From assembly GCA_021030905.1 (NCBI GenBank), contig JAGFMI010000002.1, positions 2,666,001 to 2,730,000 of the forward strand: a DNA stretch of 64,000 bases, in the 5' to 3' direction. Position numbers and translations under genes: made by a program. How positions within the stretch are numbered: position 1 is the stretch's first letter; each line of letters begins with the position of its first letter. Shown one piece after another: positions 1 through 64,000 of this stretch. The notes beneath the pieces were generated by a model. It was not told where the DNA came from. It searched no databases and saw nothing but the letters and a program-made list of their open reading frames with translations. Source of the stretch: Pyrenula massariospora. Its lineage: Eukaryota; Ascomycota; Eurotiomycetes; Pyrenulales; Pyrenulaceae.

Positions 1-619
1 TACCTAGCCAGAGCCATTGTGCATAGTCCCAGACAACAGGCTGTGATTCTGTACTGCCAGATCAATCATCACTTATTCACAGTGAGTACAAATGCGCGTG
101 TCGAAACAGGTTAAAACTATTCGAAGGTGGACAAGTGTACCAAGGGTATTCCACGGTCTGCGTGGCAAGACGACGGCAGAGCTATATCGCTTCGAACCCG
201 TGGTTATGGTGCGCAATTGTACAAAAGTTGACCAACTCCCCTTGCCAAGCCGTGGACACACAAAGGCTCCGTTGATGGGGTCGTCTGTGGCTGATGGTCA
301 TGGAATGAGGTATGCTATTGGTCTGCTGTAACCACTGCGCAACAGCGCAACAGATGATCTTTACCATGCGCTATTACGCTCGTCCAGGCTACGACACGAG
401 AGTCCCAGACACCATACTTTCTCTTCTTCGACAATCTGCTTCATTATTATCCATGTGCTAATGAACACTGACGATCATGACGGCTTTACTTCAAAGTACT
501 ATCTTGCTTGATTTGCCCTGCTCCATGACGTGGCTGAAGAATGCTGACCCCCTCTGCACGAGTCCACTCTGAAGACGTATCTGATCTTCTTCTTTGTCTC
601 TTTGCAACACATTGCTGCC
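1..619. other. Left-edge intergenic region
   Basis: Only short overlapping open frames on both strands are seen, none with a recognisable domain or a plausible exon chain. A pyrimidine-rich stretch just before position 600 is probably the leader of the gene that starts at 620. Confidence 0.5.
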
Positions 620-3059
620 ATGGACATGAACTTTGGGCCAACCAGAAATGATGAATTGGACTCTTGTTTTTCCTCGCTTGTACATGAATGGCCAGGATCG
701 AGCTTGTATCCAAACCTAGAACCTCCTCCTTCATCGGACCTCGAACCCGCTCCTTTAGCAATGAATCCAAGTTTCTCGCTGCCATATCCTTACGACTTGA
801 GAGAATCTTCTCATAGTAAGTTACCGCCATTGGTCCCACCTATGGCTATCACAGAAAGGTCTATTGCGGACAGAACCCATGCTCATAACGGAATTCTTCT
901 TCCCACCGAAGAACCATTTCGCCGGGACGACTGGCGGCCTTACCCTGGAGGAGAAGACCTTGCACAGACTAAATTCAATCCTCAGACGGCATTTCATTTG
1001 CCACCAGTTGTCGAACAGTCAAGAGGTTTGTTTGGACGGAATGGAACAGACGACGACTCCTCATCTGGCCAGAGATCTGTGGATCCAGAATCGATGCCTA
1101 CCCCATCGTTGACACCTGATATGGGATCAATCACATCCGAATCTCTCTCATCTTTGAGTACAATCTCTTCTCTTGAGCGCGTGAAAACACCCACCCGTCA
1201 CCCGACACGGGAAGAGAGTGACGTGATGAGCGAAGACAATTCTAGCTGCGACCTATCTCACACATCAGGTCAAGGTTCAACTTTCAGAAGATCCTTGGAC
1301 GACCATAAACCAGGTTCCAACGTACGCCGTAAAGGGGTGAAATCGAAGTCCGAGCCACTTGAATTTCGCCTCCTTAGCCGTACAATGAAAACTCGACAGC
1401 CAAGACAACGGGATACTGGCCGCTCCTACACGCCTTTCAGCGGAAATCGATCACGGTTGCGAATTGACATGGGGCAATCCACTTTCTCGTCTTCTGATTC
1501 GCCAGAAAAAAGTCAGTGCCTGTCCTCAGGCGGTGTCTCGGAAGCTCGTACACTTACACCGCTTCCCCCTGCCAATAGCGTCCAAGATCTTCCTCATTTG
1601 ACTACCACAGGCAATTCTAAGAGTGAAATGCAGCATCCCTGCGGCGCAGGTCTTGACGACCCGCTTGCAAGGTTTCCTGGTGCGTGTAAAACGTGTTCTC
1701 AATCGAAAAACAGCTTCAGCCAGTCAGAATCTCTTGGATCCAGACCTAGTGAGATACGTACTTCGTCGATCGGTGACGACGGTGAATGGGAGGCCAATTC
1801 CAGCGAGAATGATGTGGACTCTATCAACATGAGCATGGAAGATGAAGTCAAGGGTATAATTGGCCTAGAGAATCCCCATCTAGCGCAACGCCTTCTCGAA
1901 ACACTGCGTTCTTGGAGCCTTTCCGAGCTCTTCCTACATGGTAGTGACTTTAGGCAATCACCAAATGGAACTGAAAACACACCAGCTTCTTCGTCTTCGC
2001 AAGCAACTGGGAACAACTCATCACCGAGTACATCGACTTCCGATGACAACGGTGGAAAGCGCAAGGCTCCAGCCGGAGGTGATGAAGGGGATCAGGCAAA
2101 TGGTGGCGATGGTGATGACGGTGAAGAAAAGGGGAGGTCGCCGAAAATCCCAAAGACCAAGCCCAATGTAATTAAATGGGACTGTCCTTTAACTAGAGGG
2201 CCTATCTCACCAGCAATGGAACGGCAGCCACAGTACTCTCTCGGGTGTGCTCTCAATGGGCTTGAATTCCGCCATGTGTGGTGCGTTTCCGTGCTTTCAT
2301 CGTTGAAGTCAGCTAACACCAATCGCTAGGGAACACTTAAGAAGAGCCCACTATGGATGTGAGATATGCGGTTTAAAGCTAGATCGCAAAAACGCGGACA
2401 AGATTCATCTGCGCGCGAGAGAAAAAGACCCTTCTATATGCCGTCCTAACTGCAATGGAAGGCCGGATTTTGCGATCGGAATTGATTTATTCATGCAACT
2501 GGAAGAGATTTACGAAGACAAAAGCCTCCGTGAGCCTCAGCAAAAATGGGCTGAATGGTGGAAGCTCCTCTTTCCGAAAGCACCCATCATCCCTGACGGT
2601 CTTCACCACGGCACAATCAGCGTCTCGACTGGCGATATTCCCAGGCTTCAGTATTTTTTCGCACAAATGTGGTACGAGGAAGCAGGAAAAACTCTTCCCC
2701 AGCTGAGTGATCGTCAAATGCTCACCGTGCTCGCGAACTTCGAAAAGACTATCAAGCTTTGCCATTCCATTCACCGCCAGCGACGGCAGAAAATCCAATC
2801 TCGTGCACAATCAACCCCTTCTGTTGGTGTCGCGACAACCCCTATGCCACCACAATATGAAACTCCCCAACCAAGTCGTCGTAATCAACCAGGGGCAGCC
2901 TCCGGTGAGCAGAACCAATTTGGCGATCAGGCAATGGATATCTTTGATGTGCAGTATCTACCAACATCTCAGGCTATGCATGATGCAGGATTTGACTATG
3001 GGGATTTTTTGAATCAGGAAAATCAGCCTCAAAGGGAGAGCATGGGAAAAATTGTGTAG
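620..3059 (+). CDS. C2H2-like zinc-finger protein with long disordered N-terminus
   Basis: Two exons, 620-2280 and 2330-3059, are joined by a 49-nt intron, giving 796 residues. The start is the ATG at 620 (context GCCATGG); the frame can be opened further upstream only from a TTG. The first 500 residues are Ser/Pro/Thr-rich and look disordered, followed by an acidic Gly/Asp stretch. A degenerate C2H2 unit spans the splice junction: Cys in WDCPL, Cys in LGCAL, then HVWEHLRRAHYGCEICG, a layout common in fungal proteins of unknown function. The region after it (FMQLEEIYED, KWAEWWKLLFP) resembles the conserved tail of the same proteins. A nuclear regulatory role is inferred from the finger only; no target is visible. 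Residues near 240 are encoded by 22 nt that recur in a repeat at 23.2 kb (see findings). Confidence 0.82.
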
Positions 3060-3827
3060 TGTGTTAAGGCCGTTATCGTTGAGAATAAAATGAACAGGCA
3101 CCATTCCACTAAGTTTGCAAGATGTCTTTATAATGATTTGTATAGCACCCTCGCATTATATCTCTATTATGTGAACATTAGAGAAAATTCATGAAGCCAT
3201 TGTTTCCAAGCTGTATCCAGACAACCCATGGTATTAAGATAGCTACAATGAGCAGGCGAAAATTGTGTTAATGGAATGCTGGCTGGCTTGTGATGCTCTT
3301 AAAATTAGCCGCTGACCACTACATCTCCCGCCGTAGATGCACAATCGCTTTCCTATCTTTCCGGTAAATACGAGCGTTTCATTTGTCCCTGTTGCAGATC
3401 ATTCTGGAAGTTGAAAGTGGACAGAAATTGCTGGAAGGCTAACATGGCAGTCGAGGGGAACGAGGAAATTCACAGTCACGGTGAAATTGGGACTTTAAGG
3501 ACCTCGCTAGTCGGGGCGACCATCAAAAGGAGAGAGGAACTACCATTCCTTAGGGGCAGAGTGGATGGGAACGGTGAGAAAAGATAAAGCAGCTCTGGGC
3601 CGTTGGGAGAAGATGGAGCCCGCTATTTTCTGGAGCCGCCAAGGCTTTGTGGTGATGGTGGGAGCTGGTGTTTGGCCGCCAATGCAAGTTTCGTCAGCTC
3701 TCTGCGCAGCCAACGACAACCACCTGAGCCACGCCGTTCACAGTCAAGCACTTTTTGCACATGTCTATCTTTCAGACCTACACGATCGCGTGACCGCTAG
3801 ACCGTGGCAGTTTCTGGTCCGCTCGCT
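3060..3827. other. Intergenic region, C2H2 gene to vps35
   Basis: This contains the 3' flank of the C2H2 gene and the promoter and leader of vps35. Open frames between 3565 and 3942 overlap the start of vps35 in other frames and have no protein signature. No repeat or RNA gene was recognised. Confidence 0.5.
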
Positions 3828-6794
3828 ATGGCTGGCGCGCAGCCGATGGAGGATCAGAGTCGACTGTTGGAAGATGCCTTGGGTGTCGTGCGGCAGCAGT
3901 CTGCTCAGATGCGGAGGAATCTGGAGACTCCGGGAAAGCTGATGGATGCTCTGAAATGCGGGTGCGACCTTAACCAAGCTCATTTTGAAAAATTGAAGCT
4001 GACGTCGCATGTAGGTCAACTCTTGTATCTGAGCTGCGGACGCCGAGCCTCGGTCCCAAGCAGTACTATGAGCTCTACATGGCGATCTTTGATGCTCTCC
4101 GTCATCTGTCCGTTTATCTTCGAGAGAGCCACCCTGTGAACCATCTCGCCGATCTCTACGAGCTGGTGCAATATGCTGGTAACATCATACCGCGTCTATA
4201 TCTGATGATAACCGTCGGAACGGTATACATGGCCGTGGAGGACGCGCCAGTGAAAGAAATCATGAAGGACATGATGGAGATGAGCCGGGGGGTCCAGCAT
4301 CCCATACGAGGTCTTTTCCTGAGATATTATCTCACCGGTCAAGCTCGAGATCACTTGCCCACTGGAACTGAAGACGGACCACAGGGGACAATTCAAGACT
4401 CTATCAATTTTATTCTGACGAATTTCGTCGAAATGAACAAACTCTGGGTCAGGTGGCAGCATCAGGGTCATTCCCGAGAACGAGAACAGAGATCACAGGA
4501 GAGGAGAGAGCTCGAACTCCTTGTAGGGAGCAATCTCGTCAGGCTTAGCCAACTGGTAGATCTCGAATCATACAAATCTATCATATTGGCACCACTGCTG
4601 GAGCAAGTGGTTCAGTGCCGAGATGTGCTTGCGCAAGAGTATCTTTTGGAAGGTAATGTATAGTGTTCACAGAGGAAAGCTTGGCTAATGGCAGCAGTCA
4701 TCACGAAAGTCTTCCCGGACGAATATCACCTTCATACGCTCGATAAGATGCTTTCAGCCATTGCAAAACTCAACCCTCATGTCGATATGAAAAAGATCGT
4801 GATTGGCCTGATGGATCGCTTGTCGTCATATGCTCAAAGGGAATTAGAGGCTGAGTCGCCCGAGGAACGGCAGAAAGCCGAGGAAGAGGCGACTGTGAGG
4901 CTATTAGAAAAGGTTCGGATATCAAAAGGGAAACCTGAATCTTCAAAACTCAACGGCGAAACTGGCGGAGACCAGCAGACGAACAGATCAGGTCCAGATG
5001 AGTCTAAAGAGACGGATAGCCTTAGGGATGGTCTACCAAGCTCAAGTGCAGCGGATGCTGAGCCGAGAAGCCCAGTCAAGAACGCACTACCAGATGTCAA
5101 ACTCTACGAAATTTTCTATGACCAAGTGGTCAACATCGTTAAGACAAGAGGATTGTCAATACAAGACACGATGGCCCTCCTCGTGTCACTTCTAAATCTC
5201 GCATTGTGAGTTTGGGATATCTGTTGGCAAATTGAGGCATTCGCTGACAACCTGGGCAGAAACATATATCCTGATCGTTTAGGTATGGTAACATCAGGAG
5301 CCTTTTTTATTGTGTTGTCTAATTGCTATAGGATATGTCGACCAAATACTAGCCTATGCTAATCAGAAGACTGCCGAGTACGCTGATAGCCCAGATCTGC
5401 ATTCTGCGGCGGCGCAGTCCAATATGGTCAATATCCTGCTCGCTCCAATCAAAACCTATTTCTCTCTTTTCACCGCATTGGCTCTCCCTCACTATGTTCC
5501 TCTGTGCTCGTCACAGACGTACACAACTCGAAGATCTGTTGCCAGGGAATTAGTTCAGATCATTCTCCGTGACAGGATACAAATATCGACCTCAGAGCAC
5601 TTGGAGGGTGTTTTGACAATTTTGAGAGTTATTATAAGTGAAGCGACACAACAACCGCCAGGATATCCGGCTCGACAGTTATGGCAGCGCGCTGATACGG
5701 ACGAAACTATTGAAGAGCAGGGTTGGCTAGCACGGTTGGTACATCTCATTCAGGGCCCTGACAATGACACCCAATTTAAGGTGCGTTTGACCACCTGCGT
5801 GACTGTCAAGGCTCATTCATGTAGCTCATCCGGCAAACTTGCAACGAATATCAGGAAGGCAAGGAACGAGTCAAATACACGATCTCTCCCATCATTACAT
5901 CCTCGATGAAACTTGCTCGACAATACAAATCACGAGAACACTTCGATGACAATTGGCAACAGCAGACCCATTCCTTGGCTGTATTTCTCCATGAAACTAT
6001 TGAGCACCTTACTCCCCATCATCCCGAACTTGCCATCCGTCTTTCCGTTTGCTGTGGCCAAATCATGGCTCAATGTGGACTTGGAGAACGAGGATACGAC
6101 CTCTTTAGTGACGCGTTTTTTATCTATGAAAGGGAAATAAGCGATTCTCGAAACCAATTTCAAGCTGTCTGTCTAATGATTGGTGCTCTTCAACAAACGA
6201 AAGGCCTTCTCCAGGAAAGATATGACGCTCTTATCACAAAGGCCGCTCTGCATGGGAGCCGGCTATTGAAGAGACCAGACCATTGTCGTGCCGTGTATCT
6301 TGCTAGTCATCTCTGGTGGGCTGTGGAGAATCCTGGCAGCGAAGAGGATTCAAAGGATGTAGGTAACACCTGGTCTTTACATTCTTCTAGAACCGCCACT
6401 AACGCCTGACATAGCTCTACCGTGACGGTAAAAGAGTGCTTGAGTGCTTACAAAGAGCATTACGGGTTGCTGATTCATGCATGGACACGGCTGTCTCCGT
6501 CGAACTGTTTGTTGAGATCCTCAATCGATACGTCTACTATTTCGAACAGCAGAATGAGTCGGTATGTCTCCTGTATTACAGTTCCAGGTTAGGTTTGCAC
6601 TAATTTTGTCCAAGGTGACCATCAAGTACCTCAACGGTCTCATTGAACTCATTCATTCCAATCTTTCAGCGTCAAACCAGAACGATGGGCCGAACCCAAG
6701 CAGCCTAGAGAATACGAAACGCCATTTTGTGAGGACACTGGAATACATCAAGTCTCGAGAATACGAAGGCGTAATCACGGAGGCAAGACAATGA
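3828..6794 (+). CDS. vps35: Vps35, cargo-binding core subunit of retromer
   Basis: Vps35 is the alpha-solenoid scaffold of the retromer complex (with Vps26 and Vps29), which recycles cargo such as Vps10 from endosomes to the Golgi. Eight exons join in frame: 3828-3961, 4015-4652, 4698-5205, 5260-5282, 5332-5780, 5825-6358, 6415-6561 and 6615-6794, giving 870 residues, the usual family size. Family landmarks are [20 protein letters not shown] near the N-terminus, [20 protein letters not shown], the near-invariant [18 protein letters not shown], and a C-terminal block ending in [15 protein letters not shown]. An insert rich in Glu, Ser and Lys near residues 310-390 is the variable loop seen in fungal Vps35. 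The start at 3828 places [18 protein letters not shown] at the N-terminus. Exon 4 has only 23 nt, and the acceptor before exon 3 is a tandem CAGCAG. Housekeeping function is essentially certain. Confidence 0.97.
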
Positions 6795-7623
6795 TTAACC
6801 TTGAAATTTGTTGCCTCAGCGGGAACATCATTCGTGTTACATGGCGCACAGCATATTCAGACTTGCATGGTTTTGTTCTTGACTGGCGGATTCTTTGAGC
6901 AGCCAGCAGTGCGCACATAGCACTTGTAGATACACTCCACATGTCCATATTCCTGGCAGTAGTGCATGTCATGTCAAATTGAAGGGTGACAGCCGAAGGT
7001 ATGCATCTTCTTAACCATTGGTTCTCGATGGTTACACAAGGAACAACTTTATCCCGTTTACGGTCACCTACAGCCTTGTGCGCAGGCTTTGCCTCCCATT
7101 CATTTTGTCGGGTTAAGCGCTGCCAGGCAACTCTCAGAGCAAAGTCGCATCAACCTGTTTCATCTAGTCCGGGTCGAAATCCGTCCCACTGCCCCCAGCA
7201 GTCATCTCAGTCCTTCTTCCAAGTTTTCATATCTCAACTCGTCTCACAATGTTTGTTAGAATCCTGTTCCTTTCAGCTATATCCCCAATCTTTATGGTCT
7301 GGCAAAGACGTGAAGATAATCGAGAGAGCGAATCTGATCAATGTTACCGGGGCGTATAGATTGATCTTTTGCTTATCTCGATGGATCTCCGAAGCAGCAC
7401 GGCCTGAAGTAAAATCATTGTCTCAGCGATTTTTGGATTAATTAAGTCCATGGATTTCAAGGCTGTACTATTCAACAGCTTGAGGAAGGACTAGCAAGTC
7501 TAAGACACTGTCTAAGCGGTTCGAATATCGGACATCAAGACCGACTTATACGTTACAAGTACGATTAGTCCCCATCAAGGGTTCCCTTTCAGTTCAATTG
7601 CTCACGGTGCGCGTGAAACCAAC
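6795..7623. other. Intergenic region, vps35 to HET gene
   Basis: The region is mostly featureless. One short cysteine-rich frame lies on the minus strand at 6857-6967 (see findings). The longest plus-strand frame (about 7000-7441) has no ATG in good context and no recognisable motif. Confidence 0.45.
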
Positions 7624-9792
7624 ATGAGCGCTACTCGGCAGCTTACACCAGATGGACAGCAGATCCGAGGCTCTGCTGAGACTTCAAAGGATGACTCTTT
7701 GCTACAGGCTGAGACAGAACAATTACATCCCAAAGAACGAACTAACGACTTATGTTCTAGATGTGCCTCGCTCGATATTGGAGATATCTTCGGGTCTAGT
7801 TCAGATAATCCGGCCACATTTGTTCTAGATCTAGGAGTTCTAAGTCCGGATACCAAGCTATCGCCATGCGCCATGTGTCGGTTGCTGGATTCAGTCAAGC
7901 TGAAGAGCGTAGATGAACCCGAGTTGGGTGAATATGCATTATATTTGATGCGACCGGAGAGGCCGGAATTTTCTGCCCGGGAAGAGGTTCTGGTCGTTGC
8001 TAGTGTGACATTGGGACCCGTGTTACGAGATAAAAGACGGCGACATGGAAAGTCTTGGGAAGGGCTGAGAGCATCCCATCCTATTTATATTCCATGCATC
8101 ACAACCTCTACGAAATCTAAGTGCAAGATCCGGGGATGGCCCTTTCGTACCAATCCCATGAATGAGAATGCTGTCAATTTCCAATTGGTCCGGTTTTGGA
8201 TGGAAAAATATCAAAGCAAGCATACAAATGCCTCTTTCTCTCCATTGTCATCGACGCCGAGGCCAACAGACCTGAAACTCATTGACTGCAAAGGAAGGCT
8301 GATTGTGCAAATTCCATCGGAAGAGAAATACTCTGCGCTGAGCTATGTGTGGGGAGCCGGCAGGTGTGTCGACCATGGACAAGTTATCGATGGCAGACTC
8401 CCCAAAACTTTGCCCCAAACAATTGAAGATGCCCTTCGAGTTACAACAGAACTAGGGCTTCAATACATCTGGATCGACAGGTACTGTATTGATCAAGACA
8501 ACGAAAACGAGAAACATGCTCAGATTCGTCAAATGGATCTTATCTATCGACATGCTCATATAACGCTTGTTGCGGCTACTGGAAATGATCCCTCCACTGG
8601 CTTACCAGGTGTCAGTAGCACTCCCAGAGGTCCTATACCAAGTGCCTGGATAGGGCCGTTCCACCTCCAATCTACCTCGCTTTATACGAGCGAACATATA
8701 GGAGTTTCTACCTGGAACGGGCGGGCGTGGACTTATCAAGAAAGCTTCTTCTCGACGGGATGCCTCATTTTCACAGATCGAGAAGTCTGCTACAAAAACC
8801 GGTATGGCGCCGCTTTTGAAAGTCTCGATGGGTTCTACTCCACCGAATATGACTTTATCTGGCCAAAGATTAGAGGCGGTACTCAACATGAACGGCCTTG
8901 GACTATCTGTAGTTGCCTTGCAGCGTATTGTGGGAGGCACCTCTCCTACGAACAAGATGTCTTACGCGCCTTCGAAGGCGTCTTTCACCATTTCGAAATC
9001 GCAGAGTTCCCGGTGTATCATCACATCGGGGTGCCTATCATGCCGTCGGTAGCCGAGGACAACGATTTGCTCATACCCTCAGACCGCAAGCGGAGTGATT
9101 GCTTCGCGGCTGGTCTTTGCTGGCGCAGTTCTGGCGCAGGTACCAGGCGAGCCCAGTTTCCGACTTGGAGCTGGGCTGGATGGAGTTCTCCAATAACTCA
9201 GCATTGGCCGGAGTTGAGAGGCGGAATCGACGCAGACTATCAACCAAATGTTTATCTCGAAACGGTAGAAGGATCACTGCTTGATATTGAGGAAGTTAGC
9301 ACGTTGTCGCTGGTCAAGGATTCTGCTCAGTCTTTCAGCAATTTTATCCATCTTGACGCATGGGTAGTGCCTCTAGACATACGATACAACCCGCAATGGT
9401 CTAAGCAGTTCCTCAAAGCTACAATTCGTTGGAACATCTCCGGATACAGTGCTATCTTCCATAATCAAAAGTCAAGCCTTCAACTTCCGATTCACTCTTT
9501 GCGCTTTGCTTATCAGACTGGAGCCGAGCAGCCAGAGCCAGCGGTTGGTTTAAGCGGGACAGAGAGCTTCGGTATATGGCTAGAAAAATTCATTATGGTT
9601 GTGCAATTTAGAGAGAATTTTTTTGAACGGGTTGGTCACTTGAACTTTGATGAAGATACGTGCGCAATATGTAGAGGCCTTACCGAATCCGAAGAGAAGG
9701 AACTTGACTTGTTTTGGCGAGAGTACTGGTTGACAGACTGGACGGATCACCTGAAAGCGATAAGGAAGAGGCGGCGCATTCGTCTTGGGTAA
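7624..9792 (+). CDS. HET-domain (heterokaryon incompatibility type) protein
   Basis: This is an intronless gene of 722 residues starting ATGAGCGCTACT at 7624. An N-terminal segment has two CxxC pairs (CSRC near 44, CAMC near 82), common in this family. The HET domain covers about residues 236-374: YSALSYVWGAG, then LPQTIEDALRVTTELGLQYIWIDRYCIDQ, the YRHAHITLVAATG block, and RAWTYQE. HET domains are TIR-related in fold and trigger cell death after fusion of unlike hyphae, but most genomes carry dozens whose partners are unknown. The C-terminal half, with a PTWSWAGW motif that is also family-typical, has no other known domain. It sits at the edge of the repeat-rich accessory region, a usual place for this family. 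No allele or partner can be named. Confidence 0.93.
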   Translation: MSATRQLTPDGQQIRGSAETSKDDSLLQAETEQLHPKERTNDLCSRCASLDIGDIFGSSSDNPATFVLDLGVLSPDTKLSPCAMCRLLDSVKLKSVDEPELGEYALYLMRPERPEFSAREEVLVVASVTLGPVLRDKRRRHGKSWEGLRASHPIYIPCITTSTKSKCKIRGWPFRTNPMNENAVNFQLVRFWMEKYQSKHTNASFSPLSSTPRPTDLKLIDCKGRLIVQIPSEEKYSALSYVWGAGRCVDHGQVIDGRLPKTLPQTIEDALRVTTELGLQYIWIDRYCIDQDNENEKHAQIRQMDLIYRHAHITLVAATGNDPSTGLPGVSSTPRGPIPSAWIGPFHLQSTSLYTSEHIGVSTWNGRAWTYQESFFSTGCLIFTDREVCYKNRYGAAFESLDGFYSTEYDFIWPKIRGGTQHERPWTICSCLAAYCGRHLSYEQDVLRAFEGVFHHFEIAEFPVYHHIGVPIMPSVAEDNDLLIPSDRKRSDCFAAGLCWRSSGAGTRRAQFPTWSWAGWSSPITQHWPELRGGIDADYQPNVYLETVEGSLLDIEEVSTLSLVKDSAQSFSNFIHLDAWVVPLDIRYNPQWSKQFLKATIRWNISGYSAIFHNQKSSLQLPIHSLRFAYQTGAEQPEPAVGLSGTESFGIWLEKFIMVVQFRENFFERVGHLNFDEDTCAICRGLTESEEKELDLFWREYWLTDWTDHLKAIRKRRRIRLG

Positions 9793-12271
9793 TACCAAGG
9801 TCTCATGGCAAACGTAACAGAGACCAAAATACAATTGGAGATGTAGAGTTAGTTTTTTCGATCCAACGAAGTTCTTGGTATGCGTGTTCTTACCAGTACT
9901 TTGCAGTGTCTCGCGGCCTTGTTTTAAGGGAACACCACTGCTGTGCTTTCCATTACAAGATCCGAAAGAGACCTAATCATAACCCCGAACTTGTTGAGAA
10001 ACACCTTACCACATAACATCCATCCGACCGATCCTCATCCCACGGATTTGTTCACACAATGATCTTTCTCCTAACTCATTGTCCCACTACAGATCATTGC
10101 AGAAGTGCCCGCCAATGACTGCATCCAGTCATCGATACTCCAGCCGCGAAACCAAGAATCAAAATCTCTCTCCAACCCCCATCTCCCCAGCCTTTCGGGA
10201 CCAGTCTAAGTCGTATATATCCCATCCAGACCCAGCCCGAATGCGTCTTTGCAGAAGAACAAAGCGTCACACTCTTGGAGTTCGGGCTATAAGGTGTCTA
10301 TAAAGGGGTCCAACTCCCCATCGCTGGGTTCAGACGTGGGGCTGGATCAACAGCCAACCAATAAGCTTCCAAGTAGCTTCTTCCACCAATGACGCTTCCA
10401 TTCCATCTCGTCTCGTTCGAGTCCTTCAGCCGCTCAACAACTCCTCGCTCGGTGCCCCTGAACCCCTGAATTCCCTGAAAGCTTCCAATCACGTGACCGT
10501 TCAGCCTAGCCCTCTGTACTCTCTGTGCCCTCTGTGCCGTCTGTATAGCCCTCTGAGGTCCGCTCAATACCCCCGGAGCTCGCTGTTTCCCTCTGGCCGA
10601 TCATGTTCAGGACCAATCCCGTTGAGAGGTGTTGTTTTTTCAACAATGATGTCTCTCGAAATCATAAGTCTATCTAGAACCGTTTGGCTTGCGTCCATAT
10701 CCCCACGTCTTGGATTGAGGCTCTAACTGGGGTGAATAGGACCTAAGTTTTGCACACGCAGCTCCCAGCTACCTGCCGTGCCTGTTAAACTAAGGAAAGG
10801 CTCCTACGGTGTCTAGTAACGTCGTTCATCCATGTTCAGTAGCGGTGGTTCTTCTTGCAACTGTGGCTGCACTCCTCAGCATCTAGGTTACTAAGTCTCC
10901 AACGTGTGCCACAATTAGACACCTTTAGTTCGCGCAGCGTCTCATCGTCTATCTCTAGAAACAATGACCGATTAGGCCAAAGGCTTCGCTCGGCCTGAAA
11001 CGCTATTAACACGCAAACGGCTAAACCGAATACTAACCTTAGTTATAAAAAAACAGCTAAGAAAGAGAAAAAAGGCGATAAGAATTTTCAAAAAAAGATG
11101 GTGCTCTAGTCAAAACGTTAAGTGAGCTTTACCATAATTACGGAGCCGAATTCCATATTTCAATAAGTAGAAAGCGACAAGACTATGTCTGTCGGTCCAG
11201 GAAGGGCATTTCGCCACTGTTAGCTGATAAGATTGTACGAGTTCCTCCTCAATGCTGCCTTAGCTGCTAATGATAAGGAGGGCATGCATCTCCCTTCGAT
11301 AGTCTTCGTCACTGTAGCAAAAGGTGTAGAGACAAGCAAGAAACGTTGACCGGAGGCAAGTCAAGATTCCTCGTAGGAAGCTGCATTCTTAGATGGCGCC
11401 ATTGCACGATGGAACAGATGGAGGGACGCGCAACGGACGGGCGCTCTGGGATAGACCGCGGGATGGTCGCCTGTTAGTTACAAAGAAGAGCAAAAATACT
11501 TGCACAGTCACAGCTACTAAGGTTGTTGCCGTAGCGGCAGCTCAAGACTATTCATTTTACAGGTAGGAAGGCGACGGAAATAGTCTGAACGAGTATATTA
11601 ACTAACACCTAAAAAGACTATGCGCTCCTTATCTTTTACGTACGAGGCACGCGCTTGCCTTCCTTCGTAAGATGTACCGCGCTATGCTTCAAATCTGAAT
11701 CAGCGCGGAATTCATGAGATAGCAGCTCTCTGAGTGAAAAGACAGTTGCTTAAATGAAATTAATTCAACTTGCCTAGCGAGTTCGGGAGCAAAGGTTTTT
11801 TGGTGAATCGCTCATTTTGTAGATTGAAGATCTATACTATACTTGAGCCAAGCCAACTGCGAAATTATCCCAATCGGAGAACAATGCCGTCATTCACGAA
11901 GCCACAACGGTCATAAGCCATGAAACAATACCAAAGCCTTGCTCCTGAGAGCGAGCTTCAACAGCAGAAACCACGCCCACCAAGCAAATTTGCCAGTGAA
12001 CAAATTAAGAAAGTCATACTAAACACAGACCAGTCAGGTTCTTCAACGATAGTTATAGACTACTCAGCAACACGTAACCCCGTCGCGCACGACGTCTCGT
12101 GACCTGCCTAAACTCATAAGTCCAAAGATTAACCTAGCCGGAAACGTGTAGCACAGCTTGTGACTACTAATGATCATTGTTACCCGTATTTGGGAGTGCT
12201 CTGTTTGCTCCGCAACAGAATCGCCATCCAAATCTCTGCCCCTTAACACGTTTTGATTTTTCCAAACCTCC
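9793..12271. other. Gene-poor, decayed repeat-like region
   Basis: No protein family is recognisable over 2.5 kb. The region holds a CTCTGT-type simple repeat (10510-10557), A-rich runs near 11040-11110 and many short frames with stops, and it looks like degenerate transposon-derived DNA. A retroelement origin is possible, but no reverse transcriptase, integrase or paired LTR could be found by eye. Confidence 0.5.
10510..10557. repeat. Short CTCTGT-type minisatellite
   Basis: About five imperfect copies of a CCCTCTGTRYY-like unit lie in tandem, preceded by CCCTGAA-type repeats near 10455-10480. The repeat is non-coding and sits in the gene-poor block. Confidence 0.6.
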
Positions 12272-12724
12272 CTACGGCATTGGCGGATCCTCTTCGATAC
12301 AGGCGATCAGAGACCATTCCATTAGAGCCGCTTCTCTGTGGGGCTTTGCGCCCTCGGTGTATGCCGCGCTGGACTGGTACCTAGCATATTCGGCAAAGCT
12401 TGCGTACTGTCTCACCGCCACCAAGTCCCAGGGAGTGTCGTTCTGGGCGAGAAGGTTCGTGACCGAAGTTGAATACAGGCGATACTCGCCAGGCTTGATG
12501 CCGACCTGCTTTGCAGCATCGGCACCAGCGGGTATATAGCGACTGTAAAAAGCTTGACGTCCCGTCACAGGTTCGAGAGAAGCGAACGGCGACGACGAGG
12601 GATAGCTGGCCTTGTCATTGAAGCGTAGCATGTGAATGACTACCACCTGCTTGTCTTCCGGGAAGCGGTGCAACAAGGCAAGATAATCCTTGGGTTTGAT
12701 GGGAGTGTGGCCGGAGTCTGTCAT
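12272..12724 (-). CDS. Small DUF1330-like (dimeric alpha/beta barrel) protein
   Basis: This single exon encodes 150 residues if the ATG at 12724 is used. The frame is open further upstream, but that extension is translated from a 31-nt tandem duplication and is probably not coding. The pattern VVVIHMLRFNDKA near the N-terminus, GRQAFYSRYI, then WDLVAVRQYASFAEYARYQ and AALMEWSLIAC at the C-terminus matches the ferredoxin-like alpha/beta barrel layout of DUF1330 and related small enzymes. Such proteins often act as monooxygenases, cyclases or decomposing enzymes in fungal pathways, but no catalytic residue is diagnostic here. It is divergent from the methyltransferase gene at 13365, sharing a 640-nt promoter region, which suggests joint regulation. 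Its role in the cluster is inferred. Confidence 0.72.
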   Translation of the reverse strand: MTDSGHTPIKPKDYLALLHRFPEDKQVVVIHMLRFNDKASYPSSSPFASLEPVTGRQAFYSRYIPAGADAAKQVGIKPGEYRLYSTSVTNLLAQNDTPWDLVAVRQYASFAEYARYQSSAAYTEGAKPHREAALMEWSLIACIEEDPPMP

Positions 12725-12731
12725 CGGTACG

Positions 12732-12793
12732 GTGTCCCGCGCTCGTGTGAAATGAGGAACGTGTGTCCCGCGCTTGTGTGAAATGGGGAACGT
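12732..12793. repeat. 31-nt direct tandem duplication
   Basis: Two adjacent copies of 31 nt (12732-12762 and 12763-12793) begin GTGTCCCGCGCT and differ at two positions. They lie in the presumed leader of the DUF1330-like gene and read through in frame if translated. Confidence 0.9.
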
Positions 12794-12917
12794 AATAGTG
12801 GGCGCTTCTTGGTGCCGTGTTCTCAAGAACAGAAGTCAATATATCAACCGACGACTCTATCTATTTTAAGCTTCTCGGGTTTACTCCTGCACGGGTACTA
12901 CACATTTCCGCATCGTC

Positions 12918-12927
12918 CACTATCGGA
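12918..12927 (+). promoter_or_regulatory. Shared CACTATCGG word, copy 1
   Basis: The word CACTATCGGA lies in the divergent promoter. Related words occur at 13141-13150 and 15364-15373, all within upstream regions of cluster genes. It could be a binding site of the cluster regulator; this is a pattern match only. Confidence 0.3.
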
Positions 12928-13140
12928 AGTTTCAGCCACTTACTATCTCTTGATGCGCCGCCGCCTTTCCTATTAAGGGGGAGGCCTAGCTACGTGCGCA
13001 TGCGGATTCTCTCTTTGCGAAAACCTAGGATAATTAGTTATGCTTTAATATAGCAGGTTTCCGAGTTCAAAGATTATTGCGACTACATATAGATCCGATG
13101 GAAAAATGTAAATTCCCCGACTGGGGAAAATGCTGTGTTC

Positions 13141-13150
13141 TACTATCGGA
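13141..13150 (+). promoter_or_regulatory. Shared TACTATCGG word, copy 2
   Basis: TACTATCGGA is followed directly by GTCTTCGG, so TCGG triplets are repeated at short spacing about 220 nt before the methyltransferase start. TCG/CGG spacing of this type is what Zn2Cys6 dimers prefer. Confidence 0.3.
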
Positions 13151-13364
13151 GTCTTCGGTTCCCGAGGGTTTTGACCGATCCGAATACTCAATTGCCCAAA
13201 GCGAAGTGAGACGATCTTCTCTCCCAAGCAAAAGCCTTATCCCTTCTCCGCGGAGCGCGTCTATTCACAAAGCGATGAACCAGTCTCATCTCTGACCCAT
13301 CCGTTAAGTTCTGTGTTTTGACCATACTTACTTCCGACACATTCGTCCCTCACCTCATGCCGGA

Positions 13365-14405
13365 ATGGGTTCGAACGCCCAGAACCCTGATTTGGAGGTT
13401 ACCAACATCTTCAACTCATATGTTGCCGCCGTGGCCATTGGTGCTGCTTGGGAAGTCGGGCTCCTCGATGAAGTGAGAAGGCAAGATGAGGTGGACATCA
13501 ACGACTATGCCGCGGAGCACGATCTTGACAGACTCTCGATACAAGGCCTTGCTTCATCCCTGTCCGTGGTTGACATCATACAACGCCAGAAGGACATCAT
13601 CAAGCGAGGCCAGCTCTTTGAAAGTGCCTATCGGACCAAGGGTCTTTTTCACTGGCTTGCTCTCGGCTCTGGACCCCTATTCTCACGCATGCACTGTATC
13701 CTGCGCAACAAGAATCGGATCGGGGATTACTATTCACGGGACTCTGCTGCCATAATCTATGCTTGTCGTGATGCGAACGTCCAATACTTCGACCCAGCCT
13801 TTCTGAATGCCATCAACTCATCTGATTGCGAGCCACACTCTGTCGTGGACCTGGGAAGTGGAAGTGGTGAGAGGTTGATGCAACTATTAGATCGCTATCC
13901 TCAGAGCACTGGCATCGGCATCGATATTGCTGGACCCGCGATAGAAGTCGCTATGGATGAAGCTGTGAGGCGCGGGTATGGCGGTCGCCTGTCGTTTTTC
14001 CAAGGCGACGTCCGTGAATTGGACTATCGGGACGAGTTCTCTCAGGTTGATCTTCTGACATCATTTCTGATGGGTCACGACTTTTGGCCTCGAGAAAGGT
14101 GTGTTACATCACTACGGCGACTTCTGGCGGCATTTCCCAACGTTCGACGGTTCTTCCTGTGCGACACTATGAAAATCTTGATCGATAACCCGCAAACGAA
14201 ACAAGTTGTCGAAGAGAAGAACATGCCCATTTTTACCTTGGGATTTGAATTCGGACATGCTTTGATGGGCATCTCCCTGCCTACGGTAGAGGACTGGGAA
14301 GGCGTGTTCGAAGAGGGAGGTTGGCATTGTATCAAGCAACACCATATGATGCCGCCTTCTCTTTCCATCATCTTCGAGTTGCAACCAGCCTCGCTCGCTC
14401 GATAG
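13365..14405 (+). CDS. Putative 2-oxo-acid C-methyltransferase (MppJ/MrsA-like)
   Basis: This intronless gene encodes 346 residues. The N-terminal helical part (about 1-150) is followed by a class I SAM-binding domain with motif I VVDLGSGSGER (160-170) and the acidic end of strand 2, GIGIDIAG. Two further blocks are striking: MGHDFWP (His238, Asp239) and GFEFGHALMG (His298). In bacterial phenylpyruvate C3-methyltransferase MppJ, and by relation 2-ketoarginine methyltransferase MrsA, a His-Asp pair and a later His at nearly the same positions hold a non-haem iron that binds the 2-oxo acid (from memory of the family). I infer methylation of the beta carbon of a 2-oxo acid. The next gene, on the same strand, is an amino-acid dehydrogenase, which would make or consume such an acid. 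A generic O-methyltransferase is the main alternative. Confidence 0.78.
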   Translation: MGSNAQNPDLEVTNIFNSYVAAVAIGAAWEVGLLDEVRRQDEVDINDYAAEHDLDRLSIQGLASSLSVVDIIQRQKDIIKRGQLFESAYRTKGLFHWLALGSGPLFSRMHCILRNKNRIGDYYSRDSAAIIYACRDANVQYFDPAFLNAINSSDCEPHSVVDLGSGSGERLMQLLDRYPQSTGIGIDIAGPAIEVAMDEAVRRGYGGRLSFFQGDVRELDYRDEFSQVDLLTSFLMGHDFWPRERCVTSLRRLLAAFPNVRRFFLCDTMKILIDNPQTKQVVEEKNMPIFTLGFEFGHALMGISLPTVEDWEGVFEEGGWHCIKQHHMMPPSLSIIFELQPASLAR

Positions 14406-15729
14406 TGACGAATCGATTGATGCCGAGGTGAAATGTGGCGAAAGATCCCTTATTGGGCAATCTTCTTTTCGTTATGGAGAGTAAGCCTGATCTGACTTGA
14501 AATAAAATGCCCGTTCAACCAGAAGATGTTATTTCCAGACAATGCACTGCGATTTCTTTTTGCGTTTGCCAGTGAAGTGGTTGCATATTTGACTATTATC
14601 GAACCTTTACTGTCTAATCGCCTTGTTTGCGAGAATCTCGTAATTTATATTGGATCCAAGGGGACCACGAGATCGAATTTAGATGTATGCATTGCTAATG
14701 TACATATTATACCTAATTGTCGGTAATAACGATTATAGCATGCAGTGATGTAAATAGCCGAGGACTCCGTGATTTGTGACACTGAGTCCCCGCCTGAAGC
14801 ATGCTTACAAGAAACTTGCTGGTGCTGCTGACTTCGACCCAATACAAGACGAAGAAAGAGTTTCCATGGCTCGCAACACTTACTTCTTCCTAGTTTACCT
14901 AGAGAATACTGGAAAACCTGTCTAAGCCATGACTCCTGTCGTGTCATGATATAAGAGGTGATAGTGGTAAGGGGTTATTGCGGTGTTGATCAACCCTTGA
15001 CCGAAGATCTCCATAAACCACTGGATCTCCAGCCACCTTATTTGTGGCTTAGTGTGTCAACTCAAATCAGTTAGTATGCCCTTACGTGTGCTACAGTGTG
15101 ACATGTCATACCAATTAGAATGTCGACCATTGCGTCCTCAACCACGTAGAGAGATGGTGCTGAGAATCGTAGAGCTGAAACAGCACTCAAACCTTCGTAC
15201 GACCATCACGCGCTAGGCTGAATCTAAGCCTTGCGCACAATAAGGATCATCCAATCGAATCACCATGTAGTCTTCCATATGGATCTTCGCAAAGTCAGTG
15301 CAAAGAGGTATTAGCCATACATAGTAGACCCTACACATTATTTCAACCGCAATCACTTGTCTTCACTATCGGTCACTTCGGAGCATTCGCCACTTCGGAG
15401 TATCGGTCGTTTCGTAGTGTGATGGTGGCTCTGACCATCGGCTTTTTTTCGCATGGAACACTCGGTAGCCGATAGGAGTGTATAGGGGACATGAGGTCAA
15501 TGGCCAGTAAGCGCGTTTCAGGTGGTGAATGTTTTACCGATATCAGTGCACGAATGTCTTTTATATAAGTTTGTGTACAGTCTACTACAGCTTTCCCATT
15601 CGACTTACACCGCAAGCCCTACCAATGCCCAGGATCTGATTTCCCGCGCAATTCTATTCCATCTATAATTGCGTAGTATACGCGTCATATACGTACAAGG
15701 TCTCGTCTAGTCCGGCTACTTTCACCATC
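14406..15729. other. Intergenic region before the dehydrogenase-VOC gene
   Basis: The region has no coding signal. It is AT-rich around 14500-14740. Close to the downstream gene, at 15364-15410, lie CACTATCGG and two CACTTCGGAG words 16 nt apart, followed by TATCGGTCG. Confidence 0.5.
15364..15410 (+). promoter_or_regulatory. Cluster of TCGG words before the dehydrogenase gene
   Basis: CACTATCGGT (15364-15373) is followed by CACTTCGGAG twice and TATCGGTCG. The spacing of TCG/CGG words resembles Zn2Cys6 sites, and the first word is shared with the divergent promoter at 12.9-13.2 kb. Binding is not shown by sequence alone. Confidence 0.35.
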
Positions 15730-18153
15730 ATGGAACCCAGCTTTGGTTTAGGCAACCAAACTGAAAATTCTGCCGATGCAAACCACGTCTCAAGCAACAT
15801 ACCGCCCTATAAAGTGGAAAATGGGCGCTGTGTCTGGCATTGGCGAGATGAGAATACCGAGGCAGAAGGTTGGATAGTCATTGACGCTCCGGTCCCTACC
15901 CTTGCAGGGGGTGGGTTGTTCTTGCAGGGGCAGGCAACACTGATGGAAGTATGTGATGTGGCTAGCGCCATGAGCGCAAAGCTGGCTGTATCGTGCACGC
16001 GCCAGGTTGTTGGTGCTAAAGGAGGCATTCGGTTCCCTCACTGTGATCCACGGGCTGGTGGCGTTCTGGAAAGATTCATACGCGACAACGCTGCGATCAT
16101 ATCGCAATACTGGGGAACTGGTGGAGATCTCAACACAAACCATGCAACTATCGATGAACACTGCAGAGTATATTGCCCTACGTCGAGTAGCACGGCCCTC
16201 TCGATATTACCGCGGAGTCTAAATCCTCTCGGATCGGCCAATGTGGATGTGGCCGGTCTTCTCCAAGAAAGAGTAGAAAAGATTGGATGGCCTGTAAGAG
16301 ACTTTTCTGCTGGATATGTCATGGCCACCACCCTGAAGAAGCTCTTATTGCGTACGAACCCAACTATCCTCGGCCGGGCCCGCTTAGCATTACAAGGTTT
16401 CGGCTGTGTGGGCGCTGGTTTCGCCGAGGCAGTTCAGAAAATGGGAATTGGCCGGGTAGTGGCTATTTCCAGCCAATATGGGTTCATCGAGGACAGCGTA
16501 GGGATCGACTGCACGGCCGTCGAGGCACTTCGCCGGCACAAAAGGGAGAGTGGCACAAGTACAGAGTTCGAACTCAATTGCTTGGAAGCTGGCCTCGCGG
16601 AATGCCAGCTAGGTTCTGACCTGTACATCCGGCGCAAGGACGGTTCAACAGAAGAGGATCACCTTGTCGATTTCTTGTCGGCGGCAAGGGCGGAGATATT
16701 CGTTCCGTGCGCAGGGCGCTACATCATTACTTCTAACGTGATTAATACTCTTATACGCAAGACCTTCACGGGCGTGCCTCCTAACTCTCGGTTCATACTA
16801 TCCGGCTCCAACAGCGCTTTCAATCTAGCGGAACCGAAGGCTTCCTACCTGTCGCAGCTAGACGATTATTCGATCAAGATGCTGCCAGAGTGGGTGAGCA
16901 ACTCGGGCACTTCAAACCTTTTCATGCGAGCTTGTAGTGGCCTCGCCCTCAAGGGTCATGCTAGTGCCAATCTCAGAGCCTGCGCAGATGATACGAATGC
17001 ATTCATAGACACTATTTTCTCCAGAGTTGGAGACGATCTAAGCTCCACATCATTGTGGAAAGTCGCCGAGGAGGTTGCGACCGCAAGAAGAGAGGCAGGC
17101 GTTTCGAATCTGCTGGGTGTCGAGAAGTTGACCCATTTGACTCTCATGACACCTGACGGGCAGCGATCCAGTCAAGTCTTTCAGAAAATTTGCGGTGCCA
17201 TACACGTCCAGCACAGCAAGAAACTTCGTTTGCCCGGCTCGGGGGATCCGACTTTGGCAATCGCTCAACTTCCACTACAAGAACGAGAGCCAGGGACTAT
17301 TGGTCTTATCATGCACTTCTCTGTGTACAATTTGATGAAAGCACGCCAGTGTCTCGCATTCGAAGGCGTCGGATTCGAGGAAGAGGTGTTGGCGGATGGA
17401 TCTACAGAGCTCGCACTCACAGGCGAAGAGGCTGGCTATCATATCAAGTTGCGTCAAACTCCAACTGGAAGATGGTTCTCGCTGGACTCTGAAGACACCA
17501 CAACCGCGACAATATCAATTGCTGGTGCCGTGAAGCAACTTGATCACTACGCCGCAGTCATGCCGAATGCCGCCGCAGCCAGGATCTTCCACGAACGCTT
17601 CCTAGGATTCAAATTGATCCGAGAAATGACTCTGAATGTTGGTTCGGCGCCAGAAGGCGAAGTAGACTCATTGATGTTTATTATGGGGCTCCCTCATGAT
17701 AGCAAGCGATCTGTGGTCCTCACCGAGGGCCTTCTGCCACAGTGTCTTTTCTCAAAGATGCTCTCAAAGAAGACCCACCCATTTGTTCATCATGTGGCTT
17801 TCGAGATTGAGGACGTCGAAACTGCATTCTCTGCGGTTAGGAGTGCCGGCTGGGCCACGACCCAAGAAAGCACCAGCCTCGACCTAGCCAGTGGGCTCCG
17901 CCAGTTTTTCTTGAAAGACGACGGTGTTGGTTGCAGCTTGGAGATGATCCAGCGCACTGAGAATTCTCCTGCGCCACCTGACGCTCAAGTAACAAACACG
18001 ACACCGCTGGTACCCATGCGTCCCGACGATGCGCACCCACAGGTTGATGCCTGTCTCCCCAAAAGACAGTCGAAAGGTGCCAGCGGCCAAGGGGACTATC
18101 GCGAGGGTAACATTATCTTTCTAGCCAAGGGACTGGATGCCGTCCTTGAGTAG
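15730..18153 (+). CDS. Fusion of ELFV-type amino-acid dehydrogenase and VOC domain
   Basis: This intronless gene encodes 807 residues. Residues about 60-145 form the dimerisation/substrate domain of Glu/Leu/Phe/Val dehydrogenases, with the lysine-bearing GAKGGIR at 95-101 and GTGGDLNTN at 129-137 in place of the usual catalytic Asp loop. Residues about 190-470 form the NAD(P) domain: ALQGFGCVGAGF (220-231) has the dinucleotide glycines, and CAGRYIITSNV and ILSGSNSAF correspond to family blocks. After a divergent linker, about 600-742 is a vicinal-oxygen-chelate domain: LDHY (His606), VHHVAFEIED (His687/688) and SLEMI (Glu738) supply the two-His-one-Glu metal site of HPPD, glyoxalase and epimerase enzymes. 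The N-terminal half would interconvert an amino acid and its 2-oxo acid; the C-terminal half could oxidise, isomerise or epimerise that acid. Residues 745-807 look disordered. Substrate is unknown. Confidence 0.85.
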   Translation: MEPSFGLGNQTENSADANHVSSNIPPYKVENGRCVWHWRDENTEAEGWIVIDAPVPTLAGGGLFLQGQATLMEVCDVASAMSAKLAVSCTRQVVGAKGGIRFPHCDPRAGGVLERFIRDNAAIISQYWGTGGDLNTNHATIDEHCRVYCPTSSSTALSILPRSLNPLGSANVDVAGLLQERVEKIGWPVRDFSAGYVMATTLKKLLLRTNPTILGRARLALQGFGCVGAGFAEAVQKMGIGRVVAISSQYGFIEDSVGIDCTAVEALRRHKRESGTSTEFELNCLEAGLAECQLGSDLYIRRKDGSTEEDHLVDFLSAARAEIFVPCAGRYIITSNVINTLIRKTFTGVPPNSRFILSGSNSAFNLAEPKASYLSQLDDYSIKMLPEWVSNSGTSNLFMRACSGLALKGHASANLRACADDTNAFIDTIFSRVGDDLSSTSLWKVAEEVATARREAGVSNLLGVEKLTHLTLMTPDGQRSSQVFQKICGAIHVQHSKKLRLPGSGDPTLAIAQLPLQEREPGTIGLIMHFSVYNLMKARQCLAFEGVGFEEEVLADGSTELALTGEEAGYHIKLRQTPTGRWFSLDSEDTTTATISIAGAVKQLDHYAAVMPNAAAARIFHERFLGFKLIREMTLNVGSAPEGEVDSLMFIMGLPHDSKRSVVLTEGLLPQCLFSKMLSKKTHPFVHHVAFEIEDVETAFSAVRSAGWATTQESTSLDLASGLRQFFLKDDGVGCSLEMIQRTENSPAPPDAQVTNTTPLVPMRPDDAHPQVDACLPKRQSKGASGQGDYREGNIIFLAKGLDAVLE

Positions 18154-18770
18154 TCCCCAAGAAAATTGCTGGTCTTTCTTGTTGGTTGATGCGCTGCGTT
18201 TATATACTACCATAGTAAGCAACTTGATCTGAACGAGGTTTAGCACTACGTCTTCGTCCTGACCTGACACTGTACTGGAGAGGATACGGTACATAGATAG
18301 TGTGAATACACTGCCTGTTGGCTACGCCTTGTTTACCTGCTAGTATAACCGATTACCTATATGAGTTTATACGAATAGGTTAATATAAAAGCTTATTTGC
18401 TAAAATGTATTAGATTAATAACATATGCATGTGTTAATCAAGTACTTAAATCTGACTTTTAACGTCTAATAGTTGAGGTAGGTAGGTAGGTTGGCTAGTC
18501 AGCCTGGTGGGTCACCTAACAGGTGGGTTACATAGTATTATTTATTGCCTTAAATCGGTTGCGTTTGTGAATCGGCAACCTGGCAGTACTTTTGGTACCA
18601 TTTTGCGACGATGCTTCCAATGAAAATCGTCAAAAACGTGCGTGACTCACTTAGCAGTACTCTCAGGTAGATAGGTGTGAAGTCCTCAGAGTTGTTTTCC
18701 GAGGAGTCGAAACGACCTAAATGTGGAAGGGTCGATGATTCTACTATCTAGACATTACGATTGTTAACGA
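18154..18770. other. AT-rich intergenic region before the LINE fragment
   Basis: A very AT-rich stretch (18340-18480) is followed by GGTAGGTAGGTAGG-type repeats (18476-18492). It looks like transposon-derived or RIP-affected DNA; no gene was recognised. Confidence 0.5.
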
Positions 18771-19817
18771 ATGAACTGCGCCTTAGATCAACTAGTACCA
18801 AAGAGGAATAGCGTAAGCAAACGGAGCAAACACACAAACCACCCCAGATTGGTCATACCACGCTACTCGCCAGGCTCAAGGACAAACCCCACTGAGGGCA
18901 GGTCGAAGAAAACGGCGGCTGAGGACTTCATAGGGTGGCTGGGCACCTTGACGGGCAAAGAACTTGGGGTATACACGGATGGCTCGAAGGGCAACGATGG
19001 CCTGGGCTACGGCTACGCCATATTTCGAGGGAATAAGCGGATAGACGACCACTCGGTAGTCTTCGACGCAGAAGCAGTAGGGGCATGGAGGGGCCTAGAG
19101 AGCGCCCTGGGGCTAGTGGATTATGCTGCGGCCACTCTACCAACAGTTTGGGCATGCCTGGACAACATGGCAGTAATATGGTGTCTGCGAGGGAATGCCT
19201 CAGTGAACTCACAGTGGGTATTCCTCAGATTCCACGAAGCGGCCGACAGACACGATATACGTGTCAAGTGGTGCCCTGGATATATGAGCATAGAAGGCAA
19301 CGAGCTAGCGGGCGAGCTGGCAAAGGATGGCGCAAGGGCGACAAAAGACCCAGAGGCGGGCCCTACGGTAGCTGGCAACAAGTTACACGCACGACTCAGA
19401 TTCAGGAAGTCCTATCACCACCATTGGGCAGCGGTTCGACGGTGACTATCTGCCAGATACAAATAATGGGAGTTAGGCTACGAAATGCAATGCCCACCTG
19501 AACTGGAGGTGCTTGGAAGGAAAGATTTGCACCTCTGCTTAACTGGGGACTTTGTGTGGTATCACAAGAAGTACAAGCACGGCGACGCAAAGACGACTTG
19601 CTCTCGCGGGAGAATTAAAGGACCGGAGCACCTAGTGCACTGCCCAAGGACGCTGGCATTATTCCGGCAGTGGCAATGGCCAGCGGATAGATTGAAGCTT
19701 TGGCCTATTACGACGGAGGACAAGCGACGCTACGTGGAAGACCTACTCGACGCCCCAGAGGCTTTCAAGGACTTCCTAGCTGTTACCGGCTTTTACACGC
19801 GCATATGCACTCGATAG
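18771..19817 (+). mobile_element. Disabled 3' fragment of a LINE (non-LTR retrotransposon)
   Basis: One frame encodes the RNase H domain and C-terminal zinc-knuckle tail of fungal Tad/I-type LINEs. YTDGSKG, FDAEAVGAW and CLDNMAVIW carry the first three acidic RNase H residues; the fourth motif reads GNELAGELAK, so the usual Asp is Gly. Two in-frame stops follow (TGA at 19443-19445, then TAA near 19463), after which the same frame continues as a tail with KHGDAKTTCSRGRIKGPEHLVHCP, a CCHC knuckle whose second Cys is Arg. Reverse transcriptase and endonuclease are absent, so the copy is 5'-truncated and inactive. C-to-T changes at the stops would fit RIP or ordinary decay. It separates the dehydrogenase gene from the second methyltransferase. 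Confidence 0.85.
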
Positions 19818-20719
19818 GAAGCGTACTGAACCCTGATGATGACCCGGCCCACCCTGAAACGGCGCGTCCACAAGACATTGGCTGTTAGGCGCACGACTGG
19901 CGCGCCGAGAGCCCCTCAAGTCTAAAGTCTTCACAGGCGGTCTGAGAAGACTACCCTGTAATGACCTCAGGCACATACGGCGGGAGGAAACTCCCCTTTT
20001 CAGTTCGTACACTGGCGGGCTATGCCCCAAGTGCTGATAGGCTTGTCGAGGCCTTTAGCTAAGCCGCTGGCACGGCGAGGCTCGGAGGAATAGGAAAACC
20101 ATTAAAACATCTCTCTTGTAGCGCACTTGCGCGTGACACAGGACTTGCGTCCTTCGGAAGCTTGGCAACTATGCACACTAGACACTGGCTGACGGCCCAG
20201 ATATTTCATAACCCACTCGAGGAATAGCTGAATGACTTCAACTGGCGGAAGGAGTTTAGTGAGAATGGACTGAAGTCCACACGCCGTAAGGCAGGGTTTG
20301 CTGAACGACCTTCTGTACGGTAGTATAGATAGCAGGCTCAGCACGCTCCATGGACCCCATGAGAGGTCTGACAACGCTGCTATGCAGCGATGTCCTGAGC
20401 GTCGTAGATTACAACAACAAAGAAACGACCCAAACGAGCAAAACCACCGAACGGACCGAACCTACCAAATCTACGAAAACGACGAGAATTACCGAACCGA
20501 CCGTACCGAAATGACACAAAACTAGCAAAACAATCGGGCTATTTCACAGTGCCATGTAACTGATACTATACGGGGGCATGAGGAAACGTACAACACATAT
20601 AATCCTCCTCATTGCCAAGTTTATCCAAAGTCGATTGCTCTCATATAAACCCCATCGTTACACTCGTCTCGCATTCTGAACCTACGCACATACAGTCCCG
20701 GCGTCTACTGCTTTTCGTA
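19818..20719. other. LINE 3' flank and promoter of the second methyltransferase
   Basis: The first part probably includes the LINE 3' untranslated region. A repeat-like AC/GA-rich stretch with several ACCGAAC words lies at 20411-20530. A short promoter and leader precede the ATG at 20720. Confidence 0.45.
20411..20530. repeat. ACCGAAC-rich imperfect repeat
   Basis: Several imperfect ACCGAACSGACCG words occur in a low-complexity, almost T-free strand. This is non-coding and lies between the LINE fragment and the methyltransferase. Confidence 0.5.
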
Positions 20720-21535
20720 ATGACATCTGAAAAGCAGATTGGGCTTGGTCTCGACAGCCCGGAGTTAGCAAGTCATTATGATATGGCAAGCCAGTTTCAG
20801 TACGAGGCCGGACAGACGCTTGCCAAGAAGTTGGATATCACCGCGGGAAAAGAGGTCCTGGACGTCGGTTGCGGGACTGGCTTGTTAACTAGTCACATCG
20901 CAGCAGTGGTGGGCACAACGGGTCGTGCCGTGGGAATCGACCCACTCGAAACGCGCGTCAAACTTGCCAGGGGGAGGAGTTCGACGGATGCGGAGTTTGC
21001 CGTCGGGAGCGTGTATGACCTCTCCAGTTTTGCGGCAAACAGTTTTGATTTTGTTATTCTGAACTACGTGCTTCACTGGGTTGAAGACAAGACACTTGCT
21101 CTGAAAGAGATACACCGTGTCCTGCGACCTCAGGGACGTCTTGGTATCGCAGGCGGCTCCGGGGAGCATGTCCCTCCATTCCTGCAAATCAGATCGTTGA
21201 TACTGTCCAGGAAGCACTATAGCCTCGATGCAGAAGAGGCCATGCACGGCGCCCCAAGACATGATGGGCGCAAAGATATGGAAGATCTGTTGAGGCACGT
21301 TGGGTTTGACAGTGCCTCGATCTTCAATTTTGAGCAAGCATTAGTCACAGAAACTGCGGCAGAGATGATAGACTGGGTTGAATCGAGCTCGTTTGGAAAT
21401 TATTTCGGCCACCTTCCGGAACCTCTACGTCGGCGAGCGAGGGACGAAGCAGCAGTAGAGTTCGAGAAAATGAGGACTGATGGCGTGATTCGCATGCAAC
21501 TTACGTCCATGGTCGTGGTGGCGGTGAAGCCGTAG
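20720..21535 (+). CDS. Class I SAM-dependent methyltransferase (type 11 like)
   Basis: This intronless gene encodes 271 residues from the ATG at 20720; the frame upstream to 20612 opens only from a TTG. Motif I is EVLDVGCGTGLL (about 45-56), the strand-2 acid is in AVGIDPLETR, and the post-motif block FDFVILNYVLHWVED and RVLRPQGRLGIAGG are typical of methyltransferase-11 enzymes that modify small molecules in fungal metabolite clusters. It resembles UbiE/TdiE-type enzymes rather than protein or RNA methyltransferases. It lies between the dehydrogenase fusion and a Zn2Cys6 regulator, so it may act late in the same pathway as an O-, N- or C-methyltransferase. Substrate cannot be predicted. Confidence 0.85.
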   Translation: MTSEKQIGLGLDSPELASHYDMASQFQYEAGQTLAKKLDITAGKEVLDVGCGTGLLTSHIAAVVGTTGRAVGIDPLETRVKLARGRSSTDAEFAVGSVYDLSSFAANSFDFVILNYVLHWVEDKTLALKEIHRVLRPQGRLGIAGGSGEHVPPFLQIRSLILSRKHYSLDAEEAMHGAPRHDGRKDMEDLLRHVGFDSASIFNFEQALVTETAAEMIDWVESSSFGNYFGHLPEPLRRRARDEAAVEFEKMRTDGVIRMQLTSMVVVAVKP

Positions 21536-21944
21536 ACTACCGATAGTTGCTCTGACGTGTTGTTAAGAAACTGAAACAAATACGAGCGAGGCATCCAACT
21601 ACACCGGAGGTGATGACCGGTAAATTGTCGGCGGTGGGCACGGCCCGAAGCACGGCGACCACATGCCGAATATTCATGTGAAGTCAGGAAATAGAGTTCC
21701 CGATAATTAGAGTTTCTGATCTAAGGTGAGAGTGGTATTTGCTACTACTCTCACCTTCGACCCTAGAAAGGTGCCATCCTGGGCAATGCTTCCGGCGATA
21801 GTAATGGAAAGGCGGTCCGGCAAGCCAGAGTGACTAGCCACGTGGGATTTGTATTATTCTTATATAAAGCTATCGCATCTATGGAGTTCATACTCACAGG
21901 ATTGGTATTAGAGTTACCTCGGTTAATGCCAAAGTCAATCAGCA
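21536..21944. other. Intergenic region before the Zn2Cys6 gene
   Basis: A short inverted repeat around GAGAGTGGTA...TACTACTCTC lies at about 21727-21752, and a TATATAAAG box at about 21859-21867 is a plausible promoter element of the regulator gene at 21945. Confidence 0.4.
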
Positions 21945-23222
21945 ATGGCGAGGCTGTTGAGCCCGTCGGACTCAGACCACTGGGAATCCAGGCGCTTTCC
22001 AGCTTGCGACCGGTGTCGAAATCAGAAGCTCCGGTGTCTGCGGCAGAGAGGGAGGAATCTCTCCTTCCCCTGCTCGAGATGTGAACGAGCGCAGACCGAC
22101 TGCGTTGTCAGCCTGCGAAAACGGCCTGGCCGACGTTCTGGCAAAAGACGCGATCGCGAACAGTCTACAATACCAGGTCAGACTGAGAATACTGAACTGC
22201 ATCCTGCTTTGCCGCCTGGACAGCATTGGGAGAGCAACGTCGACGAGAGCTGGTTCAACATTATCGGTGCCATAGAAGGTAACATCGCTCCTACGCCTGA
22301 AAACCCTCATGACAGTTTTCGGGATACTTCACTCGAAGCCAATGCTTCGATCGGTTTTGACTACTCTTGGCCTGATAACAACCATGATCCACTGGATTCC
22401 TCAGCTCTTGATTTCAGTTCGGATGAGAGGCATACCTCGAAGGCCCCCATGTTGTTATATCCAGAAGGCGTCGGTCTTAGAGATGCGTATTCCGATGAGC
22501 GCACAGATCCGAGTGCTCAATTGTTCCAGATTCCGCACAAGCTCTCAATGCAATTACAAAGATTTCAGTCGAGACCATGGGACATCACGATATACCTCAA
22601 ACTGGAACAGACACCTGGTGATGAGACGGAATCAAGTACCTCCAAATCCAGAGAAGACCACGCTCTCATAAGCATCTTTAATATACTATCGGAGCTGAAG
22701 GGTGTCTTCACCGAGTTAGCCGCCACCCACAACTGTCGCAATTTGTCAACCTCGACAAGTCGTCAGGGGTTCACGAATATCTCATGTTTGCTGGCTGCTT
22801 TAGCATGCTATTTGCAGATCTTGGCCCTTTACGATTGCGTCGTCACTCATGTCATTGAGCAAGTGACCAGCAGTTCTGCCACAAGAGCCTTTGTGTTGGA
22901 TTCGACGCCAAGGTTTTCCATCGGAGGCATCATTGTTCCGCCATCGAAGAATCTTTTGGGTCGTTCGTTAATACAGGTATTGGAACAAAACATCCACCCA
23001 CTTGAAACCGTATTAGCACTCCCAGCTGATTACCGGGTATCCAGATTCGGAAATGACGATGTCACACTTGATGGCAGCAGATTGTTGAAGGAAGAGCATG
23101 GAGCAGCATTATTTGATTCTTTTAGTCAACTCGAGTCCGCAAGAACTGGTAATTCAAGCATTAAAGGATTAGTAAGAGATCTTAAGGAGAAAATGGCGCA
23201 CATTGAGGAGCTTGGCTCATGA
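21945..23222 (+). CDS. AflR-like Zn2Cys6 transcription factor
   Basis: This intronless gene encodes 425 residues, starting AGCAATGGCGAGG. A binuclear zinc cluster lies at residues 21-53: Cys21, 24, 31, 43, 46 and 53 (CDRCRNQKLRC, then CSRCERAQTDC), followed by a basic region RKRPGRRSGKRRDRE. The middle and C-terminal parts contain LLAALACYLQILALYDCVVTHV and RFSIGGIIVP, which match the layout of the AflR-type C-terminal domain of in-cluster activators of fungal secondary metabolism. The most likely job is pathway-specific activator of the genes between 12 and 21.5 kb; the TCGG words in their promoters would be candidate sites. The last 27 codons are duplicated downstream (see repeat 23136-23599). 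Confidence 0.87.
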   Translation: MARLLSPSDSDHWESRRFPACDRCRNQKLRCLRQRGRNLSFPCSRCERAQTDCVVSLRKRPGRRSGKRRDREQSTIPGQTENTELHPALPPGQHWESNVDESWFNIIGAIEGNIAPTPENPHDSFRDTSLEANASIGFDYSWPDNNHDPLDSSALDFSSDERHTSKAPMLLYPEGVGLRDAYSDERTDPSAQLFQIPHKLSMQLQRFQSRPWDITIYLKLEQTPGDETESSTSKSREDHALISIFNILSELKGVFTELAATHNCRNLSTSTSRQGFTNISCLLAALACYLQILALYDCVVTHVIEQVTSSSATRAFVLDSTPRFSIGGIIVPPSKNLLGRSLIQVLEQNIHPLETVLALPADYRVSRFGNDDVTLDGSRLLKEEHGAALFDSFSQLESARTGNSSIKGLVRDLKEKMAHIEELGS

Positions 23223-23599
23223 CTTCCAAATTGGCGGTAAGGGGTGAAATCGAAGTCCGAACCACCTAACCGGAAGTAGCAGCGATATGTTTTGGGCACA
23301 TTATTATGTAGAGTACATGAATTGTGTCAAAATCAGCGCTTACTGTACGCTTCTACTTCAGGTTAGGTGGTCCGGGCTTCGATTTCACCCCCTTAGCGGC
23401 TTCAGTTTGTTACCGATGCCAAACCGCCGTCGCCGAGTTACATCCGCGGGAACTGGCAATTCAAGCATTAAAGGATTAATAAGAGATCTTAAGGAGAAAA
23501 TGATGCACATTGAGGAGCTTAATATATGACTTTTGAATTAACGGCTTCAGTTTGTCACCGATGCCGAACCGCCATCGCCGAGCTATGTCCGCATGAAAT
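23136..23599 (+). repeat. Duplicated 3' end of the Zn2Cys6 gene with tandem unit
   Basis: The last about 85 nt of the regulator CDS (23136-23222) recur at 23443-23529, including the frame KGLIRDLKEKMMHIEEL and a TGA. Around them a CGGCTTCAGTTTGT...CCGAGTTACATCCGC segment at 23397-23450 recurs at 23542-23590. A unit of about 145 nt has therefore been partly repeated in tandem. The downstream copy is non-coding debris. Confidence 0.85.
23239..23394. repeat. Inverted repeat, 33-nt arms
   Basis: Arm 1 (23239-23271, starting AAGGGGTGAAATCG) and arm 2 (23361-23394, ending GATTTCACCCCCTT) are complementary with two substitutions and one inserted base. They enclose 89 nt. The outer 22 nt of arm 1 also occur inside the C2H2 gene at 1332-1353. 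Confidence 0.85.
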
Positions 23600-23920
23600 C
23601 TGTGCTACTCTGTTAGCCTGTTGAGGCCAGTAATGTCTCATTACAGTTTGACTCCGCTCTTTGATGGAGACCAGCGCCTCCAATCGCAGCCGTTGCTCTT
23701 AACTTGGAGTAGCTCCGTACGCTGAACACTCAACCTCATATCCAATCTTGTAGCTACCGTCGATTGCGTTTGCATGAATTCGCCCCACGCCAGTAGCTCC
23801 CGCATATCCGACATACTTAACCCGAGTTCAATGTATCCCATCGGCTGGTAAGAATGTCGACGGGGTTTTGCGCCTGTCATAAACCTTAATGCCCCCCTGC
23901 GTCGATCCTTGGCGGATCCA

Positions 23921-24076
23921 CCTATCGCATCGACTGGTAACAATGTCGACGGTTTTTTTATTGGTCTGCCTCGGTCCGTGCCATCCCAAATTCTGTTCGT
24001 GCCAACCCGGCTCAGGGATGGCACGGACCGAGGCAGACTTATCAAAAAACCGTCGACATTGTTACCAGCCGATAGG
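23921..24076. mobile_element. MITE-like palindrome with 54-nt arms
   Basis: Arms 23934-23987 and 24015-24068 are complementary at 51 of 54 positions and enclose a 27-nt spacer. The arm begins CTGGTAACAATGTCGACGG and ends in GTGCCATCCC; CCTATCG flanks both sides. A partial third copy (CATCGGCTGGTAAGAATGTCGACGG) lies at about 23839-23863. This is the shape of a small non-autonomous DNA transposon or of two transposon ends brought together. No target-site duplication was established. Confidence 0.75.
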
Positions 24077-25905
24077 ATACTTCCCAAGCAGGTACACAAG
24101 CAAGGACATCCCTAACCTATTCTCTTTTAGATTTAAGTTCACCTTAGCACCACCCTGCCGCTCCGCTGAAAGTAACAGTGTCTCACCATAATTTAGCTCT
24201 AACCCGAAGGCCAGCACTCTCTGATCGCGACCGTAACACTCTACTTAGCATGGATTCTTTGCCGCTCTGTCAGTCCGCGGAGAACCATGATTTGCTAAAT
24301 ACGCCGCTGTCATTATTGATTATATGTCTAGACTCTGCGTCGCTCCGCCGGAGGCTGTCGCTCAGTGGCTGATAGAATGGGCCAATGGGCTTCTATTGTA
24401 AGGGCTCGCCATCGAGTCGAGTCGTTCGTAAGGGTTGAGAGGTTCAATTATTGGCCAACGGCGTCATTAAACCCATTTCAATATTAAAATTCGCCTGCTT
24501 CGCACTCGCGCTGAACGCGAAAGAGTACGGGAAATGATCGGTGCTGAAGTTCCCGTTTATAGTAGAAGAGCCATAAAAAAACTGAATACCTACAATGAGA
24601 GTATAATCCACAGTGGCTGTATAATTCGCTCTATGTCTTCTAGAAAATATCTCGGTAAATGAGAGGTTAAAAGACTATAAAGAATGGGACAGTTTCTGCG
24701 ACTTTTCGTGAAGTGTGGTCGATTTGGTCATCCATAACGTGGGGTGCCAAGAAATGCACCAGAAATGCTTATGACATGAGCTAGAAAAAAGAACTTGATG
24801 CTGATTTTTAGTGTGTAAGCGTACTTTGAAGGATGAATAGGAGAAAAAAAGGCACGCATCATTGTCTCATAATGACATGTCGTATCCAATGCTTTCCCCT
24901 AATCGAATCTCCATCTATCTATTGGCGTTGTCCCGTAGACAAAGCCGTATCTCTAATCTCACAAGCCATATCACTGTTCGAGTCGTACTGGTGACGTGTT
25001 AAAACTTGAACACATTTGCGCTGCTTTACTGGCTACTGTCGTCAAGCTCATTGGAACGGCTGGCACGGAAGCAAAAGTTTCTTGTTGGCACACTTATTAA
25101 AGCTCCCATAGGCTAGACGCTATGTGCTCGAATAATCAAAGCTCCACGGTTTTGCAACGGGTTTGTGCTGCAGGCTGTAGCACACTCTCTTAAGCGACAT
25201 TATCGAGCTCGCCCGAACAGTCAGAGCCCGGACAACGAGAAAAGTCATCCAAGTCTGGAGGAACATAAGATTAGGTCAAGTCCTAAACATGAATTCCAAA
25301 GTATACCACAAAGAGAAGGCCGCGAAATAATTAGGGGATTGCCACACTTCCAATCGCCATGAAAGCGACGTGATCCTACCGACAGCATGAGATCCTGCAT
25401 CGCTGTCAAACAAAAGTTCCAAAGTATGTTGCCTGTGAGGTTAGCGCCATACTGTAAAAGGCAACCAGCTCTCTGCCAAGAACAGTCGGTGTTTGCCCGA
25501 ACCCAAAGCTTCAGGTCACAGGGTCACTCTTTTTCCGAGATAAGCACCAGAGAGGATCTCTATCAATCCAATTCTGCTTTCTCGAACCCCTATCGATGAC
25601 GGAGACCGGTATATTAGGAGCGCCTACCATGAGCTCGCTTACATCTGCGGCTGGGATCGGTGTCCCGCTCTACATTAGCGCCATCAGCTGGCGTCTTCTC
25701 CAGACCGCGGTCTTTAAACCACCAGCTTGTACTCGTACTTAGGAAGGTTTGTACATACTTCTAGACTTCTAAGGACTAATAGTGGTATGTGGCTAACTGC
25801 GATTGCCTTGCGTGCTTTGTGACTGCCCTCCTGCTCTGTCTGCAGCCGACCTCTAAGGTGCTCTCCCACACACATCGCTAAGCTCTCTCCCCTCATCCCA
25901 ATCCA

Positions 25906-27087
25906 ATGCCGTCCTCTAACGACGAGCACACCCCTCTCCTTCGCTCCCACAGCGCACCAGATCCCGAAAACAACGACACGTTCCGCAACATCCCTCACAA
26001 CCACCATGCCCACTTTTGCATGCTCATCGGCGTCCCGCCTTCCAACCTCCCTCCCCACGCGGCTCCCCTCGTCGGCCCAAAGACCCTCTACGGCCGCGCC
26101 GTCCACCAGCGCTCTCAGCAGCAATTCAACTACGTCTTCACCGCCACCCTGTCGAACGTGCTCCTCCTCTCCCAAGTCGTCCTCTCCGCCGCCCTCACCG
26201 CCCTCGGCGCCTCGGAAAGCTCCCATGTCCTCATCACCATCTTCGGCGTCCTGAACACCATCATCGCCGGCCTGGTCGCCTATCTCAAGAGCCGCGGTCA
26301 GCCTATGCGTGCCCGGATGTACCGCGACGACCTCGAGCGCGTGGTCGACGAGATTGAGAACTCCGAGATAATGTGGCTTGGCATCAGCAAGAACGTGCAC
26401 GGATACGACGAGGTTGCCGTAGACGACGAAGTCACAGTCCGGAGCGAAGTGGCAAGGCTGACAAGGCTATACGATAAAGCAGTGAGAACGAATACGGTGA
26501 ACAATCCGGATATGTACATGGCCGGCGCAGCGGGGGAGGCCGGAAATGTTGCTCTGCGGCCCAGACCCGGCCAGGCTTCTGTTCCGCCCCCAGGCCCCGC
26601 CGTATCACCTACTCCAGGGACCGCCGCCCAAGCCCCTGCTCCGCCGCCGGCGGCCGAGGCGCCCGAGGATGAGAGTCCTGCGACGGCACCACCGAAGGAA
26701 GAAAAGAAGAAGGCCGAGGCTGCGAAGGAGGAAGGAAAAAAGAAGGATCCCGAGACCTCAAAAGATACGACCGACAAGTCAAAGAAAGACCCTCCGTCGG
26801 CGCCGGAAGCCAAGCCGGCTGCTGATCAAGACGAGAGTCCCGCGACAGCCCAGCCGAAGCCAGCTCCCAAGGAAGCCGCAAAAACCGATGCTTCAGTGCC
26901 AGCTCCCGCCGAGGCCAAATCAGATCCGGACGAGAGTCCGGCAAGCGCTCCGCCAAAACATCCTGCCAAGGAGGGGGCCAAGGAAGAGCCTAAAGAGGAC
27001 ACGAAAGTAGATGGGGTTGAAGCTGGAGACGAGACGAAGAGTGAGCCGGAAGCTGAGGGCAAGGGTAAGGAGAAGGACGTGCCGTAG
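25906..27087 (+). CDS. Fungal SLATT-domain (2-TM) membrane protein
   Basis: This intronless gene encodes 393 residues. The N-terminal part carries the fungal SLATT pattern: PLVGPKTLYGRAVHQRSQQQFNY before two hydrophobic segments (about 77-100 and 107-127), then a soluble helix LKSRGQPMRARMYRDDLERVVDEIE. In prokaryotes SLATT proteins are predicted membrane-perturbing effectors of nucleotide-signalled immunity; the fungal branch has no settled role. Residues about 210-393 are low-complexity Ala/Pro/Glu/Lys, with three imperfect units starting DESPATAPPK, DESPATAQPK and DESPASAPPK. The start at 25906 follows a pyrimidine-rich leader. Location in a membrane is supported by the two segments; anything beyond is inference. 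Confidence 0.85.
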   Translation: MPSSNDEHTPLLRSHSAPDPENNDTFRNIPHNHHAHFCMLIGVPPSNLPPHAAPLVGPKTLYGRAVHQRSQQQFNYVFTATLSNVLLLSQVVLSAALTALGASESSHVLITIFGVLNTIIAGLVAYLKSRGQPMRARMYRDDLERVVDEIENSEIMWLGISKNVHGYDEVAVDDEVTVRSEVARLTRLYDKAVRTNTVNNPDMYMAGAAGEAGNVALRPRPGQASVPPPGPAVSPTPGTAAQAPAPPPAAEAPEDESPATAPPKEEKKKAEAAKEEGKKKDPETSKDTTDKSKKDPPSAPEAKPAADQDESPATAQPKPAPKEAAKTDASVPAPAEAKSDPDESPASAPPKHPAKEGAKEEPKEDTKVDGVEAGDETKSEPEAEGKGKEKDVP

Positions 27088-27469
27088 AGTTGCGTGATAA
27101 GTCTTCTGTGTTGGAGAGTATCTATCGTTCAGCCGAGATTTGCTATGGTTTCTTTTTTTCTTATGGATTTACGGTCTGGCCATTGGATACCCTTTCTGTC
27201 AAGCATGGATTTCTACTCTCAGTCTTCGGGCTGTACCTAATTTGATGAAGTTATTGAGATCTGCCAGGTAATTAGAGAAGGGAAAGCAATTGCGAGGAAG
27301 GATTTTGCGTTCAAGAGCAGGGAGTCTTGTCTAGCTAATTGTTGTGACTTCGTGAGCGAGGAGCAGCAAGAGTGGACTTAGGTTCTTGCGCCTTACAAAC
27401 TCTAATGTCTTTTATTACACCTCTTAAGCTGTGTTCATGGGGAAGGTATCAGCTCCTGTGACTCTTCTC
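27088..27469. other. Convergent 3' region
   Basis: This lies between the plus-strand SLATT gene and the minus-strand TFIIIC gene, so it should hold both polyadenylation sites. No other feature is seen. Confidence 0.5.
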
Positions 27470-30229
27470 CTACTCTGCATCATGCGCCAAATCCTGCACC
27501 AACAAAATCCCGCTCCCAAACCCAACGGCTGCCCACCCCGCCGTACTCAAACAAGCGCCCCACGCCAGACTCGTGACCGCATTCTCCTCCTCGAAGATCG
27601 TCTCACGGATCCCCCTCGCCCCCTCGGTCTTGCCCCTTTTCCGTTTGCCATCTGCCCTCGCCCCCTTACCGAACCCCTCCTGCTTGGCCAAGAAACCCGT
27701 CAAAATCCGCGACACGCCGGGCCGCGGATCCGGAACATGAAAATACGGCGCCTTGTCCTTCCTCTCTCCACCCTCCAAATCCACCTCCCCCCCCACCCCA
27801 TCTCCCCCCTCATAATCCCCCTCCCCCGCCCTCCGCCACGTATACTCCACCAGCGTCTGCGTCCACCCCGCGCTCCTCCTCGACCCCACCGGCAACACCC
27901 TCGTCAGCGGATTCGTGCCCAGCACCTCCCCCGCCGTGCTCCCCACCAGCACGTGCGGGTGCCACCGGCTCGTCGCCACCACGGTGATGCTCGCGTTGCC
28001 CGCCGGCGGCGCGCCGCCTTCGGGCCCGCCCATCGCAGCGCTGGGTGAGGGGTTGATCTTGGCGACCTCGAGCTTGCTGAAGAAGGAGCGCGCCGCGAGG
28101 CAGATGAGGGTGGTGCCGCCGCCGTCGGCGGTGAACCAGACGCGGAGGTGCGGGTGGTAGGGGAGGCTGGTCGGGGCGGAGCGGGTGCGGAGGGGGGAGA
28201 CGGTGTCGGTGGCTGGGGAGGGGAGGGAGAGGAGGGAGAGGTGGCCGGAGAGGGAGGAGAGGGCTAGGAGGGTGGGACGCGGGGAGGGGTAGGCGGGGGA
28301 GAGGGTGAGGATGTAGGTTGATGAGACGAGGGGGGCGTGGAGGTAGGGGGTGGGGGATTGGAAGTCGGAGGGTTGTGGGGAGGTGGTTTTGGTGGGAGAT
28401 GGTTTGGGGGGCTCGGCTTTGACCGGTGAGAGGATGCTGTAGACGCTCAGGCTGCCGTTGGCGTTGCTGACTGCGATGTCTGAGGGAGAGAGCCATGCGA
28501 CGGAGGTGTGGATGGTGTGAGAAGCTGGCGGTCGACTAGCGAAGCACGGTGACAGGATGTGGAAGTATTGCGGACATCTCCCTCCATCGTTGGGAATGTT
28601 GGCGTCCAGCACGTGTACACAGCCATCGCTCGAGAGCACTGCCAGCATACCGAGGGAGTCTCCCGTCTCCGCGTCTTCGGCACGTCCTTCTTTGAGAACT
28701 GGGCAGAATTCAATTTGTCGGATGTTTCCCCAGTCCGTGCAGAGAACTTGAACTAGTTGTGGCTTGGTCGATATGTCGAGTCGCCTGATGCCGTCATCTT
28801 CCAGACTACTTGTAAAAGCCCAGATTTGTATGCTGGAAGGATACGACCCTGAAGGTCGAAAGGCTGGATTGCGGTTGTCATCTGGTTCCTTTACGGTGGC
28901 CCGCTGTTCTCTATTCGTCGGACAAGCTATCGCGAGATATTGTGTAGCTTTGTTTTCTCGATTTGGTGCCCACGATACGGACTGGATCTTATGTCCAAGA
29001 TTGAGAATCCAGCCATCGTGGTATCTCTGCGGTTGCGGGTGCATTGAAATGCCATCATTGTATGAGTTTGTAGTATTTAAACAATTGGAGGAGTTGGATA
29101 GCCGTTCTTCATCAGAATGATCTCCATTTGTTCGCGGCCGGTCAGGCTCTACCTGTGCAGCAGTCTCATTTCTTGCATCTCCATCAAGACTTGGTTCTCT
29201 CCAAGGACCGTCAGGGCCTCCTAGGAAAGAGATGAGCATCAACTCTCCTTGCAGTTGAGCCTGACTTGGAGAGTTGGGAGGAGAAGGTGTTGAAGTTGTC
29301 CTCTGCTCAGGATGGCTTGACCTATTAATTCGACTCGGCACGTGACTCTTCTCCGATCCAGGTATTGTCGGATAAGCTTCTCCATGATTAAGAACTTCTC
29401 CTGGACTGATTTCGTATAGTTTCTGGTCCTTCCAGGGGCCTAGCACAATCCTGTGATTTCGGTCGCTGAACTTTTGGAGGTATTTCCTATGCTGGATTGG
29501 ATCACCCAATACTTCCACCCGCTGCCTTTTACGGACGCTTTTGCCTCTCTCTGCATGGTACCAGTCCCATCCTTTAGTTGCTTCATCCCGTAGTCTGTCT
29601 TCCCCGATGCCGAATCGAACAGTAGACCCATACACGCCTTTGTGAATGATCGTAGAAAGTGTCCTCCTCGATGGAAACGTCAGATCCCTAGCCTTCTCCG
29701 TCCATACATCTTTTACCAGGAGAACGGGTTTCAGATCTTCATGGGCTGTGCCGTACATACTGGACCAATTGTACTCCATCGAATTGGAATAATGGATACT
29801 GCGAAGGCCGCGGGACCGTAAACCTTGCGCAGGGTCTTGCCGAGTTCTGGAGATGGAGTTCTTCTGTGTCTTTGGTCTTATCGCTGCTTCTATATCAACT
29901 GCACCTTCTACAGACATCAGTTCAGCGTCCGACTCGTCTGGAGTAGCGACATCAGAGCCCTCGGACAGGTTATGACCGCTCCCAGATGCCATAGATAGAT
30001 CGTCGACATCGGTTTCATCAGCGGCTGCTTCTACGGCGGTCGCCTGTTCGACATCGAAATCTGCATCTTTTTCTCGGCGTGCAAGCTTCTTGGCAGTTTC
30101 TTCTTCGAGTTGCTTCAGCTCGGCTTCTTCATCAGAGTCAATCGAAAGGATCCTCCTTGTCTCTTCTTCCAAGATATCGTCGGCGTACCTGGGATTGGAC
30201 TTGCGTTGACGAGCTGATCTTCGAGACAT
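27470..30229 (-). CDS. TFIIIC subunit, WD40-type (Tfc6/Sfc6-like)
   Basis: This intronless gene encodes 919 residues. The N-terminus is basic then acidic (MSRRSARQRKSNPRYADDIL, followed by Glu/Asp-rich coiled segments), and the centre has YNWSSMYGTAHEDLKP and WDWYHAERGKSVRKRQRVEV. From about residue 400 a set of degenerate WD40 blades begins: GHKIQSVSWAPN, SSIQIWAF, DWGNIRQIEFCP, GMLAVLSSDGCVHVLD and SDIAVSNANGSLSVYSIL. This arrangement is that of the TFIIIC subunit known as Tfc6 (tau91) in yeast, Sfc6 in fission yeast and GTF3C2 in human, which helps TFIIIC bind the B box of tRNA genes. The C-terminal 150 residues are Gly/Glu/Arg-rich. Similarity is by layout and short blocks, so the assignment is good but not certain. 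Confidence 0.8.
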   Translation of the reverse strand: MSRRSARQRKSNPRYADDILEEETRRILSIDSDEEAELKQLEEETAKKLARREKDADFDVEQATAVEAAADETDVDDLSMASGSGHNLSEGSDVATPDESDAELMSVEGAVDIEAAIRPKTQKNSISRTRQDPAQGLRSRGLRSIHYSNSMEYNWSSMYGTAHEDLKPVLLVKDVWTEKARDLTFPSRRTLSTIIHKGVYGSTVRFGIGEDRLRDEATKGWDWYHAERGKSVRKRQRVEVLGDPIQHRKYLQKFSDRNHRIVLGPWKDQKLYEISPGEVLNHGEAYPTIPGSEKSHVPSRINRSSHPEQRTTSTPSPPNSPSQAQLQGELMLISFLGGPDGPWREPSLDGDARNETAAQVEPDRPRTNGDHSDEERLSNSSNCLNTTNSYNDGISMHPQPQRYHDGWILNLGHKIQSVSWAPNRENKATQYLAIACPTNREQRATVKEPDDNRNPAFRPSGSYPSSIQIWAFTSSLEDDGIRRLDISTKPQLVQVLCTDWGNIRQIEFCPVLKEGRAEDAETGDSLGMLAVLSSDGCVHVLDANIPNDGGRCPQYFHILSPCFASRPPASHTIHTSVAWLSPSDIAVSNANGSLSVYSILSPVKAEPPKPSPTKTTSPQPSDFQSPTPYLHAPLVSSTYILTLSPAYPSPRPTLLALSSLSGHLSLLSLPSPATDTVSPLRTRSAPTSLPYHPHLRVWFTADGGGTTLICLAARSFFSKLEVAKINPSPSAAMGGPEGGAPPAGNASITVVATSRWHPHVLVGSTAGEVLGTNPLTRVLPVGSRRSAGWTQTLVEYTWRRAGEGDYEGGDGVGGEVDLEGGERKDKAPYFHVPDPRPGVSRILTGFLAKQEGFGKGARADGKRKRGKTEGARGIRETIFEEENAVTSLAWGACLSTAGWAAVGFGSGILLVQDLAHDAE

Positions 30230-30834
30230 AATCTAGAAATTTTTCAACAAAAGGGTCGTAGATAGAATATAAGAGCAAAGAAGCGGAGAAATTTGAGGCC
30301 TTGGGTCAGAGCAATGTGTCATAAATAACGTCTAAATTAGAGGAGAGAAAATCTCTGTTAGACTGATGTGCTGAAAAGTTATTCAAGACGAGCATCGACA
30401 GTCAGCTCAAAATTAAACGTTTAGTAAGATGCTCGTGATGCGAAACAAAGGCACAAATTAATTACCGAGTCTTGAATAGGTTGTCTTGGGGAAGGCTCTA
30501 AGTTGTGAAGTGAAAAGCGGCCGCTACGGACATCTACAAAAGCCAGTTCCGTAGATATACGGCTAATTCACCCCTGAAAGCCCAACGGTAGGGATGTTAC
30601 GGAGACGCTACGTAGTCGAACTGGAGCACGACCAGGAGCAGCTTATGAATTATCTCTCTGATACTCTTACATATGATACCCGGTATCTTATTAGTCATTC
30701 ACATCGATAGTCTTTGCCAACAGCGGTTGCCAATCTCTTTGTGGCCGATAGCGCCTCCTGGACCAAAGATGGGTTCGGGTGACAGCGCTATAGCATATCC
30801 TAAGGCAATGGGCATGACCTGGACGTTGATGCTT
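30230..30834. other. Intergenic region, TFIIIC gene to alcohol dehydrogenase
   Basis: This holds the TFIIIC promoter on its left side and the 3' flank of the dehydrogenase on its right. No coding or repeat feature is recognised. Confidence 0.5.
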
Positions 30835-32079
30835 TTAAGAAAGTTTTTGATTCTTCGCCGCTTCTTCATCAACCACAATCATGCCCTTTCCGGCCATCTT
30901 CCCACTGTGAGCGAGCTCCACTAGTTTCGGTATCTCATTCAGTCCGTGGAAAACGTTGGAATTGACCTTGATACCAAGCTCCGCCACCGTCTTGAGCATG
31001 TCAGCAGCTTCGGCCTTGCTCGAGACCAGGGAACCTTTGACACGAATATCGCGGAAAACAAATTCCTGGAAGGGGATCGAGACATCTGGTGGCTGTGCCC
31101 CAATGTTGTTAGCAGAAGCTTGCATCAAATATCGTACTGGGAAACAAAGCAGACTTCTGGGGCTGGTTGAAGCTTCTAAGGGAATATTGGACTGACCTGA
31201 GCTATTTGGACCATTGTACCGTGAACCCTGGTCACGGCACAGGCCAATGCTGCGGCATCTTTGTGGTCGCTGACATTGACTGTCGCCTCAGCGCCTCTGC
31301 CATTTGTTACTTTCATGACATCCTGTACCACAGATGCCTTGCGCCTTCTAGCGTCAATAGTCACATCTGCTCCGCACTTTTTAGACAGCTCTAGCCCTTC
31401 GTCTCTTGCATCGACGCCGATCACTTTGAGGCCTTTTGCTTTCGCAAATTGTATTCCAAGATGACCCAAGCCACCGCCAGAGCCTACTATGGCCAGCCAT
31501 TGACCGGTCTGAAGCTCAGCCTGTAGAACCCCTCTCCACACGGTGACCCCTGCACACGCCAGCGGGGCCGCGGTCTCAAAGGACACGCCATCAGGCAACT
31601 TGGCCGACTCACGACCGTCGCAAATCATGTACTCGGCGAAGCCACCATCCCTTGTCACCCCATTGTGCCCGCCTAGATTTGCGCAATACTGTCTGTAATT
31701 CTCCGGTCCTTCACAGCTTTCACATTTTCCGCAGCGATGGTATGGAATAGCCACCATGACGCGGTCGCCTTTCTTGAAATCTGTGACTGAAGAACCGGTG
31801 TCTACGACAATGCCACTAGCCTCGTGGGAAGCGATGACGGGAAGTTTGGTTCCGAATTGGCCGTCAGCAACCATGCCATCGGTGTGGCAAAGGGAGGCAA
31901 CGACAACCTTGACCAGGAGATCCTGAGGGTCGAGATCTTTCGAAGGAGTAGGGACTTCATGGATCACATAGGGTTTTTTGTACTAGGAGAAATATGAGCC
32001 ATGAGTACCGCAGTTAAGCAGAGCAGCTTGAGCCTACCTCAACGACCTGAGCCGCAAGCATTGTTTTGGGTAGCGCCAT
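30835..32079 (-). CDS. Zinc-dependent alcohol dehydrogenase (MDR family)
   Basis: Three exons on the minus strand (32079-32038, 31982-31197, 31092-30835) give 361 residues. The short first exon encodes MALPKTMLAAQVVE; without it the protein would lack its N-terminal strand. Catalytic zinc ligands are in SLCHTDG and the ASHEASG helix; the structural zinc site is CGKCESC plus a Cys nine residues later in GPENYRQYC, a spacing seen in a fungal subgroup. The NAD-binding motif is IVGSGGGLGHLGIQFAKA. The last exon supplies QPPDVSIPFQEF and the C-terminal lid. It should oxidise primary or related alcohols or reduce aldehydes in the cytosol; length and motifs match the yeast Adh1-like, propanol-preferring group. 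It has no clear functional tie to its neighbours. Confidence 0.93.
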
Positions 32080-32939
32080 TGTTAAAGTCTAAGGTGTACA
32101 AGGAGTCTATCTTTCGAGAATCGCGACAAGCACCAGCACTTGATCAGTAACGTCCTTCGTAGGCTCGAAGTGAGCTGCACTCCGAGCTCTGAACAGACAT
32201 CTCCGACTTTTTATGCTGAAAACACAGTCTAAATGACGTCGGCTTGTGATAGACTTGGCAGACGCAAATTGGAGACATATTCCTTGTTCGGATTACGGTC
32301 GGCCGAGGCACGAGTATTTCTGGTAGCCATGGCTGCAATCCTTCAGCAAGGTGTGCGACTAGAAAGCGGGAGTGCAAGGAAGCCTGTGATACTTGAACCG
32401 GGGCTTGTACGGATTAGAGATGCAAACTCACCAGAATCTCCATTTGGCCAGGATTCCATATTGCTGCCGTGGTCCGTGCACGCGGAGTTTCCTCGAAACC
32501 CCGGGCTCCCAGCCACAACTGCTCCCTCAAAGCACCCTACCGACAGTCGAAGGTGCTCTCAGGCGGGAGATACATATTGAGCAGTAGTTTTGGATGTTTG
32601 GTATTTAAACGTAAATGATGCTGGTGTCTGATCACATTTAATGCGGCTGCATGAAGCCTGGGAGAAGTTTGCTGACCTCGAATATTGCCGTCTCAGCAAA
32701 GCTATTCGTCAACCTCGTCAACGACCCCACAGCTTCCAAAACAGGCAAGCAGAGCTCCTGGTCAGCACTCTAGCGTCTGGTCTGCAGGAGTACGTACTGC
32801 ACTGCTGCCTTCACCCCCAATCTTCTGAATTGGAATTTCTCCTTCCACGTGGCCTGGGAAAAGAAGGAAGGAGTTAGCTTTGTACAGTATGAAATCCACA
32901 CATTTTTCTTCTTAGGTATTGGACAATCACACTTGGACA
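32080..32939. other. Divergent promoter region
   Basis: This lies between the minus-strand alcohol dehydrogenase and the plus-strand hydrolase. Short frames occur on both strands without motif support. A CTTAG at 32911-32915 could be a splice acceptor if the hydrolase has an upstream leader exon. Confidence 0.45.
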
Positions 32940-34034
32940 ATGGCTCAAGGTTGGCCTGGAATCGTACGCATCTACCACTCGGCCAAGAGCCTCATCCTCT
33001 TTGAGCACGCTCGCACCACCTTCAAAGCCGCACCACACACTCTCCTCGTAGTCGGCGGCCTTGGCGACGGCCTCACCAACCTCCCATTCATCAAACCTCT
33101 CGCCAAGTTCCTCCAACCCACCCCATGGAAACTATGCGAAGTCCAGCTCTCCTCCTCAAACCTCAACTGGGGAACCGGGAATCTCCAGCGTGACGCCGAC
33201 GAGCTCGCTGAAGCCGTCAAGTATGTCCGCACCCACGAACCATCCAGCAAGGTCGTTATCATGGGCTCTAGCACCGGCTGCCAAGACATCCTCACCTACC
33301 TGACCTCCCAAAACGGCCAATACCCCCTCCCCTCCACCCCCTCCTACCCGCCCCTCAACGGCGCCATCCTCTCCGCCCCCGTCTCCGACCGCGAAGCCTT
33401 CGAATGGATGATTTTCCCCAACGGCCTCGACCCCCAAACCGCAGACCCAGACAAACTCCTCGCCATGTCCCGCTGCCTCGACCTCGCCCACGCCCACCAC
33501 CAACAGTACCCCGACCGCACCAACCCGACCCAATACCCCCAGCTTATCCTCCCCGTCCCAGACACCAACACGCTCGGCTTCTTCGGCACGCCGAGCACGA
33601 CAGACCGCTTCCTCAGCCTCTGGGGCAACAAGCCCCCCGGGCCACGCACGGCGGACGACCTGTTCTCGTCGGACCTGCCCGACGAGGCGCTCGCGCAGAC
33701 CTTTGGCCGAGTTGGGCGTATGGGCCGGCTCAGAGATCCACGACCAGGCGGGGAGCCGCGGGCATCGATGCTGGTTCTTCTGTCCGGGGCGGACGAGTAC
33801 ATGCCGCCGTACGTCGATCGGGAGAGGCTACTGCGGCGCTGGGGTAAGGCGCTGAGGGAGGGCGGGGCGGAGTTGCATGCTATCTCTGGAGAGGTTGCGG
33901 GGGCGAGGCATAATGGGGCTGGGGAGTCGGAGAGTGAGATTGCTGGGAGGGATTTGATTGCGGAGAGGGTGGTGGAGTATCTTGTGGATTTGAGCGGGCC
34001 TGTTGGGTTGGAGCATCCAAAAGCGTTAATGTGA
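32940..34034 (+). CDS. DUF1749 alpha/beta hydrolase, SidJ-like
   Basis: This single exon encodes 364 residues from the ATG at 32940 (context ACAATGGCT). The fold markers are TLLVVGGLGDGL near 34-45, corresponding to the oxyanion region, and VIMGSSTGCQDIL at about 107-119, where Ser111 is the nucleophile in the elbow GSSTG; a candidate acid lies in SGADEYMPPY and the catalytic His in GARHNG near the C-terminus. This is the DUF1749 family, which includes Aspergillus fumigatus SidJ, an intracellular esterase that helps release iron from fusarinine-type siderophores. No other siderophore gene is seen here, so the SidJ function is only a family-based possibility. A GC-rich third-position bias marks the 5' two thirds. 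Confidence 0.86.
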   Translation: MAQGWPGIVRIYHSAKSLILFEHARTTFKAAPHTLLVVGGLGDGLTNLPFIKPLAKFLQPTPWKLCEVQLSSSNLNWGTGNLQRDADELAEAVKYVRTHEPSSKVVIMGSSTGCQDILTYLTSQNGQYPLPSTPSYPPLNGAILSAPVSDREAFEWMIFPNGLDPQTADPDKLLAMSRCLDLAHAHHQQYPDRTNPTQYPQLILPVPDTNTLGFFGTPSTTDRFLSLWGNKPPGPRTADDLFSSDLPDEALAQTFGRVGRMGRLRDPRPGGEPRASMLVLLSGADEYMPPYVDRERLLRRWGKALREGGAELHAISGEVAGARHNGAGESESEIAGRDLIAERVVEYLVDLSGPVGLEHPKALM

Positions 34035-34402
34035 ATATGGAATAGATATCTTATATCTACTTATTATTAAAAGGGCTCCCTCGCACTCGGTCTTGGTCTC
34101 AATACGTCAACGGGATCTTGAGTGAGCCTCCTGCCCTATTTTTCCATGTAGTCATTTATAGCCCTTCAATGAGTCACTACCACCTTCGCCATCACCCTCC
34201 TCCTCATCACATCACGCGACTTCCCAAATCAGCTAGCCCACCCAGGCAGCAACCGGGGGAAACAAAATCCTCTACTTCGACTCCCCAATCCACGTTGCTC
34301 ATGGATAATTTCTTTCTGCATACCCAAAAACATAGATTACCGCAGCCATAGCCAACCAAGCACGTGCAGAGGCTCTCCTCTATAGGTTGCGGCTGTCTCA
34401 TT

Positions 34403-34520
34403 CCAGGACGATGATGAAGCACGTGCACTCCGGACCGCTTTGGCGCGGCCTGAGGTCTCGAGGGCTTTTTTGGCTCTGTGAGATTTTGGAGGTGTGTGGG
34501 TTTGTGCCGCTGAGTCCTGG
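34403..34520 (+). ncRNA. Box C/D snoRNA-like element 1
   Basis: The 118-nt element has terminal stem CCAGGAC (34403-34409) with GTCCTGG (34514-34520), box C ATGATGA (34411-34417) and box D CTGA (34510-34513); an internal CTGA at 34450-34453 would be box D'. The seven-base-pair stem closing on boxes C and D is the strongest of the set. The guide target is unknown. Confidence 0.68.
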
Positions 34521-35311
34521 GGAACGATGCCGAGGGGTGATCCTGTCATTAGTGGGTGGATGATGTGGATATCTTGAGGGTTGTCTTGGATAGTTAGACA
34601 TGTAAAGCTTGGTGTTGAATGTAGAAATTTGATAATAGAAGACGGGCTACGGTTGAAATTTTTGGTCTACTACTCACCAGGTCGGATATCCTTAAGGCAA
34701 GTGTTAACCATTGTCTTGAGCTCAAATGCTGAACTCAGCTGACTTTCACCACATAGGACGTCGTTAGTTCATCGGCTATTTAGACCATCTTTCGGTTCCT
34801 TCCAGGGAAGCTGAACGAAGAAGGTCATTCTTGGTAATGGGAGGGATGTTACGAACTTCATGACAAGAAATCAGTAACTAGCACGTACAGGAACAAGTCC
34901 ACAAGGGTTTTCTGCACTGTCATTCCTCACCTGCAGTACCCACGGTCCAGCATTTGCAGGTACGCCTCCGGACCAATCCTCGACTTGACCCAAGAAAAGT
35001 CAGCGACGTTTCCGACTATGTGTAACTCACCCTCTCTAGCCCGAATCGTACTAGTTCTGTCCGCAGCCACACACTCCCTCCCTCTTTAACTTCCACACTC
35101 TCCCTTACTTCTGTTCTCATAATCCTTCCTATCGATGCAACCCTGATGAGCTCCCAATGCCCATCAGGTTTCCGCTAGAGTCACACAAACATTCCACGTG
35201 CACTCTCGACTCTGGCCGTGCCTGGCAGGGACTTCGATGATCTGGCTCTCCCTAGTCATGGCTGGTATCACATGCATAATTTACTCGGGGTAGACCGTCA
35301 AATATGTGAGA

Positions 35312-35436
35312 CCAGGACGATGATGAGAGCACGTGGGGCCGGACAGCCTGTCTTCGCTGCCCGAGGTCTTGAGCCAGCCAGCCACCCTTCGGATTGTGTT
35401 GGCTATGAGGCTTGATACACTGCTGCTGAGTCCTTG
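35312..35436 (+). ncRNA. Box C/D snoRNA-like element 2
   Basis: Stem AGGAC (35314-35318) pairs with GTCCT (35430-35434); box C ATGATGA is at 35320-35326 and box D CTGA at 35426-35429. It shares GCACGTG and CCGGAC after box C and GAGGTCTTGAG in the middle with elements 1 and 4. The internal D' is CCGA rather than CTGA. Confidence 0.65.
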
Positions 35437-35900
35437 AAACGAACTTCATTTGTCGAGAACGAGTGAAGATGTCCGCGGTACTGTTGTGGGAAACAGTACG
35501 ACAAATTCCTATCGTATGGTGGAGCTCTGTGCTTGTTAGATAAAGTGACGGACAGGGTGGGTGGGTTCACACATTAGATTTATCTGGCACTGAGAATGCC
35601 ACTTTCCCACTGCTAGCATTGTGGCCATTCTAGCTCATGTGATGCTCTATGCTAACAGTTTACTCTAATCTTCACAGGCACTACCTACTTTGTCCTCTCA
35701 TTACAATTTGAGCTTTTTCGTTTGCGACTCGTTCCCTCTCGGGAACGTACGATTGATGAATAGATCCTTCGGCATGCTCACGCGTACAAGACGTGTGAGC
35801 TCAGCTAGACTTTGCTCGGAGCCAGTCAAGTCTGACCGCGTGCAGATATCAATCTGGATTTCTAGCTGTAGGGGGGGAAAACCCGACCAACAGAGAAGCG

Positions 35901-36016
35901 GGACGATGATGAAGCACGCAAGACCCGGCTATGTGGCGTGGTCCGGGTCCTCGATTCATTGACTTCGCCGAGACTGGTCGACGAGCAGGGGAAGAGACAG
36001 CAATGCCTCTGGGTCC
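35901..36016 (+). ncRNA. Box C/D snoRNA-like element 3, degenerate D box
   Basis: Stem GGAC (35901-35904) pairs with GTCC (36013-36016). Box C ATGATGA is at 35906-35912, followed by AGCACG as in the other copies. At the expected box D the sequence is CTGG (36009-36012). Total length fits the family. It may be a decayed copy, or use the CTGA at 36016-36019 instead. Confidence 0.45.
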
Positions 36017-36475
36017 TGAAGGACCTGGTGTACGAGTAGACGGTGCAAGAAGTGAGGAGAGCGAAGTGCTCATGCGTGAAATTGGAGGATTCTCGTTGGG
36101 CAGGTTAAATAATGTTATAAACTGCCAACATCGCTGGCATCCATCGTCTTGCTGATGAGAATCACCATTAGAATTAGCAAATGCTCTCAGGGAACCAAAT
36201 ACATACGTACCTCATCTTTGAAATCATCCCCTTTCATGGAACCTTCTGCATCGAGCCCTAACGCACCATCCTATATCCCGTTAGCGCCATCCGGACCTAC
36301 TTCCAATAATCATCTCACCGCGTGGCTAAAACAATCTTCTCTTCCTCTTGCTCTGAATGTCTGCAAGAAAAAGCCACAGGGAGTAAATACATAGAGTCTA
36401 TCGAGCACGTGTATCCAAGCAGCTGTTACCTGCAAGCATTTTGGACTCTGGCTAAAGCGAAGAGGAAGTGACAAA

Positions 36476-36578
36476 AAGGACGATGATGAAGCACGTGCGA
36501 CCGGACTGTTACACTGGAAGCCTGAGGTCTTTGATCCTTTACGGAAAACATGAAAACCAAAAGTGCTACTGAGTCCTT
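36476..36578 (+). ncRNA. Box C/D snoRNA-like element 4
   Basis: The 103-nt element has perfect stem AAGGAC (36476-36481) with GTCCTT (36573-36578), box C ATGATGA (36483-36489), box D CTGA (36569-36572) and D' CTGA (36522-36525). It is the shortest and most canonical copy. Sequences upstream of D and D' differ from those of element 1, so different guides are implied. Confidence 0.68.
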
Positions 36579-36970
36579 GGAAATTTTGGAAAAATGAATG
36601 AAGGGAGGGATTCAGCAATAATTAATTGGGGAAATTCGCCTCTTGAGTTTTTGTGTCATAGTAGAAATATTCCATTACCAGTACAACCTTTGCAATATCG
36701 ACGTCTTCGCTGAATTGTTTTACGTGCTCTTGCTCCTACGCTTCCCTCTCAACCCCCTTAGACGATGCATACCCGTCTTCTCCAATCACATCAGCGTGGG
36801 CCACGCTCTCTTCATGAGCTTCAACTAAGAACTCTTCGAAAATTTTCACGTGTCCCCATGTATGATATGCGTATAAATCTTGATCGACTTTTCGTTTGCT
36901 AGAGTCAAACAAGAATAACAAGCTGCATATGTGGAGAGAATAACATCGCTCTAGCTGCATCTGAGGGTTC

Positions 36971-37096
36971 AGGACTATGATGAGGCACATGTGAACTTAC
37001 TGCCGTCTTTGATATGGTGGTTTGAGATTCTTCAGTGGCTGGCCCGATCCGGCTCGCTGTGAGGGAAGTCGGTCCTTAGTTATACGTCTAAGTCCT
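36971..37096 (+). ncRNA. Box C/D snoRNA-like element 5, divergent
   Basis: Stem AGGAC (36971-36975) pairs with GTCCT (37092-37096). Box C ATGATGA is at 36977-36983. Box D is CTAA (37088-37091). GGCAC follows box C, but the internal conserved blocks are diverged. Terminal pairing in spite of divergence argues for a shared origin and perhaps retained structure. Confidence 0.5.
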
Positions 37097-37756
37097 TGGA
37101 CCTTCTGGAAATGACAGTGCGATTAAGATTCGGAGAGTGCGCCTAGAGGCTCTCCGTCCGTTCAGAATAATAGCGGTAGATCTGCGGCGGGGCATGATGG
37201 ATATATGCGTGCATAGATAGAATGGTGGAAGATTTTGTATCGTGATAGCCATTTTTGGTTCGTACAAAACTAGGTTCTCATTCTTCAAAGAATCACTTTC
37301 CTTCAGCGTACAGTCGGAAATGATGGCAACGATCAAGGTCTTATCTTCTGGGAAACGCTCAAAAGAATGGCATGTCCTTTCTTCCATATTCGTACATCTT
37401 GAGTGCTGTATAGAGCTCATAGGTAGCAAAATCATTCTAAATTGTTCCCGGAATCGCATTTGCGTGAGCGACGTGCTCCATTCAGACGCTGACCTCAACT
37501 CTTCTAGAAAGTGTTTCCATCCGCATCCAAGACGCGATATGATAAAAGCCCGTATCTCTAGATATGAACTCGCTCAGTCGACATCGACTGTATTAATCGG
37601 CAATTTTACCGGCAGTATTGATTGACCGAGACGGAGAGCTCAGCTTGAGAGAGAGAGGCTAGTTCAAGTATTCGGCTCCTTATGAATGACTACATCACAA
37701 GATCCCTTTATTTTTACTACCTTGGACCTTCGAACAACCCTTCATATGTTCTGCGG

Positions 37757-38231
37757 TCATGTAGGCGCAGCGTCCTTAGTATTTTGCTTTCTATCCTCGC
37801 TTATCGTAGAAACCGTATCGCGAGCACTGACAGGCTTCGGTGAAACTGGTCGGATATCAATATCGTGCGGATTTTCATGTCCAGCATCCTGATGGCTCGA
37901 GGACGAGGTTCCTGAAACAAAACCAGCCAGACTAAATTTCCGTCTCCGCTGGCCGGAGCTGTTCGCAGACAAGCTTGGAGCACGGGGTCGTGCTTCGCCC
38001 TGCGCCCGTCCACCGAAAATCGGTGTGAAATACCAAGCTTGACGATAGAGGTAGAGGAGGAAATCGAAGACAATAGCTAAGAGCCATGGAGCGATATTAA
38101 GCAGGCCGAGGAAAAGCTAGACGCTCTGTCAGCAATCAGACGGGGCTAGGGGGAGGAGTTCATACAAAGGTTCGAACGACCCAGACCTCGACCGTAGTGA
38201 ATCGTTCTGGCAACAGACTGTACCACGCCAT
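37757..38231 (-). CDS. Small conserved-looking membrane protein
   Basis: Two exons (38231-38166 and 38116-37757) with a 49-nt intron give 141 residues. The first exon encodes MAWYSLLPERFTTVEVWVV and joins in frame to a hydrophobic stretch, LFLGLLNIAPWLLAIVFDF, followed by LLYLYRQAWYFTPIFGG, so one long or two short membrane segments lie at about 15-58. The rest is hydrophilic and Ser-rich, probably cytosolic and disordered. I do not recognise the family. Reasons to accept the gene are clean splice signals, the amphipathic-to-hydrophobic layout and frame closure. No functional link to neighbours is apparent. Confidence 0.65.
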
Positions 38232-39130
38232 TAAGATTCTTCGAAGTCTTTTTCAAGAGCGTCTCTCGCCGGTGTTTAGAGGTTAAGGCAGCCTCGATGC
38301 GGGAGGTTATCGCGCTTGAGCCCACTATCAATGCGGAGGTCCATCTTGTCGGCGGGGCCAATTCGGTCGATCTACCGAAACTCAGTTACCATAATTAGGA
38401 GAGGGCAGGCGGATGCAAGGAGCATGATCGGATAGCGTAGTTTCGCGTTCACAAAGACCGCTGACGTTCAATATAAGAGACGAGAAAGTGCTCAGCCGGT
38501 CAAGCAGATAAAAGACGAGCCTACGAGGCTGAGCAGTAGAAGTCGTGCCACCTCCTACGCCGATGATTAGCCGTGGAAGGATGCCACTTCGACCCACTTC
38601 GACCAGGGTGACGCGCCACGCGAGAACGGCACTCTTTACAGACGACAGTCTTTCAACAATTGACAGCCACCAACGACCTCCTGTGCTCCTGTCTTGCGTA
38701 TAATGTACTTCTCTCCAATCAGTCCAGTCACTCTCATGATCGCAAGATCATAGATTAACAACAGACCGCCGCTAATGGCACTTAAGACGAGAGACGTGAG
38801 CCAAGAGTCTCATAAACACTATGATGAATGTATTACTATGGGTCAGGTATCAGCAGCCAGAAGGGGGTAGCGGAATCAGGCATTGGAGCGTCGAACTCTG
38901 TCTAGCAACGTTGTGCTGAAAGACATTGGGATATGTCTCAAAGTCCAAGACTGGACTATCATCACGTACCCTCAGTGTTCAGAACTCATACTTTCATGAT
39001 GAGGCACCGGATCGGAATACTGTGCGTAAAATTAGGGCTCTATGTGAACACAGAGTCATGGCTCAAGAGGACTATTGGGCTGGGAGACAAAGCGGGAATC
39101 TCATCTTATTGAAGACACCAAAAAGGCAAC
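38232..39130. other. Intergenic region
   Basis: Short frames only. A sequence TCATGATGAGGCAC at about 38994 resembles the box C start of snoRNA-like element 5 but lacks a matching D box and stem. No other feature is seen. Confidence 0.45.
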
Positions 39131-40508
39131 TTAAAGCTTCGGCTGCAGAGCCGGCCGAATTGCAGCATATTCCTCGGATTGTCCCAGCCTCCAGGAGACG
39201 GCATCGCCCCAATTCGAATCACCGTCATCAGCCTTAGGATTCTTCCAACACCATCGCGCTACTGGCTGATGGCCATCCGCCGCCTCAAGCAGGTTCTTTA
39301 CCCAACTCCCTACAATGGGGAACAACTTGAAACCATGGCCAGAGTCCCCAGATACGAGGACGACCGATGAAGAGGTTTCAGGAACATAGTCAATAATGAA
39401 ATCGGAATCTCTCGTGTCAGCAAACCAACACAGCGACTTTTCCACTAATGGTCGGCTCGCAAGTGATGGAAGGGTCTGTGCCAGGAGTTTCCGGACCTGT
39501 TGCTCATCATGGGGAGGCATGAATGCGCTCTCTTCTAAGGTCTCAGGCGCATGCGAAACCCCAGTGTTGGGGTCGGTGTTGACATACCCGGCTCCCATGG
39601 GACACAGCTTGAGAAGATTTGTCTTCGGGTCCGGCTCAAAGAAAAACCCAAGGTCACGGGCGTACGTCACAGGGATGCCACGCAGGGCGGACGTTTCCTC
39701 GTCCGTGAGCCGGACATGTGCTACAGACCAGGACTTGGCCACAAGCTGCTTACCGACCTCTGGCACGAGCCTCGACGATCCTGCACCGGCAGCGACAATC
39801 ACCAGCTTGGCCGGATGAAAACGGCTCGTCTTGGACCTCACGCCACTGCTCTTCTTTCCCTGCGGGCTGTTCTCATAGACGACTTCCGACACAGCACCCT
39901 CGTCGCCTAGCACGAACTTAACGCCCTTCGCCACTATCGCCTGATAGAGCCCTTTGAGCGCATTGCCAGAATGTGCGTAGCCATCGAGGCGGTTGAAATA
40001 GCCCCTCCATCCAGGAATTGGGGATTCCTTATACTGCCAGACAAGATCGCGGATATCCTCATGCCCACGGATGCGCAACGTCTTCCTGGCCACCTGCGGG
40101 TGCCGCTCCGCCGCGGTCTGGAATCTTTTCAACGTATCAACCGCCCTTTGCGAGGCCCCCCCAGACACACAGTGCAGAAAGCCGACTTGGTGGAAGTGTG
40201 GTGCGAAAAGAGGAGTTTGCCAGGCAGCAATAGCTTTCTACATAGATACGAATTAGTACCGCAGCGGGTCACCCAACTGACAAGGACGGTTTTCGCACAA
40301 GGGACAAATCCGTGTAGAACGGGTCTTCGTATTCCGCGCGGACGATCTTGTTCAGGTCATTTGCGGCCGAGAATCGAGGGGGGATCTTGGAATCTTTGTC
40401 GAAGATTGTCATATTCTTGAAGCCGGCGGTGCATAGATGCAGCGCCGTTGAGAGGCCGAAGGCCCCTCCCCCTACGATTATGATCGGGTCGGTCTTTAAG
40501 AGGCCCAT
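39131..40508 (-). CDS. FAD amine oxidase (sarcosine/fructosyl-amino-acid oxidase family)
   Basis: Two exons (40508-40299 and 40237-39131) separated by a 61-nt intron give 438 residues. The N-terminus PIIIVGGGAFGLSTALHL (8-25) is the dinucleotide-binding motif, followed by SAANDLNKIVRAEYEDPFY, a signature of the fungal fructosyl-amino-acid, saccharopine and pipecolate oxidase branch. SLCWFADTRDSDFIIDY contains Cys340 at the place of the cysteine that holds FAD covalently in monomeric sarcosine oxidase, and SGDSGHGFKLFPIVG follows as in the family. It should oxidise a secondary amine or N-substituted amino acid to an imine with release of hydrogen peroxide. The end RPALQPKL is not a clear peroxisomal signal, but a PTS1-like SKL variant is possible. 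It adjoins the proline cluster, so an imino-acid substrate is worth considering. Confidence 0.9.
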
Positions 40509-41165
40509 GGCAGATGATGCGGTGTTTGAGTATCTAGGTTGTCCAGAATTCTAGAAGTTTGGAGACTAGGATTGCACGAGCTCCGACGTTGGATAGCATG
40601 GATTCAACAGTCTTCAAGTTCCTATTATGACTGTATCCACAATTATCAATGTCGGCCCTTTAGAGCTTGAACCGTGAAGAGCATGATGCGATGCCGCCCC
40701 GAGACTATCCCGAATTTCTAGATTTTAGCATATCGCAGCCTTCAAGCTCAAGGGCGTAGACCTTTCACTGGATGATACGAAAATCCCATTCTGGCAAGCT
40801 TCTTCGTTGATATGCATCGCCGGGCTACTGTCGGTGCTACGGCTGACCTCCCGAGAGTGCAAGGGTATTCATCGGAAGCGCTTCCGTAGCTTGTTGGCGA
40901 CGAGGTTTACCGCGCCACTGAAAGATAGCTCTGATGATACCGAACAGCGACCGAGTAGATCCTGATGATTGTGGCTTCACTCGATTAGTCAATTCGATAT
41001 GTTTACGGCCACCTCATAGAGCGCCTACCCTCCCACGCGGGAAATAATTCACGATGATGTGGGCAGAAATAAACAGTTTGTGATTTGTAGGTATATATTA
41101 TGGTCATTGTGTACCTGTAACCTTTTTTACCCTGATCAACATCCATCTGCGCACGATAAAGCGGT
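40509..41165. other. Intergenic region, amine oxidase to P5C dehydrogenase
   Basis: This holds the promoter of the amine oxidase and the 3' flank of prnC. No gene or repeat is recognised. Confidence 0.5.
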
Positions 41166-43099
41166 CTAGTCGTTGCTGGGATATGTGAAACCGCTTGTCA
41201 ACGGGAAGAACTCCTCCTTGATCAATCTGGGACTGGTAAAACGGCGTAACACATCTGAGCTACCCGCCTTGTCGTTTGTACCGCTGGAGCGGGAGCCACC
41301 GAATGACTGCTGGCCAATGAGGGCTGCGGTCGTCTTGCAATCTACACAAACAAACAAGTTAAATCGCAGAACATGGAGGTGGCAGATTAAACAAACTTAC
41401 TGATGTAGAAGTTGCCAGCAGAGTAACGGAGAGAGTCCTCAGCCTGGCGAATCGCAGTGCGGCTGTTGGCAAATATGGCGCCAGTCAGAGCGAAGCCACC
41501 ACCGCTCATATCCACCTTAGCCAGAACAGAATTCCATTCAGAATCAGGATAGACGTAGACGGCCAATACAGGACCAAAGATTTCCTCGTTGAACAGTCGA
41601 TGATCTGGCGAGGAAGCTTGATAAACCGTCGGATGCACATAAAACCCAGTCGAGCCATCGTACGTGCCGCCGGCTAGCAGCTTAAGCGATGGATCTTGGT
41701 TGCTTTGATCAATGACGGACTTGATCTTCTCGAACGACCGGCGGTGAATCACAGGACCCATGAATGCGCCCAAGTCCCTATCAGGACTGCCAATTGTGAT
41801 GTTCCTGACGCCAGCCTTCAAAGCGTCGAGGAACTCTTTCGCACAGGACTCGGGAACGTAGACGCGGGAGGTGGCGGAGCATTTTTGGCCCTGGTACTCA
41901 AAAGCGCCGCGCAAGGTGTGATTTGCAGCGCTGGCGATGTCCGCGGACTGGTGGATGAGTAGAAAGTTCTTCCCACTAGTCTCGCCGACAACACGAGGGA
42001 AGTCACGATACGTCTTACCCGCAATTCCCTCGCCGATCCTACCGTTGAGATCACGGAAGACGTCGGAAGAGCCGACAAAGTTGAGACCGGCAAACTCGCG
42101 ATGGGCGAGTGCGACATCTGTAACTTGTTGGGCGTCTCCGGGCACCAGCTGAATGACATCCGGGGGTAGGCCCGCCTCGAGCAAGATGTTGTAGATAATG
42201 GTGCTGGGGTAGATATTGTACTGCGAAGGCTTCCAGAGGACAACGTTCCCCATCAGTGCTGGTCCAGAGATCAGATTTCCACCGATGGCGGTAAAGTTGA
42301 ATGGGGAGATGGCGTAAACAAACCCTTCAAGAGGGCGATAGTCCAGCCGGCTGTTCGTCTTGTCAACCTTCCTGCTTCATATCCCTCTCCTATATGACGC
42401 TACTTACCTCCACATGCCGTCACTGCCACGGGTAGGCTGACGTCCCAAGATCTCAGCAGCGTAGTTACAGTTGAGGCGGAAAAAATCAGCCAGTTCGGCC
42501 GCAGCATCGATTTCAGCCTGCCAAATGTTCTTGCCCTGGCCCAGCATGGTAGCAGCGATCAAGTCATATCGGTGTTTGGTGGTAACAAGCTCGGCCGCTC
42601 TCAGGAAGATAGCAGCACGGTCCACAAACGGTGTCTCCCGCCAGCTCTTCTTTGCCTTCAAAGCCGAATCAATGGCAGTAGAGACCTGGTCTTTGGATGC
42701 GATCGGGTAATTGGTGAAGGTCGTGGCGTGCTCCGAGGGCATGACCTGGTCCTCATTCTTGTAAACCTTCTGAGAAACGCCATTGTAGACAATTTCGCTC
42801 TTCAGTGGAAGCTGGGAGCGGAGCTTCTTCAATGACGCTTCCAGCTCCTTTCGCTCGAATGAACCAGCCTCGTAGAGAGGCTGTCCCGATCATTGTCAGC
42901 AGTTGTTCTTTTCGCTTCTTCTGGAGATTAAGCTTACGTTTGGTTCATTCCGAGGATCTGGCAGTCTAAAAGGGTATGTGGCATTTCCTCGACGCTGTAG
43001 AGCGACAAAGCCCTGCCTGAGGGGAGAAATACATGGAATACGGGTCAAACCTGGGACTGCTCGAGCGAGACTCAACGCGCAAGCTCCGGCCACCGGCAT
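41166..43099 (-). CDS. prnC: Delta-1-pyrroline-5-carboxylate dehydrogenase, mitochondrial
   Basis: Four exons (43099-42938, 42880-42408, 42350-41401, 41341-41166) give 586 residues. The first exon encodes a basic, acid-free leader (MPVAGACALSLARAVPGLTR) suited to mitochondrial import, then RLPDPRNEPN, the normal start of mature P5C dehydrogenase. EGFVYAISPFNFTAIGGNL, the general base Glu in VVGETSGKNF and the nucleophile Cys in EYQGQKCSATSRVY are all present, as is QQSFGGSRSSGTNDKAG near the C-terminus. The enzyme oxidises glutamate-gamma-semialdehyde to glutamate with NAD, the second step of proline and arginine breakdown. Length matches yeast Put2 and Aspergillus PrnC. It is the last gene of the same-strand proline cluster. 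Confidence 0.96.
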
Positions 43100-43708
43100 C
43101 GCACAAATGAGTCCGGGACAGGCTCATTAAGCAAGACGTCAAGTGACGAAAGGACTGAGGTGCAATCAAGCTGGACGGCGAACATTTTATCCATCTTGAA
43201 TGCCCTCCTCGATGTCCTGTTAATCTGCGGTCTCGAATGGAGGTCGGTACAAGGTATGAGCCCCACCACGGGAGCGTCACCGAACCCAGCAACCGGCACC
43301 AGATCCGGGGGATTTCTGCAACAACGAAGAAATGATGAGGGCCTAGAAGATCAGTATCTGTGCTGTCGCAAGCAACCTTATCGCGCTCTTCTAGACGCTT
43401 TCCACAAATGGCTCGAGTACGTCCTTGGAGATGTGCCCTCAACAGCTATTGTGCGTTGAATTTGGATTATTTCAGCCTTCGGTTTCAGATGGCTAGCAAA
43501 AAAACACGGATCCTTTTCGTTAAGTATGCACAGACACATCTCATAAGCAGAGAGAATAATTAATCGAAGAGGAACATACAAGTGAAATCAAAAACATCAC
43601 TAGCGTAACGCAGAGAAAGGGGCTGTCTCGTGTCTTCATACAGGGACAATCTGCGTCGAGTCTGAACCTTAGGGACCTCTAAACGGCCGTTTTCTATCTC
43701 AAGCTTAT
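43100..43708. other. Intergenic region, P5C reductase to prnC
   Basis: This holds the prnC promoter. CCGG words occur at 43085-43095 and about 43298-43315; CCGG is the core recognised by Aspergillus PrnA as remembered, but spacing is not a firm match. No gene is seen. Confidence 0.4.
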
Positions 43709-44685
43709 CTAGCGCCTCGTATCATTCACATGTTCAATGCTCTCCATGAGACGAGCGGTTGTCACAGCCTCCCGAAGCGCGCGTCCGACATTACCCCTGA
43801 CCGCGGCCTCCTCCAGCACCATGAGCCCCCCAATTGTGCATCCTTCTGGAGAAGTGCCCTGATCCTTCAACACGCCGGGATGAACACCACTCTGGAGAAG
43901 GGTGGCGGTGCCCTGCATGGATTGGAAGATCATGGTCTGTGCCATGTCCCTGGGCACGCCTACCGCGACCGAGGCGTCGATCAACGCATCACAGATGACT
44001 GCAAAGAATGCCGGTGTCGACCCACCCACTGCAGTGGTTGCGTTCATCAGTCGCGGCGGTATGCGTAGCGTGCGGCCGATTCTCTGGAAGATGCGATCTG
44101 CTAGCTCAAGATGCTGATCCGGCAGGGCGGGTTCCGAGATCTCGATAGCGGTGATGGACTGGGATACGCGCGCTGCGATGTTCGGGAGCGTGCGTAGGAC
44201 CCAAGCTCGACCTTGCTGATTGACTACTGTCGTGGCGTCGCCGTACAGAGTCGTCTCGAGTTTTTGTTTCGTCCAGCCAGCGACGACGCTGATCAACAGT
44301 TTACCTTGCAGAGCGTCGCAGAGACCAGGCTCCGTCAGTACGGCGCCAACATCGGCGGGGTCTACGCCAACTATGACCACGTCTGATTCCTGCACAGCGT
44401 TCACGTTATCGCATGTACGAACTGATAGCGCGGCGAGGTGCTCCGAAAATCGCTGCTTCAGTGCTTGCAGCGACCTTTCACTCCTCACGCAGGCGATAAA
44501 GCGTGTAAATGGTAGGTTTTGAAGACCAGTATCCGAGTTGAAAGCCAGGAGGTTGCCAATAATAGCGGTACCTAGCTTGCCTGATCATGTGAAACCTCAT
44601 CAGAGCCGTCTATCAAATTCCCGTATAGGATATGAACCTTACCGCAACCTAGTACACAGAGAGTAGCATCCTGCTGCCCTGACAT
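43709..44685 (-). CDS. Pyrroline-5-carboxylate reductase family protein
   Basis: Two exons (44685-44643 and 44580-43709) with a 62-nt intron give 304 residues. The Rossmann motif LCVLGCGKLGTAIIGNLL is formed across the splice junction. Further ProC landmarks are VVIVGVDPADV, LLISVVAGWT, TLPNIAARV, the dimer-forming GGSTPAFFAVICDALIDASVAVGV, and GTSPEGCTIGGLMVLEEAAVRG, close to the family SPGGTT signature. The usual reaction is NAD(P)H-dependent reduction of P5C to proline, the last step of proline synthesis. It sits inside a proline breakdown cluster, where the A. nidulans equivalent locus carries prnX, a gene of unclear function. It may be a paralogue specialised to the cluster rather than the biosynthetic enzyme; sequence alone does not decide. 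Confidence 0.88.
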
Positions 44686-44996
44686 GATGCCAGAATGTCT
44701 TCAATGAGCTCTCGCCGGTGAGCTTCATCAAAATACACGGGCAAGAGTGGGCCAATTCAACAACCTTTCCTGTCCATGTCTGTGTTCGAAGGGCTTTTTG
44801 CATAAAGATCTCCCTGGGGTCGGCAGAAGGAATCGGAAGAGCACCCGATAGAGCCCTGATAAGGAGAGCTTATCTATTTTATGGGTTATGGGGTCCGCGG
44901 CTCGGCGCCTTTCGCTCTATTTTTGTACGTCAGCCAGATGTGTGCTCTTCGATACGATCACTAGGCTCATCACCCAGATCTTCAATACGTCCTTGA
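44686..44996. other. Short intergenic region
   Basis: This 311-nt region holds the P5C reductase promoter and prnD 3' flank. Nothing else is seen. Confidence 0.5.
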
Positions 44997-46530
44997 TTAT
45001 ATTCGTCGTGAGCTCACTGTCTTGCAGGGCGAAAATGCGAATATCGACACCAGCCTCCTCCTCGCCTCGGCCTTCAGCGCCGTATATGCATCCACTGTCC
45101 TTGATGCCGCTTCCCGATTCTCTATAGCCCTTCGAGCGAGATAGCCCAAACATTGCCCGAGGCTTCCCCAGGTCGAACACTTGTAGATCTCTGGCCCGGC
45201 CTTTTCTCCATGCTGTAGCTGGAGCAGTCCGAAGCTGATTTCGTCCGACATCCCCTGCAGCTGTGCAAATCCGGTAGGCACCGTTGGCAACCCCGCCCTC
45301 GAGCGCTGCTGGTGCAACTGATAGGCGGCAAATACGCTTTCTCTGTTGTGGCCAGCTAGCATGAGGTTCACGAAAGGGAACGGGCGACCTCCCTCAGCTC
45401 CAAATTCACCAAGTTCTTGCCTTAGTGCTCCTTGGGCTATGCCATTGTATGCGTCATCAGTATCTTGCTTGGTATCATGTATCAAGTGCCTTGGATCGGA
45501 GGCCAGATAAGCCCCTCTAACCAGCTTCAGCCCAAGAGTGAATCGGTCATCAAGAGCCGCAGCGAGGTGCTTGGCCAAGGTGAAAGGGGTGCTCTTGAGG
45601 TAGGCCTGGTACGTGTTATACACGATGGCATACCCATCTCGATTGTACTTGCGGCTGAGATCGAGTCCAACACGCAGAATTCCAAATTGATAATATTGTG
45701 ACTCTGCATCGATCAAGATGCGGGCCTTCTGCTCCTTGCATCTACTGCTGATCTCATCTAGAGCGTCTAGCATCTGCTGCGGCGGGAGCTCTCCGGCAGC
45801 AAGAGCTTCGGTGACCAAGGGGCCAGCTCCAGTCAACCTATTCAATCAAATTAGTGATTGTTGTAAGAGACTAGCAATTCGCATTCATAACTCACTTGAC
45901 AGCCAACTGATCGCCTTCTCCAAGCAGTCCCACGGTTGAGAGGGTACCCTCGCGCCAAGCTTGAATGTTCTGGCAAAACTGGGACATTCCGGCCCCTGGA
46001 TTCTCTGGGGCCCTACCGAGAACGGATTTTGTGCGATAGTCAAACACAGTCTCCTGTGCGTATGTGAGGATCGTGCCACGGAATCCGATTTCTTTCATCG
46101 TCCTCATGGTAGTTCTGACTTCCCCCATCGTTTCTCCCGCACAGAATTGTTTGTAAATGGTTCCTTTTAGAGCCCATGCCAGAAGCTTGTTGCGGTCGAT
46201 GTTGAAGATAAAATATCTACTTGGATGGCAGAGCAGTGACAAGAAAAGGATTGATAGCGAGAGCAGCCAAGGTTTTGAAGAAAGACTGTTGATGAAGAGA
46301 GACCTCGAGAGCGCGCCATTTGATAGACTAGATAACGGAGAAGCTGGGAGCTCGCATGTCTTTAGTCCGCCAGGAATACTCCTTGAGGTAGAGCTATTTC
46401 GTAGATGCTGCGAGCCCCTACCACCAACGTTTCTTGTCTTCAGGGACGTGGAAGTAGTCTGTACTGCAGATATGGTATACACTGCCTTGAACACAGCAGG
46501 GACAGGTTTGCGGATGCAAAGGAGAGCCAT
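44997..46530 (-). CDS. prnD: Proline dehydrogenase, mitochondrial
   Basis: Two exons (46530-45896 and 45837-44997) give 491 residues from the ATG at 46530. The leader MALLCIRKPVPAVFKAVY and the following Ser/Arg-rich stretch fit mitochondrial import; a hydrophobic segment LLSLSILFLSLLCHPSRYF at about 105-125 is likely an inner-membrane anchor. The FAD-binding TIM barrel shows KLTGAGPLV, ILIDAESQYYQFGI, IVYNTYQAYLKSTPFTL, LGLKLVRGAYLASD, VNLMLAGHNRESV and FAQLQGMSDEISFGLLQ, all family motifs. It oxidises proline to P5C and passes electrons to ubiquinone, the first step of proline use. It lies between the reductase and the permease genes on the same strand. Confidence 0.95.
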
Positions 46531-47362
46531 TGCTTGATGAAGTATGGTGCCATTTGGAGGTATCTCCTCCTCCCGAATGTACGATAGCAATTATTATGCT
46601 TGGAGCGTATGAGCTGTCTTTTGAGCTTTTGGATTATGAGACCATTGCCAACCAATCTCGTGCTGGTAGCATGATCGCCATCAATCGGTCAACGTGCCGA
46701 TGCTGATGACTTCAAGCACGACGGAGACATGGGGCATATCCGGTATATAATATTAGGGCATTTAGCAACCCTTGAGAGTATGTTTGGAAGGCATGTCACC
46801 CTTTCTTGGGCAGCGGAGTCGGGTAGTCATCCGGCACTTCCCTCCTATATCTCGGCTCTCCGTCCGCATATCTGCAACTGGCTAGAAGAGACAAGGCTCC
46901 CAGCTCATAAAATCCGAAACAATCGCATACCTACAATCGCATGATTCGAGGAGTCAGACCCTTCCGAAAGACAATTCCACGTGTAAGTCGTAAAACCCGT
47001 CCATCCACTTTGACCGATCGTCAACGCAATAATTAGGCGGTATTCAGGACAAGGCTTTTATCGAAGCTTCGTTCAAATCGCCTGGATGTTAGCCACATTC
47101 GTGGATGGGCAAAGGCTCCTGGAGTGAAGAGCGAGTTCTGTCACGTCATGAACGTCATCTAGAAACGAGCTCCATCGAAAATTCAGAGAGACTTGTAGCT
47201 TTAGGAAAGCCGCTAGTCAAGCAATGCTCACGAACAATATTGATTTGGGATCCAACATCAGTCATACGCCAGCACGATTGTAGACTTTGAAGTTGCTTGA
47301 GCACCTTTATCTAGACGGGCCTTCGAGGTTGTTGTCACACTGATATCGAGCAGAGACACATG
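46531..47362. other. Intergenic region, permease to prnD
   Basis: This holds the prnD promoter and the permease 3' flank. A CACGTG lies at about 46978. No coding feature is supported. Confidence 0.45.
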
Positions 47363-49131
47363 TCACGCACTATGATCGATCTTTCCTTTTCTCCCGAAAC
47401 CAAACAATTGCCCAACTTCCTTCCAGAAACCAGGGTCATCGCCGTCGAAACTGGATTCATATAGATCGATGGCTGGCTTCTCCCATTCAAGATCCGCCTC
47501 TGCTGGTTTGACGAACTTGGTGCCTTTAAAGAACTTCCACCCAAAAAACAAGCACGGGCAGACCAAAACCATCGTGTAATAGGTGAAGAAGTCGCCGACA
47601 TTCCATTTTCCAGGGAGGAATACCGAATAGCCGTAAACGTACACGACCATGGTTAGGAAAATACCAGCGATCCATGCACAGTAAGGCTGGAAATATCCGA
47701 AATAAGGGAGTGTTCGACGGTCGAGGTCTTGCGCCTGACAAGCCCTGTAGAAGAAGACGTAAGTGACGCAAATGACGATGTAATCGATGATTTGAGCGGC
47801 TGTGATGATGTTGGTGAGCCAGGTCAGCACTTTTGAAGAGCCACTCGACACGTTGAGAAAAGCAAGACAAGGGAAGACCATGATCACTCCTAGGCAACAG
47901 ATTGGGACACCATTTCTGGTTGTCTTGCGAAGGAACGCAGGAGCTTGACCCTCCAGAGCCATTCCGTACAGACTTCGAGTCCCACAGTATGTGTAAGCGT
48001 TGCCGGCCGAGAAGATGCTCGTTACTAGCAATGCATTGGTGAGATGCGGCAAGACCCCGATTCCCAAATTTTTCATCGCAATCACGTACGGGGACGCTGA
48101 CCCAGTTCCTCCACCACTGGTCTTTCCTGTGACAATCGCCACCAAGGTCGGTTCGTTGTATGGAATCACGATGCCTACGGTGAGAGCACTACCGACAAAG
48201 AAAAAGGCAAAGCGAGCGTAGGTGGTCTTGAATGCTCTCTTCAGGTACTTTCGAGGCAACGCGCACTCTCCCGATACCATGGACACGTACTCCGGGCCGA
48301 CGACAGTGAATGAAGCGCTCCATAGTGCGGCTAGGAAACCTTCAAACCGCCCCAAATCACCCGTTGTTATATATTCCGCAAAAGGGCCGGGCTCAGTCCA
48401 ATAGCGGAATCCGTACGAGTCACGATGGGGATTTGCGCCGCACATGGTAAAAAAGGTGAAGGAGAAGCAGATGAGGATCAAGAAGACCTTGCCCGAGGCC
48501 AGCCAGAATTCGGATTCACCGTACCATTTGACGGCAAAGACGTTGATGACGCTAGTATCACGTTAACCAGTCCATTCTCCTGGACAAAAACGTTCATGGT
48601 TATGATGGGGCTCACACACAAGTAAAGGACGATGCAGGCAGCTACAACGGCTGCCACGGGAATATCGTTTCTCCAGTAGGTCAAAACAAGATTCAAGGCT
48701 GATATCTCGAAGGGGATAAGCACAGCCTCGTAGATAAAAAAGTTCCATCCAGCCATGAACCCGAAAGCTTCGTCGACCCATTTATCGCCCATACGGATGA
48801 AGGCACTCGTGACAGGCATATAAACGGCCATTTCAGCGATGCAATTGTTGACTAAGCCAATCATGCATGAATAGAAAGTGTAGGCAAGGAGCAAGCTTAT
48901 TGGGCCGCCCTTGGCCAGACCGGTGCCGATACTGACAAAGGTAGCTGTCCCGATCGAACCACCGATGGCGATCAATTGGATTTGACGGTTACCGAGATGG
49001 CGTTGAAGACTGTCGTTGCTGGACCTGACGCTGCCCGCGGCGATACTCTCGGAATACGTCTCGACCGGCTTCAACTCGTGCACAGACTTCATTTGGCCTT
49101 TGTCGTCCATGTTACCAGCGTCGACGGGCAT
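47363..49131 (-). CDS. prnB: Proline-specific amino-acid permease (12 TM)
   Basis: Two exons (49131-48620 and 48551-47363) give 566 residues. The intron uses a GTGTGT donor within a run of GT repeats; this is the only donor nearby that restores the frame (giving VLYFVINVFAVKWYGESEFW). The protein is a yeast-type amino-acid transporter of the APC superfamily: HLGNRQIQLIAIGGSIGTATFVSIGTGL is TM1, MYMPVTSAFIRMGDKWVDEAFGF and WNFFIYEAVLIPFEISALN follow, and 12 hydrophobic segments can be counted. Proton-coupled uptake of proline at the plasma membrane is inferred from similarity to Aspergillus PrnB and from its place in the cluster. The N-terminus (about 45 residues) and C-terminus are cytosolic; a lysine near the N-terminus could be a ubiquitination site for endocytic turnover. 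Confidence 0.92.
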
Positions 49132-50240
49132 AGTGCAATCTTGGGGCGAGGACTGAAGAGAGGCGAAAAGGAGATGGATGAAAAATTAGAAGAAAAGCTA
49201 GAGCGCAGGAAACTCGTCATGGCAGGGGTTTATCTATGTCCAGGTTGGATGTACCCGCTAACCAGACGAGGTGCTCTGATAACCCTTGACACCCTCACAG
49301 GTCGCCACCATGCCTGGTAATTGCCGGGCGATTAAATCCGTCATGGCGGCAAGCAGGTGGCTCGGGTGGTTTTGCTTCTTTGGATAGGGCTATGTACGAT
49401 AGGACCTGTATGTTGTACATTTAGAGTGTCGGGTACGCTTCCGACAATGTGGCGAGAAAGAGTTACCTATGTACTTGGTAGCCTCAGGTGTTTGCTTATT
49501 TTTTTTTTTTGGAACATCTACAAGATGTGATTGAGTGATTAATGCGTTGCAGATCGCGATATAGTGTACGGGATTGCCTAGACCAAGGCGCTGAAACGGG
49601 AGAGGCCCTCATCACTGACTCGGGCTCTGTAGAAAATGTGCGATTATCGCGACTCTTGGCAGCCTTGGCGCGACAGGCGTTGTAGATGTTCACCACGCAG
49701 TCTCCGGGTGCACCTCTCCGCTCTTCGACTTGTTGTACGTTGACCGTACCTAGCTTATATTGGTTCGCAGCCCTCCCCCTGCATATACTCTGTATTGAAG
49801 CCGCCCCTCACAAAACGACGTGCCCACCGCGTGCACATCGTACCAACTAGGGTCCTCGGATAGGATCCCGGCCACTAGGCATGCATCCAGTTCTGACATG
49901 AATCTATCTGGAAGAAGTGGGGCTGTCCCACCCTGCCCACGGTTGATCACCCAAAGGCTCTGGCTACCCTTGTAAGAAATATTACCGATTGGTTGATTGC
50001 AGCATGCCCCGGCGTAGCACCTTATCTGAGCAATCTTTCTCCGATTCACGAGCTCTCTGATCATGTTTAGAACCATGATTTACACACCTTGCCCAATGCT
50101 CAAGATATATCTTTTCATTCATAGCCAAGCTTCGGACTCTGCCGCTCTCTCGGACGCGTTTATCGCAATCGAGGAGGAAGTAGAGACCTTCTCAAGTGTC
50201 CAAGGCTGCGCAAGACAAAGAGACAGTTCTTGGAATTTTG
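49132..50240. other. Intergenic region, activator to permease
   Basis: This 1.1-kb region holds the permease promoter and the activator 3' flank. A run of T (49500-49511) is present. No gene or repeat is recognised. Confidence 0.5.
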
Positions 50241-52859
50241 TCACCAAATGGAATGCTCTCTGATGGCGTATTGCATCCATTCCGTGTCGCTACTCGCAAT
50301 TGAGTTCGCCATGTCCAAGATTTGTGCCGTTGTCAGTTCCGAGTCCAGGCCCCTGAACTCTGAAAGACCGGTATCTGGAGAAGGAAACAGATTTCCGTCC
50401 TCGCGTTGCAAAGTCAGTGGCTCATCTGCTAGCATTTCTCCTGACCTCAAAATCGCATCTTGACTCTGCTGTGTGGAATCCGCTGCGTTCGGAGGCTGCT
50501 GAGGAAAAAGTGAGGGAAATTTTCCGAGGAGCTCGTCCAGTTGTCGCAATTCGGAACTTCGATATTCGGCAATCAAGTTTCCGCTCTTTGCTATTTCGGT
50601 CATAATTTCAAATGACCTTTCGAGCCAAGGATAAGCGTTTTCCAGTAAACGTGGATCAAGCGCTTGCCCAAGAAGAAGATTCAAGGTCGAGACGAACAGT
50701 GATTCGAGGTCAAACGGTAGAAATATTTCTGAGAGAGAGCACGCAATCAGTCCGTGAGCGCAAGGCATAGGCATTCAATAGTGGCATACCTAGTAGACCC
50801 TGTTTCTGTAGGCTCACGAGGATGCTGATCATCTGCTGGGAGGAATCCATACACATTTTGATGAGGTTTTGGACCGTCTTGGAAGAATTGAATGCGCAGA
50901 GGTACGAGCCAAGGGAGTCACACCGTATTTGGAGAAAACATAGAAGGAGTGGCCTTGTTGCAAGAACGATGCACTGTAATATTCAAGACATGTCACCCAA
51001 GTCAAACATGGGAAATCACTGGGGAGCCTATTTACCTGGTGATATGCAAGATGCAGATAAGCCGACATTCTGGGAACGCCATTTATGGTAATCTTGTCTG
51101 GTTGCATTGGGAACATCTGCCCGAGCTCATCGGCCAGTTCCGCTATACTGCTTAGGACTTCTCTAATTCTGGTCAAGAACTTCTTGTTAAGCCGTCCATC
51201 AGGTCCATAGACGCCTATCCCAATATATTAATCTCTCTGGATCAGGATGCTCCTTGGAAACTCACCTCTGTTGATTGTGGCGATAGTCCGTGACAGTCGA
51301 ATCTGCATGCCGAGAGCCGTAGATCTTTCGACTGAGTTTAAAAACGTCGGTAGCTCCGCCTGTACATCGTCATCATGTAGGGATTGCGGAAGGCCCATCA
51401 AAGATGTCATTTCGCGATCCATGATATATATAGTCCACCAAATCCTGCGGCATCTCTCAACGAGACGCTCACCAAGATACTGCACTGGCATATTGGTATG
51501 CATACCGTATCCCAGCGCCACTCGCATGGCTTGGCCAATCTACACGGATCACTCAGTAAATTTCCCGAGCGTAATAGCGATGGCAGTCTTACAAAGCTGT
51601 GAGCGGAGTGCCGAAAGTCTAAAGATTGAAAATAGAGTGCTATACAGCATAGTATCTCTGTAGATAAGACTGGATCTTTGGAAAGGACGTGAATGTCAGG
51701 TAAGAGTTGTAAGGCCTTGACAAAGAAATTAGAGCCTGGTGGCCGTCGTGTGTTTAGATTTATGTTTCTCTCAACAAATGCCTTTCCAAAGGCAAGCACG
51801 AGCAAGAGGTGGATGTACGAGAGCTCTGCGGCAGCGATCCTGGGGGTCGGATGTGAATAGATGTCGTATATGGCGTTCATGAAAGACTCTTCATCGAATA
51901 AGTGAAACATCGGGACGCAGTGAAACTTGACAGCATTGATTAAATAGATGGCATGATCAAGACTAGGTAAAATAGGCGACTCTAGGCCGGGTGTGACTCG
52001 TGAGCCGTCCCAGCCCAAGTCATAGACACAGCTATCGAAGAGGAGCGAACCTGTTGCCACAGGACGGTGGTAGACATACTCGTGTGCCAAGCTTAAGGCA
52101 CGCCGGCCAAAAGACCAATTTGAGGACGTGCCGAGGTAGTCTGAATCAGCTTTAGCGATGCTTTAGAGTCTGGTAAACTGAACGTACAGGTCCTTCCATC
52201 GCCTGAAGTCATAAATTTAGAAGGCCCTGCGGATAATGGATTTGTTAGTTTCGAAGCGACTGAATCCAATCTTGATGGTCGCGGGAAGCCCTGATTTTCT
52301 TGTTCAAAGCCGCACATTGTAGAGGCGACGGTCGAATCTTCTTCTCCAGCAAATCTGTTATTGGCATCAGATGCCAGCGTTGGAGCTTCACCGGCCACGT
52401 CACCAACATTTACCGACGACAGAGACGCATCGCTTCCATCCGCGCCAGCGCCAGCTCTAGTTCGAGTGGTGTTGAATGTTTCAGGCGTAGCACGGCCGGC
52501 AGTCGCATCACGTTGTTGGTTGGCAATTTGTCGTTGGAGGTCGATTATGTATCTAAATCTCGCGTTCAGCTCACCGTGTCTGTGAGCTCAGATAGAGTCT
52601 TCCCTACCCCCTGGTAACCAGAACTTTTTGGTCTCGTTCATTGAACTTGCACGAGAGTTTGCGCTTCTTGCAGGCCGCGCATGGCTGGGAGCCTGAGCAC
52701 TTGATCTTCTGTTCGCGGCATCGGGCGCAACTGCATAATGTATGTTAGTCGATTGATTTTCGAACAAAAGCTGGCGAGGTAGAAGGGTTCGTAAACGAAC
52801 GCGTTGCAGGATCGCTTGGCAACTCCCACCTGCCCATTCGCTCTCTCAATACTATGCAT
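50241..52859 (-). CDS. prnA: Zn2Cys6 activator, PrnA-like
   Basis: Eight exons close in frame: 52859-52801, 52730-52608, 52552-52188, 52140-51593, 51539-51266, 51214-51036, 50973-50790 and 50728-50241, giving 739 residues. The zinc cluster starts in exon 1 (AKRSCNA) and continues in exon 2 as CARCREQKIKC, then CAACKKRKLSC, followed by a short linker and IIDLQRQIANQQRD as dimer helix. The fungal transcription factor middle domain follows, with TYYLGTSSNWSFGRR, SAHSFIGQAMRVALGYGMH and CRRIWWTIYIMDREMTSLMGLP. Position at the end of the proline cluster and the many-intron structure support a role as proline-responsive activator, as for Aspergillus PrnA. The intron at 52141-52187 has two possible acceptors 9 nt apart in frame (CTAAAG or TTCAG); the second gives the better protein. 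Confidence 0.88.
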
Positions 52860-53902
52860 GAAATTCGATGCCACGATCGGTGTCCAAGATATGCAAAGGA
52901 GACACGCGGAGGGCGCTCAATAAAGAACGCGAAGAGAATACTGAAGATCGTCGGTAAAGTACTTCGATTGCCATGTTCATTAAGCAGCCATGGCCAAATA
53001 TCTTATCTCTTTTATCTCCATTGGCACCAAATACCAACCCAACGCCGCGATGCGGGGTGCGGGGTGGTATTTAGAGCCTTCCCTTCAGAGGGCAATGTTT
53101 CCGCCGATCTTGTTCTATCTCGTCGCCGTGTTACTATTCTACAATGATGGCGAAAGGTTCGTCCAGCGCACGCGATTTGTTCCAGAGAAGTATAAAAAAT
53201 GCTCCTAAATGGTCGAGGGTAGGGGATGGATGATCTTCGATGTCGCAGGCATCTGATAGCCCAGAGATCCCTCTGGTGGTTGGATTCTTGTTCCGCTCAA
53301 CAAAGTCTTTCATAACTTGATCTCTTAGGGTCGACTGAGCCGTGATTACAGAGAGAGCAAAAAGTACCTCCCAAGGCCGCGACGGCACGTGATTCTCACG
53401 GAGTTTTCGTGTGGTGCGGATATACCTATTCGAAGTAGCCCAGAAGTTTGAGAGAGGGAATCCCTACAAAATGGCTCGAGCGAGGGATTCAAGAAGGCTA
53501 TAAAAACTATTCTTAGATCCCAGTACATCACAATGTTCGTGCCGTGTTTGCTCTGTGAATCAATTTTCAATTGTTTCGAGGCGTTGTGCCAAGGGACGGG
53601 TGGAGATCAGATTAGGATTAGCGTAGACGCAACAGATTGATATCTTCTCGGACTCCTCAGAGGTCTTTAGCTTTGAAACCTCTATATAATTCACGTCGAA
53701 GTCACACTAAATACAACCAGTACATATAATACTTTCTTGTTCCATACTTCTAAATATTCTGCCCACATGCTCCTACCATGGCTTACAGAAGGAACTGCCA
53801 AGAATTGGCTGGGACTGCCAAGTTGGTGGCTGCTTTACGAGGCTTTCATGTACTCCCATCTAGAAATAGATTTACTCTGTACCACTATGTCAAAACATTT
53901 AT
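52860..53902. other. Intergenic region, activator promoter side
   Basis: This lies between divergent genes: prnA on the minus strand and the cysteine-rich protein on the plus strand. Short frames occur, including a 72-residue plus-strand one with a hydrophobic middle, but without supporting context. Confidence 0.45.
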
Positions 53903-55296
53903 ATGTTCAGCCTTGTCGTCTTCATAACTGTATTTCCATCTGTTTCTATAATCGAGGAGCACCTCGAAACTCGCAATGATGATTTCCACGATCCTTATCA
54001 CACTTCAATGGCTAAACCCGAGTTCAACACTCTCGTTTGGCTTGAAAAGTAAGTCTCTTTCATTTGCCAAGCAAAGTTTCGACTTGGTCGAGCAAAGCCA
54101 GGCGAGGTCGTCAAACATGTCTGTAATATTCGATCAATTTGGTGAGCGCGATCTGTTCTCGAGGCAGTCAGGAGGCTGTTCTAAGTCAGGATATGGTATG
54201 TAACTACTAAAAGTCAAACCTCTCCTATGTAAAGAGGATACTTACTAGCACTACAGTACCCTGCGCAGACTCTTCTGGATGCTGTCCTGCGGGGGATACA
54301 TGCACACCTGGTGGTTGCTGTGGGCCCGGGAAAACTGCTTGTGGGCCAGACACTTGCTACAATCCCCAAACCGACCAGTGCTGCACAGATGGCTACTATT
54401 GCCTGCTCGGAGAAGATTGCGTTGGGAATCATAGATGCTGTCCGACAGGGGAAAGGCTTTGCGGATCCGCCCACTGTTTTAATCCAGAGACGGAGCAGTG
54501 CTGCACAGATGGCAACCATTGCCCACTCGGAGAAGATTGCGTTGGGAATCACAGATGATGTCCGACAGGGGAAAAGCTTTGCGGATCCGACCACTGTTTT
54601 GATCCAGAGATCGAGCAGTGCTGCGAGATTAACGGCAAAGCCTGTGACAAAGGTTACTCTTGTTGCAGAAATGAATGTTGTGGCTCAGCAGCAACTTGCC
54701 AAGAGGATGGATATTGTAGCGCAAAGACTTGTACCCTAACATCTATCTACTCCAGCACACGATTTTCCACGTACACGACGACGATCACCAAGATTTCTGA
54801 GCCAGACGAAGAGGAAGAAGCACCCGAGTTCACCTGCGTTCCGATGACCGCTACCGATAGCGCCGGTGACACGCTCGAGCTGGGAGACGACTGTGGATTG
54901 ACATTCAAGCTAGTGACCGACGCCTCGACGTCAAGTTCCTCTGCAGCGACCACATCCTCATTGCTGCCTCGTGCCGTGGTCGACAGGAGCAATTGTTTTT
55001 ACACAGACACAAGCGTTATAACGTATACCGTAAACGCGATCTCAACGACCACTGCAACCGTCACTGAAGATTCTGCCAGCGAGAGTTTTTCCTGTCCACC
55101 CATGTCCGTGACCAACAGTGTTGGCGATGAGCTGTCCCTAGACGAAGAATGCAAACTCGAGTTTTCACCCGGAGATTCCACAGCAGCAACGACAACAACA
55201 AGACCGACAGGAAGTAGTGTTGGGGCAACTCTACTAGCTTCAAAGTCTTTGTTTCTGGTTGTATTGTGCGAGATTATCGGCTTTCACTTGCTCTAA
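53903..55296 (+). pseudogene. Secreted cysteine-rich repeat protein with GPI-type tail, in-frame stop
   Basis: Three exons (53903-54048, 54098-54195, 54257-55296) would encode 427 residues. The start MFSLVVFITVFPSVSIIEE is a signal peptide. Exon 3 begins a granulin-like cysteine-rich region, with CC pairs every 10-15 residues (GCCPAGDTC, QCCTDGNHC, RCCPTGERLC). Two 120-nt copies (54361-54480, 54481-54600) encode nearly the same 40-residue unit. In the second copy TGC is replaced by TGA at 54556-54558, which ends translation; the frame then stays open for 246 more codons, with a Thr/Ser-rich region and a hydrophobic C-terminus (LLASKSLFLVVLCEIIGFHLL) suited to GPI anchoring. An error in the read, a recent null allele or readthrough could explain it. 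A cell-wall or adhesion role is possible but unproven. Confidence 0.7.
54361..54600 (+). repeat. Two 120-nt tandem coding repeats
   Basis: Positions 54361-54480 and 54481-54600 are near-identical copies encoding a cysteine-rich 40-residue module; a third partial unit follows up to about 54630. The second copy holds the in-frame TGA. Confidence 0.93.
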
Positions 55297-56049
55297 TATT
55301 TTTCCATGGCCGTTGTGGGATTTAGGTTCATTTCTATTTCATCTCAGGCTCCGTGAAGGGGGAATGACTTTACACGAGGAGTGTTTGCCAAATCACCATG
55401 GGAGTCTAGCGAGGAGACTGCCTTCCTGAGTTGTAATGTATGACTATGGAATTAGAACTTCGAGAATTCGACAACACGTGACCTTAACGCTCGGAACCGG
55501 ATTAGAGCAGGCGGAGACCGTCGATAATGTTTTGGGGTATCTCGGAGAAATAGCGAAGTTTACTCGATAAATGTAATTTACACGTGTGAGCACAAGACAT
55601 ATGTTTCAAGGACCTATCCACCATCTTGCCATATCGACAGCCACTAGAAGAACTTCTAGGTGACTGCCTCCACCGCACCGTGTCGGCGGTTCTCGGGTCG
55701 AGATCGGGTGCGATCCCCGACGCACGACGCTGGCACTTGGAGAAGGCGCGGGGAAGACCCTTCACAACTATCCTTTACCGCTGCGACAAGGCATGCCTTT
55801 CTCTGATAGGGCATCATCAATGTCTGTCGTTGCAGTACAGAGTCACCTTCACAACACGTTCGCTTTCTGAACCCGTCATTGTCTTCCCCTTGCAATTTCT
55901 GCGACCAAGACTCCTCCCTTATACTACTCCTAAATGTACAATTGAAGCTCATGCACCGGTTCTGCTGCTGATAGTCTGCTGTACCCGCCACGACGGTGTC
56001 ACAGACCCGGAGATACACCACCCTAAACATGGGCCGATAGCGTGCTCTC
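55297..56049. other. Intergenic region before the ubiquitin protease
   Basis: This holds the cysteine-rich gene 3' flank and the ubiquitin protease promoter. A long frame at 55626-56354 overlaps the next gene in another frame and has no motif, so it is treated as chance. Confidence 0.45.
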
Positions 56050-57918
56050 ATGCCCGAAAAACCGGCCACGGTAGCTGCCTATGCAGCTGGCGCGTCTCTG
56101 GCTGCGATCACCATCTTCTACGTGTTCGGTCCCACGTTTTTCATCGATGGCGACGGCGCTTCCTCCGGAGGTGGAGGGAAGAAACAGGTTGTGGGACTGT
56201 ACAATCCAGCAAACGACTGCTTCATCAACTCTGTGCTTCAGGTCTTGGCCGGGTTAGGGGAGCTGCGGCTCTACCTCATTCGCGAATTACATCGACGGCG
56301 ACTGGATGGACCCGAAGTCTACAGCACACTACCGGATCCGAGAGATTTACGTAAAGGCGATCGGCCAGAGAAAATATTAGATCTACAACAAGGCTTGGTG
56401 ACAAAAGCGTTAAAGGAGATGCTCGACGCGCTCAATGAAAGACCCATCTACAAAAAGACTATATCTGCACGGGGTTTCATCCAGGCCCTGGAAAAATCAT
56501 TCAGGAGGGGGATCAGCCGGAATCAGCAAGATGCTCAGGAATTTTTGCAACTAGTGGCCGAGAGACTGTCGGACGAGTATCATGCTGGAGCCAAGGCACG
56601 ACGCAGGACGGGCAAAGCGTTCGACGAGCCAGATCCAGTCGGAACAGGGGCCAGCCAGAGCGGAGAGAGCGGCGTCACGGTCACGGTCGAAGACACGGCG
56701 ACATCGGATGGCTTGGATGGACCGGCAGCGATCTTACCCCCAGTCTACACGTTCCCGTTAGAGGGCAAGTTGGAATCTCGGATCGAATGTCAGCATTGCT
56801 ATTACCAAAATAAACCGTCCTCATCCTCATTCGTCACGATCACACTCAATGTGCCACAACAGAGCTCCACCACCCTCGGTAATTGCTTCGACGGCCTGCT
56901 GAAGACGGAGTACATTGACGACTTCAAGTGCGACAAGTGCCGGCTACAGCATGCGGTCGAGTACAAACACTCGCAATTAAAGGCGGTTGGGACGGAGAAA
57001 GCCAAGCAACGCATCAGCAACGATATTGCCCTCATTGAGAAGGCTTTAGCAGAGGATCCTGAGACGCCTCCAAAGGGCGTTGACCTCCCGGACTTGAACT
57101 TGGCACCGAAGCGGAAGATTGCTCGCCACATGCGGATGACGTCGTTTCCAAAGGTTGCTGCCATCCACCTTTCGCGATCTATCTACGATCGAGGATCGGT
57201 GAAAAATGCGGCCAAGGTCTCGTTTCCTGAAAGACTACGACTTGGCGGGCTCCTGGACGAAAAATGGTACAAATTGCTCGGTATCGTCTGCCATAAAGGG
57301 AGCCACAACAGCGGACACTACGAGTCTTTCCGGCGCAACCATCAGTACGCGCCGTTCGCGACGCCTGACGCATTCAGCTCATACGCGGCGTACAGTCGAA
57401 GTGGCAGCCTCGTTCCGTCACCCAGTCCCAGTCCCCACATTCAACCCATGGCCAGATCTCCCGAGCCAGCATCTAGCGTGGCCAGCTCGCCGGACCTATC
57501 CACGCTGTCGATCTCCTCCACGATCCCGTCGACGCCGCCGAGTCGAGTCTCTGTCGGCGACATTTCAGATCCCAAGCCTAGTTCCCGTGGTCCGACGTCG
57601 GCGCCTCGGAGCAGCCTTTCGGTCAAGTCCTCTCAGCACTCTCCTCGGAGGAGATCGGGGCAGTCAGACACGTCTACTCCCATGTCGGTCCTCCGTGCCG
57701 TCACTCCTTCCACCAAACCCCGAGCGTCGACCCCTAACGGTACAGCGACGGAACTGTCTTCTAAATTTCGTCGCAAGAAGAATTTGAGAGAAAATAGATG
57801 GTGGCGGATTAGCGATGACAAGATCAAAGAGTGTAAGACTAGCGACGTGTTGAATATGCAACGAGAGGTGTATTTGCTCTTTTACGAATTAGAGAACGAG
57901 GACCTTGCGCCGCCTTGA
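56050..57918 (+). CDS. Membrane-anchored ubiquitin-specific protease (Ubp16-like)
   Basis: This intronless gene encodes 622 residues. Residues 8-32 (VAAYAAGASLAAITIFYVFG and on) form an N-terminal membrane anchor. The USP catalytic domain follows: Cys box GLYNPANDCFINSVLQ with Cys57, the QQDAQEFLQLVAERL block at about 155-170, zinc-ribbon-like CQHC and CDKC pairs, and the His box HKGSHNSGHYESF near 420. A long Ser/Pro-rich insert (about 435-580) precedes the last domain strand block NRWWRISDDKIKEC, which completes the fold. Yeast Ubp16 has the same anchor-plus-USP layout and sits in the mitochondrial outer membrane, so a similar site is likely. It should remove ubiquitin from membrane-associated proteins. 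Confidence 0.92.
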   Translation: MPEKPATVAAYAAGASLAAITIFYVFGPTFFIDGDGASSGGGGKKQVVGLYNPANDCFINSVLQVLAGLGELRLYLIRELHRRRLDGPEVYSTLPDPRDLRKGDRPEKILDLQQGLVTKALKEMLDALNERPIYKKTISARGFIQALEKSFRRGISRNQQDAQEFLQLVAERLSDEYHAGAKARRRTGKAFDEPDPVGTGASQSGESGVTVTVEDTATSDGLDGPAAILPPVYTFPLEGKLESRIECQHCYYQNKPSSSSFVTITLNVPQQSSTTLGNCFDGLLKTEYIDDFKCDKCRLQHAVEYKHSQLKAVGTEKAKQRISNDIALIEKALAEDPETPPKGVDLPDLNLAPKRKIARHMRMTSFPKVAAIHLSRSIYDRGSVKNAAKVSFPERLRLGGLLDEKWYKLLGIVCHKGSHNSGHYESFRRNHQYAPFATPDAFSSYAAYSRSGSLVPSPSPSPHIQPMARSPEPASSVASSPDLSTLSISSTIPSTPPSRVSVGDISDPKPSSRGPTSAPRSSLSVKSSQHSPRRRSGQSDTSTPMSVLRAVTPSTKPRASTPNGTATELSSKFRRKKNLRENRWWRISDDKIKECKTSDVLNMQREVYLLFYELENEDLAPP

Positions 57919-58760
57919 ACGGCCAGTGATGACTTGTTTAAAGCTGCTGATTTAGATAGGAAGGCGTGGACTTCGGAGATGCAGTCTCAGTCGGTCCAGC
58001 CGAGAGAAGTGTTTAATACCAGGATGCGCTCATTGAAGAGTGCTTTGTTCTTCATGAAAAAATCCGCGACTCATAGGAGGTATCAATTTACAGCTTTTGC
58101 ATCTTCTTCTCACCGTACCCGCGTGATATTGCCGTCCTTTCCACAATTGCATCAGGCATCGGACCCCCGCGCGGTTCTTCCCGACAACCGCGGCGGAATC
58201 CGGATACAGCGGTCTCTTGTCAACAGGCGAACAGCTCTCCGTGTCTGACCGCCTGGACACAGGTGAGTTTGGGCGCGCCTCAACCGTTAGGAGACGCTCG
58301 CATTTCCCCCGAACGGCAGCCCGAAGATCTGACAGCAAGACAAATACACGCCTGGGTCCAGGATAGTGAGCGACTTGGCGGACTTGATCGTGCGTCGACG
58401 GCATATTACTTCGAGGAATTATGATTACTCTTAGCATTGAATAGGCTGATAAGGCTCTATGATTAGGCCGGTAGACGGAGAACAAGCTCAGAGCTGAAGG
58501 TGGCTTTCTTGGGCCCTTCGTGGCACGGCGTGGCAGGGTGGTCCGGACGTTGCGGGGCATCCAATTGTTCTTTCAGCGTCATCGCCGTACTTTCCCAACT
58601 GCCCCTCCACCACCGGGACGTTTCGACACATCGTAGAAAACCCCCACCTCCGCGGCATGATTTATCTCTTTCCGTCATTTCTACTCTCTTCGTGTACAAA
58701 ATCCCACCTCACCTGATACGGTCTCTACACTTTCTATCTAAGCCATAACAGTCTATCAAC
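57919..58760. other. Promoter region of fructose-bisphosphate aldolase
   Basis: The last 150 nt before 58761 are strongly pyrimidine-rich with the start in CAACATGGG, usual for highly expressed fungal glycolytic genes. Frames on the minus strand here are not supported by motifs. Confidence 0.5.
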
Positions 58761-59935
58761 ATGGGTGCACAAGACGTCCTCACACGCAAGACCGGTGTCA
58801 TTGTCGGCGACGATGTTTACAACCTGTTCAAGTACGCCCAGCAGAAAAATTTCGCCATCCCTGCGATCAACGTCACCTCCTCTTCGACCGTCGTAGCTGC
58901 ACTGGAAGCTGCCCGAGATAAAAAATCGCCAATTATTCTACAAACTTCTCAAGGCGGCGCTGCATACTTTGCGGGAAAGGTATGCTCACCAGAGGCTTGA
59001 AGGGTGCAAATCTGAAAGGAGCAGGGCGTCGACAACAAGAATCAAGCGGCGTCGATCGGCGGTGCTGTGGCCGCAGCTCACTACATCAGATCCGTCGCTT
59101 CCCTCTACGGTGTGCCCGTCGTTTTGCATACCGACCATTGTGCCAAAAAGCTTCTACCATGGCTGGACGGCATGCTCGACGCAGATGAAGCGTATTTCAA
59201 GGAGCACGGTGAACCCCTCTTCTCTTCACATATGATCGATCTCTCCGAGGAAGAGGTATCATGGAACGTCGAAACCACGGCGAAATACCTCAAGCGGGCG
59301 GCTCCAATGAAGCAATGGCTGGAGATGGTGAGAACGTGGCATCCGAGAAGAGGGCTCGTTAACATTTTCGATAGGAAATCGGTATCACCGGGGGCGAAGA
59401 GGATGGTGTCAATAACGAGGATGTCGACAATAACTCGCTCTACACTCAACCGGAGGACATTCACATGATCTTTAAGACCCTCTCCCCGATCAGCAAATAC
59501 TTTTCGATCGCAGCCGGCTTCGGCAACGTTCATGGCGTGTATAAGCCTGGAAACGTCAAGCTTCATCCAGAGCTCCTCGGGAAACACCAGAAATATGTCA
59601 AGGACAAAGAGGGCTCCAAGGAAGACAAGCCCATCTTCCTCGTTTTTCACGGCGGCTCTGGATCAAGCAAGAAGGAGTACACCGATGCGATTGGGCACGG
59701 GGTTGTCAAAGTCAATCTCGACACAGATCTGCAGTATGCTTACCTCACGGGTATCCGAGACTATGTTCTCAAGAACAAGGATTACCTGATGTCGGCGGTG
59801 GGCAACCCTGATGGCGAAGATAAGCCAAACAAGAAGTACTTTGATCCACGCGTGTGGGTACGCAAGGGAGAGCAGACCATGACCGAGCGGGTTGCCGAGG
59901 GATTGGTGGATTTCAATACAGCTGGACAGCTGTAG
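58761..59935 (+). CDS. fba1: Class II fructose-bisphosphate aldolase
   Basis: Three exons (58761-58979, 59025-59327, 59375-59935) give 360 residues, the normal length. The enzyme cleaves fructose-1,6-bisphosphate to dihydroxyacetone phosphate and glyceraldehyde-3-phosphate in glycolysis and works in reverse in gluconeogenesis. Zinc and catalytic residues are visible: LHTDHC (His and Asp), AGFGNVHGVY and VFHGGSGS (His ligands with the glycine-rich phosphate loop), and VNLDTDLQYAY. GITGGEEDGVNNEDVDNNSL is the family-typical acidic loop. Start MGAQDVLTRKTGVIVGDDV is standard for Pezizomycotina. The pyrimidine-rich leader agrees with high expression. Confidence 0.98.
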
Positions 59936-61050
59936 GTGTTTTTTGGCCGGATTGGACGTGGAAAAGGTTGGCGGCTTGCCCATCTAGGCTCCTAAGTTGG
60001 TCGAGAACGAACTCTCTATGATTCCCACACGCGTAGTCCTTCAGACAACACTGAGCTATTGCAAACACCTACAAAGTTGCAGTCCCGCTACTATGCTAAT
60101 AGCTTCGGTTTCGTAAATGATGAAAATGGCAACCATTTCTTTCATGCTAGACAATTTGTGGCCTGAATAGGGCCAGCTACTAGATCAGCCTGGTCAGGTT
60201 CCAGAACCATGGGGAGGCTCCATAATGCTGCGGTAAACCGATAGTGGGTATCACTAACAACCGACGCGGTGGCGGCTTTGCTGCGCCTGCGGCTAGGATT
60301 GACAATTAAAGGGAGGAGCTCGTATTGAGCACACCATGTTCATGGTGTAGCTACATGCTAGCAATTCTGCCGTTGGTTACTTGCTTTTTGAACGATGGAA
60401 AGTTTTGATGAATGTTGTGCATAGCAACTCCCCCTGAACCGGGTGTGAAACAAGGAAACATCATCAAGGGTCCAGGCGAGCTCGCAGAGAGTTTCGTCGT
60501 TGCTTATCGATAGCGGGACGATAGGCGGAACCAGTCCTGGTCGGACGGTAAAAATAGCGGAAACGGTCGAACTTCTGGCTCGGCTGACGGTGTGTCTCTC
60601 AACCTCGGTGGCGCCGGTGTCTTCTGACTAACTCAACAACTCCTAGAATTCACTTCACACGGTCTTTGTTTCCTTCATCACGGGGAGAACTCTTCGCACC
60701 TTGGAGCTTTGTTCTCGCCCGATTTCGCACCCGTCGTTCGCTTCAATCCTTTTTCTCAGCCCTACCGACCCGAGACCAACCAACAAAGACTGCGCCTTAC
60801 TGCAAGTTAGTGACACGAAATTCCAAGCGTTGCTCACGAACCTTCAAGTACCACACGGAACACAACAACCTCAGTCCGTTTCACCCTCCTCCCGCAGATA
60901 GTCGACACCGCGTCTTATCCCTCGCTCGCTCTTCATTCCTTCTCGACGCTTTTCCTACCTCAACCGACCGACCTTTGGGTCTCACCACGTTCGTTTAATT
61001 GTATATAGAATAATAAAGAAACTGACAGGGAGACTTGAAATAAGTCGAAG
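59936..61050. other. Intergenic region and long leader of the CSC1-like gene
   Basis: The stretch from about 60640 to 60990 is C/T-rich and T-C alternating, as in a long 5' leader or core promoter of a well-expressed gene. No upstream gene is recognised. The first part is the aldolase 3' flank. Confidence 0.5.
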
Positions 61051-64000
61051 ATGCGCACGCTCCTCTGGGAGAGCGTGAATGCTCTCCTCCGGCGAGACAA
61101 CGATCCATCGTCCAGTTCAGATTCCACGGAAGATTCAGACCTTTCGACCGGAAGTTCTGCCGGGGATCAAATACTCAAACTTGTGGCCGATCCCTTCAAA
61201 CAATCGGTAGGCTTGAAGCTATGACGACTGTGAACATGACTGATGAGGACAGTTTCAAACTAATGCGGTCTGGGCTGCCTTGGGAACGAACATCGGGATC
61301 ACCCTTGGCATTGCCATCGTCTTTTGCGTTCTGCGTCCTCGCCACACTTTGGTGTATGCTCCCAAAACGAAGATTGCGGACGAAAAACATGCCCCGCCAC
61401 CAATCGGCAAAGGTATCTTTGCGTGGATTAAACCGATCCAGCTGACAAAGGAAGACACTCTGGCGGAGAAGATTGGCCTCGATGCCACCGTTTTTCTCCG
61501 ATTTACACGCATGTTACGAGTCATGTTTCTGATCATTTCGATCGTCGGATGTGGTGTCATGATACCGGTCAACGTTCTTGGGAGTAACAAGAAAGATTCG
61601 CACGGAGCGAGTTCCCTTGTAGTCATGACACCGTTGTATCTGTCTGGAAATCTGCTTTGGAGTCACGTCATCTGTGCGTGGGCTTTCGACCTGATTGTGG
61701 CATACTTTCTCTGGCACAACTATCGCAAAGTGCGGCGGTTACGACGCAATTACTTCCAGAGCGCAGAGTATCAAAAAAGCCTGCATGCTAGGACTGTCAT
61801 GGCGACAGATGTCCCTACAAACCTCCGGACGGACGAAGGCATCATGAGAATTACAGACGACGTTAACCCCACCGGTGTGCTCCCCAGAGCGACGGTCGGC
61901 CGAAATGTCAAAGACCTGCCCGAGCTGCTCAAGAAGCACGAAGAGGCCGTGTTCGAGCTTGAATCTGTTCTAGCGAAATACCTCAAAAACCCCGACAAGC
62001 TACCTCCCAATCGACCCACCATGAAGTCTAAAATGGGTACGGTGGACAGTATCGACCATCTCAGCAACAAGATACGCGAGCTGGAGATGAAGATCAAAGA
62101 TGTCCGGGATCGCGTCGACAAGCGTGATGCCATGTCGTATGGCTTTGCGAGCTGGGAACAGATCGACCAGGCTCACGCTGTAGCATATGCCGCTCGAAAA
62201 AAAAAACCTCAAGGCACAACCATTGAGTTGGCCCCGCGACCCAATGATTTGATCTGGGAGAACCTCGGTTTATCGTCCGCCGCTCGTCGTACCAAACGGA
62301 TATGGATCAACATTTGGGTCGTGCTTCTGACCCTGATCTGGCTGCCGCTCAACGCCGGGATCGCGATCTTTCTTTCCAACTTGAGCAACCTTGGCCTTGT
62401 CTGGAAGGGCTTCAACGACCAGTTGAAGAAGAACAAGGATCTGTGGGCCATTGTCCAGGGTATCGCAGCACCGGCCCTCACATCCCTCGTGTATCTTGTC
62501 CTTCCCATGATCTTCCGGCGGCTCTCGATGCGCGCCGGCGACCAGACCAAGACCTCTCGAGAACGTCACGTCATCCACAATCTCTATGCGTTCTTCGTCT
62601 TCAACAACCTTGTTATCTTCTCCATCTTCTCTGCGCTGTGGGGGTTTGTTGTGGCCGTGATCAACAAGAAGGACGAGGGCGTCTGGGATGCGGTCAAGGA
62701 CGGTGATTTCTGGAAACGATTTATCACGTCACTCTGTACAGTCTCGCCGTTTTGGATCACTTGGCTGCTCCAGCGCAACCTCGGCGCCGCCACGGATCTG
62801 GCGCAGCTCTTTCACCTGGTCCTAATCTGGTTTCGCCGGACCTTTATGAGCCCGACTCCTCGACAAAACATTCAGTGGACGGCTCCTCCACCATTTGAAT
62901 ACGCCAGCTATTACAATTATTTCCTGTTCTATGCCACGGTCGCTCTCTGCTTTGCCACGTTACAGCCTATCGTTCTACCGGTGACCGCGGCCTACTTTGC
63001 GCTGGATTCATGGCTCAAGAAATATCTTCTTCTCTATGTGTTCATCACCAAGACCGAGTCGGGCGGCCAGTATTGGAGGGTATTGTTCAACCGTGTTGTA
63101 TTTGCCGCTGTTCTTGCCAACCTCACCGTCGCCTGCGTTGTGACAGCCCATGGTAAATGGATCATGGTGGCCGCCCTTGGACCTTTGCCTTTCTTAATGA
63201 TCGGGTTTAAATATTATTGCATGCGAGCTTTTGATGACGACCTTAACTTCTACGTTCGATCTGGCATGCGGGACATGGAGAACCTTCAGGCCCTTAAGAC
63301 CGGCGCCAAGACAGCTCAGCGCGTTGCCCACCGATTCGGCAATCCCGCGTTGTACAAGCCACTCATCACACCGATGGTCCACGCCAAAGCACAGCACCTC
63401 CTCGCTCAAGTATACAGCGGGCGCATGAGCGAGGATAATGGTCGCAACAGCTATTCCGAGTACGCCATGGACAACATGATCGCCTCGAAACCCGGCGCCA
63501 AAAAGGGGCCCGACGCACCTTTCGAGGTGGTGCCCGAATCACAGCTGGACTTTGCCTTTTTCAAGAACCGAGACGATTTCCGAGACGACACCGGAAGCAT
63601 CTCCGGACGCACAGACGATGCCATGACCATCCGGAGCAACACCCCAGCCGCCCCCTACATGGCGCGGCAGTGGTCGTCGTCACCCGGCAGCTCGCGAGAC
63701 GTGTCCCCGTCCCCCGATCGGGGCCGGCAAAAGCTATTCGAGCAAGACCCCGGCCTGCGAAACCATCCCGCGTTCCGGGACCACTCGGCCGTCTCGGGAC
63801 ACAGCGAGATGCGCGGCGGTTTGTCGACGCCGCGCTCCGAGGATCATGAGCGGTTGCTGGGGCACGCACAGGGAGCGCCGTACAGCGACAGTAGTGAACA
63901 GGTGGGCATGCAACGGTGGGACACGGGTTCCACGACGACGAACGGATTTGGCCGGGGAGAGCCAGACCCGAGGGACCCGACGAATTATGACTATTTCCGG
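61051..64000 (+). CDS. CSC1/OSCA-like stress-gated cation channel (partial)
   Basis: Exon 1 is 61051-61206; after a 46-nt intron exon 2 runs from 61253 to the window edge with no stop, so at least 968 residues are present and the C-terminus is missing. The N-terminus has a short Ser/Asp-rich region, then QTNAVWAALGTNIGITLGIAIVF (TM), PIGKGIFAWIKPIQ and FLRFTRMLRVMFLIISIVGCGVM. The long cytosolic loop contains TVMATDVPTNLRTDEG, a family signature. Then a set of membrane segments follows, including AAPALTSLVYLVLPMIFRRLS and VSPFWITWLLQRNLGAATDLAQL, which belong to the RSN1_7TM/DUF221 core. Yeast Csc1 and plant OSCA1 are hyperosmolality-gated, calcium-permeable channels with a TMEM16-like fold. 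The C-terminal region visible here (about 830 onward) is hydrophilic and Ser/Arg/Gly-rich. Confidence 0.94.

Follow-up and report, generated by a model that had tools for sequence, protein, structure and literature searches.

What would a fungus make with a 2-oxo-acid C-methyltransferase encoded beside an amino-acid dehydrogenase fused to a VOC domain? The question is raised by a locus of Pyrenula massariospora (GCA_021030905.1, contig JAGFMI010000002.1, positions 2,666,001–2,730,000 of the forward strand; this stretch of 64,000 nt is called the window, and all coordinates are positions within it). The original prediction had described here, at 12272–23222, a candidate pathway built on 2-oxo and amino acids, and its features were found at these positions. 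As predicted, PKS, NRPS and terpene synthase genes were absent from the 27 stop-to-stop window ORFs scanned, of 39 of at least 180 aa, and no cupin domain was reported among them. The methyltransferase (MT), the dehydrogenase-VOC fusion (GDH-VOC) and a DUF1330-like gene are uninterrupted and align with their relatives over their own length, and to this extent the genes are intact as claimed; MT and GDH-VOC have one match each in their own genome. A LINE-type RNase H remnant (18771–19445, + strand; PF00075, E 1.4e-5, 0.1 bit below Pfam's cut-off) is outside the pathway. Beside it, the stretch 19500–20720 has one match in the same genome in a DNA search.

The MT (346 aa; 13365–14405, + strand) was assigned by phmmer to MppJ, the phenylpyruvate C3-methyltransferase of Streptomyces mannopeptimycin synthesis, and by trees. 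Its residues 11–340 align with residues 33–357 of the MppJ chain (E 3.3e-108), a full-length homology that includes the N-terminal domain. R125, H238, D239 and H298, which we take to be the substrate Arg, the two iron-binding His and the catalytic Asp, are invariant in 15 aligned rows, the Arg and Asp occupying the MppJ positions altered in the PDB variants 4m71 and 4m6x. The MT retains both His and did not group with O-methyltransferases lacking the iron site. Its sequence thus supports an MppJ-type 2-oxo-acid C3-methyltransferase with an iron site, as predicted. Homologues were taken from the best 120 of 407 matches, many without an organism name. In a FastTree tree of 192 rows, which leaves out the partial bacterial MTs L073 and L074, and in an IQ-TREE tree of 58 of these rows, the window MT belongs to a clade of 19 rows (support 99 and 100/98, respectively) and nests within Actinobacteria, which supports an old bacterial transfer of the MT. 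The methyltransferase P0064 of Discosia rubi, assumed here to be g76 of that fungus, is a 60% relative.

The GDH-VOC gene (15730–18153, + strand) encodes 807 aa and combines, as expected, the two Pfam families ELFV_dehydrog (E 2e-10) and Glyoxalase/VOC (E 8e-6). The ELFV amino-acid dehydrogenase region (residues ∼40–450) contains K84, K97, D133 and QGFGCVG, presumably the two catalytic Lys, the Asp and the dinucleotide-binding motif. In the alignment of 37 of the 43 matches, K84 is retained in 36/36 rows, K97 in 37/37 and D133 in 36/37; P0163, a dehydrogenase without VOC, was excluded from residue counts and from the 37-row tree. GDH-VOC is a fungal family, intact in these catalytic residues, and the suggested transfer from bacteria, upheld for the MT, is not supported for it. 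G60 aligns with the Lys of glutamate dehydrogenase 2tmg that we take to bind the side-chain carboxylate; it is Gly in 35/35 GDH-VOC rows, which argues against glutamate as substrate, and an identity as glutamate dehydrogenase was rejected. The N-domain alone matched phenylalanine dehydrogenases only (8/8 matches), weakly (E 0.009–0.018). Neither GDH-VOC nor the DUF1330-like protein had a match in 73 bacterial MT loci (tblastn, E ≤0.01; up to 10 kb per side, less where contigs were short), and a bacterial source of these genes beside MTs was discarded. Several bacterial MT genomes carry plain dehydrogenases that distantly resemble the first half of GDH-VOC, and the GDH-VOC family profile matched in 10 of 14 bacterial genomes searched, partly to the VOC half.

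Are MT and GDH-VOC neighbours elsewhere? The two genes are linked in four other sources, in line with the expectation of co-location in relatives. Linkage was read from consecutive locus tags in three (F66182_2369/2370, E4U21_004303/004302 and J7337_009244/009243) and inferred in the fourth (P0016/P0156) from contigs of identical size, 71071, rather than from DNA; no paper mentioning locus tags of relatives was found in the literature search. The MTs of all four sources fall inside the 19-row clade of the window MT. The MT and GDH-VOC gene trees are congruent, and the identity matrices of eight MT/GDH-VOC pairs correlate with r = 0.95, a value reached in none of 5000 permutations; shared species history alone would account for part of this congruence. 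As the pairing recurs in other fungi, it looks like a real, largely unstudied pathway. The fusion is also present in Fusarium, Claviceps and Colletotrichum.

The remaining genes are tied to this pair to different degrees. The DUF1330-like ORF (150 aa; 12272–12724, − strand) belongs to an orphan family and is divergent from the MT gene. A search of ∼5.8 billion proteins gave seven relatives, 62–67% identical, four of which are on a contig of exactly the same size as that of an MppJ-like MT among the best 120 of 407 matches. The family profile matches RPA0582 (3dca), which we take to be a DUF1330 protein, weakly (E 0.0067) in two collinear stretches; this is what stands of the DUF1330-like label, as no Pfam family matched the ORF. 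Pfam DUF1330 matched 0/8 family members, Dabb alone appearing in one (E 0.18), and PHROGs gave nothing for the 150-aa protein. It is perhaps a cofactor-free isomerase, which is a guess. The predicted second methyltransferase (271 aa; 20720–21535, + strand) is present and of the Methyltransf_11 type (PF08241, E 2e-23), its best solved relative being 3ccf (E 2e-11). The neighbouring Zn2Cys6 transcription factor (425 aa; 21945–23222, + strand) has a Zn_clus domain above the cut-off (PF00172, E 1.2e-5) and is a candidate pathway regulator; what stands of its description as AflR-like is this domain, and no AflR-type Pfam domain was found at E ≤1.

A promoter element connects several of these genes. 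The bidirectional promoter of the DUF1330-like gene and the MT (12725–13364) has TATCGG at 12921 and 13144 and CGGAGTCTTCGG at 13147. Upstream of GDH-VOC (elements at 15366–15542), TATCGG occurs at 15367 and 15401 (+) and at 15474 and 15542 (−), with CGGTCACTTCGG at 15370, and the Zn2Cys6 gene's own promoter has two TATCGG half-sites. Of the six CGG-N4-TTCGG sites of the window, four lie in promoters of the cluster, namely those of MT, GDH-VOC and the second methyltransferase. A motif search placed two CGGTC-N2-TTCGG elements in the second methyltransferase's promoter (20447–20503, − strand); 3 of the 62 genome sites lie here inside 5.1 kb, two in one promoter, and the genome list has no other triple so close. 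The element was recognised post hoc, and broader element searches did equally well in 23/1000 random placements, 16/500 shuffles and 7/200 random pairs; six CGG-N4-TTCGG sites were reached in 2/100 whole-window shuffles. Membership of the second methyltransferase in the pathway, based on this shared element only, is less certain.

The cluster formed by MT and GDH-VOC probably yields amino acids methylated at the beta position, or the corresponding keto acids. The scheme that we infer, from substrate, dehydrogenase direction and VOC chemistry to end product and regulation, would run as follows. The dehydrogenase half would remove, by oxidation, the amino group of a non-acidic L-amino acid, probably an aromatic one; the MT would hold the resulting 2-oxo acid as the enolate at its iron site and methylate it at C3. 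The VOC half, putatively a metal enzyme, would act on the product's acidic C3-H, in the simplest case by epimerising C3, and the dehydrogenase would re-aminate one epimer, so that one fused protein would stand in for an aminotransferase and a cupin epimerase. The DUF1330-like protein would be an accessory enzyme. Tailoring of the product may fall to the second methyltransferase, and control of the genes, via CGG-N6-CGG sites, to the Zn2Cys6 protein. We estimate as an even chance that MT and GDH-VOC form such a cassette of two proteins, with beta-methylated amino acids, or the 2-oxo acids of these, as products.

The chemistry of the VOC half is the point at which other readings enter. It consists of a first VOC-like module (∼460–597), a second (∼600–745) with the triad H606, H688 and E738, and a conserved C-terminal tail. 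Of single-domain profiles, the closest is that of methylmalonyl-CoA epimerase (built from 8 of 18 loci, picked by regular expression), an enzyme that enolises its substrate and whose metal ligands we take to be His, Gln, His and Glu. GDH-VOC has the His/His/Glu, but V, I or F at the Gln position (35/35 rows) and G, M, S or A at the Glu position of VREAML/VREVML (36/36), as well as the additional module and tail; the missing Gln and Glu are constant across eight aligned epimerases, and this identity was rejected. Would the VOC half rather be a dioxygenase like HPPD or hydroxymandelate synthase? Deamination and C3 methylation by the MT would then be followed by oxidative decarboxylation to an atrolactate-type or ring-hydroxylated acid, a course that we hold to be unlikely but serious. 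The H/H/E site without the epimerases' fourth ligand agrees with it, and so does a profile alignment to 23 HPPD-family proteins of actinobacterial genomes, which spans 291 columns, both modules and the tail and scores 63.5 versus 16.2±2.6 (maximum 23.8) for 60 column-shuffled profiles. Gln725, present in 35/35 rows, falls on LLQIF of HPPD in the alignment. When 34 GDH-VOC tails were compared with the C-terminal GFGKGNF tail of HPPD, their mean was −2.0, and the best of 20 shuffles averaged −4.5; taken singly, however, the tails are not distinctive: the real median is reached by 20% of the shuffled ones, and the tail of the window protein scores −1.3 bits. The conserved Asn of HPPD INEP is T665 and the Gln of SQIDEYL is V, I, L or Y at 673, and the VOC half here is fused to a dehydrogenase. 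The epimerase profile is slightly better by E-value for the whole VOC half (3.1e-8 vs 7e-8) and scores higher on the second module alone (58.2 vs 54.1), whose best HPPD placement is HPPD's first module. The tandem match is also fragile: on splitting the HPPD set, cross-domain alignments were best. With Asn and Gln gone and the tandem alignment so fragile, we did not accept that the VOC half is an HPPD. An extradiol dioxygenase (control from 5 of 9 loci tried) was rejected on its cross-domain alignment (score 56.8 for the VOC half, 32.6 for a single domain). A six-frame search of the genome, blind to introns, gave no TIGR01263 or PF14696 match to a canonical HPPD. Epimerisation or oxidation, which the original prediction gave as possible steps, may be the task of the VOC half, but this half fails the residue tests of both methylmalonyl-CoA epimerase and HPPD.

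GDH-VOC might also work alone, making or isomerising beta-branched amino acids (for example Ile to allo-Ile via a 2-oxo intermediate), the MT only supplying, in some fungi, a methylated compound as its second substrate. The fusion is wider than the observed MT link: relatives from Basidiobolus, Calcarisporiella, Trametopsis and Jaminaea are early branches outside the linked-MT clade, and no MT row so named was found for them, or for Pestalotiopsis and Plenodomus inside that clade, among the best 120 of 407 matches. Hence the role of the fusion may not always include methylation. Co-inheritance in the derived clade nevertheless suggests a dedicated joint role there, and we consider action alone improbable. 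That the genes are chance neighbours, or parts of separate functions, is more improbable still: the RNase H remnant does separate the second methyltransferase and the regulator from the remaining genes, and UgsB and the Discosia MT serve other clusters, with NRPS or PKS-NRPS (PMC12113358, PMC7399079, both in part), but against this stand the four linked sources, the agreement of the trees and the contig sizes of the DUF1330-like relatives.

The two-protein cassette resembles known systems in parts. In StnR/StnQ1/StnK3 and MarG/MarI/MarH, the order is the one proposed here (deamination, C3 methylation, epimerisation, re-amination), but aminotransferase and cupin epimerase are separate proteins, whereas one dehydrogenase-VOC protein would take both roles here (PMC4742848, in part). 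As in these systems, the C-methyltransferase adjoins an amino-group enzyme here and in the three genomes with consecutive tags; the enzyme class differs. MppJ is bacterial, whereas the window MT is fungal, partnered by the fusion and without an NRPS among the scanned ORFs. UgsB of the Aspergillus candidus unguisin pathway is likewise fungal and MppJ-like and methylated phenylpyruvate in vitro, before amino-acid formation; the available part of that report describes an NRPS alongside and no dehydrogenase-VOC partner (PMC12113358). In the chaetoglobosin P cluster of D. rubi, g76/g77 are a C-methyltransferase and an adjoining class IV aminotransferase proposed for beta-methyl-Trp, with a PKS-NRPS and no VOC gene in the table of the accessible portion (PMC7399079). 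That the pathway is undescribed, as had been stated, holds only in a narrower sense: fungal phenylpyruvate beta-methylation is published (PMC12113358, in part), whereas the literature search found no paper on the dehydrogenase-VOC partner, nor on its use for beta-methyl amino acids or tertiary alpha-hydroxy acids.

We tentatively propose, at somewhat less than even chance, that GDH-VOC founds a new bifunctional class, with dehydrogenation and VOC chemistry in one chain, and that with the MT it would form a PKS/NRPS-free fungal route. Its products would be free beta-methyl amino acids of defined stereochemistry or tertiary alpha-hydroxy acids, the latter through oxidative decarboxylation. Beta-methyl amino acids are prized building blocks, and in the bacterial cases described in part of PMC4742848 three separate proteins are needed for the (2S,3S) forms. 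If true, the recurrent fungal pair would make do with two polypeptides, its route being driven by a dehydrogenase and dependent on NAD(P)H. The pathway would also account for the fusion protein of Fusarium, Claviceps and Colletotrichum, and would illustrate the joining of a transferred bacterial enzyme to a fungal one.

The 11-kb block holds the six features of the original prediction, here identified as follows: a DUF1330-like ORF of 150 residues on the minus strand (12272–12724) and, on the plus strand, a 346-residue methyltransferase (13365–14405), an 807-residue fusion of an ELFV amino-acid dehydrogenase with two VOC modules (GDH-VOC; 15730–18153), a LINE-type RNase H remnant (18771–19445), a second, 271-residue SAM methyltransferase (20720–21535) and a 425-residue Zn2Cys6 protein (21945–23222). 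As had also been stated, no PKS, NRPS or terpene synthase was seen in the 27 ORFs scanned, out of 39 in the window that run from stop to stop over 180 residues or more. Residues 11–340 of the first methyltransferase, METHYLTRANSFERASE, match crystallised MppJ with an E-value of 3.3e-108, the best solved enzyme other than MppJ reaching 1.6e-8. R125, H238, D239 and H298, the counterparts of MppJ residues around the iron, are all invariant in 15 aligned rows, and the alignments show that the MppJ variants 4m71 and 4m6x are changed at the Arg and Asp positions. The top NCBIfam model, 2-ketoarginine methyltransferase, scores 50.7 bits, far below its cut-off of 425. The match and the retained residues bear out the assignment as an MppJ-like 2-oxo-acid C-methyltransferase, and the protein very probably performs MppJ-type chemistry.

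Co-occurrence of the genes in other genomes, which the original prediction had proposed as a check, was assessed in fungi from locus tags and matching contig sizes. The methyltransferase search found 407 relatives, of which 120 were listed; GDH-VOC has 43 relatives among the best 8000 candidates scored, from sources that include Fusarium, Claviceps, Colletotrichum, Pestalotiopsis, Plenodomus, Jaminaea, Parajaminaea, Trametopsis, Basidiobolus and Calcarisporiella. One of the 43 (P0163) is a dehydrogenase alone, and the Calcarisporiella model (P0161) runs on into an enoyl-CoA hydratase domain, either a real fusion or a gene-model error. The two genes proved to be linked in four other sources: their locus tags directly follow one another in Fusarium sp. 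NRRL 66182, Claviceps maximensis and Fusarium musae, and a fourth pair lies on contigs of identical size, 71071. All four linked methyltransferases belong to the same 19-row clade as the window enzyme (support 99; 100/98 in a 58-row IQ-TREE run); by simple arithmetic, four random picks from the 120 listed relatives would all lie among its 18 clade mates with a chance of ∼4e-4. The branching order is alike in both trees (the window, the 71071 pair, then a Colletotrichum branch and a Claviceps plus Fusarium branch), and both show a second Fusarium lineage. Identities of the two proteins correlate over eight pairs, three of them matched only by species (r 0.95, 0 of 5000 permutations), a value to which shared species history contributes. 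Taken together, we hold with good confidence that the methyltransferase and GDH-VOC work in one pathway. The 150-residue protein has seven relatives, four of which lie on contigs of exactly the same size as a listed methyltransferase (58681, 37981, 21344 and 7559), these methyltransferases coming from two separate branches. None of these sizes occurs in the GDH-VOC list, and within these lists the three-gene set is therefore complete only in the window. Neither GDH-VOC nor the 150-residue protein had a tblastn match in any of 73 bacterial methyltransferase loci.

Shared promoter elements were found within the block. Four promoters together contain 8 copies of TATCGG (0.55 expected), and none of these copies precedes the second methyltransferase gene; 0 of 500 dinucleotide shuffles reached this count, but once word choice was allowed for, 16 of the 500 scored equally well, as did 23 of 1000 random placements. 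A dyad search of the methyltransferase and GDH-VOC promoters ranked TATCGG-N4-TTC first (count equalled or beaten by 7 of 200 random pairs), and all four window sites of this dyad, against 0.51 expected, lie in these two promoters. In the source genome (37.8 Mb, 33 contigs), TATCGG-N4-TTCGG has 12 sites, 2 of them in the block (reversed control, 25), and CGGTC-N2-TTCGG has 62 (reversed control, 124), of which 3 lie in the block within 5.1 kb, two in one promoter. CGG-N4-TTCGG has 6 window sites against 2.3 expected, a number reached by 2 of 100 shuffles, and 4 of the 6 are in the promoters of both methyltransferase genes and GDH-VOC. CGG direct repeats suit a Zn2Cys6 regulator. As the motif was refined after looking, it counts as moderate support. 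Judged by promoter and position, the regulator probably belongs to the pathway, and the second methyltransferase seems somewhat more likely to belong to it than to stand apart. The sequence that follows the RNase H remnant (19500–20720) is matched nowhere else in the genome, in a search that skips very common words; the sites before the second methyltransferase gene are thus unlikely to be a repeat artefact, and the LINE is perhaps an old, isolated relic. The last 102 nt of the regulator gene are duplicated downstream at 84% (23136–23544), the two copies flanking a MITE-like inverted repeat (23241–23284/23348–23391), and nested inverted repeats at 23833–24080 (65 nt at 91% and 38 nt at 89%) are perhaps another small element. 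VPS35 exons and a HET protein lie upstream of the block, and an alcohol dehydrogenase and DUF1749 downstream; farther downstream, DAO, aldehyde dehydrogenase, P5C reductase, proline dehydrogenase and an amino-acid permease (39134–49185) form a probable proline catabolism or proline-use cluster.

The chemistry contributed by GDH-VOC was considered for each half. In the dehydrogenase half, K84 (36/36 rows with a letter), K97 (37/37), D133 (36/37) and N361 (37/37) are conserved. With the whole-family profile, glutamate dehydrogenases come out on top (5e-19), and phenylalanine dehydrogenase follows at ∼1e-8. The position of the Lys of glutamate dehydrogenase 2tmg is G60 here and Gly in 35/35, which argues against glutamate as the substrate. 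All eight PDB matches of the N-terminal 170-residue piece alone are phenylalanine dehydrogenases, at weak E-values (0.009–0.018). In the VOC half, the second module keeps H606 (36/37), H688 (36/36) and E738 (35/35). Single-domain comparisons favour methylmalonyl-CoA epimerase over HPPD (TIGR03081 E 7e-6 versus 0.067; PDB profile 1.9e-8 versus 4.7e-5; hhalign 58.2 versus 54.1). Over the whole half the HPPD profile scores higher, 63.5 over 291 columns covering both modules and the tail, whereas 60 column-shuffled HPPD profiles gave 16.2±2.6 (maximum 23.8); the epimerase profile scores 58.1 on one module only, with a slightly better E-value (3.1e-8 versus 7e-8). The tandem HPPD match is fragile, because a split HPPD set yields cross-domain best alignments. 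Neither identity is retained at residue level: the epimerase Gln is V, I or F in 35/35 and its Glu is G, M, S or A in 36/36, and the HPPD Asn and Gln are replaced by T665 and by V, I, L or Y at 673. With D646, T665 and Q725 constant in all rows with a letter there, the VOC half looks like a VOC subfamily of its own. That it oxidises is doubtful; for re-amination combined with an enolising or epimerising VOC step, we put the chances at about even.

Precedents for such chemistry come from several reports. The Aspergillus candidus enzyme UgsB, which in vitro methylates phenylpyruvate and leaves Phe unmethylated, supplies an NRPS (PMC12113358); beta-methyl-Trp for chaetoglobosin P is proposed to arise in Discosia rubi through a C-methyltransferase together with a class IV aminotransferase (PMC7399079); and the bacterial StnR, StnQ1 and StnK3 carry out transamination, C3 methylation and C3 epimerisation (PMC4742848). 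The window enzyme has a 60% relative in D. rubi, the methyltransferase P0064, which is assumed here to be g76 of the chaetoglobosin P cluster. SgvM, of the same family, methylates alpha-ketoleucine (PMC10502145), so the family is not restricted to aromatic substrates; for the pathway discussed here, an aromatic substrate is favoured, with modest confidence.

Among the 120 listed methyltransferase matches, all named organisms are fungal except Kibdelosporangium and Saccharothrix. In a 192-row tree, 122 rows form one branch (support 100) within actinobacterial sequences, containing every fungal name listed and these two bacteria, and the 58-row IQ-TREE run recovers the corresponding branch (100/100). 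The enzymes of Kibdelosporangium aridum and Saccharothrix sp. (L004:9995–11029; P0031, P0080) sit within the fungal branch, with surrounding supports of 82/69 and 98/87, a placement that would mean either that the gene went back from fungi into bacteria or that it is a relic of the donor. The K. aridum gene adjoins a three-module NRPS and has a PF00144 (beta-lactamase-family) gene nearby (L004:7613–8932); as PF00144 is also carried by two Fusarium GDH-VOC models (P0149 and P0151), a hydrolase of this kind may recur in the neighbourhood.

For the fungus Pyrenophora tritici-repentis, acquisition of an MppJ-like gene by transfer has been proposed before (PMC3612039). For the window, the idea of a bacterial transfer stands for the methyltransferase, although not as a new arrival in this species. 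The nesting of the fungal branch indicates that the methyltransferase came from Actinobacteria, either ahead of the divergence of these fungi or with subsequent spread from one to another.
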